Of a stretch of DNA of 64,000 nt, positions 1-64,000 are shown piece after piece. Below the pieces are notes generated by a model. That model had not been told where the DNA came from and ran no database searches. It was given only the letters and a program-made list of their open reading frames with translations. The DNA is from Ornithodoros turicata (taxonomy: Eukaryota; Arthropoda; Arachnida; Ixodida; Argasidae), in the NCBI RefSeq assembly GCF_037126465.1, contig NC_088201.1:140928376-140992375 (forward strand). The letters are read 5' to 3'. Made by a program: the position numbers and the translations under genes. Every line of letters starts with the position of its first letter. Within the stretch, counting starts at the first letter, position 1.

Positions 1-1283
1 TTCCAGTCGCCAGCTGAACCACGCGTAACTGTTTCTCCCTAACGGGGTCATCGACGGAAACCGGGGTGGTGGCACCCCGCCGTAGGAAGCGCGTAAATAA
101 ATTCAAGATGGCTACCGTGAAACCGTGGCCTTAAAGGAAACATGTAAAATATTCGTGTTAATAAAACGTGCGATATGGCTTCTGCGGGAGTCCGCTATGC
201 TCTCGTATGCTCCATACAATGTGGGGACTACATTATCCACTTGAGGATATATACCTATATGGCTCCACATTATGAGAGAACGGAAAGGGAAACGCGGGAA
301 GACACACAACCGACACGGACGGCGTTCGCGTTCTGCGACTGTGACTGCGATATGTTGTCTCGGAGTGGATTAACAATTAAGCCACATACGCAATGCAAAA
401 CAAAACATAACACCCTCACATTGAAGGTACTACTTTGAATATATTCAATGTTTGTTTCGCTTTCTTTGTTTTTCAAAAGTGTGCATTTCAAAATGTGTAT
501 AAAATTTCAATTATGTTGACACATGGAATCGAACTTTCAGCCCTGAACGTAAGTCACCATTTGATGAGTGGCATGTACGATGTATGCACATGTGTATAGT
601 AGTGGGATATGTAGGTGTTCAGTTGCTGTTTCGATAACTATGAAACACGAATCAATACACATGTAAAGTTTGCCTCGCAGTTATATGAAATACAACAACA
701 GGCAAATGACTAGAGAATTCGATACTTACATAAATTTAATTTACAATTGCTGACAATAACTCGAAGCAAAACGTTTCAGGACAAAATCTGCGTTCAAGCT
801 CAATGCGTCCAGAATACAACGATACCGTAAGAATGCAGGAGATGATCTACACATCCCCGGGCAGCTTCGAAGACTTCCAAGTTCGTTTTCCGAGACAGTG
901 GGAACACCGCGTATTATAAGTAGTATGTCAATGTAATCTAAAAGTAAGTAAAGTGAAATGAACGTAAAGTTGTGTCTATGTAAGCGTGAATTAAATTACA
1001 TTTTATGATGTGCTCGATAACACCTGGACATGAGTATATTGCCTGCAAAAAGGATGCGGGTGAGCACTCAACAGTGTCTGTTCTCCATACGCAAGCTTTG
1101 CGTTATTGTATCTGCCAGCTAACTCGCTGTGCTAACGACTCACCACATAGGTTTATTTAGGACACAATAATGACGTGATAAACAAGGTGTGCATCACAAA
1201 GAATTCCCACTATTATAATTTATACGTCGGAAAAAAAAAAGAAGAAGAGAAACACTGTCAAGGAGCCCGCGCAGAGGGAATCA
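1..1283. other. Anonymous intergenic DNA
   Basis: No gene, RNA or repeat family recognised. The short open frames here lack family features and overlap on both strands, as expected by chance. Confidence 0.5.
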
Positions 1284-1706
1284 AACACATAACATGAAAA
1301 ACGGTTAGGAGCAACTAATATTTATTTGAACAAGAACTTTCGTGCAAGAGACTGCACTTCTTCAGGTTACAAAACTAAGTGCGACACAAGTATATACAAC
1401 CCATGAGAACAGATACAATAAAACAGGTTTCCAGAACCAAGTAAACAGAAAACAACCAGACAGCACCTGTACACTTTCTCTTTCCTGATTCTTATGTGAC
1501 GGTTGCTCACGTGATGCATTGTATTACTGTCTGGTTGTTTTCTGTTTACTTGGTTCTGGAAACCAGTTTTATTGTATCTGTTCTCATGGGTTATATATAC
1601 TTGTGTCGCACTTAGTTTTGTAACCTGAAGAAGTGCAGTCTCTTGCACGAAAGTTCTTGTTCAAATAAATATTAGTTGCTCCTAACCGCTTTTCATGTTA
1701 TGTGTG
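1284..1706. repeat. Long-armed palindromic repeat (MITE-like)
   Basis: Two arms of about 180 bp (about 1284-1465 and 1528-1706) are reverse complements of each other around a unique loop of about 60 bp. The arms share AACCAAGTAAACAGAAAACA at the inner end and the motif for TGCAAGAGACTGCACTTCTT further out. No transposase is encoded; open frames across it are a by-product of the symmetry. It looks like a non-autonomous foldback MITE. No target duplication is obvious. Confidence 0.75.
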
Positions 1707-3395
1707 TTATAATTTAATGTAAGGAAATATAATAAATCATCTGCAGTTATTATTGGTGCTTTTTTTAGGCATTGCTCTTGTCATGAACTGCCAAGATATG
1801 TTGTGATGATGAGGTGATAACAGGCAGGCGACGAGAGCACAGTTGCCACGGCAACCTAGGCAGCAGTATCCTGTGGGTTTCTTTGGAGTGTTGAATTTCG
1901 GTGCGTCTGTAATTTGCCTCGTGACAATTTTAGACTTTGCGTGATCCTCGTTGCTGTGCGGCAAATGCATTATTCGTTCGGATATAGTATTTTGATTTGA
2001 AAATAACCAAGATTCGAAAATTTGAGATTTATATTCCTTCCATTTCACCAATCGCATTCCGAACTTTATGCGCTCTAAATGTTCCATTAGAAATGACGTG
2101 CGATGGAGTGATACTAGTATAATCGTTTTTTAGGAAAACGTATAAAAACGTTTCATCCAAAATTTCAGAACAGCCATGACCGGGACAACTGAGCCCGGTG
2201 TATCACAACCATGATTTCGTTGTATACGTTTACGCTGCATATAGTCGCTAAAATTATCTTAGATTTGTTGTGCGAGTGGCAGAGAGTTCCTTCGAAAAGA
2301 TCTGATTTGCATGATTATAGCCCGTGCTTGTATTGTGCGGCGTGGAGGTAATGGATCCTCCAATAGACAGCACTGTTAGATAGTCCACTTTTCTTCGAAT
2401 AATTTCTTCTTTTATATAAAAATTGTCTTCAGGGGTCGTTTAAATGTAGGAGCGTTATTATTGCTAACTATTTCGACTATTCTAAATAGATGAGCCGTCA
2501 TTTAAAAAAAATGTCCCGATGACAAACTCACTTATCTTTGTTCACTGAAGTTCACTGAAATAGCTTCGAAGTTAGAGCTGATATAGAGAAAAAATAATCT
2601 CCTTGCGTTGCTAACTCCGCATTGTTTTCACGACATGCTGAATGAGACGAAGCTTGGTGTCCAATAACCCTATCACGCTGGTAGTCCTCAATGATAATTC
2701 AAACCAATAATCATTGAACAGACAAATAGCACCACCAAGCGTGCAACGTGTCAACCTCTGAGGGAGCATTTGATGTAATGCCATGTGGGAGGTCGATACG
2801 CCTTGCGGCCTTGGTTTCAATGACATTGGAGACTGCCCGTGTAGAAACTTAGATCAATCCAAGCCTACTTTTCATTTAATTTTTATTCTATCCAATATAG
2901 CGTTTGACCATATACATAACAGCTGGAACTGCAGGACACTTGTAACCAAGATTACACAACTCTTCAGATTCCTCTTTTGAGGTACATTCGCAACGTAAAA
3001 AAAAAAGAAACATAACAACAAGAAACAGAAATCGGAAGAGATTCAGGAGCTTAAATTACACAATGAATTGTCTTACTTCTCGTTTGAATCGCTTAACAGA
3101 TGAAGCATATCTACTGTCTAAAGGTAAGGAATATCAGAGTTTAGCACTAGAGAATGCCGTTGTAAATTTATCTAGTCCTTTGTTTAGTTTTTAGTTAACT
3201 TAGTTAATTTTAAGTTAGTCTTTTGAGCACGAAGTTTATGAGTAAGTTTATGTGTTCCACGTGATGGTGATGATGGTGGTGGTGTTTTCTGGCAAAAACC
3301 AACGAAGTCTATTGAGCGCCAAGACTGTGCTAATGAACGTAACGTGGTTAAAGTTCAAAACAAAACATGTAAGGTCTAGCATAAAACATGATTTC
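1707..3395. other. Anonymous intergenic DNA
   Basis: Nothing recognisable. The 116-codon minus-strand frame at 1737-2087 has no domain I can name and no supporting context, so I treat it as chance. Confidence 0.45.
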
Positions 3396-3446
3396 TTTAC
3401 TAGTTTGAACCGCACCGGCTTTCAACAAACATAACAAAATACAGTT

Positions 3447-3480
3447 AACGTTTCGGGTCCCATTCGGGTCCCATCATCAG
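3447..3480 (-). ncRNA. Hammerhead-ribozyme-like core
   Basis: On the minus strand CTGATGA is followed by a GGG/CCC stem and then GAAAC, the conserved core layout of a hammerhead ribozyme. A TGACG/CGTCA hairpin just upstream (about 3483-3507) could be helix I. I could not fit helix III and the cleavage triplet by eye, so self-cleavage is not shown. Hammerheads of this type are known in Penelope-like elements, and the neighbouring endonuclease remnant agrees with that. Confidence 0.45.
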
Positions 3481-3499
3481 AATGACGCTGTCCTGGTCG

Positions 3500-3772
3500 T
3501 CACCGGGTATTTACGTAGAAGAGGAGCGTAGCATTCTGGGAGGGGGCCTGGTTGTCGATTGATAGCTTCTTTTGTTTTCTTTATGTGCCATGACTCCAGC
3601 TTCACCCCCATTTGTTCTTTTTCGCCAGAATGCATGGGTTGTCAAGGTCTAACACGTGTCCTGTTTTGCGCGCGTGTTCACACAGTTCTGTTGGGTTTGT
3701 TGCTGATTTCTCGATACCTTTCTTGTGTTCCTTCATTCTTGTTCGTGTCTTCCTTCCTGTTTCTCCTTTTAT
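3500..3772 (-). pseudogene. Penelope-like element GIY-YIG endonuclease, C-terminal remnant
   Basis: Reading the minus strand from about 3772, the frame gives GETGRKTRTRMKEHKKGIE, then a CEHARKTGH block. This is the layout of the helix after the YIG motif (tRxkEHk) and the downstream H-x-GH block of Penelope endonucleases. A stop after KKNKWG near 3605 is bypassed by a one-base frame change, after which ESWHIKKTKEAINRQPG matches the usual C-terminal E-W-I-NR-G pattern. The N-terminal GIY part and the reverse transcriptase are absent, so it is a dead fragment. The family call rests on motif order only. Confidence 0.65.
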
Positions 3773-4424
3773 TGTTATGTTATGTATATGTTATGTTTCT
3801 CTTTGTTATGTTTGTTGAAAGCCGGTGCGGTTCAAACTAGTAAAGATGTCTACTCCCGGCAATTGGACTATATTCTAAAACATGATTGTATACAACTTAA
3901 GAAGCAGGAAATCTCAGTCCACTCATAAAACCCAATGTTCATAAAAAAAAGTTGAGTAGTTCAGGGAGGAAGGTTAAGGAGAGGCAAGATGCAACATTTT
4001 TTGCCCGACGGCGCCTGTTTCATCTCTCAGACGTGTTGTTCCATGCGCTTGAAACTTTACTCATAGGTGGCTCTGCATATCCGCTTTATTGCACATCAGA
4101 ATTGTCCGGATTTGTGTCTGCGTTGATGAGTAAAATAATCGTTACTTCTGCCTGGAATGTGAAGACCCGTAAAAAAGGTGCCATTTCCTGGAGTCCTTTT
4201 TCTTCTCAGCTGTGCAGCAACGTGTCGCAGGTTTGTAATGTCACTAAGTCCGTATCCTATTTCTTATTCACTCATCTAGATATATGCAAAATGTGGGCAT
4301 TTTTTGTTACCCGGTGTTTAAGTGAAAAATAAATGCATCCGATGATATCCATGGGTCAAGACGAGACAATTTAATGTAGTTCAAAGGTAATGAAAATTAA
4401 ATTTAATGTATTTTAGAAACTGAT

Positions 4425-4512
4425 AAGTCAGCTATTATGTGGCTTTATGATGCGGCAGTCCAGAAGATGTGGGTACGAGCCCTACAGCTAGCTAACCTCC
4501 CCCCCCCCCCCG
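4425..4512 (+). mobile_element. tRNA-like SINE fragment
   Basis: A box-A-like TCAGCTATTATGTGG is followed about 40 bp later by a box-B-like GGTACGAGCCC and CAGCTAGC. The same spacing and wording occurs at 62104-62190 (TTAGCTTATTTGG ... GGTTCGAGTC ... CAGCTGGCC). Two such copies suggest a tRNA-derived SINE family. The G-to-A change in box B makes a functional tRNA unlikely. A run of 11-12 C follows. Confidence 0.4.
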
Positions 4513-4680
4513 TGGCTTCCATCTTTCATAGTTAATTTCTCGGCACTTTGAGGCCTTGTATATATTGATCCTTTCTATGTGTTCCTGCCTCCCTGCATAG
4601 TTCATTAGCGCGACGTGTCTGATCTTGCACCACACGATGTCTTGTCTTGCCGCAAGGGTTGGAGCAAGATGAGACAATAT

Positions 4681-4761
4681 GCATTTTCGAGTTTCTTGTT
4701 CTGTGTTTATTTTAGATCCCGCATTTTCGAATTTCTTGTTCTGTGTTTATTTAAGATCCTG
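4681..4761. repeat. Two-copy tandem repeat of about 41 bp
   Basis: The unit beginning GCATTTTCGAGTTTCTTGTT is repeated at once with two or three changes (second copy starts near 4722). No function is suggested. Confidence 0.8.
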
Positions 4762-6511
4762 CTACGTCCGTTCTTATTTACACATCAGAAGCTCTAGACC
4801 TCTGAGAATGTGCCTATGGCTAGTTCTTTTTTTAAACAGGAAAATAAAAATGTCATGTTCAATTGCAAATTTCTGTCCCATCTTGCCCCACCCTCTCCGC
4901 TCTTCACCCGTCCGGTATCAACAAATCACAAGGCACCCTAGAAACACTTCACAAATAAAATATGCTTTTCCCTTCTACCTCCATTATCATCTGTTATGCT
5001 CTGCATGGCCACTATTTTCTACTTTCTTTATTGCATGCCACAACTTTGCATTACAAATATATATATATATAAAACTTTGCTGGTTCTGGAATTTTCCCCA
5101 CGTAACCACTAACCTCCTTATCTTTCGCTATGCTTGCCAATTCTTGCCTATTGTCCCGTTTCATCCACGTGTTCGTGAACCTTCCATTTTTCTGTAACCG
5201 GTCTGTAGCCTAGATCACTACGTTCACATAATCCCCTCCACACTCTAACAAAGCAGCCATTCACTCCGGCCGTAAAAGCCCGTACGGAACCTTTCTTCCC
5301 TCCGGGCTGTTGACCCACAATTCGCATGAACCTTTAAACACGTCACACCTAACCCTTTAAATACCATGCCAATGATGAGGACGGTGCCCAGAAGAAGAAC
5401 AGTCTCTGTTCGAAATATCGGCGGCTTCTGTCCTGAGGCAACTCCCTTCCTCTGCTATAAGACGTTCATCACCTAGCAAAAGGGCCGGATGTACAGTATA
5501 TGGACTCGATACAGTTCATGAAAAAGACAACGACGATGAGATTCGTGCGATGGGCAGATGATCAGGATGTGCAGTACAGAGAGTTGCACCCCACAGTGTT
5601 CCATGTGAACATGTAGAGGTACTCAGCGAAGTGATTATGGATGAGTCATGAATCTCATGGATGAACTTATAAATCAGTATTGGAAGTTTTAGCTTGAGAA
5701 CGTCGAAACTATTCAGATGCGATAACAAGAGAAGCGCAAAGCTTACAGTTGTCTGTAGGAATCAAGACAATAGTGATGTAAGTGATCTCATGTGTGCGAT
5801 GTATAATGTATTTACATGTTTATGTATATGGGAGACCATGGACCTGGAAGGCGTTGGTTACATGAGGTAGGACTAGGGTATATTCCCCAGACAGAACAAA
5901 ATGTCCTGAATATTTTCATGGGTCATCCGCTAAGGGACATTGCAGCCTGCGTGGGAGAAAGCCATTTCTCCTATGGAAATTCCACGGAGATACGAGAGGT
6001 CGGGTTCGGACCTTCCCTGGAACGTGTGTTCCCTGACAATATCTGGATGTAACGCGGAGATACGCGGATATTGCACGTTGTTAGTGCATATACCGAAGGC
6101 CACGACCTCTAAGACCACAAAGCTTAAAAAGATTAGAGAAAAGCATTCCATAGAGCAGTAATGCAAGTAATACTGCCCTGCAACCGTCCGCAACCAACAC
6201 GCGGTCCACCAAGGTTGACCGTGCTAACAGGAGAGCAGGCGGACTTCTGCCCCCTCCGCACGTAAGTAAGCGTATTTGAAGGGAACATGAGCATTCTTCA
6301 CTGCCATTCATGGAGATTACACATTAGATTACAGGTATAGTTCAGAAATGTCCGCGAATTCCAGAGCACGGCTCGGTTTTGATACAAAAAGAAGGGTGAG
6401 GTGTCTAAATTTAGTTCGATTGCACACACAAACGGCATTGAAGTAAGAAATTGGTCGGAGTATTAATTCACCATCAGCACAACGGCTGCGTTCCCCATTG
6501 ATCCTTATTCT
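4762..6511. other. Mostly anonymous DNA with one dispersed repeat
   Basis: No gene recognised. An (AT)n microsatellite lies near 5054-5072. A short repeat at 5386-5443 recurs at 43642-43700 and is listed separately. Confidence 0.45.
5386..5443. repeat. Dispersed repeat shared with 43642-43700
   Basis: Both sites read GCCCAG, then AGAAGAACAGTCTCTGTTCG, then CCTGAGGCA, with a few differences in between. This wording resembles ends of Penelope-type elements, but I cannot prove the family. Confidence 0.55.
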
Positions 6512-6619
6512 GAAGGGGCTCATTATTTCATTCCCCGCACCACCACCAGCAATGAGGTAGAGTATCGCCCCCGGCGATGAAGCTCCCCAGCCATCATCCC
6601 GTGATAAAGTTGTTGTTTT
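6512..6619 (+). mobile_element. I-clade retrotransposon, 3' UTR fragment
   Basis: The stretch starting GAAGGGGCTCATTATTTCAT aligns with the 3' UTR that follows pol of the long I-clade copy (from about 53778), including GGTAGAGTATCGCC, GATGAA(A/G)CTCCCCA and the terminal AATAAAGTTGTTGTT-like tail. No coding sequence of the element precedes it, so it is an extremely 5'-truncated insertion. Confidence 0.75.
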
Positions 6620-9261
6620 GTGTGGGTTCTTTACTGGTTTTGTTTGGAATATTCAGCTGTTCGAGAGCAGGTTAAACTTCCGCACTGCTAAAAATCTCGG
6701 GCTTCTCTCTCTCCCCCAAGAAATGGTCCATGTAACATCTCGTCAGGTACGTGATTTGGACAATCCTTGAAACAGCCAACATGGGGCATCGTGCAGACAT
6801 CCAACCAGGGACGTCCATTATGATACTCCCAGTTATGATACTCCCAGGGATGTCAGGCCGATGTCCGACAGATATCAATTTTTTAATAAGGACATTGGGA
6901 TCTATCTCGGACGTCCACAGGATAAAGTGTTCTGACCAGGGATATACCTGCAAAAGTGCTTCACACATGCTTAGGTTTGGTCATAAGAAGTAATCCAGGA
7001 GCAGTTTTTGTATGAACATGAAGAACATAGTATCTAGGTAAGGTTTCCATGTATTACAATGTCAATAAATATTTGTGCCAAACTCTATGGAGCTCATTTA
7101 CGGCAAAATACAGTTACACTGATGTAAGTTAAATATGGTAATGGTGACATCTAATATAATTAGATTTGCTTGCGGTACGAACAAGGTGATAGGAACAAGA
7201 TGACTGGCATCTAACCACATTGCATTTATAAAGAACGGCGTTATCTGAAAAGAGCGAATCCTGAATAGTGAAAATAGCCAATTTTGCTTCAACAAAAACA
7301 TTTGTCTTTGAAGTATAATATACAGGTAGTCCGCAGGTACTCAACTAGACGATTTGTGTAAACTAACAAATAACTGTTCAAGAATTCATCCCCGTGCGGA
7401 CACCGGTTCTCGCTGGTAACACTACGCGATTTCAGATAACGCCGCTGTGCTCCGAGTGGAAGCTACGCTTTGCGGACCGTGCTTTACATCTTGGGAGACA
7501 GATATCTGCTGTCTGTCTGTTACTTGAAATCGTTTCAGTTTTCTACAATTGGTATCAAGGCTGTCAAGTTCCTCTCGGAAACTTACCCATTACTCATACT
7601 GACCAAATAATTTTGTGCTTCGTAGTCACATGGTGCTTTCTCCAGCAGAACTTCTTCTGAGGTGAGTGAACTGAAACCCGACATACACAGTTCGTATCTT
7701 TGACATAGCCGTACTATGGTGTTCTGAGATTACCGTTTCTTATTTGGAGTTGGTGTGCCGCGAAGGGAATACGCCTTAGATTTCGCAGATTTGAGGAAAA
7801 TCAGTGCAACTTTGTGGGACGAGGGAAGCGGAGCATGAGTGAAAAGAAATATAACTAATTTGTGACTAATCTGTTCTGTTCCTTTTGTTCTTATTGCAAA
7901 CAGTTTAATGAACCAGTGAGTGACAGCTGAGAGATAACCATCGTGTGACATTTGTACTCCAAGGTGAGAGTTGGTTTGTGGACACTGCATGCGTTTAGCA
8001 AAACCGTTTTGATTTAGCAAAAGCGACGAGCGTCATTTGATGTTTTGCGGTTAGCTTGTGAACAACATCGATTATTTCAGTTCAGAACTGTACTTCATCA
8101 GGTGGAGCAGTGCCCTGTACTCCTCTTCAAATTTCAACGTAGAGAAACATTTGCATAAATTGCTACAGCTACTGCATGATTATTTTGTGCTGTGTTAGTT
8201 TCAGCTGTTTGTGCGTGCAGCCGGAAATTAATGCGGCACTATGTTTCAAGCAGCACGGAAGTGTCATTTAACATGGCTCGAAACCCTGACTCATCTGTGA
8301 ATGTGTCCACCAGAAGTCACCATGCAAAATATTTTCCCTGTGCGATGTAATTTGAATTCCCTCCACTCCACCTTTGAATTCCCTAACACAGTCGGAGAAA
8401 GCAGCCGCGAACGACAGAGACAAGCTTCGCGTCACGTAGATACGGTTGCTTGGCATTTTTTTTTCTCAGCCCACTCGCCCCTTATACGTGCTTGAACTGT
8501 GCCGCTGGACATCACTCGTCACGCGCCGGAGCCCATGATACGTCACGGGGCGTTTTCGTTCGCGGATGCGCTCTTTGCGGATGGAGAGGATTTTTTTAAA
8601 GGTGTGTGCAGAGAAAAAATATCCGGGAGGGGGGGGGGGGTCACTTCCATGTTCTTTGAAGGTGCTGTTGTAATTAGTGATGCACTGCAAAAAGCAGTGA
8701 GCTGCCCTTTCAGAAATGGTCCCCAGCACGCCTCAAGTTGGACACTCATGTATTGTGCCAGCGTGCAGTCACCATTCCCCGTTTAATCATACGATAACAG
8801 GTTAAAAGTTCGACGTTCCCTGTCTGTCTCTGTGTTGCTTTCATCGTCTTCGCTGACGGCTCTCTAAACCTGTCCCTGTGTTGGATTTTTATTTGATTGA
8901 TATTAGTAGCACACCACAACGGAAATCACACAAGACCGGGTAAGTAGCTGGCTTGGTGATCTCCCGAGAGAATTCGAGCAAAATATTCTTCGAGTGCAGG
9001 GGGCTTCAACCTGAGCTTTTTTACTCGCCGTTTCCCACAGCTGTTGACAGCGTTCCTGACGACTAATGGAATGATTTACCTGCAGTGCGACAACCCGACA
9101 CGAACAAGCTCGCTCGAACTGATGCGGTTTGGTTTTATAAATGCGCTACCATTAGAAGCCAGAGAAGACGGTGTCGTAGTGGGGTGCTCGAGGTGTCCGT
9201 CTACAGCGCGGCATGTGATAAAGAACAGCGAATCAGGCTGTGCTTCGCAAGCCGATTATCT
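6620..9261. other. Anonymous intergenic DNA
   Basis: No recognisable gene. The 14-mer TATGATACTCCCAG occurs twice in a row near 6819-6849. A G run lies near 8627-8640. The open frames at 8268-8786 overlap on both strands and look like chance. Confidence 0.45.
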
Positions 9262-9319
9262 AGCCGGGAAACGATTCCATAATCGCTGCATTTCAATACG
9301 TCCTTGACATGGTCGTATT

Positions 9320-9361
9320 CGGAGATATGGTCTAAATTCCGTAATTTAGACCATATCTCCG
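9320..9361. repeat. Perfect hairpin inside the left-arm ORF remnant
   Basis: CGGAGATATGGTCTAAATTC is followed at once by its reverse complement. In the other copies of the ORF this sequence is present once, so a local inverted duplication has broken the reading frame here. Confidence 0.8.
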
Positions 9362-9444
9362 AATTGAAGGTGCGATAACTTGTATGCCGAATCTACAATA
9401 CTTATAAAAATATCTGCACATCAACGTCGGAAGGGCCACTGGGA

Positions 9445-9660
9445 TTGATGGCGCAGTTTTTGAGGTTTGCTGACAAAGAATTGAAATACACTAGACCAGA
9501 TGCAATTGTAATCATTGCAATGGGCATTGCGTTCATCAAGAACGCAGTCAGATTAACTTATCATATACAAGCGGTCTATATCGCACGATTCATTACGGAT
9601 TCGTTGAAATTACACATATCTGAGATGGAAAGTCATCATGGAAGACATCTTATCACATGA
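9445..9660 (+). pseudogene. Fragment of the conserved small ORF of the palindromic element (left arm)
   Basis: 71 codons matching the C-terminal part of the 160-codon ORF at 28074-28556, including the blocks KELKYTRPDAIVIIAMG and HIQAVYIARFITDSLKLH. The 5' half (from about 9262) is recognisable in the DNA but interrupted by the hairpin at 9320-9361. Not a working gene. Function unknown; see the intact copies. Confidence 0.65.
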
Positions 9661-9714
9661 TATGTTCCACTACCACGGCGACGAAATTATTTTCTTCTAC
9701 CGGTCCCTGTAACG

Positions 9715-9897
9715 ATGTCGAATGAGCAGAAGTTCAATATTGTTGTACAAGGTCTGATGTATCATCACTTATTGAAGCTCAACGAACATATCAACTGCGG
9801 TGGACCACCGGACGATTTTCATCTAATACTGTCTTGTACGCCATTCAAGGACATTCATACAAAGAAAGTAAACGTCAATACGTTATTGTGTGTGTAA
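9715..9897 (+). CDS. Second small ORF of the palindromic element, N-terminal part
   Basis: 60 codons starting at an ATG 55 bp after the preceding ORF. The end, DIHTKKVNVNTLL, resembles the start (HTKKGSINKRLYKF) of an open frame at the same place in the large palindrome (28590-28814). This copy seems to keep the N-terminal region and the other copy the C-terminal region of one ancestral gene. Sequence after the likely junction (9898 on) is CpG-rich and unrelated. No family recognised. Confidence 0.35.
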   Translation: MSNEQKFNIVVQGLMYHHLLKLNEHINCGGPPDDFHLILSCTPFKDIHTKKVNVNTLLCV

Positions 9898-10297
9898 GAA
9901 AGGGTCATCGGCGTCGACGAACCCGTTTCCGGAACAAGTAACACACTCGCGTGTGGTACCGCATTAACGCGTCGGGCGCAGAATCGCGTTCGGTTTCGGA
10001 TACGGCATTATCGAAACGCGGCCCGACGTGTTGCCGAAACGTCTTCTTCGACGCGGATGACCCATTCTTCGAGTTTTAAGTAAATTTCGTTCGGAAAATA
10101 TTTGTAACTTTTAATATCCACGACATAGAGAATTCGCATTATGTTATAGTGTATATACAAAATATCAATCAATTCGATTAAATTATCTGTCATCATGAAA
10201 GAGTGCTCGTTAAAGTGAGCGAGCTAAAGCTTCCGTATTGTGCAGTTACACATTCTACAACACTGATCATAAATCGCAACACCTGTTCAAAATTTAA

Positions 10298-10830
10298 TTA
10301 AACTTTTACTGATGTGTGGTTGTCACCACTTCTCCTGAATGTGAGTCGATAAATTTTAGCATTTAAGCCACAATCAAATATCAACGAATCTGTAATGAAT
10401 CGTGCGATATAGACCGCTTGTATATGATAAGTTAATCTGACTGCTTTCTTGATGAACGCAATGCCCATTGCAATAATTACAAGTACATCAGGTCTAGTGT
10501 ATTTCAATTATTCGTTAGCAAACCTCAAAAACTCCGCCATCAATCCCAGTGGCCCTTCCAACGTTGGTGTGCAGATATTTTTATAAGTATTGTAGATTCG
10601 GCATACAAGTTATCGCACCTTCAATTCCGTAATTTAGACCATATCTCGGAATACGACCATGTCAAGGACGTATTGAAATGCAGCGATTATGGAATCGTTT
10701 CCCGGCTCTTCCTGTTCAAAGCAGTTTTTTTATCACATCATCCCATGACTTATGGTATCGAGTACAAAATCCGTCCATCTCTTCCATGTAGAGTAATTGT
10801 CTCTTCTGTTTTCAAGTGCACGTCTACACT
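10298..10830 (-). pseudogene. Conserved small ORF of the palindromic element (right arm, broken)
   Basis: On the minus strand the DNA follows the 160-codon ORF of the large palindrome through most of its length, from the region coding EMDRFCTRYH to ARFITDSL. Frame breaks and a stop (GTCTAAATTAC) interrupt it, leaving 69 codons open at 10298-10507. It faces the left-arm copy across the element's centre. Confidence 0.6.
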
Positions 10831-11539
10831 TAATTAAAAGCATATCTATGCTCATTTTATTGATTCAAATTTTATTATCTGGTTTAGAGTGGTATAATAT
10901 CCACCTGTCGTGAGTATTATTGTTTTGACTTTGTTTCAAGTATTCACTCGACCGATATTCTATGAGTTGTGAAGTTACTACCTGAAATAACTATTGTCTT
11001 GAATTTGTTTCAACTGTTCACTCGATTGACACTGTAAAAAAAATCTCTAAGATGGGAATACCTCATATCTCTGAATTCCATTTCACATATGATATTTCTG
11101 AGTGGTTCCTCTATACAGAACTTTCAAGCTATCACAAAAATGATGTCATTAGTTTCGTGTTTTTGATTGAGTAATGTTGCTGTCATTTAATAATTTGGGC
11201 TTTCTCTACATGTTCAATAAAAATATCGCATCTGTACAAACTTAGACGACTTGTCAACCACTTTGACGAAAGACTTCCGTTTCAAGGAAAGGATACGAAA
11301 AGATAGTGATCCCCGCGAATAATGCCGACATCTATTTGCGATGTACAATAAAATATATCGCCTTTGAACTATCTTATCTGAGCTCGAGAGTGCCCTGTTT
11401 GCTGGAGGAAGGAATATAGCCTCCAACACTTTGAGTGATAAAGCATGGGAGTTGCTTCATTTTGATCATATAGATAGAGACATAAAGTCTCCCGGCTTTG
11501 AGGAGAAGAGTGAAAACCGAAATGAAAACAGTGCATATT

Positions 11540-12610
11540 TTCTATGTCTTGGATACCTCCATCAAGGTTCGTAGTGTTTGTTAGAATGAAAATTGTATAT
11601 TGGTCGATTTTATGATGGTTCAATGATAGATTATTTTCCTCTGTTGTTGTTTACGTGTCGCCGCTGAGAGTGTTCCTCTGTTGTAGATTGATTAGCTATT
11701 ATTTCTCTATGTGTTGGATGGTGCGCAGGTTTCGCTCTCTATTAATTGTGGCTGTTGATTGTGTTGTTTCTCGTTATTTCCTTACGTCTATGCTGTTCGC
11801 TTAATAAGAAATTGATTAATTAAAAGTTGTGTAATGTTGCAATATGAAACTTAGATTCCCTATCGCGCTCGAAATGTTGTGACAGATATTCACGCTATTG
11901 CAATGATGGTTTTCACGTATAGGAATATTGGACTTTTTATGATACGACTTGTAATTTGATTGTAATCATATTGATTAAGAATATCTTCTTTGTAGTGGTG
12001 TAGATTATATTTCCTCTTGTGTTCGTGTTGTTCTTGTCGTTCGTGTTCCGTGGTCTTCCAGGGTCTCTGCTGTTCGCAATTAATTACATACATCTATCGG
12101 CATCCGTCTTCAACAAATCAGGGCAGATATCATTAGAGCTGGTTGTTTGCTAGGAGAGTGCTATGTGCCGAAGTTCATTTTTAACATATATTTTCTGTGT
12201 TGGATTCATAAAACAAAAGCTAGGTTTGTAGTGTCTCTTAGAATGAAAATTGTATAGTGTTCGATTAGATTATGTCACGAGGATGATTTTATGATGGTTC
12301 CATGATAGATTATTTTCCTCTGTTGCTGTTTACGTGTCGCCGCTTAGAGTGTTCCTCTGTTCTTCAGCGTTAAGTCTGTGCTACAGTGTTAGATTTGTAA
12401 TATTTCTCCATTTGATAGATTGATTAGCTATTATTTCTCTATGTGTTGGATGGTGCGCAGGTTTGGCTCTCGATTAATTGTAGCTATTGATTATGTTGTT
12501 TCTTGTTATTTCCTTACGTCTATGCTGTTCACTTAATAAGAAATTGATTAATTAAAAGTTGTGTAATGTTGGAATATTAAACTTAGCTTCCATATTGTGC
12601 TCGAAATTAC
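11540..12610. repeat. Direct repeats inside the older palindromic element
   Basis: About 11575-11880 and 12223-12600 are diverged copies of one sequence. Shared blocks include ATTATTTTCCTCTGTTG, TGTTTACGTGTCGCCGC and AAGAAATTGATTAATTAAAA. The same words recur in the right arm of the large palindrome (32760-33060). Direct repetition inside the arms is therefore a shared feature of the family. Confidence 0.7.
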
Positions 12611-12914
12611 TTATATCTATCAGAACTTGTAATTAAAGCTGTAATCCAAAATACTATGTTTGATCTGTGATACCTATTGATTGCTATTGTATCGTACCTG
12701 TAGTAAGTATATTCTCTGTTACGTGTATTGTATTGAGTTTCTTCTGCTTCAGTTTTTTTTTTGTTGGCTGGGTTTTTCTCCTCCATACAGAGTCACAGCA
12801 TAATTCCTGACATTATTGACTTCAATAAATATATTTTCACTTGTACTTTTGTGTATGTCTATCCTTTTCACGTCTATACTTGCATGTAAACCGCCTAACA
12901 CAGGCTGTTGTAGC

Positions 12915-13400
12915 GATAAAAATGCCAAAGAAGTCGGCCCAGGCTGAAAAATATGCAACGATAAGTGTACGCGCAAATAATCGTTGATACGTGTATTGTA
13001 TTATGTTTCTTCTGCTTCAGGTTTTTTGGCTGGATTTTTCTCGTTCACACAGAGTTATAGAATAATTCCTGGCACTATTGCCTTTAATAAAGATATTTTC
13101 ACTTGTACTTTTGTGTATGGCTATCATTTGCATGCCTATACTTGCATGTAAACCGCCCACTGCACACCTGTTGTAGTGGAAAAAATTTCTGAGGGAAGTC
13201 GGCCCAGGTGGAAAAATGGCGAAAGAAGTCGGCCCAGGCTGAAAAATACGCTACGATAAGCGCACGCGCAGCCCTCCCCCAGCCGGTAAGCGCGCGGACA
13301 ACCATCCACACACGCATCGCCCGCCAATAAGCGCCTCCACCCTCGCGCCACCCGCCGCGCGCGGGAAAAAATACGCGAGCGAAGTCGGCCCAGGCCCTGT
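12915..13400. repeat. Subterminal iteron-like repeats of the older element
   Basis: The motif GTCGGCCCAGGCTGAAAAA occurs near 12924-12948, near 13197 (with GTGGAAAAAT), near 13228, and partly near 13384. The same motif is repeated near both ends of the large palindrome. Placement near the termini and orientation towards the end suggest binding sites for a transposase or replication protein, which is inference. Confidence 0.6.
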
Positions 13401-13412
13401 GAGGGTTCGAAC

Positions 13413-15900
13413 CAGGCAGCTAGGGTCTGAAATAGCCCCCACGTATTAGTACTGCCGTCTTATCCGTGTATTATAATGTATCGTGTTGTCCTGTTTCTCG
13501 ACACAAGCATCGGTCTACGACCAGCCAATCGGATTTCAAACTGAGGTGTTGTCGTGAATTCTGGCTCGATGAACATGTTCGAGCGCCGCCAGATTTGCAT
13601 AGCGATGACAAGAAAATAGGATTCATGAAGCAGCAGCATTTTATGTTTGACGTGTAGCAGGCGAGGACATCATGGTCAAGAGATTATGTGCAACTATGTG
13701 ACAGTTGCTCGTTGTTGGGAATAAGCTGTGTCGATATGCGTGTTTTGCAAGTTCGAACTTTGTTCCAGTGTTGTTTCTACGAAGCGCTACTCAACGGACT
13801 CAGTACGCTCAGTGCATGTAAATGCGTCAACCTGCCGATTGTGTCAGTACAATGGATCAAATAAATTTCTGTTCATTACGACACTTTTCACTGTTGTTTG
13901 AAAATCACGGAATAACTTTACGACGTGCATGAAAGCTAGTAGACTTAGAGGTTAGGGGTAGCCGGTACAGGCCACTATGGGAAGCAGAAGTCAGTACTAG
14001 CCAGAACCGGTCGGGCCGCGATCCGGACGGAAAGACTTCTGATTGGAGGATTGAAGGAGCAATCGCTGCATTCTCATTGGTCGTGTGCCAGTGTCGTGTG
14101 AATTTACCTATACTATGGGCTCTATGGGGAGTTGGTGAGAGCTGGCGTGAGCCTCGTCAGTTTCGGCTTGTCTCTGGAAATGTTCAGACGTGTCTGGTAC
14201 GTTCTCCGAGAGTTTTGCGAGCGGCTCAGTTTATGGTGAAACAAATGGCGTTGCGTATGTCGTATGTGTCATGTCACCATGTCGTGCGGCGTGGTGTATG
14301 TCATGCGGTGTGGTGTATGTCGTGTGGTCTAGGTATGCATTCTGTATGAGAAGCTATTAGAAACGCATTGTCATCGCATTAATTTTTTTTACGTTGGACG
14401 AAAGTACCTGAAGGTACGTATGTTGTTGCCACTGATCTCTATGTATAAAGGCTGGATCGCGCATGGGAGAGGGGCTCGTGGGGGAGAGGCGTGCCTTCGG
14501 GCCGCCATGTTGGTGGGCCCTAAAGTGCTGTGTGTGCCCATAGAAAACAATGGGGGGCAACAGAGATTGTGAGTATTTATTGCGCTGCAAGCATTGGTCG
14601 TTGTTTGTCATCACACAATTTTGTAAGGTGCCAGTATACTGATGTATCCTAACAGTGTTTCACAGGTGTCCTGCCGTTCGATTCTTAATTACGTTATGTT
14701 TTGCATTCCGAAACTAGACCGTCACTGCAGTGCAGCGCTGGGGATTGTACTACAGCACGTTCCCCAGCCAATATTTCAATAAGAAACGACTTGAGGTTAA
14801 CAACAACCATGTATATAATATCCCGTACTGCGTTCTGGAGAGAAATTGTTCCATAAAGAACGGTCCGGGAAAAGATATACTCGCATGGCAGGAAGAGATC
14901 GTTCTGTAGAATCACAGCCGTTATTTTAGCCGTGTATGCGCTTAGTATGATTTATATCAAGCATCGCCTTAGAAATAGTCTTTTAGTAAACGACAGGGGT
15001 GCTTTGCCTCGCAAATATGGACACACCGAAGCAAAACTAATTACTTCACGCAATTAGATCACACAAGTTAGGACAGTTAATCAGGTAGTGATGTAAGCTT
15101 AATCAATTAAGTTACTTAGAAAGTGGTAACACCTCCTTGAGACACAGGACTTATCTCTTTTTGAAGTACAGTCCTTCTATGTTTGTTTGCTTCTTCCTTT
15201 ATTTGTTCTGATTATTTGCAGGCGCGGTCGTGCCAAACTGAATGTCCTTCTCCAGCACTTACATGCTTTTGTTGAATACAAGTGCAGCGTGAGAAAAGCT
15301 GCTTGGGGACGGGGTCCTGCTATCCAGTGCTGACTTTGTCATGCTTGTTATGTGGAGCATGTTCCAAAAAATGCAGCTCCACGTATGGTCTTCAAATTGC
15401 AACAGGACTATTTGGAGCTTGAAACAGTTGTGATTTTGTCATTTTGGCCCTCGTGTACCCAGTCTGTGAAACGCAAACAAAAAAGTCTAACACGATTTGA
15501 TTTTGTAATGAAGATCACTGATGATGAGTAAAGAGAATATACGAGTTCAAGTTTATTTGATATTTTATATCATTCATTAGATTATCCAACATTTTATGTC
15601 AAGTTTATATAACATCAAGTTTATTCAAGTTCAAGATTTATTTCTTGCACTTATGCGTTTCAGGATACAATGAACGTGCAGGGAGGTCGCAAAAGGCTAC
15701 ATTTATTGTTTTGTGACCTTGCTACAATGGCAATATATATTTTAGGAATATGACAATGGTCAGGTACGCTCTCTCAATTTTAGGTTGGAATGAGCAATGG
15801 ATAGCAACTCCCCTCCTGATATTTTCTCATATATGCTAAATTTTAAATTTAATGTGATCGAATATGTGATAATATAATAATAATATATATGAATATAATA
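13413..15900. other. Anonymous intergenic DNA
   Basis: No gene supported. A short dispersed repeat lies at 14429-14512. A stretch at 14220-14345 is rich in variants of GTATGTC and CATGTCGTGTGG. Confidence 0.4.
14429..14512 (+). repeat. Dispersed repeat, inverted copy at 18068-18155
   Basis: CACTGATCTC, AAAGGCTGGATCGCG, ATGGG and GGCCGCCAT occur in the same order here and, reverse-complemented, at 18068-18155. Probably remnants of one short mobile family. Confidence 0.55.
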
Positions 15901-16616
15901 CAGTAAAACCTCCAAAGTCGGACACCTCCTTACCTCGTACAACTCCCCATGTCGGACAAGGTTTCATTGCAAGGGCAGGCTACCATTGAAACTACACGGG
16001 GACGAAATTCTCTATATCGGACACCTCCCTATCTCGTAAGTTGGACAGGGTTTTCCCCTGCTAAGTCGGACAAAACCCTGGCCAAATTACCGGCCCATAT
16101 CGGCCCATCTTTGCACCAAAAATACCCAAAACGAGCCAGTGGCCTTGACTTTCGCCCCTTTTTTTCCCTGTACTGGTCTCAGATTTTGTTGCTTTAGTTT
16201 TTCAGAGTCCAAAAACAAGTGCTGTCAGTGTACATCGTAATTCTTTGTGTGAGCATTTGTCTTCGGTTTGTCTAGAGCCTTTGAACGCACACTGCACCAA
16301 AGCAACGAAAAGTGGGCTGACGGTTCAGAGACAAGTCATCGCTGCTCAAAAAGCTCCAGAGGTAATGCCATTGAGTGGAATCTGAACAGAATTGAATCTA
16401 CTAAAATCAGTAATAATTATCAGTGAAGAGTGGGTAGAGGTACCACTGCCACCAGGTACCACTCAGGACCATAAATTGAAGAAGGGGGACATTTCTGGCA
16501 ACACAGCTGTGATCTTTTCCATTTTTTGTTTCCCTCATATTCTGTAACTCGGACACCTCTATAAGTAGGACCCGCTTCTGCTGCACCGTGGTGTCCAACA
16601 TAGGAAGGTTTCACTG
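15901..16616. mobile_element. Non-autonomous Tigger/pogo-like DNA transposon
   Basis: The ends are CAGTAAAACCTCCAAAGTCG... and ...GGAAGGTTTCACTG, imperfect inverted repeats flanked by TA on both sides, as in the pogo/Tigger branch of Tc1/mariner elements. GTCGGACACCTCC-like words repeat inside the left end, and CTCGGACACCTCT appears inside the right. The 716-bp body has no long ORF and no recognisable DDE transposase, so it would depend on an autonomous relative. Confidence 0.75.
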
Positions 16617-18559
16617 TATGTAATAAATGAATGTGATCAACAGTAGATGTAAACAACATGAGTAGCCAGAGAAGTGCATTCTCAATAAATAATTTTCTCC
16701 TTATAGCGTATATGTGCATGCCTATTAACTGAAACAATTATCACAGTTCCATGACAAGTTTTAATTTCTGAGAGTGTACTGTAGAGGCTGCTGAGATCTA
16801 CAACAGTTCATACAAGGTATTATATACTGTGAACGCCTTTAAAAATCCCATGTGACACATATGCCTTTACTTTCTGGAGGTGCTGTGGTAGTCAAAGTTT
16901 GTGGGCATTACGCAGGTTCTGCACCCATTTCTTGAGTATGTCGAGGCAGCTGTGAAGTAACCTGCATTGATGATGTTTATTCCAATTTTATGGTGCATCG
17001 ACAACAAAGGAAATAATACATCAAAACATCGGTTTGGGTGCAACCCGTTAAAAATGAATATGTTGTTTAATAAATGCATTGGACAAATGTTAAAACATGA
17101 GTTTAAAACATGGTTTACAATCCCTGTATCTTCTAAAAATTAAGAAGATTTAAAACTATTCTCAAAAGAATATGGGGAACTCTTCTAAAAAGAATTATAA
17201 TCTCTAATTATTATATTGCTGGGTGAAGGAGCCTAAAGTCTAAAGTGTGTTTCTGATGTGAACATGTAAGAAAATATGCAAAACTGAGAGAGGCTAACCA
17301 CAGTGCCTTCCTGTAAAGTAGAAACCAGTGGATGAGGAACGTGATGCTTACCTGTACACCCAGCCGTATCACACTGCACAGATTATTCACTGGGCAGCCC
17401 TCATGACGAAACCTGTATTGAGAGACCACTGTTGCCTTAAAAACTGCTACAAATAGCACGACACGCTACAAATTATTACTATCGTAACAAGCTGACGATA
17501 CAGCTCAGACACAAAGGCGTTATTGAAGTCGCGCCACACCACCGTTACGTAGTTTCTTTGTCACAAATCAAACCAAGGCACAAAACAATACCAATACATG
17601 AAAAAAGGTGACAATCGTGGTCTCATTATGACGTAATACCGAACTTGTGCGCGAAGGTAATTCAAAGAAATGAATGTGGCACTTGCTTCCGCAGAGAACA
17701 CCGTGTACCATGCTAGCAATGCATGCAAAAAAGCGCTCGAGTGCTCGCACATATATTGATGACAACACTACCTGTGTAGTGTAACATGTTCTTTCAAGCA
17801 TATTATGCACTCAAACCGTATTTGCCGCCGGGTAAAATGCAAGTGTGCTCGATTGAACGTCGGAAGAGCGATCAAGCAACCTGCATCCAGTGCTCGTTTT
17901 GGGCAAAAAAACACTTCATAATGGTCAACTAAATATACAGAATGGACGCCTATTTATTCTTTGATGAAGAGTGACTCACCTGTATAAATTTAGGCCCTGT
18001 AACCTTGCCAGTACGGTTGGTACGACCGTAATTGCAAGAAGTTGCCATGATCGCTGCGGCGACTGTTGTGGGTACAGTAAGATGGCGGCCGGTTTCTTCA
18101 CGCTCGCGCTCCCCATCCGCGATCCAGCCTTTTACAATCGAGATCAGTGGTTGTTGCAGACACGTCTGTCCATGTTCGGTACAACATACGTCTAATAATA
18201 ATATGGAGTTTGAGTGCATTGTGTCATATGCTATTGCCTTTGCGTTCATAATGGGCAGCGTTGGTGGTTCTGCGCATACGCAAAACATAAAGAGAGCTTC
18301 GCGCGGTGCGCAGAACAGCTAACGTTACCCGCTACGTACGCAAACGTGACAGCGTGCGATGCACCAACACTTACTAATAATTCCTGACTTTACGTCGCGT
18401 GTCAACTCTGTCAAGATGCGTCTGCGAATACCCGTTTCCGTTTTTTTGTGATGAACCTCTATAACTCAAACTTAGGCCTCAAACGAAAGCCTCAACGCAG
18501 ACCTTGAGATTACAACTGTGCAGTCACTTTCACATGATGTTAACGTAATAGTTAAAAAC
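16617..18559. other. Anonymous intergenic DNA
   Basis: No gene supported. It contains a dispersed repeat at 18068-18155 (inverse of 14429-14512). AAGATGGCGGCC near 18080 resembles a YY1 site but belongs to that repeat. Confidence 0.4.
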
Positions 18560-18830
18560 AAGAAGTGCCACGATTCCTCGTCCCCGTGTCCACCCCGTCC
18601 ACCCCATGTCCACCATAATACACGATTCCCCCCCTCGTGTGGCGTGTCAATGTAAGCTCCTTTCTTCGCAGCTTCGCGCTCAAACTACGAGCCACCAAAA
18701 AAGAGGCGGAGCCAAGGGCCCATTTCCACGGATTTTCGGCGAATTTATTTCGGCAATCCGCCATTTTCACGCGATCGCTGTGCGCATGCGCATCCCGCGT
18801 CGTCTGCTCTTCTGGTTGAAAACAATGGGA
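18560..18830. promoter_or_regulatory. CpG-rich stretch with an NRF-1-like site
   Basis: This stretch is richer in CpG than its surroundings and contains TGCGCATGCGCA near 18779-18791, a match to the palindromic NRF-1 consensus known from animal promoters, plus GCCATTTTCACGCG. Overlapping 60-76-codon frames have no clear coding signal. It could be the promoter end of a host gene outside the recognisable sequence, or simply GC-rich repeat DNA. Confidence 0.25.
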
Positions 18831-19785
18831 CCATAGCTGAAACCATTGCTGAAAACAGCCGTAGCCATTACTACGTTAACGCTGCTATACACCATTTTCC
18901 CGTACCTGGATTGCTTCCGTCAATGAGTGAGGCTACGCTTTTCGGCACCAGTAATGTATGAAAGGACCCAGGAACGATAACGAATAGCTTTAGTGAGTGC
19001 ACTGCACTCAACAAGCGCCAATAAACTTGTTCCTCTTCTTCAAAACAGTTGTGCTCAGCTTATTGGTCAGGCATGGAATGACACGGACACGGTTTGCTCC
19101 AGGGTCATGTTGCATACATCAAACGGACACTTACACTTTGTACAGGGCGAAGCAGCAGGAATAGGCCTCGAAGCCTGATGGATACTCAAAAAGTGAATGC
19201 ACGAAGTATGCTGGAACGAAAGACACAAAAACAGAACGCTCCTCACGTGCATTTGTTTTCAGCCAGTAGCAGACGACATTCGAGAGGGCGCCACATCTCA
19301 GGAAAATGGTCCATTGCCATTGCATTACGAGTGGGATTATGTGCTATACTGAGTAAAATGATCAAGGGGGGCACATTTCCGCAAATCAAACGTTAGGTTG
19401 CCTCGGGAAATTTCGGAGTTCAATTCGAGAAATTAACTTTCCGTCAATTGAAATGAAATAAAAATGTTACCAATACACGGTAAAAGTTGTTGGCAGAAAA
19501 AAATCCCTTGACCGCATGCCTCTCCGGGGTCTACGTCTTTTACTATGAATTTCTATCATGGTTGGTGGACCACCCTGTATGAGAAGCAAACGCAAAAACA
19601 TCAGCAATGCACTCTATTTTTGTATTATTTATGCACTCCCCGTTGGGGGAGTGGGCCAATCCTGGAGGTAGTGCAATACCAGGTTAACACGTGGCAGAGT
19701 CGAAGCAAGCTCCAAGCACTCCATCGCATTCCAAAAAGAAGTTTAATATCTTGAGACCAAATAGAACTCGTATCAGATATTAAGC
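18831..19785. other. Anonymous intergenic DNA
   Basis: No recognisable gene or repeat family up to the 3' end of the L1/Tx1-like element. Confidence 0.4.
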
Positions 19786-19809
19786 CGATACTGTTCAGAA
19801 AATTTTATT
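19786..19809. repeat. 24-bp direct repeat at the left edge of the L1/Tx1-like element
   Basis: CGATACTGTTCAGAAAATTT plus TATT occurs here and again at 37287-37310, at the two outer edges of the minus-strand retrotransposon. It may be the target-site duplication of that insertion. Alternatively, 37287 begins the 3' end of a second relative, since the sequence after both copies is loosely alike. Confidence 0.6.
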
Positions 19810-20006
19810 GACAAAGCTACAATGTACATGTCACTGTTAAACCCAAGGAAACAAAAGCGAACAATAAAACCAAAGATCACTTTAGTCACATATTTACAAT
19901 ATCAACAGGTGCAACAACTTGAAGTTAAAGCGTCTAGAGCATCCTACATCACAGCATCTAGTACGCTAATAATCCACACACAAGAGTCATCTTATCATCA
20001 AAGTCA

Positions 20007-23000
20007 TCATGGCAGGGAAGGAACCGACCTGACAACCTTGCAGTAGCATGACTCATGCAGCTGGAACACCAGCTTGTTATCTCTCACCTGTACAAGTGGG
20101 GCCCACTCCCACTGTTGCACAGAGCTGTTCCGTTCTGCAGCCCAAAAAAGGCGATTTAGGTGCTCTTTGAAGGATTGCATGGCAGTGTTCACTATGAACC
20201 TAGTAGATGCCCACCGGCGATTGTGTGCAACGTCACAGCAGCGCACTTTCCACAACACCTGCTCAGTCAGGGCGGTTATGAGGATTCGTAGTCTTTTATG
20301 AGTCGTCGTCCAGTCTCTACACGACAACCCCGCCGGAAATCGAAGTATGCTCCTGATAGACATTTCCGACCACGTTTTCCGAGTTATGGGGCATTCCCGG
20401 AAACATGTTGGACGGTTTCCGTTTCTCCGCAGTGTACGCACTCGTCAACGCGAGCTATTCCAACATGCATAAGCCTATCTCGCGTAGGTAAAACTTCCCA
20501 CGCTGCCTTCCATCTCGAGTCTTGCGTTTTCCCCGGCAGCCAAGATGGTGCAACTCCCGTCCAGTTGTGGGCCTGTCGATCGTCACTTGCCTCCAATTTA
20601 AGCAACGCCGTACTCAGTTGCGCAACCGTCATCTCTCGTAGGTCAACATCTGTGTCCATAGCCTTCAATCTTTTGAGATGCTGCACCAGCTTCGCATGGC
20701 GTTGGTTGGGTGTTTCGGCCTTACAACACATTTTCCAGGCCTGATCTTCCAGGACAAACGTCCCCTGGGGCCCCATCTAGTATCTTGGAAGCGCTGCAGG
20801 CGGATCTTCAGATACAGCCGTTTGAAGCAAGGTCTGCAATGCCAAAGTGCTGGCGTATACGTCGAGGTGAGGAAAACATTTTCCTCCTTCACTGGGAGCA
20901 CAGTGCAGTAGGTGGCGCGCCACTAGTGCGGTCGAACTGTCCCAAAAAGAAACCAAACACAAGCGAATGAATTATTCTTACTATCCGTTCAGGAGGAAGA
21001 CATATCCAGGATAAGTACCAACATCTCGTCAGGAAAACGGTTTTCACAAGGTACGTAGCTTGTTCGTTCAAGGAGAAAGAGAACTTACAGACTTCTCTGA
21101 GGCATTCTTGGATTTCGTTTGCCTTTTCCAGCCCCCCCCCCCCCCCAGTTCTTGTTCTTCTCACCATTCTCATCTTCTCGGGCCATTCTCATCAGAGGTA
21201 ATTCCCAGCAGTTTTACTGTGTCACATGTGGATATTGGGACGTCACCCGCAGCAAAACTGCCCAAGGGAAGCAGCTTGCACTTTCCAAGGTTCAATTCAG
21301 ATCCAGGTATGGCACTGTAGTTTTGAAACAGGCGGAGTGCTGCCAGCACAGAGTCAGTGTCTAACACGAAAATCGTCAAATCATCAGCGTACGCGGCAAT
21401 TTGCCATGTCACTTGACCCGGAATCGTTTGTCCCCGCACAGACACACATCTGTCGATCATTCTAATGTAAGGGTCTATGACGATGACAAAGAGGAGGGGG
21501 CGACAAGGGACAACCCTGTCGCACTCCTCTTTTTATGGGGACTGTTTCGCCTACTTTGGCCCCGAAGAGGAGCGTGGCATGTTGTCTCTTGTAGGCTGTC
21601 TTGATACACTCTACGAAAGTCTTAGGAAAGTCGTATTTATTGAGCAGTTCCAAGAGATAATCGTGCGTGACACTGTCAAACGCCTGTTTTTGGTCCAAGG
21701 AGACGACTGCTCCTTTTGCAGTCCGAGCTTTGCTGTATGCAAGCAAGTCGCGTATTCCTGACAAAGTGACGTGTACGCTTCTTTCTTGCACACCACACAC
21801 TTGGGATGCGTGTATTATTGTTGGGAGGACAGCACGCAACCTGTTCGTTAGTAATGCCATCATGATCTTGTAGTCGCTGTTTAGCAGGGATATTGGTCTC
21901 AGGGAAGATGGGTCAGTTACAGACGACTGACTTTTTGGAATGTGTATGACGTAGCTCTCCGTAAAATGTTCGTTCCAGTCACGGTACTTTGCAATGTTGC
22001 GATAAAACTCAAGCAGGAAAGTTCGAAGCTTCGGCCAGAATACTTTATAGAAAAAGCCCTGGAGACCATCCGGCCCCGGTGCTGACCCAGAATGCAAATT
22101 CTTGACGACCATGTCCAGTTCATCTGCCGTAATGGGGCTCGCAGGCATTTCCTTGTCCTCCTGTGAAAGCTTCGGCAGCAAATCCTCCACATTATCCCGG
22201 ATTACAGCTGCAGACACTGATGCGAAGTGTTCCGTAGCATACCGATGGAACTTTTGTTGATTTTCTTCGGATTATCTTCGAGTTCGTTAGCTTCGTTTTG
22301 ACTGGTTCGCACCCGGACCGTCTCAGGAAGCACTTCCGTACCGCCTACGCACTGCGATTCTGCATGTTCCAGCTTCGCCGTCATCGTCGATATCCGTAAT
22401 AACTCCATGTATTGAAACTTCAGCTGTTTCAACGCCGTCTGTGTCATTTCGAAGTTCTTGTTCCCTCTCCGAACGATGCGAATTTTCTTTGCAATGTCTT
22501 GGAGTTCTTTAGTACGTTTCTTTACTTTCCTTTTCCCAAGATCAGTGAAGAGGTTACGCAGATCATCCTTAATTTCCAACCAGCTCTGAAGGGATGTCAA
22601 AGTCCCTCTTAGACGATTGCTAAAAAATTGTTAACTACTAAAAGTCCATGTGAAAGTCTCCAAGGTCTAGTTCCTGCAGAATGTGCACCGAAAATGTTAA
22701 AGGTAGCCACCACGGCTCGATGGTCCGAAACATACAATCCAGTAATAGAAGTTGCAAAAACTTCGCAGCCTCGAGCACCGTTTGCGATGTCTGTTGTCGC
22801 GTACATTCTGTCGAACCGCGAGCCACGAGCACCTCGTGCTCACGTGGTTACGTTTGCGCTGCCTTTAATTCTGCGCCAAATATTATGCAAGTTAAAACGG
22901 CACACAAGACGAGCCAATTCTCGGCTATTTCATACTGCAAAAATACTCCAAAAGCCGGGAGACGACATAACTGGACAAAAAAGTAGAGAACTTCGACTTA

Positions 23001-23278
23001 ACGTAACAAAATTCAAGTAAACAAGTTTCACTCAGACGTTTCGTCCGTCATGTGACGGACATCATCAGTGCGAAACTGGATGAGAGATCATAAATAGCGA
23101 CCGGTTGTATGATCTCTCATCCAGTTTGGCACTGATGATGTCCGTCACATCAAGGACGAAACGTCTGAGAAAAACTTAGTATTTTGTTATGTTAAGTCGG
23201 AGTTCTCTACTTTTTTTGTCCAGTTATTCCATACTGGTCGGTTCTGACCTGGACCTGCTACATCCAACGCACTGCCCA
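20007..23278 (-). pseudogene. L1/Tx1-like retrotransposon ORF2, 3' two thirds (linker, RT, C-terminal zinc motif)
   Basis: Read on the minus strand, pieces in three frames follow the ORF2 order. The end of the endonuclease shows SDHRAVVATF near 22720. A basic linker lies at 22202-22600. RT fingers and palm are at 21462-22217, with GSAPGPDGLQGFFYK, LRPISLLNSDYK, LDQKQAFDSV and GVRQGCPLSP. The palm continues at 21170-21460 with AYADD. The C-terminal region (20384-20776) holds WEVLPTRDRL and CVHCGETETVQH, a typical Cys/His motif of this clade. Frame changes occur near 21470, 21170, 20900 and 20430, and a palindromic MITE interrupts the endonuclease at 22967-23227. It encodes no working protein. 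L1/Tx1 is my best clade guess; the upstream gag with CCHC knuckles fits it. Confidence 0.75.
22967..23227. mobile_element. Palindromic MITE with hammerhead-like cores in both arms
   Basis: The unit starts ATAACTGGACAAAAAAGTAG and ends with the complement. Nearly its whole length is a palindrome with arms of about 125 bp. Each arm carries CTGATGA, a GTCC...GGAC stem and GAAACG: 23132-23161 on the plus strand and 23039-23068 on the minus strand. That layout is the conserved core of a hammerhead ribozyme, known from Penelope-like elements and small retrozymes. The MITE lies inside the endonuclease of the L1/Tx1-like element, whose sequence resumes on both sides, so it is a later insertion. Confidence 0.7.
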
Positions 23279-24150
23279 AAACACAGTTGAAATCCCCAGC
23301 CGAAATAAAGTCTTTATGGTCTAACATATAAACATCTAAATCCTCAAAAAAGGCATAGGTATCTGATGAACGGGCAGGAGCATAAACATTCACTATTCGG
23401 AGCTTTTTTTCCTGACACTTGATGTTTAAGGCGACAATGCGGCCCTCGCTGTCAGGTACCGCAAAGGCGTGTGACTGAAGACCTCTGGTAAAAATTACTG
23501 TCGCAACACCTGTGCACCGACTGGATGCAAGGCTGAAAAAACAGTTAACTCGAAAACGTCTAAAACGTTGAAATCTTCTACTTGCCGAACAGTAGCGAAA
23601 TTAGTATCTTGTAGTAATAAAACATCCAATCGGGCCGCTTGCGCGAAATGCATTACTTCCATTTGCTTTTCTACGTTTCCAAACCCTTGAACTTTCAAAG
23701 TTCCTATTCGAAGGTGCATGGATAGGAGAATGAAGAAATACACTGAGCACAAACACATACCTAATCGTTCAGCATGTCCTCAGATTCGACCGTCACACCG
23801 CTAAAGGAGTCGTCACCAACCCCCCCCCCCCCATCCGCAGCTACAACTACCTTTTTTGTCGTATGAATCACTGCAGGATCTTGGTGGGAATCCGATGATG
23901 ACGTGTGCTGGCGTTTTTTATGCTGCACAGGAGGTTGAGTCATCTTTACCACCGCTGACGCCAAGTTATCCGATGCAGTAGGCACAGGTACTATTCGAAT
24001 GTGTTTTCGTTGTGTTGCAGCAAACAGGAGTTCACCCTCAGAGCTTGAAGTATCAGGCATTCTCTTTTCACTATGTTTGTTGGAGCTGACGGTTTCTTCG
24101 GTAGTGAATGACCCCGAAGACGATGTTATAGCAGAGTTAGATATGTCGTG
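23279..24150. repeat. Left copy of the 872-bp direct repeat flanking the palindrome
   Basis: This segment of the L1/Tx1-like element (end of ORF1 and start of ORF2, minus strand) is repeated at 35185-36056 in the same orientation, at a constant offset of 11,906 bp. I spotted only a handful of differences, for example TTAACTCG against TTCACTCG and CACTATG against CACCATG. Its right edge is exactly the left end of the palindrome. It includes ORF2's start at 23758 and the same frame break after VLDVFE as the right copy, so the duplication came after the retrotransposon had already decayed. Confidence 0.9.
23761..24150 (-). pseudogene. L1/Tx1-like ORF1 (gag), C-terminal end, duplicated copy
   Basis: An open frame to 24060 and beyond matches the last part of the ORF1 at 35667-36449 (AATQRKHIRIVPVP, VQHKKRQHTSSSDSH, VTVESEDMLND). 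It is cut off at 24150 by the palindrome's end. Confidence 0.75.
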
Positions 24151-24234
24151 AGTAGTAATAGGTCTTGTCCAGACTACAAGCTATCCAAACTACAAGGTTC
24201 CTGCCCCTGAGCCCTGCGCGTATTTTTCCTCGCG

Positions 24235-25260
24235 CGCGGCAGGCGGCGCTCGGGTGGAGGCTCTTACCGGTGGGCGGAGCGTGGCCGGAGGGTTGCGTGC
24301 GCGCTTACCCGCTCACATTTTTCAGCCTGGGCCGACTTCTTTCATCATTTCTCAATCTGTGTCGAATTCAATCGCAATTTTCCCCCCGCTACAACAGGTG
24401 TGCAGTAGGCAGTTTACATGCAAAGGATAGCCATACACAAAAGTACAAGTGAAAATATATTTATTAAAGTCATTAGTGTCAGGAATTATGATATGACTCT
24501 GTGTGAAGGAGAAAAACCCAGCCAAAAAATCTGAAGCAGAAGAAACACAATACGTGTAACAAAGATTATACTTATTACAGGTATGATGCAATAGCATTGA
24601 AGGGGTATCACACATCACACACAATATTTTTTATTAGTGGTAATCACGCGTTTTCAATTAAGCAGAAGGGATAGCACATTTAATCAAAGAAGATATTTTT
24701 AATCCATATGATTACAATCAAAATTACAAGTTTTATTATAAAAAGTCTCACATTTTTTCAGCCTGGGCAGGCTTCTTTCGTCATTTTTCAATCTGCGCCG
24801 AATTTTTTCGCGACTTTTTTCCCATGCGCGACATGCGGAGCTCGGGTAGAGGGCTGCTGTGGTGGGCGGAGCGTGGCCTGAGGGTTGCGTGCGCGCTTAC
24901 CCACTCACATTTTTCAGCCTGGGCCGACTTCTTTCATCATTTCTCAATCTGTGTCGAATTCAATCGCAATTTTCTCCCCGCTACAACAGGTGTGCAGTAG
25001 GCAGTTAACATGCAAAGGATAGCCATACACAAAAGTACAAGTGAAAATATATTTATTAAAGTCATTAGTGTCAGGAATTATGTTATGACTCCGTGTGAAG
25101 GAGAAAAACTCAGTCAAAAATCTGATGCAATAGCATTGAAGGGGTATTTTATTAGTGATAATCACGAAAGTTTTCAATTAAGCAGAAGGAGTAGCACATT
25201 TTTAATCAAAGAATATATTTTTAATCAATACGATTACTAACAAATTAAAAGTTTTATTAT
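24235..25260. repeat. Direct duplication of the terminal region, left arm
   Basis: About 24254-24540 and 24840-25130 are nearly the same sequence, offset by about 598 bp. Each starts with GTGGGCGGAGCGTGGCC, then GGGTTGCGTGCGCGCTTACC, an iteron-like motif, CGCTACAACAGGTGTGCAGT and a long AT-rich tail. The mirror image lies in the right arm (about 34075-35098). Tandem copying of the terminus happened before, or was copied to, both arms. Confidence 0.8.
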
Positions 25261-25905
25261 AAAAAGTCTAACATGACAACCATAGCGGAGTTTTAATTAC
25301 ATAGTTCTAATATGTAACTTCATGCGCAACAGCTAATATTCCATTATGATACATTTAATCAAAGAATATATTTTTAATCAATACGATTACTATCAAATTA
25401 AAAGTTTTATTATAAAAAGTCTAACATGACCACCATAGTGGAGCTTTATTTACAAGTGCCGATAGATGTATATGAACAGCAGAGAACATGGAAGACCATG
25501 GGACACGAACACAAGAGGAAATAAAATCTATAACACTACATTGGTTAATCAAAACAACAGAGGAGGAGACTATCATTTTAACTATCATAAAATCATCCTC
25601 GTGACTTCCCCATACAAACCTTACTTTGTTTTATGAATCCAACACAGAAAATACATTAAAAAATGAACTTCACCACATAGCGCGCTCCTAGTCAACAACC
25701 AGCTCTAATAATATCTGTCCTGATTTGTTGAAGACTGGAGGCGTACACTTATGATTGTACACACTGGACTGACTTCTTTGGCTATTTTTCAGCCTGGGCC
25801 GGATTCATTCGCATTTTTTTCATGCGGCGCGCAAGTATAGTGGCATGCAAACTGACAACATCGGACCACATCTTTGGCGATTTTTCACCCTGGGACGACT
25901 TCGTT
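24316..25905. repeat. Iteron-like motif, left arm
   Basis: TTTTTCAGCCTGGGCCGACT, the complement of the motif in the older element, occurs near 24316, 24757 (variant), 24909, 25785 and 25880 (variant), often followed by TTCTTTC and a weaker second half. The right arm has the mirror set near 33430-35017. Subterminal iterons are typical of protein-binding ends of transposons and of viral replication origins; the role here is inferred. Confidence 0.6.
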
Positions 25906-26130
25906 CGCAATTTTTGTCAGGTGGTGTGTGTATCAAAATTAAAAGTTTTATTATAAAAAGTCTAACATGAGTAACCTAGCGGAGTTTTAATTACAAAGTT
26001 CTAATATGTAACTTCAAGAACAATAGATAATATTCCATTATGACACATTTAATCAAAGAAAATATTTTTAATCACTATGATTACAATCAAAATTAAAAGT
26101 TTTATTATAAAAAGTCTAACATTATTATAT
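24736..26130. repeat. Repeated AT-rich units, left arm
   Basis: AAAGTTTTATTATAAAAAGT followed by CTAACAT occurs near 25248, 25404, 25944 and 26096, with a variant near 24733, each followed by a related stretch ending in a GGAGYTTTA-type block. Two larger blocks (25440-25740 and 26150-26480) with GAACAGCAGAGAAC and CCATGGGACACGAACAC-like words are also copies of each other. The mirror set lies in the right arm. Confidence 0.7.
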
Positions 26131-26599
26131 GTGAGCACCATAGCAGAGTTTTATTTACAAATTTCTAATAGGTATAGTTAATTGTGAACAGCAGAGAACC
26201 TGGAAGACCATGAGACACGAACACGAGAGGAAATAAAATCTATAACAATACATTGGTTAATCAAAAACAACAGAGGAGGAGACTATCATTTTTAACTATC
26301 ATAAAATCATCCTCGTGACTTCCCCATACAATTTTCATTCTAAGAGACACTACAAACCTTACTTTGTTTTATGAATTCAACACAGAAAATATATTAAAAA
26401 ATGAACTTCACCACATAGCACACTCAGCCAACAATCAGCTCTAATAATATCTGCCCTGATTTGTTGAAGACGGGAGGCGTACACCTGACAGTTATGAACA
26501 TTTTCGAGCGCAATAGGGAAGATTATTCCAACATTACACAATTAATCAATTTCTTATTAAGTAAACAGCATAGACATATGGAAATAATGAGAAAAACGA

Positions 26600-27105
26600 T
26601 CAACAGCTAATAGAGAACCAAAACACATCACATAAACAACAGACAGCTGCAGGCAAATAAATGAAAAAAGAATCTATCAAAACGATCAACATGCACAAAT
26701 GAATGGCAGAGAAACACTTTGAACGGCACATGACGAATAATTTAATACAGCACAGAGCTAACGCTGAATAGCAGAGAAACAATCTAAACGGCGCATCTGC
26801 CAACGTGTAAACAACAGACAGGAAAATATTACTGAAACAGATAATAGAGAGCCAAAATCCAACACGTAAACAAGAGGTACACAAAGGATAAATAGTTGAA
26901 GAACAATCTAACAAAACAAGAAACATGCACGGATGAATAGCAGAGAAACACTCTAAACGGTGCATCTACCAACGGTAAACAACAGACACATGCAGGAAAA
27001 TAATTGAAAAAGAATCAATCAGAACGATAAACATGCACGGATGAATAGCAGAGAAACACTTTGAACGATGTATCTGCCAACATGTAAACAACACACCGGA
27101 AAATA
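26600..27105. repeat. Minisatellite-like block, left arm
   Basis: Several diverged units of about 90-130 bp contain ATGCACGGATGAATAGCAGA, GAAACACT and CCAACGTGTAAACAACAGAC. The mirror block is at 32230-32735. A 121-codon minus-strand frame (26600-26965, and its mirror 32370-32735) stays open only because the repeat unit has few stops; its translation repeats CFSAIHPCMF. I do not regard it as a gene. Confidence 0.7.
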
Positions 27106-27161
27106 ATAGCAAACATTACAATTTGAAATAATATATCTTTTGAACTATCATAAAATCAACA

Positions 27162-27509
27162 TTGCGAGCTAACAATATCCTACTCAGGCACTATAAACAT
27201 TACCTTGACAGAGTTATTCAAACACACACCACAGCTATACTTTCCACAGTACAACCAGACTCGAGACACGGTGGGGTCACTCTCTCCATCTATGCAGACC
27301 GGTGGGGTCACTCTCTCCATCTATACAGCCCCAAAAGCGGGGAACCCGTTGTCAATCTGCGGGGTGGGGAAATCCTCTCCCTTTTTCAAATTCTTTCCTC
27401 CAAAAAAGGAAATATTCTTAGGACCGGTGTACAGAGGCGAGATTTTTTATTGATCGCAAATAGACATTGGAATTATTCGACTCTCAAGAACACAATAAGA
27501 ACCCTATAA
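27162..27509 (+). CDS. Small ORF in the palindrome's left arm, function unknown
   Basis: 115 codons, mirrored by 121 codons at 31808-32173. A 31-bp tandem duplication (27269-27299 and 27300-27330) lies inside, and another frame (27205-27453) is open over the same DNA, so I cannot say which frame was once coding. No domain recognised. Weak evidence for a gene. Confidence 0.25.
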   Translation: MRANNILLRHYKHYLDRVIQTHTTAILSTVQPDSRHGGVTLSIYADRWGHSLHLYSPKSGEPVVNLRGGEILSLFQILSSKKGNILRTGVQRRDFLLIANRHWNYSTLKNTIRTL

Positions 27510-27739
27510 AAAAAAAATCTAAGAATAGACTTTCTAAGCAAACGAGAAAATATTATCGGTGCAAACAATACTCAACGAGAAACGTTGCATTTAATGTATT
27601 TCAGATCAGACACAACTATTAGGCAATCATTATTCTCAACTCACAAAATATCAATCGAGTGATCATCTGAAACAAAGTCAAAAGCAGTAATTAATTTAGG
27701 CAAACATTTTTCATAATCACACAGCGCAAATATACATCA

Positions 27740-27985
27740 CAGAAACATGTCTTTTTTCATTCAGGACCCACTAGTGGAAACGAAGTGAGAGCGTTCCCGT
27801 ACACATTCGGCAAGGTTACGCCCGCGGGGAGTAGGGGAATCCAAACAATGGTCTCGGTATACAAAGCCATAAAATCGCTCCTACAAGTCAAGTTAGGGAA
27901 GGAGGGTCTCTTGCGCTGTCTTGTACATAGAATCACTGAAAGCAAACGTTTTTCCTTTACACATCACATCTTTTTTGTAAATTGA
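27740..27985 (+). CDS. Small ORF in the left arm, function unknown, possible exon
   Basis: An open frame reads through FPYTFGKVTPAG and YKAIKSLLQVKLGKEGLLRC to a stop at 27985. It has no ATG at its start; instead TTTTTTCATTCAG lies just upstream, which looks like a 3' splice acceptor. The mirror copy at 31357-31557 differs by one residue in the region I compared (H to R). The segment is missing from the older element. The pattern of aromatic/small residues then LG-x-EGLLRC is faintly like the arthropod DM4/DM12 family, but I would not name it on that. Confidence 0.3.
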   Translation, partial: QKHVFFHSGPTSGNEVRAFPYTFGKVTPAGSRGIQTMVSVYKAIKSLLQVKLGKEGLLRCLVHRITESKRFSFTHHIFFVN

Positions 27986-28073
27986 CTTTCATAATTCTAA
28001 CGTCAGGTGGAAGATTACGAACCTGATAATAAAATTTTAATAAATAAAATTAGCACCAATATGACTTAATTAA

Positions 28074-28556
28074 ATGTCGAGGCGCACTACAAAACAGAAC
28101 AGACAACTGATATACATTGAAGAGATGGACAGATTTTGTACTCGTTACCATTCGTCATGGGAGGACCTGATAAAAAGTTGCTTCGAAAAGGAAGAGCCGC
28201 GAAACGATTCATTTATCGCTGCATTTCAATACGTCCTAGACATGGTCGTATTCGGAGATATGGTGCAAATTATGGAGTTCAAGATGCGAGACATTGTATG
28301 TCGAATCTACAATAGTTATAAAAATATTTGCACGTCAACATCGGAAGGACCGTTTGGATTGATGGTGGAGTTTTTGAGGTTCGCTAACGAAGAATTGAAA
28401 TACACTAGACCAAACGTAATTGTAATCATTGCAATGGGCACTGCATTAATCAAGAAAGCAATCAGATCAAATTATCATATACAAGCAGTCTATATCGCAC
28501 GATTCATTACGGATTTGTTGAAATTACACCTAACGGTTGAAATGGAAAGTACATAA
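28074..28556 (+). CDS. Conserved 160-aa ORF of the palindromic element (left arm)
   Basis: The best coding candidate in the element: an intact ATG-to-stop frame, present in both arms here (mirror 30786-31268) and as broken copies in both arms of the older element. It is predicted to be all-helical, without a signal peptide and with no clear membrane segment. The stretch GPFGLMVEFLRFANEEL followed by a helix QAVYIARFITDLLKLHL is reminiscent of the BH1 helix pair of Bcl-2-like proteins (WGR-hydrophobic-F-A spacing). The Trp and Arg of the BH1 motif are not conserved, so this is only a lead. Other divergent helical proteins would look the same by eye. The start is fixed by a stop-rich upstream region. 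Confidence 0.5.
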   Translation: MSRRTTKQNRQLIYIEEMDRFCTRYHSSWEDLIKSCFEKEEPRNDSFIAAFQYVLDMVVFGDMVQIMEFKMRDIVCRIYNSYKNICTSTSEGPFGLMVEFLRFANEELKYTRPNVIVIIAMGTALIKKAIRSNYHIQAVYIARFITDLLKLHLTVEMEST

Positions 28557-28589
28557 AAATATCTTATCACGTGGTATATTCCACCCTAG

Positions 28590-28814
28590 AACCTCTACAC
28601 ATCTACTCATACAAAGAAAGGAAGCATCAATAAGAGATTGTATAAGTTCATCGCGACAAAGTGCAAGTTGTTGAAGCAATACAAACACGGCGACAACATA
28701 TCACCTGCCTTAATCAACGCTGGATTCAAGCGCCCAATAATCAGAATAAACTACCTGATGTCTTCGGAATTCATCAAGCAAGACAACAAACGCAAACTTC
28801 AGAGTTTGGAATAG
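28590..28814 (+). pseudogene. Second small ORF of the palindromic element, C-terminal part (left arm)
   Basis: 74 codons open after a TAG at 28587 and closed by TAG at 28812, with no early ATG. The reading is basic and lysine-rich (KRLYKFIATKCKLLKQYKHG, then SPALINAGFKRP). It begins where the older element's ORF at 9715-9897 ends, sharing HTKK. It starts 33 bp after the 160-codon ORF. I take it as the C-terminal half of a gene whose start was deleted here. Mirror copy at 30528-30752. Confidence 0.35.
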
Positions 28815-28914
28815 AATTGTAATTTATCAAAATAAACAAGTGTATAATTGAAATAATAATTGTATTCTTTGTCATCATTGTAATGTATCCTACACAGCGC
28901 AACGAAAGCAGCTT

Positions 28915-29190
28915 TTGATTAGATTGCTAAGGAGACACCACGTACAAGGATCTTCGCATGGAATCAGCGCTGGCAATCAAAGAGATTTTTACACGACCAC
29001 ACTCTATACAACACCGACGCCCGAAGGAAAGAATTGTAGAAGAATCGATAATAGAAATTTAGAGGCATGTTACATCAATATTTGCTTACAAAGAGGATCA
29101 CTAATATTTTGCGAAAGCTTATTTTACGAATTAAATTGCACAGTGTATATATTTTCTCAAACTATTGGACAGTTGACAATACTATATTGA
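28915..29190 (+). CDS. Small ORF near the centre of the left arm, function unknown
   Basis: 91 codons, mirrored at 30152-30427 with two residue changes (R to S, E to V). A second frame over the same DNA is also open for about 40 codons (TTYKDLRMESALAIKEIF), so the real frame is uncertain. No family recognised. Confidence 0.25.
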   Translation: MIRLLRRHHVQGSSHGISAGNQRDFYTTTLYTTPTPEGKNCRRIDNRNLEACYINICLQRGSLIFCESLFYELNCTVYIFSQTIGQLTILY

Positions 29191-29323
29191 AAGGAATCTA
29201 TTATCAAATGACGCGAAGGTGGAGTCTACAATTCTAATCATCATAACATGCGGTACACAATTCCAATAAGATTTTGGGAGAATCGAATCACACAACTGTC
29301 ATCAGAAATGTTTAATTGCTATA

Positions 29324-30017
29324 CGACGACGCGAGTGACCCTTTCTCCGAGTTTTAAGTAAATTTTGTTCGAAAAATATTCGTAACTTTTACTATCCACG
29401 TCGTGGAGAATTCACATTACGTTATAGAGTATATAGAAAACATCAATACACTCGATTAAATTCTTTGTCATCTCAAAAGAGTTCTTAAAACCTTCGCGTA
29501 TCAAAGTGAGCCAGCTAAAGCTGTGAAATTACGCTTTCTACAACTCAGTTCGTAAATTGCTGTAGCAGTTCAAATTTTAATTAAACACTTACTGATAGTC
29601 TCCACTGCTCCGGAATGTGATCTGATAAATTTTATCAATTAATGTACAAACAAATATCTTGTATACAATGTGTGACTATATAGACAGCTTTTTAATCTAC
29701 ATCTTAAAAAAAATTGTAAGAAAGAGTGTACAGTTTTGACTTTGAAAATTTAAACACGAACCTTTGGTGTTGGAGATTGCGTTTTGATTCATTATGAGCT
29801 AAAATCTTCTAAAATTAATGTATGTCCTTCCAATTGTAGTGCCTCATATGCCGTGACATATCGAATAGACTCGTAGTTTTTCAGTATGGCTAATTAAAAA
29901 CCTCGGGTACATTCTGTGAATTGAAGCTACGTTTATGTGTGCCGCTTTGGTTAAGTTTGCAAAAGGAATATTTACTTATTATAATTACATATCTTATGCA
30001 TAGTGCTCATCTTCATT
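29324..30017. other. Central spacer of the palindrome
   Basis: Unique 695-bp sequence between the arms. Its left half (29345-29660) aligns with the centre of the older element (10055-10375), sharing CGAGTTTTAAGTAAATTT and AATATT/TTTGTAACTTTTA-type blocks. No ORF of note. Being the conserved part of the loop, it may hold a promoter, origin or terminator, but nothing specific can be pointed to. Confidence 0.6.
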
Positions 30018-30151
30018 GTATAGCAATTAAACATTTCTGATGACAGTTGTGTGATTCGATTCTCCCAAAATCTTATTGGAATTGTGTGCCGCATGTTATG
30101 ATGATTACAATTGTAGACTCCACCTTCGCGTCATTTGATAATAGATTCCTT

Positions 30152-30427
30152 TCAATATAGTATTGTCAACTGTCCAATAGTTTGAGAAAATATATACACT
30201 GTGCAATTTAATACGTAAAATAAGCTTTCGCAAAATATTAGTGATCCGCTTTGTAAGCAAATATTGATGTAACATGCCTCTAAATTTCTATTATCGATTC
30301 TTCTACAATTCTTTCCTTCGGGCGTCGGTGTTGTATAGAGTGTGGTCGTGTAAAAATCTCTTTGATTGCCAGCGCTGATTCCATGCGAAGATCCTTGTAC
30401 GTGGTGTCTCCTTAGCAATCTAATCAA
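30152..30427 (-). CDS. Small ORF near the centre of the right arm (mirror of 28915-29190)
   Basis: Same 91-codon frame as the left-arm copy with two amino-acid differences. Function unknown; an alternative frame is also partly open. Confidence 0.25.
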   Translation of the reverse strand: MIRLLRRHHVQGSSHGISAGNQRDFYTTTLYTTPTPEGKNCRRIDNRNLEACYINICLQSGSLIFCESLFYVLNCTVYIFSQTIGQLTILY

Positions 30428-30527
30428 AAGCTGCTTTCGTTGCGCTGTGTAGAATACATTACAATGATGACAAAGAATACAATTATTATTTCAATTATAC
30501 ACTTGTTTATTTTGATAAATTACAATT

Positions 30528-30752
30528 CTATTCCAAACTCTGAAGTTTGCGTTTGTTGTCTTGCTTGATGAATTCCGAAGACATCAGGTAGTTTATTCTG
30601 ATTATTGGGCGCTTGAATCCAGCGTTGATTAAGGCAGGTGATATGTTGTCGCCGTGTTTGTATTGCTTCAACAACTTGCACTTTGTCGCGATGAACTTAT
30701 ACAATCTCTTATTGATGCTTCCTTTCTTTGTATGAGTAGATGTGTAGAGGTT
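30528..30752 (-). pseudogene. Second small ORF, C-terminal part (right arm)
   Basis: Mirror of 28590-28814, lying just downstream of the 160-codon ORF on the minus strand. It also lacks a start codon. Confidence 0.35.
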
Positions 30753-30785
30753 CTAGGGTGGAATATACCACGTGATAAGATATTT

Positions 30786-31268
30786 TTATGTACTTTCCAT
30801 TTCAACCGTTAGGTGTAATTTCAACAAATCCGTAATGAATCGTGCGATATAGACTGCTTGTATATGATAATTTGATCTGATTGCTTTCTTGATTAATGCA
30901 GTGCCCATTGCAATGATTACAATTACGTTTGGTCTAGTGTATTTCAATTCTTCGTTAGCGAACCTCAAAAACTCCACCATCAATCCAAACGGTCCTTCCG
31001 ATGTTGACGTGCAAATATTTTTATAACTATTGTAGATTCGACATACAGTGTCTCGCATCTTGAACTCCATAATTTGCACCATATCTCCGAATACGACCTT
31101 GTCTAGGACGTATTGAAATGCAGCGATAAATGAATCGTTTCGCGGCTCCTCCTTTTCGAAGCAACTTTTTATCAGGTCCTCCCATGACGAATGGTAACGA
31201 GTACAAAATCTGTCCATCTCTTCAATGTATATCAGTTGTCTGTTCTGTTTTGTAGTGCGCCTCGACAT
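30786..31268 (-). CDS. Conserved 160-aa ORF of the palindromic element (right arm)
   Basis: Intact mirror of the ORF at 28074-28556. The two differ at two residues (M to K in LD(M/K)VVFG; I to T in MRD(I/T)VC). Divergent transcription away from, or convergent towards, the centre would be set by the same regulatory sequence in both arms; here both copies read towards the central spacer. Confidence 0.5.
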   Translation of the reverse strand: MSRRTTKQNRQLIYIEEMDRFCTRYHSSWEDLIKSCFEKEEPRNDSFIAAFQYVLDKVVFGDMVQIMEFKMRDTVCRIYNSYKNICTSTSEGPFGLMVEFLRFANEELKYTRPNVIVIIAMGTALIKKAIRSNYHIQAVYIARFITDLLKLHLTVEMEST

Positions 31269-31356
31269 TTAATTAAGTCATATTGGTGCTAATTTTATTT
31301 ATTAAAATTTTATTATCAGGTTCGTAATCTTCCACCTGACGTTAGAATTATGAAAG

Positions 31357-31557
31357 TCAATTTACAAAAAAGATGTGATGTGTAAAGGAAAAACGTTTGC
31401 TTTCAGTGATTCTACGTACAAGACAGCGCAAGAGACCCTCCTTCCCTAACTTGACTTGTAGGAGCGATTTTATGGCTTTGTATACCGAGACCATTGTTTG
31501 GATTCCCCTACTCCCCGCGGGCGTAACCTTACCGAATGTGTACGGGAACGCTCTCAC
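31357..31557 (-). CDS. Small ORF in the right arm (mirror of 27740-27985)
   Basis: 66 codons, differing from the left-arm copy by H to R in the residues I compared. The upstream acceptor-like pyrimidine run is changed to an A-rich run on the plus strand (AAAAAAAAA near 31580), lengthening the tract. Confidence 0.3.
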   Translation of the reverse strand: MRAFPYTFGKVTPAGSRGIQTMVSVYKAIKSLLQVKLGKEGLLRCLVRRITESKRFSFTHHIFFVN

Positions 31558-31807
31558 TTCGTTTCCACTAGTGGGTCCTGAAAAAAAAAGTGATGTATAT
31601 TTGCGCTGTGTGATTATGAAAAATGTTTGCCTAAATTAATTACTGCATTTGACTTTGTTTCAGATGATCACTCGATTGATATTTTGTGAGTTGAGAATAA
31701 TGATTGCCTAATAGTTGTGTCTGATCTGAAATACATTAAATGCAACGTTTCTCGTTGAGTATTGTTTGCACCGATAATATTTTCTCGTTTGCTTAGAAAG
31801 TCTATTC

Positions 31808-32173
31808 TTAGATTTTTTTTTTTTTTGATAGGGTTCTTATTGTGTTCTTGAGAGTCGAATAATTCCAATGTCTATTTGCGATCAATAAAAAATTTCGCCT
31901 CTGTACACCGGTCCTAAGAATATTTCCTTTTTTGGAGGAAAGAATTTGAAAAAGGGAGAGGATTTCCCCACCCCGCAGATTGACAACGGGTTCCCCGCTT
32001 TTGGGGCTGTATAGATGGAGAGAGTGACCCCACCGGTCTGCATAGAGGGAGAGAGTGACCCCACCGTGTCTCGAGTCTGGTTGTACTGTGGAAAGTATAG
32101 CTGTGGTGTGTGTTTGAATAACTCTGTCAAGGTAATGTTTATAGTGCCTGAGTAGGATATTGTTAGCTCGCAA
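31808..32173 (-). CDS. Small ORF in the right arm (mirror of 27162-27509)
   Basis: 121 codons carrying the same 31-bp tandem duplication (32005-32067) as the left copy, with length differences in an A/T run at the end. No domain recognised. Confidence 0.25.
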   Translation of the reverse strand: MRANNILLRHYKHYLDRVIQTHTTAILSTVQPDSRHGGVTLSLYADRWGHSLHLYSPKSGEPVVNLRGGEILSLFQILSSKKGNILRTGVQRRNFLLIANRHWNYSTLKNTIRTLSKKKKI

Positions 32174-32229
32174 TGTTGATTTTATGATAGTTCAAAAGAT
32201 ATATTATTTCAAATTGTAATGTTTGCTAT

Positions 32230-35098
32230 TATTTTCCGGTGTGTTGTTTACATGTTGGCAGATACATCGTTCAAAGTGTTTCTCTGCTATTCATCCGTGC
32301 ATGTTTATCGTTCTGATTGATTCTTTTTCAATTATTTTCCTGCATGTGTCTGTTGTTTACCGTTGGTAGATGCACCGTTTAGAGTGTTTCTCTGCTATTC
32401 ATCCGTGCATGTTTCTTGTTTTATTAGATTGTTCTTCAACTATTTATCCTTTGTGTACCTCTTGTTTACGTGTTGGATTTTGGCTCTCTATTATCTGTTT
32501 CAGTAATATTTTCCTGTCTGTTGTTTACACGTTGGCAGATGCGCCGTTTAGATTGTTTCTCTGCTATTCAGCGTTAGCTCTGTGCTGTATTAAATTATTC
32601 GTCATGTGCCGTTCAAAGTGTTTCTCTGCCATTCATTTGTGCATGTTGATCGTTTTGATAGATTCTTTTTTCATTTATTTGCCTGCAGCTGTCTGTTGTT
32701 TATGTGATGTGTTTTGGTTCTCTATTAGCTGTTGATCGTTTTTCTCATTATTTCCATATGTCTATGCTGTTTACTTAATAAGAAATTGATTAATTGTGTA
32801 ATGTTGGAATAATCTTCCCTATTGCGCTCGAAAATGTTCATAACTGTCAGGTGTACGCCTCCCGTCTTCAACAAATCAGGGCAGATATTATTAGAGCTGA
32901 TTGTTGGCTGAGTGTGCTATGTGGTGAAGTTCATTTTTTAATATATTTTCTGTGTTGAATTCATAAAACAAAGTAAGGTTTGTAGTGTCTCTTAGAATGA
33001 AAATTGTATGGGGAAGTCACGAGGATGATTTTATGATAGTTAAAAATGATAGTCTCCTCCTCTGTTGTTTTTGATTAACCAATGTATTGTTATAGATTTT
33101 ATTTCCTCTCGTGTTCGTGTCTCATGGTCTTCCAGGTTCTCTGCTGTTCACAATTAACTATACCTATTAGAAATTTGTAAATAAAACTCTGCTATGGTGC
33201 TCACATATAATAATGTTAGACTTTTTATAATAAAACTTTTAATTTTGATTGTAATCATAATGATTAAAAATATTTTCTTTGATTAAATGTGTCATAATGG
33301 AATATTATCTATTGTTCTTGAAGTTACATATTAGAACTTTGTAATTAAAACTCCGCTAGGTTACTCATGTTAGACTTTTTATAATAAAACTTTTAATTTT
33401 GATACACACACCACCTGACAAAAATTGCGAACGAAGTCGTCCCAGGGTGAAAAATCGCCAAAGATGTGGTCCGATGTTGTCAGTTTGCATGCCACTACTT
33501 GCGCGCCGCATGAAAAAAATGCGAATGAATCCGGCCCAGGCTGAAAAATAGCCAAAGAAGTCAGTCCAGTGTGTACAATCATAAGTGTACGCCTCCAGTC
33601 TTCAACAAATCAGGACAGATATTATTAGAGCTGGTTGTTGACTAGGAGCGCGCTATGTGGTGAAGTTCATTTTTTAATGTATTTTCTGTGTTGGATTCAT
33701 AAAACAAAGTAAGGTTTGTATGGGGAAGTCACGAGGATGATTTTATGATAGTTAAAATGATAGTCTCCTCCTCTGTTGTTTTGATTAACCAATGTAGTGT
33801 TATAGATTTTATTTCCTCTTGTGTTCGTGTCCCATGGTCTTCCATGTTCTCTGCTGTTCATATACATCTATCGGCACTTGTAAATAAAGCTCCACTATGG
33901 TGGTCATGTTAGACTTTTTATAATAAAACTTTTAATTTGATAGTAATCGTATTGATTAAAAATATATTCTTTGATTAAATGTATCATAATGGAATATTAG
34001 CTGTTGCGCATGAAGTTACATATTAGAACTATGTAATTAAAACTCCGCTATGGTTGTCATGTTAGACTTTTTATAATAAAACTTTTAATTTGATAGTAAT
34101 CGTATTGATTAAAAATATATTCTTTGATTAAAAATGTGCTACTCCTTCTGCTTAATTGAAAACTTTCGTGATTATCACTAATAAAATACCCCTTCAATGC
34201 TATTACATCAGATTTTTGACTGAGTTTTTCTCCTTCACACGGAGTCATAACATAATTCCTGACACTAATGACTTTAATAAATATATTTTCACTTGTACTT
34301 TTGTGTATGGCTATCCTTTGCATGTAAACTGCCTACTGCACACCTGTTGTAGCGGGGAGAAAATTGCGATTGAATTCGACACAGATTGAGAAATGATGAA
34401 AGAAGTCGGCCCAGGCTGAAAAATGTGAGTGGGTAAGCGCGCACGCAACCCTCCGGCCACGCTCCGCCCACCACAGCAGCCCTCTACCCGAGCTCCGCAT
34501 GTCGCGCATGGGAAAAAAGTCGCGAAAAAATTCGGCGCAGATTGAAAAATGACGAAAGAAGCCTGCCCAGGCTGAAAAAATGTGAGACTTTTTATAATAA
34601 AACTTGTAATTTTGATTGTAATCATATGGATTAAAAATATCTTCTTTGATTAAATGTGCTATCCCTTCTGCTTAATTGAAAACGCGTGATTACCACTAAT
34701 AAAAAATATTGTGTGTGATGTGTGATACCCCTTCAATGCTATTGCATCATACCTGTAATAAGTATAATCTTTGTTACACGTATTGTGTTTCTTCTGCTTC
34801 AGATTTTTTGGCTGGGTTTTTCTCCTTCACACAGAGTCATATCATAATTCCTGACACTAATGACTTTAATAAATATATTTTCACTTGTACTTTTGTGTAT
34901 GGCTATCCTTTGCATGTAAACTGCCTACTGCACACCTGTTGTAGCGGGGGGAAAATTGCGATTGAATTCGACACAGATTGAGAAATGATGAAAGAAGTCG
35001 GCCCAGGCTGAAAAATGTGAGCGGGTAAGCGCGCACGCAACCCTCCGGCCAAGCTCCGCCCACCGGTAAGAGCCTCCACCCGAGCGCCGCCTGCCGCG
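32230..35098. repeat. Repeat-rich outer half of the right arm
   Basis: Mirror image of 24235-27105: minisatellite-like block (32230-32735), the AT-rich repeated units (about 33200-34600) and the duplicated terminal region with iteron-like GTCGGCCCAGGCTGAAAAA near 34400 and 34998 and variants near 33530 and 34560. Confidence 0.75.
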
Positions 35099-35184
35099 CG
35101 CGAGGAAAAATACGCGCAGGGCTCAGGGGCAGGAACCTTGTAGTTTGGATAGCTTGTAGTCTGGACAAGACCTATTACTACTAC

Positions 35185-35664
35185 AAACACAGTTGAAATC
35201 CCCAGCCGAAATAAAGTCTTTATGGTCTAACATATAAACATCTAAATCCTCAAAAAAGGCATAGGTATCTGATGAACGGGCAGGAGCATAAACATTCACT
35301 ATTCGGAGCTTTTTTTCCTGACACTTGATGTCTAAGGCGACAATGCGGCCCTCGCTGTCAGGTACCGCAAAGGCGTGTGACTGAAGACCTCTGGTAAAAA
35401 TTACTGTCGCAACACCTGTGCACCGACTGGATGCAAGGCTGAAAAAACAGTTCACTCGAAAACGTCTAAAACGTTGAAATCTTCTACTTGCCGAACAGTA
35501 GCGAAATTAGTATCTTGTAGTAATAAAACATCCAATCGGGCCGCTTGCGCGAAATGCATTACTTCCATTTGCTTTTCTACGTTTCCAAACCCTTGAACTT
35601 TCAAAGTTCCTATTCGAAGGTGCATGGATAGGAGAATGAAGAAATACACTGAGCACAAACACAT
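35185..35664 (-). pseudogene. L1/Tx1-like ORF2, endonuclease N-terminal half
   Basis: Starts at 35664, two bases after the ORF1 stop. It reads LRIGTLKVQGFGNVEKQ, LLLQDTNFAT, a frame break near 35455, then IVNVYAPARSSDTYAFFEDL and SAGDFNCV, the pattern of an APE-type endonuclease (Q-D/E-T and GDFN motifs). It is cut by the palindrome at 35184; the duplicated copy at 23279-23758 continues to the rest of the enzyme. Confidence 0.75.
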
Positions 35665-36056
35665 ACCTAATCGTTCAGCATGTCCTCAGATTCGACCGTC
35701 ACACCGCTAAAGGAGTCGTCACCAACCCCCCCCCCCCCATCCGCAGCTACAACTACCTTTTTTGTCGTATGAATCACTGCAGGATCTTGGTGGGAATCCG
35801 ATGATGACGTGTGCTGGCGTTTTTTATGCTGCACAGGAGGTTGAGTCATCTTTACCACCGCTGACGCCAAGTTATCCGATGCAATAGGCACAGGTACTAT
35901 TCGAATGTGTTTTCGTTGTGTTGCAGCAAACAGGAGTTCACCCTCAGAGCTTGAAGTATCAGGCATTCTCTTTTCACCATGTTTGTTGGAGCTGACGGTT
36001 TCTTCGGTAGTGAATGACCCCGAAGACGATGTTATAGCAGAGTTAGATATGTCGTG
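35185..36056. repeat. Right copy of the 872-bp direct repeat flanking the palindrome
   Basis: Same orientation and nearly the same sequence as 23279-24150. Two bases (AC, 35183-35184) lie between the palindrome's right end and this repeat. On its right it continues without a break into the upstream part of ORF1, so this copy is contiguous with the 5' half of the retrotransposon and the left copy with the 3' half. Confidence 0.9.
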
Positions 36057-36449
36057 TTCTCTTCGTTCTTCCACTCTTTTCTCTGGCTCTGGTACTTCTG
36101 AAGCCGGATGGGACGAAAACTGATCTGGGCCTGACCAGTTTGCAGGACTCACAACTTCTGCGCTGACAGAAACCACCAGATGATTTTCAGACGGCAGCCT
36201 GGGAAATGATTCACCGGTCACCTCCATGATCTCACCTGCGTTCGGTGGTGGAGTATGGGATTCGTCTCTCGAAGCAGCTGCCTTCGCGGTCGTCTGTCGA
36301 AGTACGTCGGACATAAGTCGTTTCTTCCGAAAGCAATCAGCTGTAGCATGTTTTCCCCCGCATCGTCTGCAGAGGGACGTGCACTCAGAAATATCATGTC
36401 CATATGTCGAATAACGTGAACAGAGGGGGACCGTGCGTGCTGCACGCAT
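35667..36449 (-). CDS. L1/Tx1-like retrotransposon ORF1 (gag-like), C-terminal 260 codons
   Basis: Near its start it has two retroviral-type zinc knuckles: a first one, CSRYSTYGHDISEC, in which the second Cys is Tyr, and an intact second one, CRRCGGKHATADC. A long Ser/Glu/Pro-rich tail follows. In non-LTR elements this protein binds the element's RNA. The upstream half of the gene is in other frames (36218-36520 and 36665-36994), so the full gene is broken by frame changes. ORF2 follows after two bases. Confidence 0.7.
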   Translation of the reverse strand: MRAARTVPLCSRYSTYGHDISECTSLCRRCGGKHATADCFRKKRLMSDVLRQTTAKAAASRDESHTPPPNAGEIMEVTGESFPRLPSENHLVVSVSAEVVSPANWSGPDQFSSHPASEVPEPEKRVEERREHDISNSAITSSSGSFTTEETVSSNKHGEKRMPDTSSSEGELLFAATQRKHIRIVPVPIASDNLASAVVKMTQPPVQHKKRQHTSSSDSHQDPAVIHTTKKVVVAADGGGGVGDDSFSGVTVESEDMLND

Positions 36450-37083
36450 GTAGCCTTACCGTTTGCAGCGGCTGCACACTCTCCGAATGCCATAGTAATC
36501 ACACGTGACCCTGTAGCCAAGCACCCGAAGGAAGTTGGGTACCGGGTGTCTGACGTCCATCTCCATTTCTACAATGGGGTTTCGGTTACATACTGTGGGG
36601 TGTCTTTAGAAAAGCTCCATTCGATTTTCTTGACTTTACCATGCGGGCCGAGCGCTCTCATCAATTACTCATCCGGCACAAGAGTCGGCAAATACATGCA
36701 TGTCACCCTTGTAACCTGCGATCCTAACCGTTCCAGAGTGCAGGGTACTCCAGCAGTGATGATGACACCATTTGAAAGAAGCTTTTCCACGGCGTCTGAA
36801 CAGGGAACTGTGATCTGGAACAAAGTTCCTACCACATGTTGTACGAAGAAAAGGCCGTCGAGAGTAGCCACTTCGGACACTCCGTCGATGACGTCTACAA
36901 GCGAGGCCTCTTGAGGGGCGATAACGTTGCAGATGAGAGCCTTCGTCGGTATAAACCGCGCTATCATGTTGACCCCGGACACCTGCAACAGCACCGACCG
37001 GGGTATCTCTTAGCTGATTTTGATAACTGCCAAAATCTTCCCGGAAACAACACCGCAAGCGATGCTGCCCCGACTACCGTTTT
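36450..37083 (-). pseudogene. L1/Tx1-like ORF1, N-terminal half
   Basis: The open frame 36665-36994 (NMIARFIPTKALICNVIAP, then LDGLFFVQHVVGTLFQITV) has the look of the RRM-like N-terminal domain of Tx1-type ORF1 proteins. A stop near 36665 and a frame change near 36430 separate it from the zinc knuckles. Confidence 0.55.
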
Positions 37084-37310
37084 ACGGGCCGCGCATTCTA
37101 AGACATGACCCACCCGGGGGCGGACCGCGTTATCAAAGGGCCCTTCTCGAAATATGAAGGACAGGCTCCCTTTCGCCTCCCTCCACCGCGAAAGATCGAA
37201 AGATCAACACGCGGATTTGAAGGGAGACCAGAGCATATATACACAAGCGGTATGTATTGGCATCGAGGCGGAAGACCAGTCACAAGCGATACTGTTCAGA
37301 AAATTTTATT
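37084..37310 (-). other. 5' end of the L1/Tx1-like element and right edge repeat
   Basis: Between the ORF1 region and the 24-bp repeat at 37287-37310 lies a GC-richer stretch, presumably the element's 5' UTR. The 24-bp repeat matches 19786-19809 exactly. Confidence 0.45.
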
Positions 37311-39643
37311 AACAGGTATTCTATTTACATCACCTAAAGGTGGAATTCTTTAACACACAAAACCCAAACCCCTAAAACAAGAAAAAAACATTCTATCTAT
37401 GTACATTCTGTCTATGTAGTCACACACAAAATTGTCCCACTACAGTTTTGTTTTTTGTGATAGCTCCTAAGAATCATGATTAAAACCCTATGACGAAAAG
37501 GAAATGAGTGGCATGAACAACTTCATCCTGGTTGAAATGGGAAACGGCCAGCAGGGTTCCTTTTGTAGCACTCTTTGTTTGTTTGTAAGGAAAAAAAAAC
37601 AAGGAGAAATTGAATTGGAGCATTGAATTGGAGAATTGTAGCACTCTTAATTTCCCTCCTCTAAGCGATACTACACTTTGATCTCCGCCCAAAAGGCCGA
37701 GAGGCGATACCGATAAATCGGTGGACATCGGGCTCCTTCAAAACTTGCAACTTCAAATCGATGGTGTCCGCGAAACGCCGCTTGAAGTGCACGAGTTTCC
37801 ACGCCTTTACTTGAAATGTGGAAATACATGTGAAATGTAAAACATTTTACGTGAAAATACATAAATTTACGTACGACACCTGCGCTTTACTTGTGCTTAA
37901 CCATCGACGTATGTTCTGTTGCAGACGATGGACGCATTGCTAATGGCGGCAGGAGTGGATCGCCTACATGGGTGAAGCGACGGTGACAAGTGAGGCTATC
38001 GTGATTAAAAGCGTTAAAACCCCAGTGCCGGGTAGCTAAAAAGACAAACACAGACACATGCACTAATGTGAGGCTAATTGTATTATTTCGTTATAGGTGA
38101 CCGTGGAACTGTGTGGATTGCAAGGACGTGAGTTACAAAATGGTGTAGTACTGTTCCAACATTCACGTTGGAACAATGCCAGCCTGATATTCACTTCGGT
38201 TTCTTTACACCTTGTTTCCTGTCTCAACGATCACACATACGTGTGGAAAATTGCGACTGCTTTTCTCATTGAAGCGTGTCTGGTGCCACTTGCTTCGACA
38301 ATTGTACGTCGGCCATTTCGTTTGAGGAACTGTCGTGTTCGTCACTGAGGATGATCTTGATTGAACTTTGCAGTGCCAGCCTTTTCGAAGTTTCGAGGAT
38401 TGTGTGTTCGCCTGCCTGATGCATGAAGGACTGCCTGATGGATTGGATGGGTTGTGTGCCCGTGCAACGTGTGCTCCGTATGTGTGTGTCGGGATTAGTG
38501 AACCGTGTATGCTTTCCATTCGACAAACGATGATGTACTGGATGCAATTTAGAGATATGTGCACGCCAATAAAATTTTGTGCTTCAAGTTCGATGTCCTT
38601 TGTGCATTTTCTTTTTTCTTTGCGAAGCCTGGAGGTCATTTTTCTATTAGGGAACCCGAAAGGCAAAATGTGTCTCGCGTATTAGGGGTACAAGTAACCA
38701 TGCTATACGTCCGGTACATTGTGGCTCCTGGCGTTAGCAGGGATGTCGTACCAGTGGTTTCAGGGGGCACAGATCACGTGCAGCTTTCTCAGGCACCGCG
38801 ACCTCTTGGAGGCATCTGATCAGACGGCACCTATCCGTCATTGGCTTTAGAGTGTGCATTTTTTTTTCTGTTAGCAACAGCAGCTACCCAGATAGGATGC
38901 AATATGCAGGCAAGCGTAGCAATTTGGTGCTTGAACATATGTGGCATGTTGCGGTAACAAAATTCAGGGAGACAGCAGTTGAAAGCAAAATGTGACAAGA
39001 GAGTTAAAAAATAAATAAATTAGAGCCATAACTCTATTTCGCTCACTATTCAGTAACAAAAGGAAAGCAAGAAATAAAATTGTATCAAACACGATATGGA
39101 TCGAACATGATCACATGATGCATATGATGGAACTACACCGCTGTCATCTCAAAGGGTGGATCACACGAGCTTATAGGCAAGGTCCAAGCATTAGATGGTT
39201 ACCAGACTTTCCCTGAGAGGCGAGGATGCATATCTCACCTCGAGGACAATAATGATATGGGTCCACCATGGCAACACATCCAGCAGAGGACAGCTTTGCC
39301 ATGGTCTGAAGATTTCAAACAAACGTTTCCCCACAATACAATGCTTTGCTGAAAAAAAAGGGGAAACTTAATTCGCTTGATCCTAATCATTTGTGAAGTG
39401 CACATGCTCATCACAGTTGTCTGTAGCTCATTGCAAGGAATTTTTACATAACATAGGGACGCATGCGGCATAAAACAAGGTTGTGAGAAGTTCGGGGCTA
39501 TAGAACTAGAATACTGAGAAGTTTAAGCAAGAAGAATGATTCAAATGCTCCTTCCCAGTCATGCACATCAGACATTGAACAACAAGACGGTCAACAATAG
39601 AGGGTATCAGATTGAAGATAGACCAGAAGCCCGGGGACATCAT
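37311..39643. other. Anonymous intergenic DNA
   Basis: The first 130 bp (ACATTCTATCTATGTACATT and similar) might be the 3' UTR of another retroelement. ORFs at 38097-38819 overlap on both strands and show no domain. Confidence 0.4.
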
Positions 39644-39757
39644 GATGAAAAACTTACACACACTGGCTTAACGCAACAATGAAACAAAATGCAAGTCAAA
39701 ACGTCATATTACATTTTGTTTCATTGTTGCGTAAAGCCGGTGTGTGTAAGTTTTTCC
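39644..39757. repeat. Short palindromic repeat
   Basis: ACTTACACACACTGGCTTAA at the left and the imperfect complement at the right form arms of about 48 bp around a 20-bp loop. CAATAGAGGGTATC appears near 39595 and again just after the palindrome near 39758, perhaps a duplicated target. Confidence 0.65.
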
Positions 39758-40239
39758 TCAATAGAGGGTATCCAAAATAATAGTGCATTTTTGCAATGCT
39801 TCCCCACCACCATGCCCGACTGAGTCATTCACATAACAAGTTTCTGGGACTTGGGAAGAATTATTCGAAGTGTAGCATGAACAGGCAACAATCGGAGAAC
39901 CTCGTTGAACGCAATTAAGTCTAGACAAAAGAGATAGTTCAGATGAAGTATTATCTTGTTGTTTACCTGTATACTTTCTTCATTGGCATTCATTGCTCAC
40001 GTAATGGCGCATGTTGCTGGTGATGGTGATAGATCACACTAATTTGCACAAGGTAAACAAGGGGGACAAACAAACTGAGTAGTTGAAAGTGAACATATTC
40101 GACGCGGATGTGCCTGGTAGAGTGGGAATCAAGAGCGATGCTGAAGCTCCAACCAGGATACTACAAGAGGGGTTCCGACGTTTCGAGGCCAACTCGGCTC
40201 ATTCAGGGAAGAGATCACAGCGAATCGAGATCCTACGCA

Positions 40240-40480
40240 TATAAGACGTGATGTTCCCTGGTCGCCACTGTCAACTGTAAATCGAGACTAAAATCGGGAC
40301 TGGTTCCAGTATGGTTCCAGTAAAATCTGGACTGGTTCCAGTTGAATGTGGATGGTCCCAGCTGGATTCCGAAGTGGGCTGGCTGGTTCCACATTGGTAA
40401 AATCAGTGGTGCCACTCTGGCCTCAAATGGTTCCAGGACTTATAGTGGGAGCCTCACGGGTACAATTTTGTTCCCAGAAT
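40240..40480. repeat. Degenerate TGGTTCCA-type repeats, left block
   Basis: Many spaced copies of TGGTTCCA/TGGTCCCA with CTGG or ACTTNAA between them. A similar block is at 41598-41795. The two blocks face each other across an otherwise unremarkable 1.1 kb, so they may be ends of one element. Confidence 0.6.
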
Positions 40481-41597
40481 GGTCAATTTAGCCAATTGAG
40501 ATTGCAAGCTGTGTAGCTTCTTCCTTTGAGGTCCGTTAGGGGAGGAAAAGTCCACTCTTGCATATACCCCTCTGGTTTGTTAGATCTATTAGCACATACA
40601 TGATATATTTTTATTGCTTTTTATCCATGTACGTCGTCGATAAAATATATGCTGTAACTTAAATCCGTGCTCATATTGCCATCTAAAGGTGAATATCATA
40701 AAAAGTACAAGCAAAATGTGAAAAGTCATTCAAAAGATGACAGAAACTGCGCTAATAATTAGAAGAAGAAAAACCAAAGATGTAATTGCACCTGATGATC
40801 CCAAGCAGATGCAATAATTATGAGGGCGCCACGGTGCGGCGGGAGGCTTTAAATTCAAATTCGAACGGCGGGCCGCGGTAGGGCGAGAGGCGAGAGTGTC
40901 ACTGTCAGTTGAAACTTGGACGCGTCGTAGCGAGTTGGTTTTTCTCCTCGGTTGGCGTGGCAGTGATCGGGCATCTCCTGTGCCGTATTTACGTATTTTC
41001 TAGTGCGTTTTCTAAGACAACGTGATGACAATGATTCATGTGAAACAGATATCGATATTTCGATATGTCGATATCTCGGAGGAGCTTTGGCGCTAAGAAG
41101 ACGACACAGCGCACGGAGAAGAACCGAACGATGGAACACCAAACGGACTGCACATAATGCTTGTTCTGATGTTAACAGGTATAAGTGCTTACAGTCATGA
41201 TTCGATTACTATTAATTAGATGTTTTATTTCATGTGCTAGAAGAACCTGTGAAACAGGATATGAAGAGTCTACAAAGATTCGGATCGTTTGGTGAAGAGG
41301 AAAGGGGTACATGTCGTGACTTACATGGACGGAGGTGTCATCTTCTCGGAGAAAATACAAAATGTGAGTTGGTCAACAAAACGCCATTCTCCCTGTGGCC
41401 CGTGAGTGCATCGCACAGTCGACACAGGCATATGCCTAGTCTCGCCACAGAGGGTGATTACGCGGATAGTACTTAGTACGTGAGAGATGTATTGGTATTG
41501 ATTATTTATTTATGCTCAGTGAATGGTCATAGCAGAATAAACAATATTTATTTGAACAGTATGCGGTTTTCTACCCATTATTTTCGGTCATGCATTC
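40481..41597. other. Intergenic DNA between the two TGGTTCCA blocks
   Basis: No clear gene. A GC-rich patch at 40850-41000 is followed by the symmetric run GATATCGATATTTCGATATG near 41048. Short frames at 41003-41476 have no family signature. Confidence 0.35.
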
Positions 41598-41795
41598 AGT
41601 GGTCCCAGCTGTTAAGTGGTCGGATCCGAAACCACTTAGCACAAGGGACCACTGGATAAATTCCATTGGTTCCACTTCAAGTGGGACCATCATGAAACTG
41701 ATTCCACTTTTAACTGGTCCCAGTCAGTGAATGGTTCCACATTCAAGGTGGTTCCTGCCCAATAATCCACTTCGAAGTGGTCCCACTCCATATAT
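41598..41795. repeat. Degenerate TGGTTCCA-type repeats, right block
   Basis: Copies of CCACTTCRAAGTGG and TGGTTCCA/TGGTCCCA alternate, making the block rich in short palindromes. Confidence 0.6.
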
Positions 41796-43300
41796 TTGCC
41801 TGGGAAACGCTTCAGGACGTAGCCATGCAACATGGACTTGTGCATACTGTGCTAGAATTACTGCGGACACGGCTCCAGTGTAAGCCACTGAAGGATCGAT
41901 CTTATTTCATAATGTTTCATGAAATGCCTATCGAACAACATCTGCAGTATGATACAGGCTCCGTTTATGGCTATGCCGGTTCTGGGACTGAGAGATCGCC
42001 TGGGCGCATACTGAGCACTTGTTGCTGTGCTTGCTAACATAAAAAAAAATGGCTGCAGCCCCTCTCGTACATCATGTCTAAAACAACAGCATCAGCTGAG
42101 ACTTTGCAAACGTTGCTTTTTTTGTTTAATTCGCAGACTTCAGTTGGTAGTGATCTTTGTAAAAGCAGTTGTGTGTGACCAGGGCTCCAGCAACTGTGCA
42201 TTGGTCACAGCACTGCAGGTTTCTCCAAGAAAAAACATTTTTCTTTGTTGATGAGTCAAAAGTATATTGCACCTTTGATCCTCCTCACCTGATGCAGGCC
42301 ACAAGCAATATTTTGCTTCGTCACAACCTCCAAATTGGGAATGATTAGCAGAGCGTTAAGTAATCCTTCACCAGGGTGTTCTACGAGAACTCAGCAAGTG
42401 TAAGGCTATGTTCACGCACATCTTTACCCCACTGTTTTCAAACGCATGAGAGTGAAGCATGCCACACAAGTGTTAACTGAGAGCGTGTCTACCGGAATCG
42501 CGTGTATAATCTTTATGGAGCAATGTCCCCTGAAGCTGCTGCAACATCAACGTTTCTCGAGGTAATTGACATGCTGTTCGACGCCCAGAACAGCTCTTCA
42601 GTTGTACAGGGTGATGACAAAACGATGCGGTAAGCACTGTGAGCAACATCACAACGAGGCTCTGAATTCTACTGCAGTGGGAATCTCTGAGTGAAAGGTT
42701 GACTGTGATAGGCAGACCAAACAGTAAATGGATGACAGGTCACTATCGCTGCTGTACTAGGTCTGTGAAACGACCTCAAGGAAACTTCAACTTTATTTCT
42801 TCTAACTGGACGGCTAAACCAGTATCCCTTAGAGAACCTGTTTGCAAACTTCCGGCAAATTAATGGGTGCAATTAAACCCCGAATTCATCTTAGTTCTTT
42901 GTTGGGGTGAAGCATGTCCTTGCTGATAGGCTGCTAAAGCTCGCTGTTAGAGGGAACTGTGAAGCAGGCACCGCAACCCTTGTCAACGAACTGAGACGCA
43001 TTTCTGTATTCAGTAAGCTCGCTTGTAGTGTCTGCAGGCCCTTCTGAGACTATTACATTCAGGGGCAGACACTGGTTCTGAGCCTGTGCTGCAGCATCTA
43101 GGAGAGCATGCAAACCTGATTGAGATGAATGCACAGCACGGATTTGCTCGAAGCCTGGTGCAGTCTTTTCTAGTGCTATGAAGTGTCAAAATTGTCAAAA
43201 TTTGCTGAACGCTGCAGAAACAGAACTTGGTCCAAGCACCATGTACACGTACTTGGGGGAGCAAGATCTAGCAACTCATACGAAGTGCATGTCCTCAAAA
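41777..43300 (+). pseudogene. P-element/THAP9-like transposase, decayed
   Basis: Pieces in several frames follow the order of a P-element transposase. At 41870-41990 it reads KDRSYFIMFHEMPIEQHLQY then YGYAGSG (family: D-E-M-S block; the catalytic Asp here is His). Near 42140 comes VVCDQGSSNCALVTALQVS (second catalytic Asp in CDQG kept). At 42247-42340 comes DESKVYCTFDPPHLMQATSN. Near 42545 VIDMLFDAQNSS, and near 42795 LLTGRLNQYPLENLFANFRQ, the conserved LNQD-LE block. At 43170-43260 MKCQNCQN and TMYTYLGEQDL. The THAP zinc finger is not seen. Many stops; not functional. Confidence 0.75.
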
Positions 43301-44869
43301 TGATTTTTTTTTATTTTTATTCCGATATTGAAAATAAGTTTTAGTCAACTATAGGGCAAGTTGTCCATAAAACGAATATAATGGCAGGCTTGTTAGGTGA
43401 GCTACAGGGAACTATGCGCGAGTCGTTCTGTAGCTCCCATTGTAGTGCAACATTTATGGGAATCCTTTCCACTTCAAGAATTCAGCTACACTTACGGCCC
43501 TAAAATCAAGAGATCACTGAGGACCATACAGAACGCAGGAAGCACAAAATGTTAGAAGGCTTGTTCTGATGTGTCAGACACACCGACCACATGAACGGCT
43601 TCAAGAGCAGGTCACTGTATTGCGGTAACTAGCAGATACTTGCCCAGCAGAAGAACAGTCTCTGTTCGATATACTGGCAGTGCTCGTCCCTGAGGCATTT
43701 CGCCTAAAGGTAGCATTAATTAATTTTTATTTATTAATTCATGGCATCACGTTGCAAGAATACGATGATCGAGAGCGACGCTACAGTGGTTGGTATGGGG
43801 ATTAATCTTGTCCACGTAAGGGTTCTTTAACCGACTGTGAAATCTCAACACGTGGCACACTGCATTTAACGTCCTTCGCGGAAGACGGACTGTAAGAGCA
43901 ACTTGCACAATACCACGGTTTTCTACCATTCTGCGTAGCTACTTGTGTGTCAAGTATTGCCCTCACTGCCCTAAAGACCACTCTTCTCAGTGTTTCATAA
44001 GCACCGTCAATCAGGCCAACCACTAAATATATGATTGAAGCGAAAATACAAAAGAATGGCGTTCCCATATTTCCAAGGAGGTCGTCAGGTACTCTTGCAG
44101 GACGGCTTTCATTCACTCCCATTGAGTAGATCGTTCGTATTGTTTTTGTTTTCTAAATATTGGAGCTGCTTCCTCGCTGTGTATTACACGTGTTGCTTTC
44201 ATTGCACGTATGTTGTACAAAAGCTGAGCATGTGCTTTGGTTGCGGAGGCTGGTTTTTCCAACGGTTGGGCGCATAGTAGCCGCGCACATCTTTTGCACA
44301 CCAGAATTGTAGACAGGGCGCATACTAATCATAAATGTGCTACTAGATGAGCATTACTCTTAGCAGTAATTTCAGCATTTTTACATGCCATGCTGTTCGA
44401 TCTCTGCATATGTGTATGTGCTTCCGTGCTTGCATTACAGGGCGTTTCACCTGAGGTGGTGAAAATTCTAACTGGGGACGTACTTACTTTCGGCAATTAC
44501 CTTCTGGGAACTTTTGCCACCATTGAGGAAGGCTTTGGACAATTTTTAATAGCAGGAAATTATATTTTTCTCAATTGAACTTCAAAATTGCCAAGCGAAC
44601 CTTACTCTTTTTTTTACAGAAATACGCAATCCTCCACGCATAACCGCAGACCCAACAAAAACCATGCACAACATCGCAACAGAAATAAGAATAAGAATAA
44701 GAATAAAAATAGAAAAATAAATACTAAAAATTACGCTTTAGCCCTGCCTGCTTGATTTTCGCAAAGCCGTATTCATCGCCTGCCTGCTTGATTTTCGGCG
44801 AAATGCGCGTCTAGACGAGAAAGTGTTCCCACCTACATTTGTTTTGCCGTCTTTGTTATAAGTCAATTG
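43301..44869. other. Anonymous intergenic DNA
   Basis: No gene recognised. It includes the dispersed repeat at 43642-43700 (partner 5386-5443) and an (AATAAG)n run near 44685-44715. Confidence 0.4.
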
Positions 44870-45829
44870 CAGACCTGTAAAAATTAGTTTTCCTCAGTAA
44901 TTGAATTACGATTACAATTACATGTTCACAAAGGTAATTAAATTACAGTTACAATTATTAATTTTCTATTGTAATCAAATTACGATTACAATTACTGAAA
45001 AAATAGTTGGATTACACTGAATTACATTCACAAAGTTAACTGCAACGGGCAAGCGACGTGCAAACTGCAAGAATTGATGTACACATTTATTGCGCATGTT
45101 CTGAAAGATGGTGGTAGTTGTGCTTGTGGTAGAAAAACAAGTTAGAGAAGTCTTACACAGGGACAAATCTCTCGCCATGTTAAAGAAACACCGAACATCA
45201 CAGTCAAAAGGCTTTCTTTCTTCAGGTATGTGAACAAAGTGCAGATCATGAGTGCAGCTTGTAACGTCCATTGGCTTTCAAAAGTATGGTATTTTCAAAG
45301 TTCTTGCCTGTAAGGCTGCCACGTCTCCTTGTCATAACAAGACAACTAACCGAAAACAGACGCTCCACTGGTGCACTGCTGGGCAGCCCAACATTGTACA
45401 TCATGAACACCTCGAGCACACAAGGAAGATCTCTCAAGCACTCTAACGACTCTGAAGTGCGGGTCGATACCCACAATTCGTACTCCTTTTCCCATGGCGC
45501 AAGAGTTTTTCTCCTTCCACATTCAAATGTAAAAAATCTGTACCAAAAATGTACCGATCTGAATCGAGTCTTTGGGTAATCACTGTAAAAAAAAAAAACG
45601 AAAAAAAACGGTGTGGAACTGAGCCAAACTTTAAACATTTGGCCTTCCCAGATAGCTTTCAAAGTAATTCCAAAAGTAATTCAAAATGCGTTACGCGTGC
45701 CTTGTAAAAGTAATTCAATTACAGTTACAATTACATGAAACCTAATGTAATTCCGGAAGAAATTAATTACTAACAAAGTAATTATTTACAGCAATTCAAT
45801 TACTTGTACCTAATTACTTTACAGGTCTG
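44870..45829. mobile_element. hAT-superfamily DNA transposon, internally deleted
   Basis: The terminal inverted repeats CAGACCTGTAAA (left) and TTTACAGGTCTG (right) are flanked by a perfect 8-bp duplication, GTCAATTG, at 44862-44869 and 45830-45837; 8 bp is the hAT hallmark. Both subterminal regions consist of repeated AATTACNATTACAATTA-like words. The 960-bp body keeps the end of a transposase on the minus strand. Too short for a full transposase, so a deletion derivative. Confidence 0.88.
45250..45662 (-). pseudogene. hAT transposase, C-terminal dimerisation domain remnant
   Basis: The minus-strand frame ends in YNVGLPSSAPVERLFSVSC followed by TRRRGSLTGKNFENTILLKAN, a close match to the hAT C-terminal dimerisation motif (P-S-S-A-P-V-E-R-x-F-S ... 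R-x-x-L ... L-x-x-N). The upstream RNase-H-like catalytic core is missing. Lies inside the intact hAT termini. Confidence 0.8.
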
Positions 45830-45837
45830 GTCAATTG

Positions 45838-46609
45838 TCACCAGCATCAAGGTCAAAGCGGGGAGAAGAAAGGTAAAACAAGAGGCAGGAACAGTTCCTC
45901 CTCACCCCGCATCTTCCGTGCGCTCTGCTTTGGGACAATCAAGCAGGCATGCCGAATTTTTGCTATTTTTAGAGTATTTCTGTTGCAATACTGTGCAGTA
46001 TCACACTATAGTTTTTGGTGGGTCTGTGGTTATCCGCGGAAGACTTCATATTTCTGTAAAAAACGTGAGTTTCGTTTGGAAATTTTCAAAGTTTAATTGA
46101 AAAAATAATAATTTCCCTCAACTAAATAGTGCAAAACCTTCCTAAATGGCGGCAAAAGTCCCCAGAAGGTTATTGCCGAAAGTCCTACAATCCTTCGGCG
46201 AGTATGTCGCCAGTTAGAATTTTTTTTTTACTTTGGGTGAAACACCCTGTATATGTGCTCATCGAGTCAGCCTATGTGGGCATTGTTTACTTTTGTTGTG
46301 TGTTATGCACTGCTGTTGATATTCCACAAACTACTTTGAACAGCTGATGGTGTGCTTTCGTATAGTTTGCTTGATCGATTGCTTTCGTGTTGTTTTAACG
46401 CTATACAAAATTATATCTGCTGTGAGACACAGCAGATACCATACCCAGCACTGTTCGGTTTCCTAAGATACCGGGAGCATATATGCTAGCTAGCTATATG
46501 CTATGCCAGCTGCTATCGGCAGCTAGCTGACTACGGAACACTGCTGGGTAATCTGCTGCAAATGTGAGCAGAGCAACACAGCCTTTGTACCTCGTAAAGT
46601 ATTATAAAA
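45838..46609. other. Anonymous DNA with a short hairpin
   Basis: No gene. An inverted repeat at 46431-46557 (AGCAGAT..., ACCCAGCA, TGTTC and complements) can fold into a hairpin around a GCTAGCTAGC-like core. Confidence 0.45.
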
Positions 46610-47912
46610 GATTGATTAATGATAAAAAAGAGAGAAAGCAAGCTCGATGGTGGCAGATCTCCATAACGAAAACCCGGGACTAGGGAAAAACAATTAAACT
46701 AGGACGCATACAAACGCAGGTCTCAAACACAACACAGCTGACGTTTTAAGGCGCAATTCGAAGAAATATACAGAAACAGCAAGATCACGGTGGAATGGGG
46801 AGCAACTTTCCCAAATAAGGTACGAGGGCCACAGAAACATTGCTGACACATTTCCCACAGGTCAGGATAGAAAGGGTTTCCCTCAAAAGTATGTTATTGT
46901 GATCGGGTTCCAAGGCTCTTACGCGGGTATCTTTATATGTGAACACAGCTATTACATTCATCAACATGCTTGACTATTTCCGAGGTGCGACCGTTATTTT
47001 TCACTTCTAGAGCATGCTCACACAAGCAGTTGTTTAAGCCTATTTCCTTTTTTTTTAAAGCATATTTAACATAAGGACTTTTGTGGTGTTTACAAAGGCA
47101 CTCAGTCTTGCCAAAGGGGTGAGCGCATCCAATCTAAAATCATTTTTAAAAACCAAATCCACATTGAACTTCCGTGCTAGAAGCAGCAAGTTATGAGACA
47201 CATTGTGGTAAGAGGGATTACAACACGGTTGGAAGGATGAACAAGATTTTTCACTTAACTACACCTCGCTTAACTACCTTAGTGCAACCTTGGGACAACA
47301 TATGCTTAGAGTATCCTGCTACATGTAACCGGCTGAACTGCCGGCGTATTGAAGACATTAAATGATGCAAACATTATTCTTTGACAGCATTCTTTAGAAT
47401 ACCCGTAATTACACCAAACTTCACTGAATTCGAATGACAACTTTTAGCTGACCAAACAGGCTTCTGTTTAGATTTTCCATAATCCCAGCGCAAAGTTGGT
47501 TCTAAAAAGAGCTTCAAGTCAAGAAAGGGGAGTGGTAGTAAAGTACCTTGTGTGGGGAACTCAGAAGTGAAAGACAATTCAGGTGGAGAAGCTAAAATCA
47601 CACCTTTGCATTCAACAATACTCAGGCGATCACAAGACACGATTATGAAATCATCAACAAACGTCCTCACAAGAATAGCAGCGGGAGAACGCGATGACAC
47701 ACAGGAGAGAACAGGAGGATCTACAACGCACAAATAAATCTCAGCCAGAATTGCGGCAATAGCAGAACCAATGCACATACCACTTTTCTGGGTGAACAAA
47801 TAACCTCCAGCATTAATGGTTCTAGATTTGAAATTCAAACTCCAGAATGCGCAAAAAAATCTGGAATTGAAAGGCCATCTTTTGCCGGGAAACTCACAAG
47901 ACGATCTTCGAG
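46610..47912 (-). pseudogene. Penelope-like element, RT C-terminal part and endonuclease (3' half)
   Basis: The minus strand reads LEDRLVSFPAKDGLSIPDFF near 47905, then INAGGYLFTQKSGMCIGSAI, VRTFVDDFIIV (the YVDD box as FVDD), FLDLKLFLEPTLRWDYG, then the linker and the C-terminal part of the endonuclease. Compared with the copy at 54900-55960, about 45 bp around the CG-x-x-YIGQ motif are missing near 47060-47090, so the GIY-YIG nuclease core is gone. The 5' half of this same element is at 54025-54800; the two are separated by inserted I-clade sequence. The 3' end near 46610 matches the end of the 55960 copy. Confidence 0.72.
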
Positions 47913-47914
47913 AA

Positions 47915-48853
47915 CTTTCAGATTACAGAGTGCTGATTTTCACGCATGCCTCTACGACATCATCCGGCTCCTCGTGTGCTTTTGTTATCCCGGAGGCGAA
48001 TACCGAAAGAGAGGTGCGGCTGTCTCACATCACCTCTGCGTCGGCCGCTGAACTTCATGGAGTCCTCTTGGCACTAAGTTTCATCAACTCGCAATCTTCG
48101 GTTGCTCGCTGGACCATCTATAGCGGCTCAAAATGTGCGTTACAGACTCTAGCTGCCATACTTACTACGGGATCTCTGGCGTCAGCAACGCAAGAAGTCT
48201 TGCACGCATACCATGCGGCAGTTTTAAAAGGTCATGATATCCAAATGCAGTGGATCCCTGGTCACTGTGGCATTGCAGGCAACGAGGCTGTGGACGCTGC
48301 TACACGCCGGGCTCTTCAACACAGGCGCGTCCAAATGATGCCCATTTATTTTACCAAGGGCGACGTGGGGCGAATGCTGAACGAGCTCAAGCAACAAATG
48401 TGCAGCACGTCCTGGTTAACAGGATCGGGTAGGGATTCGCTTCTATACGAGGTCGACCCAGAGTTACGCTTTCGGGTACAACCTTCCGTCACGCGACAAA
48501 CGACGACTGTCCTACATTGACTACGCCTCAGTGTACCGTACAGTGCACGTCTCCTCTTCAAACTTGGAAAGCGAGACTCTCCGAACTGTAGCGAGTGTGG
48601 CGTTGTAGAGGATGCAGAACACATCCTTCTCAGGTGTCAGAAATACATTGATACTCGTAAGGGCGTTAGAGACCGCTAAGCGCACTTGAAGACTTTCTGC
48701 ATACAACCGGGCTTATGGACATTCTATGATACGTTGAACGTGTGATGTGTCCTGTGTGTGCCCCCAGCGATTCCGACATTTTACTCTCACTTAGTCGAAA
48801 CGTTTGACAAATACGTTGAACCCCATTATCATATATGTTCTTCTCTGGACATC
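47915..48853 (+). pseudogene. I-clade retrotransposon fragment: RNase H and C-terminal zinc motif
   Basis: Reading YRVLIFTHAST, SAAELHGVLLAL, IYSGSKCALQTL and MQWIPGHCGIAGNEAVDAAT, this is an RNase H domain of the I clade. Of the four catalytic acids, the first (D in TDGS) is His and the third (D in TDSK) is Gly, so it is inactive. After a stop at 48518 another frame gives CSECGVVEDAEHILLRC, the zinc motif that follows RNase H. It differs clearly from the 48854-53893 element, so it is another family. It sits between the two halves of the Penelope element and was itself entered by the next feature. Confidence 0.75.
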
Positions 48854-48865
48854 CCCGTCAGCCCT

Positions 48866-50131
48866 GCCAAACGCCAACGGGTAGGGAGCCCTTCTTCTGG
48901 TGATCCCAACATTCCACAGATCGTGAATGTTCCCGATAACACCATGGACACTTCGGCACCGCCAGCTCCTCAGCAGACAGATGCGATGAACGATAGCAAC
49001 CTTGCCACTTCACTTCATGACCCGTTCACCACTGTCACCTACAAGAAGGACCGAGCCGGCGGTATTCCCATACTGTTTCGACCAGCAACTACTGACTACT
49101 CCTTCTGGAAGGTGAATCCTAATGCGGTCGCTAGTGAGATACGCCTGCTAACCCAACAACAGGTTATGCACCACCGTTTCCACCGAGATGGTTCTCTCTT
49201 CGTCTCCGTACGGTCCGAAGCAGCCGCCCGCAACCTTTTGTCTGCTAAGTGCTTAGCTGGCATTCCGGTGATACCATCCATACCCCAATCGTACGCCAGA
49301 AATATGGGCAAGATATATGATGTTCCAAGAGAGTATTCGAACGACGACCTCGTGCTCTATCTTAAAGACGCAGGGGTTTTATCAGCACGGCGACAGGTTC
49401 GGCATTCCCTAGCAGAAGATGGCAGTGATGTGTTCACCCCGTTACGGAGCGTTATCCTGACTTTTGAACCTACAATCCGTCTTCCTCCCCGAATTGCCCT
49501 TGGGTTTCAGACCTTCACAGTCCAAGAGTATATAGAAGGCCCCATACAGTGTTATAACTGCCAACGATTTGGCCATATTGCACGAAATTGCCGAGGTTCT
49601 ACACGGTGTGGCATCTGCGCCGGACCTCACCGGAGATCAGACTGCAACAATAAAAGAGAGCCAAAGTGTGCTAACTGCAAATCCAGCCATCCCGCATCAT
49701 TTTCTTTATGTCCTGTCAAGACCGCCGCCACCAAGAGGCACCAAGACCGAACCCTACGACTTCCGTCTGATGCTCCTAGGGATGCTAGTGCCACACTCCC
49801 GTCTCGTACAAATGCACAAGAATTTCCTGCACTACCCCCTCGATCTGCACCAGGTAAACGAGGGTCGCTGAACACAGTCGCGGCTACGCCTCTCACAAGC
49901 GCACCGCCTCCTCGTCCATCAAGACAGATTACAAACACTTACGCCAGTGTGACGGAACCAGCACCCTCATCAGCCCCCCAATATATGCCTCCTCTGGGAC
50001 TCTTCTCAGCGGTACTCGCTGCCCTTAAGGCCATTGTCTCTGCTTTTCCTGGCGCGTCGCAACTGCCCGAGGTTCAAGCGCTTCTGGCACTGGAGGCATT
50101 ATCTTCGCATCAGCATGACGGAATTGTATAA
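48866..50131 (+). CDS. I-clade ORF1 (gag-like nucleic-acid-binding protein), 5'-truncated
   Basis: Open to a stop at 50129-50131. After KRQRVGSPSSGDPN it has an RRM-like stretch and then three CCHC zinc knuckles: CYNCQRFGHIARNC, CGICAGPHRRSDC and a third beginning CANCKSSHPASFSLC. The N-terminus seen in the other copy is absent; the open frame upstream of 48866 belongs to the neighbouring fragment. The first in-frame ATG is near 48943. Pol overlaps its end by 17 bases (ATG 50115). Confidence 0.8.
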   Translation, partial: AKRQRVGSPSSGDPNIPQIVNVPDNTMDTSAPPAPQQTDAMNDSNLATSLHDPFTTVTYKKDRAGGIPILFRPATTDYSFWKVNPNAVASEIRLLTQQQVMHHRFHRDGSLFVSVRSEAAARNLLSAKCLAGIPVIPSIPQSYARNMGKIYDVPREYSNDDLVLYLKDAGVLSARRQVRHSLAEDGSDVFTPLRSVILTFEPTIRLPPRIALGFQTFTVQEYIEGPIQCYNCQRFGHIARNCRGSTRCGICAGPHRRSDCNNKREPKCANCKSSHPASFSLCPVKTAATKRHQDRTLRLPSDAPRDASATLPSRTNAQEFPALPPRSAPGKRGSLNTVAATPLTSAPPPRPSRQITNTYASVTEPAPSSAPQYMPPLGLFSAVLAALKAIVSAFPGASQLPEVQALLALEALSSHQHDGIV

Positions 50132-53100
50132 AAAAGCCCTGGCCATGCAGTGGAATCCTCGAAGCCTGCGTAACAAGCTCCCAGATTTTAAATCACATCT
50201 TCAACAGTACAAGTTCCCTTTCATAGCTATATGCGAACACGGCATGGATTGTACACATCGTGTTAGTGGATACACAATCTATCGCTCTCATCATTCCCCT
50301 GAGAGTAGAGCAGCGCTATACGTTCGCAATGACCTCGTTGCTGCACCCATCGGCTCAGTTTGTCATCGCTCCTATGATTACGTCACATGCAGGATCCGCC
50401 TTGGCCCCATGCTGTTAACGGTCGTCAGTATCTATATCCGTCCCGCGGTACAGGTCCCGTGGAGTGACCTTGAACGCTTACTTGGTTCTCTGGAAGCCCC
50501 GGCGCTTGTGCTAGGGGACTTCAATGCACATCACTCGGCCTGGGGAAGCCGAATGACGGACAGTAGGGGAAGGAGGTTGTTAGAGGCAATGGAGAATAAT
50601 AACATGTGCCTGCTGAACAACCGCGAGCCCACTTACATGCGATCCCCATTGTCACTTGATGTATTGGACCTCTCGTGGTCCTCAACCGACATGATTCGCC
50701 ACTTGTCGTGCGCTACGGACGTCGACACTAGAGGTAGCGATCATTTTCCTCTATATATTTCGCACGACAGACTGCCCCTCTCAGCCACTGCTGGACTGAT
50801 TTCTTTCACAAACTGGAGACGTTTTCGTGAGGGCCTCAGAACATCTGTGCACACCGGTATGTCCCCAGAGGCTCTCTCTCAAGCAATTACCCGCGGTATT
50901 CAGGACGCGGTGGTCATGTCTAAAAGGGTAACAGGCCATATCGGCCATTCCCCCGCTATTAATCACCTTAGAGCATTACGTCGCCGAGCAGAAAGAACGG
51001 CTCGTCGGACAGGGCAACTTACGGACATTGTGGAATACCGCCGGATGAAAGCTAAAGTAACACGAGAACTTAAAAACGAGGATAGGAAGCGTTGGCGTAA
51101 GTACCTTTCACCGTTCGATCCGGCCACGAAGATCTGGCGGACAATCCGTTCTCTGAAGGATGCGCCCCCTCAAAAGAATCCTCTCGCGGCCTTGGCTCTC
51201 GTTCAGCGTGTAGACGAGAACACGCTTGCGACGGACTTCTGTGTGGTACTAACGACTCCGGCGGCTGCCTCGACCACGCCCCTACACCGCAGTTTTGTCC
51301 ACAGTTTGACGGCTGAACTTCACCACGACTGGCCCCGTCCCCCGGAAGTTATGGACCGCGACTTCACACTAATCGAGCTAAAGGCAGCGTTGAAGCTTGT
51401 GAACGCCAGCTCGTCCCCTGGGCCCGATAAAATCACCTATGCCGCCCTACGAAACCTTGACGGGCGGTCACTCCAAGCTCTCCTTCATGTCTATAACACG
51501 TCTTGGCAACAAGGATCTTTACCACATACATGGAAGCAGGCCTTGGTTGTTCCCATCCTGAAACCAGGCAAGCCCCCAAATGCCCTATCCTCCTTTCGCC
51601 CGGTGAGCCTGACAAGCTGTATGGGGAAACTGATGGAGAGAATGGTTCTGCATCGCCTCGACTGGTGGCTCGAAAAACGACGTGCGTTCCCTCACGAAAT
51701 GGCTGGATTTCGTCGCCACCGAAGCTCCATGGATCCAGTTCTCGACCTAGTCTCTACAGTTCAACATGCTCGAGCCCATCGACGGATCGTCCGATCGATC
51801 TTCCTCGACATCAAGCGCGCCTATGATACCGTCTCGCACATTTGTGTGCTACATGCCTTGCGCTCGTTTGGAGTATCCGGTCGGCTCTTCATCTGGCTCC
51901 AAGACTTCCTTACGGACCGAACTGTCGCTGTCCGTACGTCCCAAGGCCAAAGCCCTCAGCATCCTGTTCCCCAAGGAGGCATTCTCAGCCCGACACTGTT
52001 TAACGTGGTGATGGCCGGCCTACAATCAGTAATTCCTCGCAAAGTGTCGTTCTCCGTGTATGCAGATGACGTCGCCCTTTGGACAGTAGGAAAATCACGC
52101 CCGGCTCTCCAGCGCCGCCTGCAGCTCGCTTTAAACAATATCCATACGTACCTGACGCACCTCGGGATGGACCTTTCACCCGAAAAGTGTGTCGAGCTCC
52201 CTTTCACGCGTAAAGCTATGGCCAATTTCCCACTTTGGCTTGGCTCAAAGAAGCTAGAACCAGTACGCTTTCACCGCTTCCTCGGCGTGGTAATCGACTC
52301 GGACTTGCGCTGGGCTCGGCACATTAAACACCTTGAAACTAAAGTGCAGCGATGGCTCCCCGCAATCCAACATCTTTCTGGCCCAGGATGGGGCTGTGAT
52401 CAGCGTTCCCTGCTCGCGGTTCACGCGGCATTGGTGAGGGCAACTGTGCTTTACAGCCTTCCTATTCTGCACAGGATATCAACAACTTCATTAAATACGC
52501 TTCGGTCCCTGTTTACTCGAAGCCTTCGTCGATGCCTCGGAGTTCCAAGAATGGCTGAAACACGACAAGTACTCGCTGAAGCTGGTGAGCTCCCGCTTGA
52601 AGTTCTCCGTGAACGGGAAACGGCTCGGCACTACCTCCGTTTGCGTGCTCACATTCCCCGCCACCCGCTACTCAGGAAAATTCGATACCGCCCTGGAAGC
52701 GACTTCTATCGAGTAGCGCAGAGGACACGCCAGACTCTCACTGGCTTCATAACTAAGGACACTATACCGCCGGAAGCCCCCTGGTCTCTCCCGGTACCGC
52801 CCACGTTTGTACGCCTCCCAAACCTTCTGCAAAGAAGAGATCAGGTCCCCCCTCAAGTCCTCCGAGCCCATTTTCATGCTCTGGTAGACGAGAAGTTTTC
52901 TACGTTTACGGCAGCATATACTGATGGCGCATCCCGAAACAACAAGTCCGCCTCAGCCTTCGTCATTCCATCCGAAGGCGTCGTGCACGGAAGACGCCTT
53001 TCACATCCAACCTCCTCCACAGCTGCGGAACTCTATGCCATCATTTTCTTTCTACAACACATCGCTGATTTTCCACCCCGGGAATGGGCAGTCTTTACAG

Positions 53101-53780
53101 ACTCCAAATCTGCACTTCAAGCAATTGAAACTTCCGGCATACAAGGCCCATCCGCACCCCTAGTCACCGACGTGTTAATGGCTTACCACACTATCTACGC
53201 CGCAGGCCACAGGCTAGTTCTCCAGTGGGTTCCAGCCCATTGTGGTGTCGTGGGGAACGAGCAGGCCGACAGCGCCGCAGAAGCAGCACTCTCGTCTCGG
53301 AACCGGACCCGTATTGTTCTGCTCAGAGGAGACCGCCGTTCAATTCTGCGACGTCTAGTGACACCCCTGGCTTCCCGCCAACGGACAACCGACATTCTTC
53401 CCCCCTCTATGTTGAACAGAGTTGATCCCATGCTCGCTTTCCGCATGCCACGAAACACATCTCGTCAGGATGCTGCATTAATCCACCGCATGCGCCTCGA
53501 TATGGCCTTTACAGCTCAGTGGCGTTACCGCTTGAGACAAATTGATTCTCCCACCTGTTGCCACTGTGGTGCTCTTGAGGATCTGGAGCACATTCTTCTT
53601 CATTGCCCTCACTACGAACCTTCCCGAATCACACTCTCCGAGTCTCTTCGTCAGCTGGACTCTCGCCCTTTCTCGCTACCGAAATTGCTTGGTCCCTGGC
53701 CCAATCCAGCCCAGCAACGCTCTGCGCTCAAAGCTCTTCTGACATTTCTGGACACCATCGGACTTCGAACGTTATTGTAA
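50115..53780 (+). CDS. I-clade ORF2 polyprotein: endonuclease, reverse transcriptase, RNase H
   Basis: About 1,220 residues without a stop. I chose ATG 50115 (MTELYKK), overlapping ORF1, over the longer open frame. The endonuclease comes first: QWNPRSLRNK, ICEHGMD, LGDFNAHHSAWGS, GSDHFPL. RT follows: SSPGPDKITYAAL, FRPVSLTSCMGKLMER, AGFRRHRS, FLDIKRAYDTV, VPQGGILSPTLFNVVMA and the catalytic VYADDVALW. RNase H has AYTDGASRN, STAAELYAI, FTDSKSALQ and GNEQADSAAEA, with all four acids present. Last is a zinc motif, CCHCGALEDLEHILLHC. It copies the element's RNA into DNA at a nicked target in the nucleus. All key residues look intact. Confidence 0.9.
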   Translation: MTELYKKALAMQWNPRSLRNKLPDFKSHLQQYKFPFIAICEHGMDCTHRVSGYTIYRSHHSPESRAALYVRNDLVAAPIGSVCHRSYDYVTCRIRLGPMLLTVVSIYIRPAVQVPWSDLERLLGSLEAPALVLGDFNAHHSAWGSRMTDSRGRRLLEAMENNNMCLLNNREPTYMRSPLSLDVLDLSWSSTDMIRHLSCATDVDTRGSDHFPLYISHDRLPLSATAGLISFTNWRRFREGLRTSVHTGMSPEALSQAITRGIQDAVVMSKRVTGHIGHSPAINHLRALRRRAERTARRTGQLTDIVEYRRMKAKVTRELKNEDRKRWRKYLSPFDPATKIWRTIRSLKDAPPQKNPLAALALVQRVDENTLATDFCVVLTTPAAASTTPLHRSFVHSLTAELHHDWPRPPEVMDRDFTLIELKAALKLVNASSSPGPDKITYAALRNLDGRSLQALLHVYNTSWQQGSLPHTWKQALVVPILKPGKPPNALSSFRPVSLTSCMGKLMERMVLHRLDWWLEKRRAFPHEMAGFRRHRSSMDPVLDLVSTVQHARAHRRIVRSIFLDIKRAYDTVSHICVLHALRSFGVSGRLFIWLQDFLTDRTVAVRTSQGQSPQHPVPQGGILSPTLFNVVMAGLQSVIPRKVSFSVYADDVALWTVGKSRPALQRRLQLALNNIHTYLTHLGMDLSPEKCVELPFTRKAMANFPLWLGSKKLEPVRFHRFLGVVIDSDLRWARHIKHLETKVQRWLPAIQHLSGPGWGCDQRSLLAVHAALVRATVLYSLPILHRISTTSLNTLRSLFTRSLRRCLGVPRMAETRQVLAEAGELPLEVLRERETARHYLRLRAHIPRHPLLRKIRYRPGSDFYRVAQRTRQTLTGFITKDTIPPEAPWSLPVPPTFVRLPNLLQRRDQVPPQVLRAHFHALVDEKFSTFTAAYTDGASRNNKSASAFVIPSEGVVHGRRLSHPTSSTAAELYAIIFFLQHIADFPPREWAVFTDSKSALQAIETSGIQGPSAPLVTDVLMAYHTIYAAGHRLVLQWVPAHCGVVGNEQADSAAEAALSSRNRTRIVLLRGDRRSILRRLVTPLASRQRTTDILPPSMLNRVDPMLAFRMPRNTSRQDAALIHRMRLDMAFTAQWRYRLRQIDSPTCCHCGALEDLEHILLHCPHYEPSRITLSESLRQLDSRPFSLPKLLGPWPNPAQQRSALKALLTFLDTIGLRTLL

Positions 53781-53893
53781 AGGGGCTCGTTATTTTATTC
53801 CCCCCATTCCACCAAGCACTGGGGTAGAGTATCGCCTGTTGCGATGAAACTCCCCACTCTCCAAGGCCGAAAATAAAGTTGTTGTTGTTGTTG
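53781..53893 (+). other. I-clade element 3' UTR and (GTT)n tail
   Basis: Contains GGGGTAGAGTATCGCCTG, an AATAAA at 53872 and GTTGTTGTTGTTGTTG just before the target duplication. Fragments of this UTR also occur at 6512-6619 and 60555-60630. Confidence 0.8.
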
Positions 53894-54024
53894 TTCTCTG
53901 GATATCATCTCTGTTTTTCATCATCTCATCATCTGTTTGAACTTTCTGTGTGTAAGTGTACAGGGGTAGTCAGTTCGACTTCGTCGAAACTCACATCTCC
54001 ATTTTTTCTTTATCACATCAGATC

Positions 54025-54800
54025 ACATCACAACATTTTTCACTCGGATTAGCAATATGAGTGCTGCAGAAAATAATATAAGTACTTTATGTCTAATGAC
54101 ACGGCAAAACACTTTTTTTTCCCGTGAAAGAGTGCTAAATCAGACAGAAACTCTTCTGGCTTGTGACCACTGGGGACAGGTACAGTTTGAAAACATTTCT
54201 CTATGAAGGTTGATACATGTTTTTGCAAGATGCGATTTTCGTTTACAACAATTGTAAGAGGAATGTCGACTTTGTGATTTTTCAGGAAGAATTTTACCGC
54301 AAAACTGGAGCGGGTGGCAGAACGTACACTGTTGCAAAGGGACACAAACTCATTTTCACGTAGAAGCGGACAAAATTGCTTTGGACTTTCCTAAGATTCC
54401 CAGAGAACAGGGGGGATATGTTTATTGAAAAAAAAAAAGAAGTGACGGTTTCAGGACGCTTTCAACGGCTACACCTTTCTTCTCCCCAAAACTACTTAAA
54501 GGGAGCGCCGCGAACTTTGAGGACTTGCCAGTTTGTAGAAGCGCCAAATGAAAAGCGCTAAGTTCGTTCCTTAGAGTTTTTGCAGCAGCGAAATTTCTTT
54601 TTTTCTTGGTGGCAACTCGAGTATGGGATAAGCGGCTAACAATTTGGTCGGTGAAGGTGGAAGCCGTTGCGGCATCACGTAGTTGAGACGAGATTTTAAG
54701 GATACAAACCGCGATATCCAAACAGGACGGCTTGACATTCAGACCGAACTTCGGCCCTTTAGAAAGAACAGCCAAGGTTTAAGTAGACAGACGAGCATTT
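54025..54800 (-). pseudogene. Penelope-like element, N-terminal part of the reverse transcriptase (5' half)
   Basis: The minus strand reads VLSKGPKFGLNVKP near 54770, the usual start of Penelope RTs. It then gives FFLKNHKVDIPLTIVVNENR (54300) and CFAVSLDIKYLYYFLQ near 54070, the first catalytic Asp region, then after a frame change LLIRVKN. The next expected segment is found at 47912 on the same strand, so these are the two parts of one element split by the insertion at 47915-54024. Several A-run frame changes are present. Confidence 0.65.
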
Positions 54801-54899
54801 TCGGGGTTTACGACTCTTGACGACGATCAGAAGTACGTTTTGTCTTACGTTCTGTTACGTACTCTCGTACGTTTTCTCGGGGGAAGTGAAACTTTCAAG

Positions 54900-55960
54900 G
54901 ACGTATGTAAAATGGCAAATCGTGAAGAGAAGACATTTTAGTGCCACTTTAGCTTCTGTACCTGAGTTGCCTTTCACCTCTGAGTTCCCTACACGAAGTA
55001 TCGTCCCCTTCCTTGACTGGAAGCTCTTTTTAGAAGCAACTTTGTGCTGGGATTATGGAAAATATAAACGGAAGCCTGTTTGATCAGCTAGAAGCTGTCA
55101 CTCAAAATCAGTCAAGTTCGGTGTCATTACGGGTGTTCTAACGAATGCTGTCAAAAATAATGTCTGCATCATTTAATGCCTTCAATAGGTCGCTAGTTGA
55201 ACCGGTTACGTGTAGCAGGATACCCAAAGCATATGTTGTCTTAAGGTTTCCCTAAGGCAGTTAAGTGAAAAATCTTGTTCCTCCTACCAACCGCGTTGTA
55301 ATCCCCTATTACCACAATGTGCCTCATAACTTGTTGTGTCTAGCACTGAAGTTGAATGTGGATTTGGTTTTTAAAATGATTTCAGATTGGATGCGTTCAC
55401 CGCCTTTGGCAAGACTGAGTCTCTTTGTAAAAATCACAGGAATCTTTACGTGAAATGTCAGTCCCGTCTTGTCGACGAAATATCCCTGTCCTGTGGGTTC
55501 CCCTATATAGGACAAAGCAAAATATGCTTAAACGACCGCTTTCGTGAGCATGCTTTAAAGGTGAAAAATAAAGATTGCGCTTCGATACTAGTCGAGCACG
55601 TTGATGAATGTAATGGTTGTGTTCCCTTATGGAAAGATACCTTCGTAAGAGCCTTGGAACTCGATCACAGTAAGATACTTTTGAGGGAAACCCTTTGTAT
55701 CCTGACCTGTGGCAATTGTGTCAGCACTGTTTCTGAGAACCTCGGACCTCCTTTGGTGACGTTGCCCCCACCCCCACCGTCACCTTGCTGTTTCTGTATA
55801 TATCTTAAGGTTGCGCATTGAAACCTCAGCTGTGTTTGAGACCTGCGTTTGTGAGCGTCCTGTTTTATTTGTTTTCCCCTAGTCCCGGGTTTTCGTTATG
55901 AATATGTGCCACCAGCTCGCTTGCTTTCGATATTTTTTATCGTTATACTTTCGAGTTCTT
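54900..55960 (+). pseudogene. Penelope-like element, inverted 5'-truncated copy (RT end and GIY-YIG endonuclease)
   Basis: Reads ELPFTSEFPT, FLDWKLFLEATLCWDYGKYK, then at 55387-55821 TAFGKTESLCKNH, CGFPYIGQSKICLNDRFREH (the YIG block followed by R-x-x-EH) and HVDECNGC. It is head to head with the 5' half at 54025-54800 and of the same family. Penelope elements are known for inverted or tandem partial copies of this kind. It retains the nuclease motif that the split copy lacks but has internal stops (for example after YKRKPV) and no RT catalytic boxes. Confidence 0.72.
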
Positions 55961-56124
55961 GACCTTCCTATAGTTAATTCGGATCTTGATCTCACAATGG
56001 GCGATGCAAGACCCCCAGTACACTATTTGGCTATTAGGGGCTGGATACGGGAGATGCTGGAAAAATCCCTGTCAATATCTGATGTGGTGATTTGATCTCG
56101 TAATAAGCTTGCTGAAAGGGGCAG

Positions 56125-56824
56125 TCCAGTAGTTGCTGAGAGGGGCAGTCTGTCGTGCGAAATATATAGAGGAAAATGATCGCTGCCTCTAGTGTCGACG
56201 TCCGTAGCGCACGACATGTGGCGAATTATGTCGGTTGAGCACACCGAGAGGTCCAATACATCGAGTGACGTTGGGGATCGCATGTAAGTTGGCTCTCGAT
56301 TGTTCAGGAGGCACATGTTATTATTCTCCATTGCCTCCAACAACCTTCTTCCCCTACTGTCCGTCCTTCGGCTTCCCCAGGCCGAGTGATGGGCATTGAA
56401 ACCATCCAGCACGAGTGCCGAGGCTTCCAGAGAACCAAGTAAGCGTTCGAGGTCACTCCACGGGACCTGTACTGTGGGACGTATATAGATACTGACGACC
56501 GTTAACAGCATGGGGCCAAGGCGGATCCTGCAGGTGACGTAATCATAAGAGCGATGACGAGCGAGGTCATTACGAACGTATAGCGCTGTTCTGTTATCAG
56601 AGGATGGATGAGATCGATAAACTGTGTATCCATTAACGGAGGTGTGTAGAATCCATGCCGCGTTCGTATACAGCTATGAAAGGGAACTTGTACTGTTGTA
56701 AATGTAATTTAAAATCAGGAAGCTTGCGCAGGCTTCGAGGATTCCACTGCATCGCCATGGCCTTTCTATACAATGGCGTCATGCTGATGCAAAGACAATG
56801 GCTCCAGAACGATTCGAGACCCAA
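56125..56824 (-). pseudogene. I-clade ORF2, endonuclease domain only
   Basis: Frames 56633-56824 (MQWNPRSLRKLPDFKLHLQQ) and 56125-56511 (LLTVVSIYIRPTVQVPWSDL, VLDGFNAHHSAWGS, GSDHFPL) match the first copy. In the catalytic block GDFN the order is DGFN, and a stretch near 56600 is damaged. Confidence 0.75.
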
Positions 56825-57117
56825 TCCTCTATGTCGTAGGGTTTGATCACGACAACTGTGTCAAAGACCTCACCAGGAAATATGCCTCTGGATAGCTCAC
56901 GACGATTCCGAAACAAAGGGTGAACGAGAAGTGGTAAGTAGTTTGGCACCTACAGAGACAAGAAACTGAAACAGACACCGTTACACCGTTATGAGGCCCA
57001 CCGATATTTCGTGCGTTTCGCAGAAAATGTAATTTTCGAAAAGCGCGGGAGCTGTGAGCACACCGCCGCCGCCGCCAACGACGACCAAAAATGGGCCTTC
57101 TCAAAAATGGGCGCGAC

Positions 57118-58666
57118 GGGCTTGGACCTCGCGCAGTTGCGACGCACCAGGAAAAGCTGAGACAATTGCCTTAAGGACAGCGAGTACCGCTGAGAAGAGT
57201 CCCAGAGAAGGCACATCTTCAGGGGCTGATGAGGGTAACTGTCTCCTTGTGCCTGCTGGTTGCGTCACACTAACGTAAGTATGTGCGTCACACTGGTGTG
57301 AGGAGACGCTGGGTGGCTGCTTGTGATGGGCTTAGCCGCGGTTGTGTTCAGCGACCCTAGTTCACCTCGTGCAGATCGAGGGGATAGTGCTGGAAATCCT
57401 TGTGCATTTGTATCAGACGGGAGTGTGGCACTACCACTCGTAGAAGCGTCAGACGGAAGTCGTAGTGTCCGGTCTTGGTGCCTTTTGGTGGCGGTGGTCT
57501 TCACAGGACATAAAGAGAATGATACGGGATTGGATTGCTGGATTTGCAGTTAGCACACTTTGGCTCTCTTTTATTGTTGCAGACTGATCTGTGGTGAGGC
57601 CCGCCGCATGTGCCACACCATGTAGAACCTCGGCAGTTTCGTGCAATATGGCCAAATCGTTGGCAGTTATAGCACTGCATGGAGCCTTCTATGTACTCTT
57701 GGACTGTGAAGGTCTGAAATCCGAGGGCAATTCCGTGGGGAAAACGGATAGTAGGTTCAAAAGTGAGGATAACGCTCCGTAACGGGGTAAACACATCACT
57801 GCCATCTTCTGCCATGTAATGCACAACCTGTCGCCGTGCAGATAAAACCCCTCCATCTTTGAGGTAGAGCACCATGTCGTCGTTCGAATACTCTGTGGGA
57901 ACATCATATATCTTGCCCATATTTCTGGCATACGATTGGGGTATTGATGGTACCACCGGAATCCCAGCTAAGCACTTAGCTGACAGAAGGCTGCTGGTAG
58001 CTGCTTCGGACCGTACCGAGACGAAGAGAGAACCATCTCGGTGGAAACCGTGGTGCATAACCTGTTATTGGGCTAGGTAGCCGTATATCACTAGCGAACA
58101 CATTAGGATTCACCTTCCAGAAGTGCTAGTCACTAGTTGCTGGTCGAAACAGTAGGCAATACCGCCGGCTCGGTTCTTCCTGTAGTTGACAGCGGTGAAC
58201 GGGTCATGAAAAGAAGTCATGGATGCAACCCGAAGCAGGGAAATAAACAACAGACCAATTTCAAAAAGACTGAGGACAAAAGACTGAGAAAATTTTGTCT
58301 GTTGTTTATTTCCCTGCATCGGGTTGCATCCTTGTCATCGTGAACCAGCTTGTCTGCGCCCTTTCTCTGTTGTCGATGAAAATAAGTGACGAGGTTGCCA
58401 TCGTTCATCTCACCTGTCTGCTGAGGAGCTGCCGGTACCAAAGTGTCCATGGTGTTATCGCGAACAGTCACGGCCTGTGGATTGTTGGGATCACCAGAGG
58501 AAGGGCTCCCTACCCGTTGTCGTTTGGCGGAGCTGGCGGAGACCTGTTGACCTGTGGGAAGTGTCATACAGGCGTTGGACCTCCCGTCCAGATTACGGCG
58601 GGAGGTCTGTGAAACATTAGTTCGCTCCTTGCAAAAGGCTCCGAAAAAGTCTAAGGGCCCCTCCAA
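57118..58666 (-). pseudogene. I-clade ORF1 (gag-like), broken
   Basis: Starts MEGPLDFFGAFCKERT at 58666, reaches DGNLVTYFH, is interrupted by the hairpin insertion, and resumes with TSFHDPFTAVNYRKNRAGG. The knuckles CYNCQRFGHIARNC and CGTCGGPHHRSVC are kept. It gives the family's true gag N-terminus. Confidence 0.75.
58218..58375. mobile_element. 158-bp hairpin insertion in gag with target duplication
   Basis: An imperfect 12-bp direct repeat, ATGAAAAGAAGT (58206-58217) and ATGAAAATAAGT (58376-58387), flanks it, and gag reads through if it is removed. Inside, 58221-58331 is a hairpin with arms starting GGATGCAACCCGAAGCAGGG. A 40-bp tail follows on one side only. The duplication length suits a retroposed short element. 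Confidence 0.7.
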
Positions 58667-58670
58667 TGGT

Positions 58671-60167
58671 TATCGTCGTTGCTGCTTCGTTGCTGCTTGA
58701 TGAAGTGCAGATCCTGTACAAAGGAGTGCAAAGTACCATATTAACCAGACTTTTTCGAAACCAAATTGCTCCACAGTACTCAGACCATGCCTATTGATAA
58801 ACCTCCAACACGTGAATAATATTAACCCCTTTGCAGCATTCTGTAAAAGCTCAGAGGTATTGAACATTGATATTGTAATTATTTAAGTGCTTTTTATGTC
58901 AATCGTGTAAAAGACAACCATTTTTGCAGTTTGCATCATTTTACGAAATATAATCATCCATAATGGCGAAAACTGATTATTGATCGCAACCATATGGAAT
59001 TGGTGGGACCAATGCGTTCCGAGGTATTAAGATTCACTAGTAAGATGGGACATGCAGGGGGAAGGAAAATATAGTCTGGATTAAAGGTAGTGACATGTTG
59101 CAAGAATTCGTCCCAAGAATGGAAACTTTGTATAGAACATCACATGGCAATGATACAGAACATACCACATTGTTTGCACACAGAACAATATCTAAGATTG
59201 TGTACTCTGCACTGTAAGTGAAATTTGAAAATGCGTGTAAGGCAATCTAGCTAACATATTTCTGAATAAAACATACACTTAAGTTCGACAGGGCCTTCAG
59301 ATTATAGGACACCCTGTGCAAATAAAGTAATATCACACACTGCTGAGCTTGCACAGCTTAGCGCTGGCGAACAGGAAACTGTTCTGAAAGCTTCGTTTCA
59401 GTCAATATGAAATCGTAACGCTTGCAGTCATAGGCTTGCAATAACTTGTTCATTTGTTGTACTAATGCATCGATAATAAGTCCTTGAGCAAGATTTCGTC
59501 AAAGCATTTTTGATCAAGTCCTTTTCACTAACTTATGGTGACATGCTTTGAATGCTTTGTTTGAGAAATTCTCTGGTAAGTTTTCTATTTGGTTTCCCAT
59601 ACCCCCAGTATAACCCAATTATCGAGGTGGCATGCGGAAAGGTCCACATCAAGAGGGAGCTCTTTCACGACCACCAACACTAGAGCAGAAACACATATGA
59701 GACATTGCAAATCTAGCAGGCTGGATTTAACACGCCACAACTCTTACTCTTCCTTTTGTGTAGAAACCGATAACGCCAGCTTTCATCTAATCCCCAACAG
59801 AGATCTTTGGCCAGAGGGCTATTTGTTCCATGTATTTTGTGACAGTATTCCTTCACTGGAGCCTACTGTAAGTGCTACTACTTTATCTGTACATTCGGCA
59901 TCACTAACATGTTTTCTGTATATTATCAGAACGGTAGAGGTCTCCGCACAAGCAAAGAGTATTCTCAGCTAACCTAGTGGTTTCCATTACGATATTATAT
60001 ATATATTACCGAAACTTAGTTGCATTCACATTTTGTTAGTTCCGATTAGTTTGGTATCGAATATCACGTCTTCCGACGTGACAGAGATTGTGGCTCATTG
60101 GGTGTACAAGTTTGTGGGGATGTCCTTATCTCTGTTATGCATGTGTTCCTACTACCTCGAAAGTAAT
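58671..60167. other. Anonymous intergenic DNA
   Basis: No gene recognised; the frame at 59589-59972 has no domain. Confidence 0.4.
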
Positions 60168-61640
60168 CACTAGAGCGCAAATCCCTCGGCAAATGCCTAT
60201 TTTTCTTTGTGTGGTTGTAATACGGCGTTATCAATAGAGGAGCACGACGTGGGTGCTGAGGAACCTCGTGTATCGATTTGATGGTGCCTATAAATGCCTA
60301 TTCCAGCATTAGTGCCTATTTTGGCAAAGATGCCAAAAAGTCCGATTACACATTGAAAAATGCCTTTAACAGGCATGCCTTTAATGCCCTTTTTTTAGGC
60401 GACAGGTCAAAAGGACTCATGCGCTCTGACCCCAGCAGCGCTGTCGGACATTCCCACCAACACGATCTCGATCAGCATCGCCATCGCCGCTCCGATCATT
60501 CCCGTCACCTCTCATCGTCATCACTCATCATTGTCACCACTCATATTAGACCACCTAGCTATGGGGTAGCGTTCCACTCCTAGACTGGAAAACTTCCCCA
60601 CTTCATCATCAGAATAAATATGTTGTTGTTATAGCCTTTAACAGCTCTAAGGCGGTGGCGAAACTTCGTTGCCAGGTGAAATTGACGTTAGTCATGTCGC
60701 ATATCCTTTTGAAGCCATCGATCGCTTGAAAGACGCGAGTAATCTCGACGGGGCTGAAATGTAAAGCGGATAATGGAAAATATCTTACTCTGTACAGTCG
60801 CTCGTTCTTTCTCTACCTTCTAGCATTGTGTGGTTTTGCACGTCGTAATTGTAAAATATAGGCATCTTTTGTAACACTGTTGTCGGGTGTGGGATGAATG
60901 GGACGAATGAGGCACAGCACAGGCACGGTACTATCCCTACAGTTTCGTAACGTGAGGAAACTGAACTCCTCGCAGGCAGTCGGGGCCAGAGTGGAGTTTC
61001 TAGTCCACTATAGCCATAAGTACACGAGCGAAAGCGACACTATGTCTTGTATAAGCAGACTTGATACCCCATATTTGCCTGCTATTGCCAGTCTTGTGGT
61101 AATGCTGAAAACAAAATGTAGAAGGTGAAGCTCATACGGTTCTAGGACCAAGAAATTTGCACGTTAGACTAAGGCTTTCGATGCTCCAAGCCCATCTCGC
61201 ATAGCGCCAGTACGCTGCCCACGACAAGCCCTTCTGAGAAGTGTTGTTAAACGGGTGGCAATGACTAGAAGCCTTGTGACCACAGTAGGATGGCTAAGCG
61301 TTGCATTTCGTGCAGCAAAAAGGTTAGAAAAACAGTCACAACTCTAACGAAAGAAGGAAGTCACTATGCTTTGTTGTGTTTCTCGTTTCTCTGTGTTCCA
61401 GTCTCAGAACATCAATTTCCATCGTCACAACTCTCATTTATCACATTGTTCTTGCATATGTAACTGATTTATTCACTTTGTTTTTGCAGTTTCAGAGCTA
61501 CAGACATAAAAAATTGCAAACTGATTGTGTCTATAATGCCATTTTTAGGGCCTAAATGGGTTTTTTGCGCCTTTTATAGTTGAAAAAAAAAGTTTTTTTC
61601 GTGCTTAAAATTCCATGCTCTAGCAATCACGAGCCTGTTT
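60168..61640. other. Anonymous DNA with repeated TGCCTAT words and an I-element scrap
   Basis: AAATGCCTATTTT-like words cluster at 60200-60395 and again, inverted or degenerate, near 61540-61600. CTAGAGC at 60172 and GCTCTAG near 61617 could be ends of a hAT-like element, but I find no clean target duplication. Confidence 0.3.
60555..60630 (+). mobile_element. I-clade 3' UTR fragment
   Basis: TATGGGGTAGCGTTCC, GGAAAACTTCCCCA and AATAAATATGTTGTTGTT line up with the 3' UTR of the 48854-53893 element, at lower similarity than 6512-6619. Confidence 0.6.
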
Positions 61641-61729
61641 GGGTCGAAATACCACTTCATAGTAATAACTGTATCATTGGGAACTGTTACCTTCAACCCA
61701 AATATTATATCTGACAATCAGGCTATTCT

Positions 61730-62020
61730 GAATTGTCACTTTTTGCTGTTTAGTGATTTTAATTGTGCGATGTCGATTGCTTAAACTTTAGTTATAGGAG
61801 AACATTTGGTGAACTCCGGCTCAAGGTCTCTTATCTCCTTGAGTGTCTCGATTACCATTGTCTTCTGTCACATATATTTAACAACTGCACCTCCAACACA
61901 GTGGATTTGGTAATTAGCAACTTTTATATGAAAGACATAATAACCGTTCTTATGTTACGTTGGTCTGGCAGACCTTTCCTTTTAATAAATGTATATTCCC
62001 CCACATAATAACCACTTCAA
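61730..62020 (+). pseudogene. Jockey-like retrotransposon, end of endonuclease
   Basis: LNFSYRRTFGELRLKVSYLL then HIFNNCTSNTVDLVISNF, the pattern before the end of Jockey/CR1-type endonucleases (pT...-x-LDLvxsN). The GDFN block just upstream reads SDFNC with a frame change. Confidence 0.55.
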
Positions 62021-62023
62021 TAA

Positions 62024-62215
62024 TGACAGAAGGAAGTCACTGAAAAGCTAGCCAGCTGTAGTGGTTTGTTTGTCCCTTCAGATGACGCACCCATGGTATA
62101 GGAAGGGGAGGTATGTTAGCTTATTTGGTAAGTTCTCTGGACGGGTAATCAAGGAGATGTGGGTTCGAGTCTTACAGCTGGCCAACATTTTCAGTGACTT
62201 CCTTCTTTTGTCATG
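62024..62215 (+). mobile_element. SINE-like unit with inverted ends, inserted in the Jockey-like element
   Basis: GACAGAAGGAAGTCACTGAAAA at the left and TTTTCAGTGACTTCCTTCTT at the right are inverted repeats. Between them, 62104-62190 has tRNA-like promoter boxes: TTAGCTTATTTGG (box A) and GGTTCGAGTC (box B). A related fragment is at 4425-4512. The pieces of the Jockey-like element lie on both sides. Confidence 0.5.
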
Positions 62216-62429
62216 AATTTTTTAGGTACTGAAGGCTATGTATTTGTCTTTTCTATCGGTTCCAGCCTCAGAATATCAATTCCCATTATAACCACTTCCT
62301 CACAAATATCATCTACCCTCGATCACTGTTTTTCCCCTTATCGCTAATCGACGATATCCAGAGGTCAGAAACGGCTATGAGTACAGTAGGGGCGACTACT
62401 TATAGCTGTGCAGATTTTATGCCAACGCT

Positions 62430-64000
62430 GACTGCTCTCCAGTAACAAACGCTGATGACATTAATATTGCCACAGCTAATCTTACCAGCTTAGTTATTGA
62501 TAGCACCGACAGATTTATTCCAAAATGTAAAGTCAGATTGAGAAGATACTCTTACTGGTTTTCTCGGAAACTAAGATTCCTCATGCGCAGGAAGCTTCAT
62601 TTTCACAACAAATAGGTCACTATGGGCAGTCACTATTGGCACAATAAATTTTCAGTTGTTTGTCGTCAAATAAAAAGGTTATATAGACGAGATTTATAAA
62701 AGTGTGGGACATCTGTAGGGGGTTCGCTTGACAGAAATCCTAAAAAGTTCCGGAGATATGTTAAAATCAAAATGTCACCTGATTCCTGTTGTATGTGTCC
62801 GTTAGAAAGCCAATGTCCCTGTGACTCACTCCGTTGAAGTTGCCAATGCATTTGCTAACCAGTTTGCTGAAGTAATTTGAACAAAGCAAAACTCCCCTTG
62901 CAGTTTTGTAAAGTGTACATCTGGCATTCTGACTTCTCTTACACTGTCACACATTTACAAAACTGAGTCAGATGTTTATTTCGCTATAAAAGGCTTAAAG
63001 GGCAACACAAGTTGTTGTTTTCAGCAAGATACCAACTTCATTGTGAAAGGTTGTGCCTTCAGTGTTTTCCTCTACTAGCAACTGTATTTAATAGTGAAAA
63101 TGTATGTTCCCACCGTTATGGGGAAAAATATATTATTCTTATATATGAATCTGAATCGCACAATTCTTTGGCACACTATCGGCTGATGTCACTCTTTTCG
63201 TTTCTCGAAAGTCTTCAAAAAGGTAACATTCATCCACCTCTTGCCATTTTTTAAATATTTGCTGTAAGCTACCCAGCATGGCTTTACTTGTGGTAGAGCA
63301 GTAGAAACAAACTTGGTCACTTTCCTTAATTATACGGGACAATGAGTAGCATCAGTTGATACTATTTATTTTTATTTTTCGAAGGGCTTGAGTTTGGTTT
63401 GTCACCCATTGTTATTATGTACATTGTCACTCTATATGGTATTAGTAATCCGCTTTGCTCATAGTTGCTCATAGCCTCTTATCTCTCAGATTGAATGTTG
63501 TTCGTGTCAACGGTTATTCATGATCTCATAATGTATCCACAGGTGTACCACTTAGGCCACTTACCTTTTAACATCTTTGTGACTGACCTGCCAATTTGTG
63601 TGAAAAATTCAGATGTTCTTCAATAAGTTGATGACCTGAAGCTGTTTAGAGAAATTTCATGCTGTAGGGATTGTATATTGCTCCAGGATGATATTACTTC
63701 TCTTATTGAGGGGTACTATAATCACTTACTCACACTTAATGATGGTATGACACTCATGATTTCATTCACAAGGAAAATTAATTGGATTACTCAAAAATAC
63801 TAGCTTTCGACTTTAACAATTCTACGTGTCGATGTTATTTGTGATCCCAGCGTTCATCTGGAACACTCCTTATCTTTTGTTCACCATGTCAGCAAAGTAG
63901 CATCTGCAGCGATGAGAAACCTTGGTGTTATTGCCGACATTTCGAAATTATTCTCGAGTCATTCTTGCTTCTTACATCTGTACTTCACTTTGGTTGTGGC
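62430..64000 (+). pseudogene. Jockey-like retrotransposon, reverse transcriptase remnant, cut by window end
   Basis: In changing frames: YSYWFSRKLRFLMRRKLHFH (62550; the Y-x-W-F-s-x-x-L block before RT), HYRLMSLFSFLESLQK (63175), QHGFTCGRAVETNLVTF (63270), HLGHLPFNIFVTDLPICVK (63550), VDDLKLFREISC (63630; the catalytic Y-x-DD box as VDD), LTLNDGMTLMISFTRK and MRNLGVIADISKLFSSHS (63910). The order is that of a Jockey/CR1-type RT. Many stops. It continues beyond the window. Confidence 0.7.

Follow-up and report, generated by a model that had tools for sequence, protein, structure and literature searches.

What kind of element forms the palindrome at positions 24151..35182 of the window (the whole 64,000-nt stretch of the Ornithodoros turicata genome analysed here, to which all coordinates refer), and how did its two halves come to be so alike? 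The first-pass annotation described a near-perfect palindrome of unknown class. Self-BLAST confirmed the palindrome: the left arm (24151-29324, forward strand) and the right arm, its reverse complement (35182-30018, reverse strand), are 99.21% identical over 5,179 columns, with 22 mismatches and 3 gap openings, and the element ends in 5'-AGTAGTAATAGG ... CCTATTACTACT-3'. That it is an assembly artefact is very unlikely, because the same mirror-image unit recurs dozens of times and on many contigs, and target duplications flank those copies that were read.

A dispersed family of mirror-image copies

A genome search with the arm, copy counting and end mapping, as proposed in the first-pass annotation, revealed a dispersed family of mirror-image copies with precise ends. 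An open reading frame of the arm, ORF-A, was found at no fewer than 92 loci (genome search, best 150 of 4681 candidates), and at least 58 loci contain two copies of it; all 58 pairs are mirror-image and convergent, and in 39 of them the paired ORF-As lie 3,326-3,421 bp apart. These copy numbers are lower bounds, because only part of the candidates was scored in the searches with the arm (29 of 8020), the inner part of the element (40 of 2099) and ORF-A. One copy, C291, equals the copy at C1:70.66 Mb in length (10,629 bp) and layout; therefore, the 92 loci probably include one insertion twice. The length of C184 equals that of copy B, which may be another double count. Among the matches listed, 22 of the 26 exact-terminus palindromes with ORF-A are 10.2-13.1 kb long.

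Polinton ends and two small reading frames

The element ends, 5'-AGTAGT...ACTACT-3', assign the palindrome to a known context. The motif (AGT)2//(ACT)2 was present in all nine scored copies, the window copy among them, and perfect 6-bp target site duplications (TSDs) flank nine of the ten copies read at both ends (eight of the nine scored, plus copy H from the same output); this count is without copy P, whose outer ends were not scored, and the halves L029-L033, read at one end each. For Maverick elements, termini of the form 5'-(AGT)2//(ACT)2-3' with 6-bp TSDs are given in a passage of PMC8097293. The class was thus not as obscure as first annotated: the ends are those of Polintons/Mavericks.

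Polintons reside in the same genome. The terminus pattern had 175 matches against 0 for the control, and at least 91 matches to the Polinton DNA polymerase PolB were obtained (91 scored of 1253 candidates). Among the matches listed, 39 exact-terminus pairs were found, of which 4 enclose PolB, 26 enclose ORF-A and 9 enclose neither; no pair encloses both, and the 91 scored PolB matches all fall outside the 26 elements with ORF-A. All three PolB elements whose two ends were read have 6-bp TSDs and share terminal sequence with the palindromes, and one PolB Polinton, read in part, encodes an rve integrase (5.8e-15) and a Pox_A32-like packaging ATPase (3.9e-8). The three helper Polintons measure 11.5, 13.2 and 14.5 kb. 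The terminal identity between palindromes and autonomous Polintons extends up to 321 bp at 96-97.5%. In the window copy, the left terminal segment (24151..24471, forward strand) shares 96.0% identity with the corresponding end of the autonomous C9 Polinton, whose left end is of the palindrome type; the mirror segment (34862..35182, reverse strand) has limits set from the left one. The nested direct repeats of the arms, annotated as iteron-like, are real in self-BLAST, and some of them are second internal copies of this terminal segment, positions 67-321 of the C9 left end matching the window arm at 659-914 with 90.4% identity.

A catalogued transposon or virus resembling the arms had been named as evidence against an unknown class. 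The termini (about 320-420 bp) have such a match; for the remaining arm sequence no described relative was found. The annotated absence of recognisable replication, integration and capsid genes also held, both in ORF scans and in a tblastn comparison in which six ORFs located in the leftmost 6 kb of the helper Polinton C1 had no match at 0.01 in two whole and two half palindromes; two of the six are capsid-like, a name given from their position without a family match. No description of palindromic or non-autonomous Polintons was found in searches of the open-access literature.

The short conserved ORFs noted in the arms are borne out by low pN/pS across copies. The family has two small ORFs per arm, both with low pN/pS, and both are apparently under purifying selection, as judged from substitution patterns; the ORF-A sample comprised 25 reads (31 minus 6 that were broken, truncated or from an old copy), and the summed value was calculated from 11 representatives of these. 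In the window copy ORF-A is intact in both arms (28074..28556, forward strand, and 30786..31268, reverse strand; 160 aa each). ORF-B is broken: by alignment with copy J, its remnant occupies 28607..28814 on the forward strand, with the start lost in a 159-bp deletion at 28605/28607, and the mirror remnant occupies 30528..30735 on the reverse strand, with the same deletion at 30735/30737. No relatives of ORF-A or ORF-B were detected in a protein search or among solved structures, where ORF-A gave chance-level matches only (E 0.67 or worse), and none was accepted in viral contigs; one viral-contig match (L035) lies inside a contig ORF resembling a phage tail gene and was judged to be chance. A structure search with a low-confidence single-sequence model of ORF-A, for which a Bcl-2 fold was one candidate, gave no significant match.

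The window copy is the sole one of the ten without a 6-bp target duplication, which speaks against the explanation preferred below. Where this is expected, it is flanked by an 872-bp direct repeat of LINE sequence (23279..24150 and 35185..36056 by self-BLAST), whose copies have the same orientation and differ by 4 mismatches. The repeat was probably created at insertion: the two ends would have attached to target sites separated by 872 bp, for instance one on each sister chromatid, so that 872 bp instead of 6 bp were duplicated. The arms and the flanking repeat are similarly diverged (22/5179 and 4/872; Fisher p 0.78), although four differences give the comparison little power; equal divergence is to be expected if the arms were identical at insertion.

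The centre and the similarity of the arms

An unpaired stretch lies between the arms, as annotated (29325..30017; 693 bp, given as 695 bp), but it is not an independent segment. It is the unpaired inner part of the right half and matches the corresponding part of copy J, while its left partner is missing from the window copy. Judging from this alignment, the spacer is what remained after a one-sided deletion that removed the equivalent of about 817 bp of copy J, including the centre and the greater part of the core. In copies J, K and L only a short core departs from symmetry, and the central 182-183 bp are asymmetric and conserved in five copies. In copy J the core folds into a stem, bulged on one side, with a large loop (z -8.1), which is partly expected of any palindrome centre. 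Next to the core, the stem positions of copy I are symmetric in one direction and those of copy K in the other, and in B and L they are mismatched. Deletions of 216 bp and 159 bp are present in both arms of the window copy and absent from the seven other copies aligned to J, and one-sided deletions in copies D and E remain uncorrected. An unbroken genome-search match prompted the idea that the window copy shares its centre deletion with the copy at C3:56.61 Mb; the breakpoints differ, and the two deletions therefore had separate origins.

In nine of ten copies, copy H being left out of the comparison, the arms of one copy are more alike than either is to any arm of another copy. The identities within the copy and to the best other copy are 100.00 and 99.14 for J, 99.92 and 99.14 for I, 99.94 and 98.45 for L, and 99.74 and 96.8 for P. 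The excess is small in B (99.57 versus 99.36) and in D and E (99.50 versus 99.36), and the order is reversed in G, where the right arm is rearranged (98.35 within, 98.88 to another copy); both observations count against the explanation preferred below.

Origin and relationships of the palindrome

These data make it likely that the palindrome is a non-autonomous, probably helper-dependent palindromic satellite of Polintons/Mavericks, whose arms became identical ahead of insertion, perhaps by way of a strand annealed to itself. Since it has Polinton ends without recognised Polinton enzymes, its copying and insertion most likely rely on Polintons, and the protein-primed PolB and the integrase of the resident elements would act on it in trans. 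Because replication by PolB displaces single strands, a displaced palindrome strand could snap back into a single long hairpin whose loop would be the conserved asymmetric core. If this hairpin were repaired or copied again, its two arms would become identical prior to insertion, after which they would diverge and the centre would gain one-sided deletions.

The arms of a Polinton-related element might instead be kept identical after insertion by arm-to-arm gene conversion, as in Y-chromosome palindromes. High arm identity within copies agrees with this, and the stem sites corrected in both directions fit any arm-to-arm conversion; however, the uncorrected deletions of D and E, the arms of G, which resemble another copy more closely than they resemble each other, and, at low power, the equal divergence of the window arms and the flanking repeat make such conversion unlikely. 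Somewhat less doubtful is a mobile unit in the form of a ~5.9-kb monomer that ends in a Polinton terminus on one side and in a closed hairpin on the other; replication round the hairpin would then have produced the palindrome as a head-to-head dimer. The asymmetric centre kept in five copies and the bulged stem-loop of J are in its favour, as are the large symmetric deletions, which follow at once if one arm is copied; but palindromy by itself accounts in part for the central fold, and no linear intermediate with a covalently closed end is known for Polintons.

Both classes considered in the first-pass annotation are highly improbable. A cut-and-paste transposon of the Foldback/Galileo type, with inverted repeats of great length, would share the long repeat-rich inverted arms, but the target duplications are of 6 bp, not 7-9 bp, and the end sequence is that of Polintons. 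In the ORFs scanned (five of the window element and four of copy J) no transposase match was found; a relation to P-type or MULE transposases would be expected of this class. Head-to-head dimers of a parvovirus-like hairpin virus, once integrated, would have this geometry and an arm length near 5-6 kb, but they do not account for the precise Polinton ends and TSDs, and the same nine ORFs gave no Pfam match to Rep or capsid.

The preferred reading, a palindromic Polinton satellite, can be compared with several known systems. Polintons/Mavericks share the termini, the 6-bp TSD, terminal sequence and a similar total length with the palindromes; unlike them, the palindromes tested have no PolB, integrase, ATPase or capsid match and consist of a single mirror-image unit with two ORFs of their own, lacking detected relatives. 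The adenovirus SYREC (symmetric recombinant), a defective virus from culture, is likewise a linear genome with protein-primed replication that has become a large palindrome, one of its ends being present twice, whereas the present family is dispersed in the germ line, with conserved ORFs and integration. MITE-like non-autonomous DNA transposons also have only their termini in common with a resident helper, but they are short and gene-free, while the palindromes are mostly 10-13 kb long and ORF-bearing. Satellite viruses and virophages use the enzymes of a helper, as the palindrome would, and AAV-like self-complementary genomes consist, as it does, of self-complementary DNA; unlike these, the palindrome is known here from genomic sequence, not as a particle or free genome. 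A more far-reaching and tentative possibility is a self-complementary DNA satellite virus of Polintons, whose single-stranded genome would be one long hairpin packaged by Polinton capsids of matching capacity, with arms that proof-read each other every cycle, a small helper or anti-apoptotic (Bcl-2-like) protein of its own, and exchange of ends with its helpers, of which the palindrome-type left end of the C9 Polinton would be an example.

As a rule, chromosomes do not maintain long perfect palindromes stably, yet palindromes of 10-13 kb spread here as a family with near-identical arms in each copy. If the preferred reading is true, ORF-bearing elements live as parasites of Polintons, and protein-primed replication is able to sustain a genome that is self-correcting through folding. 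Insertions would then be datable by the divergence of their arms, as with LTRs, and Polinton activity, together with the exchange of ends between helper and parasite, would be readable from the family.

Copy number, ends and geometry of the family

A search of the 1.07 Gb genome, whose size and LINEs mark it as eukaryotic, together with a count of copies, placed the window palindrome in a dispersed family: the arm as query gave at least 124 matches (29 candidates scored), its inner part at least 283 (40 candidates scored), and ORF-A, a 160-aa ORF of the arms, at least 150 matches of 93-100% identity at 92 or more loci (150 of 4681 candidates scored, all 150 matching). All nine scored copies start with 5'-AGTAGTA and end with its mirror, and perfect 6-bp target duplications flank eight of the nine, the sole failure being the window copy; a tenth, copy H, has AACATC on either side. 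Ends of the form (AGT)2//(ACT)2 and 6-bp duplications are hallmarks of Mavericks (Polintons), as excerpted from PMC8097293. The terminus pattern occurs 175 times, and its reversed control 0 times.

Among the matches listed, two ORF-A copies are found at 58 loci and face each other in 58/58. They lie 3,326-3,421 bp apart in 39 loci, the main class, while the centre is shorter in 17 and longer in 2. The insertions recorded on contig C291 and at C1:70.66 Mb are probably one and the same. End to end, copies J, K and L form inverted repeats (98.4-99.4%), except for a short core, which with its stems measures 182-183 bp in five copies and is 96-99% alike between copies sharing reading direction. The core folds strongly, as is to be expected at the centre of any palindrome. 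The adjoining stem is symmetric in copy I in one version and in K in the other, and mismatched in B and L. At C5:39.39-39.41 Mb, ORF-A of one arm is split by a tandem array of ~105-bp units (read at two loci, L017 and L018, 2.5 kb apart). The window also holds an older, broken relative (9262-13389; ~73-89% identity in pieces), in which two decayed copies of ORF-A mirror each other.

The window copy and its flanks

The first-pass annotation described two near-identical arms of ~5.17 kb, and self-comparison of the window bears this out, 24151-29324 pairing with 35182-30018 at 99.21% identity (5,179 columns, 22 mismatches) and 29325-30017 remaining unpaired. The 695-bp spacer that it set apart is not a separate part, given the end-to-end symmetry of J, K and L; ~817 bp across the centre of copy J is missing here. 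Such centre losses recur, since the one in the copy at C3:56.61 Mb has breakpoints that differ on both sides from those of the window copy. Both window-copy arms also lack 216 bp and 159 bp at matching places, and seven other copies aligned to J are free of these losses. The 159-bp loss removed the start of ORF-B, the second small ORF, from both arms, and therefore the window copy appears to have been mobilised without an ORF-B of its own.

An 872-bp direct repeat flanks the palindrome (23279-24150 and 35185-36056, 4 mismatches). The 5' part of a LINE in the right flank, the 3' part in the left and the common 872 bp are read as a single LINE with its middle duplicated. The duplication would arise from two end-joinings at separate places on sister chromatids; recombination between two insertions may instead have produced it. 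The arms (22/5,179) and the flank repeats (4/872) differ at an equal rate (p 0.78, of low power with 4 differences); supposing that insertion created the repeat, the arms started out identical and have stayed uncorrected, as far as this low-power test reaches. A self-palindrome of 261 bp (84%) lies directly outside the repeat at 22967-23227, and a distinct one of 421 bp (89%) at 1285-1705. Elsewhere in the window, 48758-53780 and 56023-58666 contain a LINE whose two long open frames run to 457 and 1,248 codons, along with fragments of an inverted second copy, ~86-87% identical; candidate ORFs at 47374-47838 and 55387-55821 resemble, by eye, parts of Penelope-like reverse transcriptase and GIY-YIG.

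Arm ORFs and resident Polintons

Short conserved ORFs had been noted in the arms, and codon comparison agrees: summed pN/pS of ORF-A is 0.18 across 11 representatives and 0.19 in another alignment, and that of ORF-B (~115 aa) is 0.16, against a median of 0.80 for 37 scorable arm ORFs. The test is indicative, short of proof, because two further short ORFs, one antisense to ORF-A, are equally low. The searches run detected no relatives of ORF-A or ORF-B. The predicted ORF-A structure is helical and poor (pLDDT 58); its Foldseek list contains many Bcl-2 proteins, none significant, and a second aligner ranked other helical bundles at the top. By eye, two ORF-A stretches resemble BH3 and BH1, which we take as a lead only.

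Polinton gene products include a protein-primed PolB and a DDE integrase, according to an excerpt of PMC6431247. The genome holds at least 91 matches to Polinton-type DNA polymerase B, many within open frames of >1,100 codons. In the left 6 kb of one PolB element lie matches to rve integrase (5.8e-15) and to a poxvirus-A32-like ATPase (3.9e-8); 6-bp duplications flank all three PolB elements read, two of which have terminal repeats (349 and 362 columns, 99.1-99.2%). Six ORFs of the first candidate helper, Polinton C1, have no match in four palindrome sequences tested, consistent with the earlier statement that the palindrome has no recognisable replication, integration or capsid gene. Among the matches listed, 39 exact-terminus pairs <40 kb apart enclose ORF-A in 26 cases, PolB in 4, both in 0 and neither in 9, two of these nine matching the inner part of the palindrome.

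The left 321 bp of the C9 Polinton (C9:2305419-2319946) is 96.0-97.5% identical to palindromes A, B, D, E and G, and its right end largely belongs to a different type; the termini of the other two PolB elements read are ~90-92% identical to the outer arm of J. The simplest reading of these sequences is that ends were swapped between helpers and palindromes, the C9 Polinton apparently being a product of terminal exchange. The autonomous Polinton at locus L034 carries two broken, tandem ORF-A fragments (4331-4400 and 4426-4490; 75 and 83 columns, 80% and 72%), between the integrase and a downstream gene that is a candidate capsid by position.

Arm identity and a proposed fold-back replication

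Identity was scored over the stretch homologous to 25354-29324 of the window. The arms of J are identical over 3,966 positions, its nearest other copy reaching 99.14%; arm-arm and nearest-copy values are 99.92 and 99.14% for I, 99.77 and 98.89% for K, 99.74 and 96.8% for P, 99.94 and 98.45% for L, and 99.57 and 99.04% for the window copy. The excess is small in B, D and E and reversed in G, leaving nine of ten copies in favour. The losses confined to one arm in D and E seem to be later events.

Protein-primed polymerases carry out strand displacement. A displaced strand of the palindrome could fold back on itself, would then offer a double-stranded end carrying an origin, and could be repaired against itself. 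A closely competing model derives the palindrome from a monomer that ends in a hairpin. The fold-back scheme would account jointly for the within-copy identity, the symmetric deletions, the spared core and the probable dependence on helpers.
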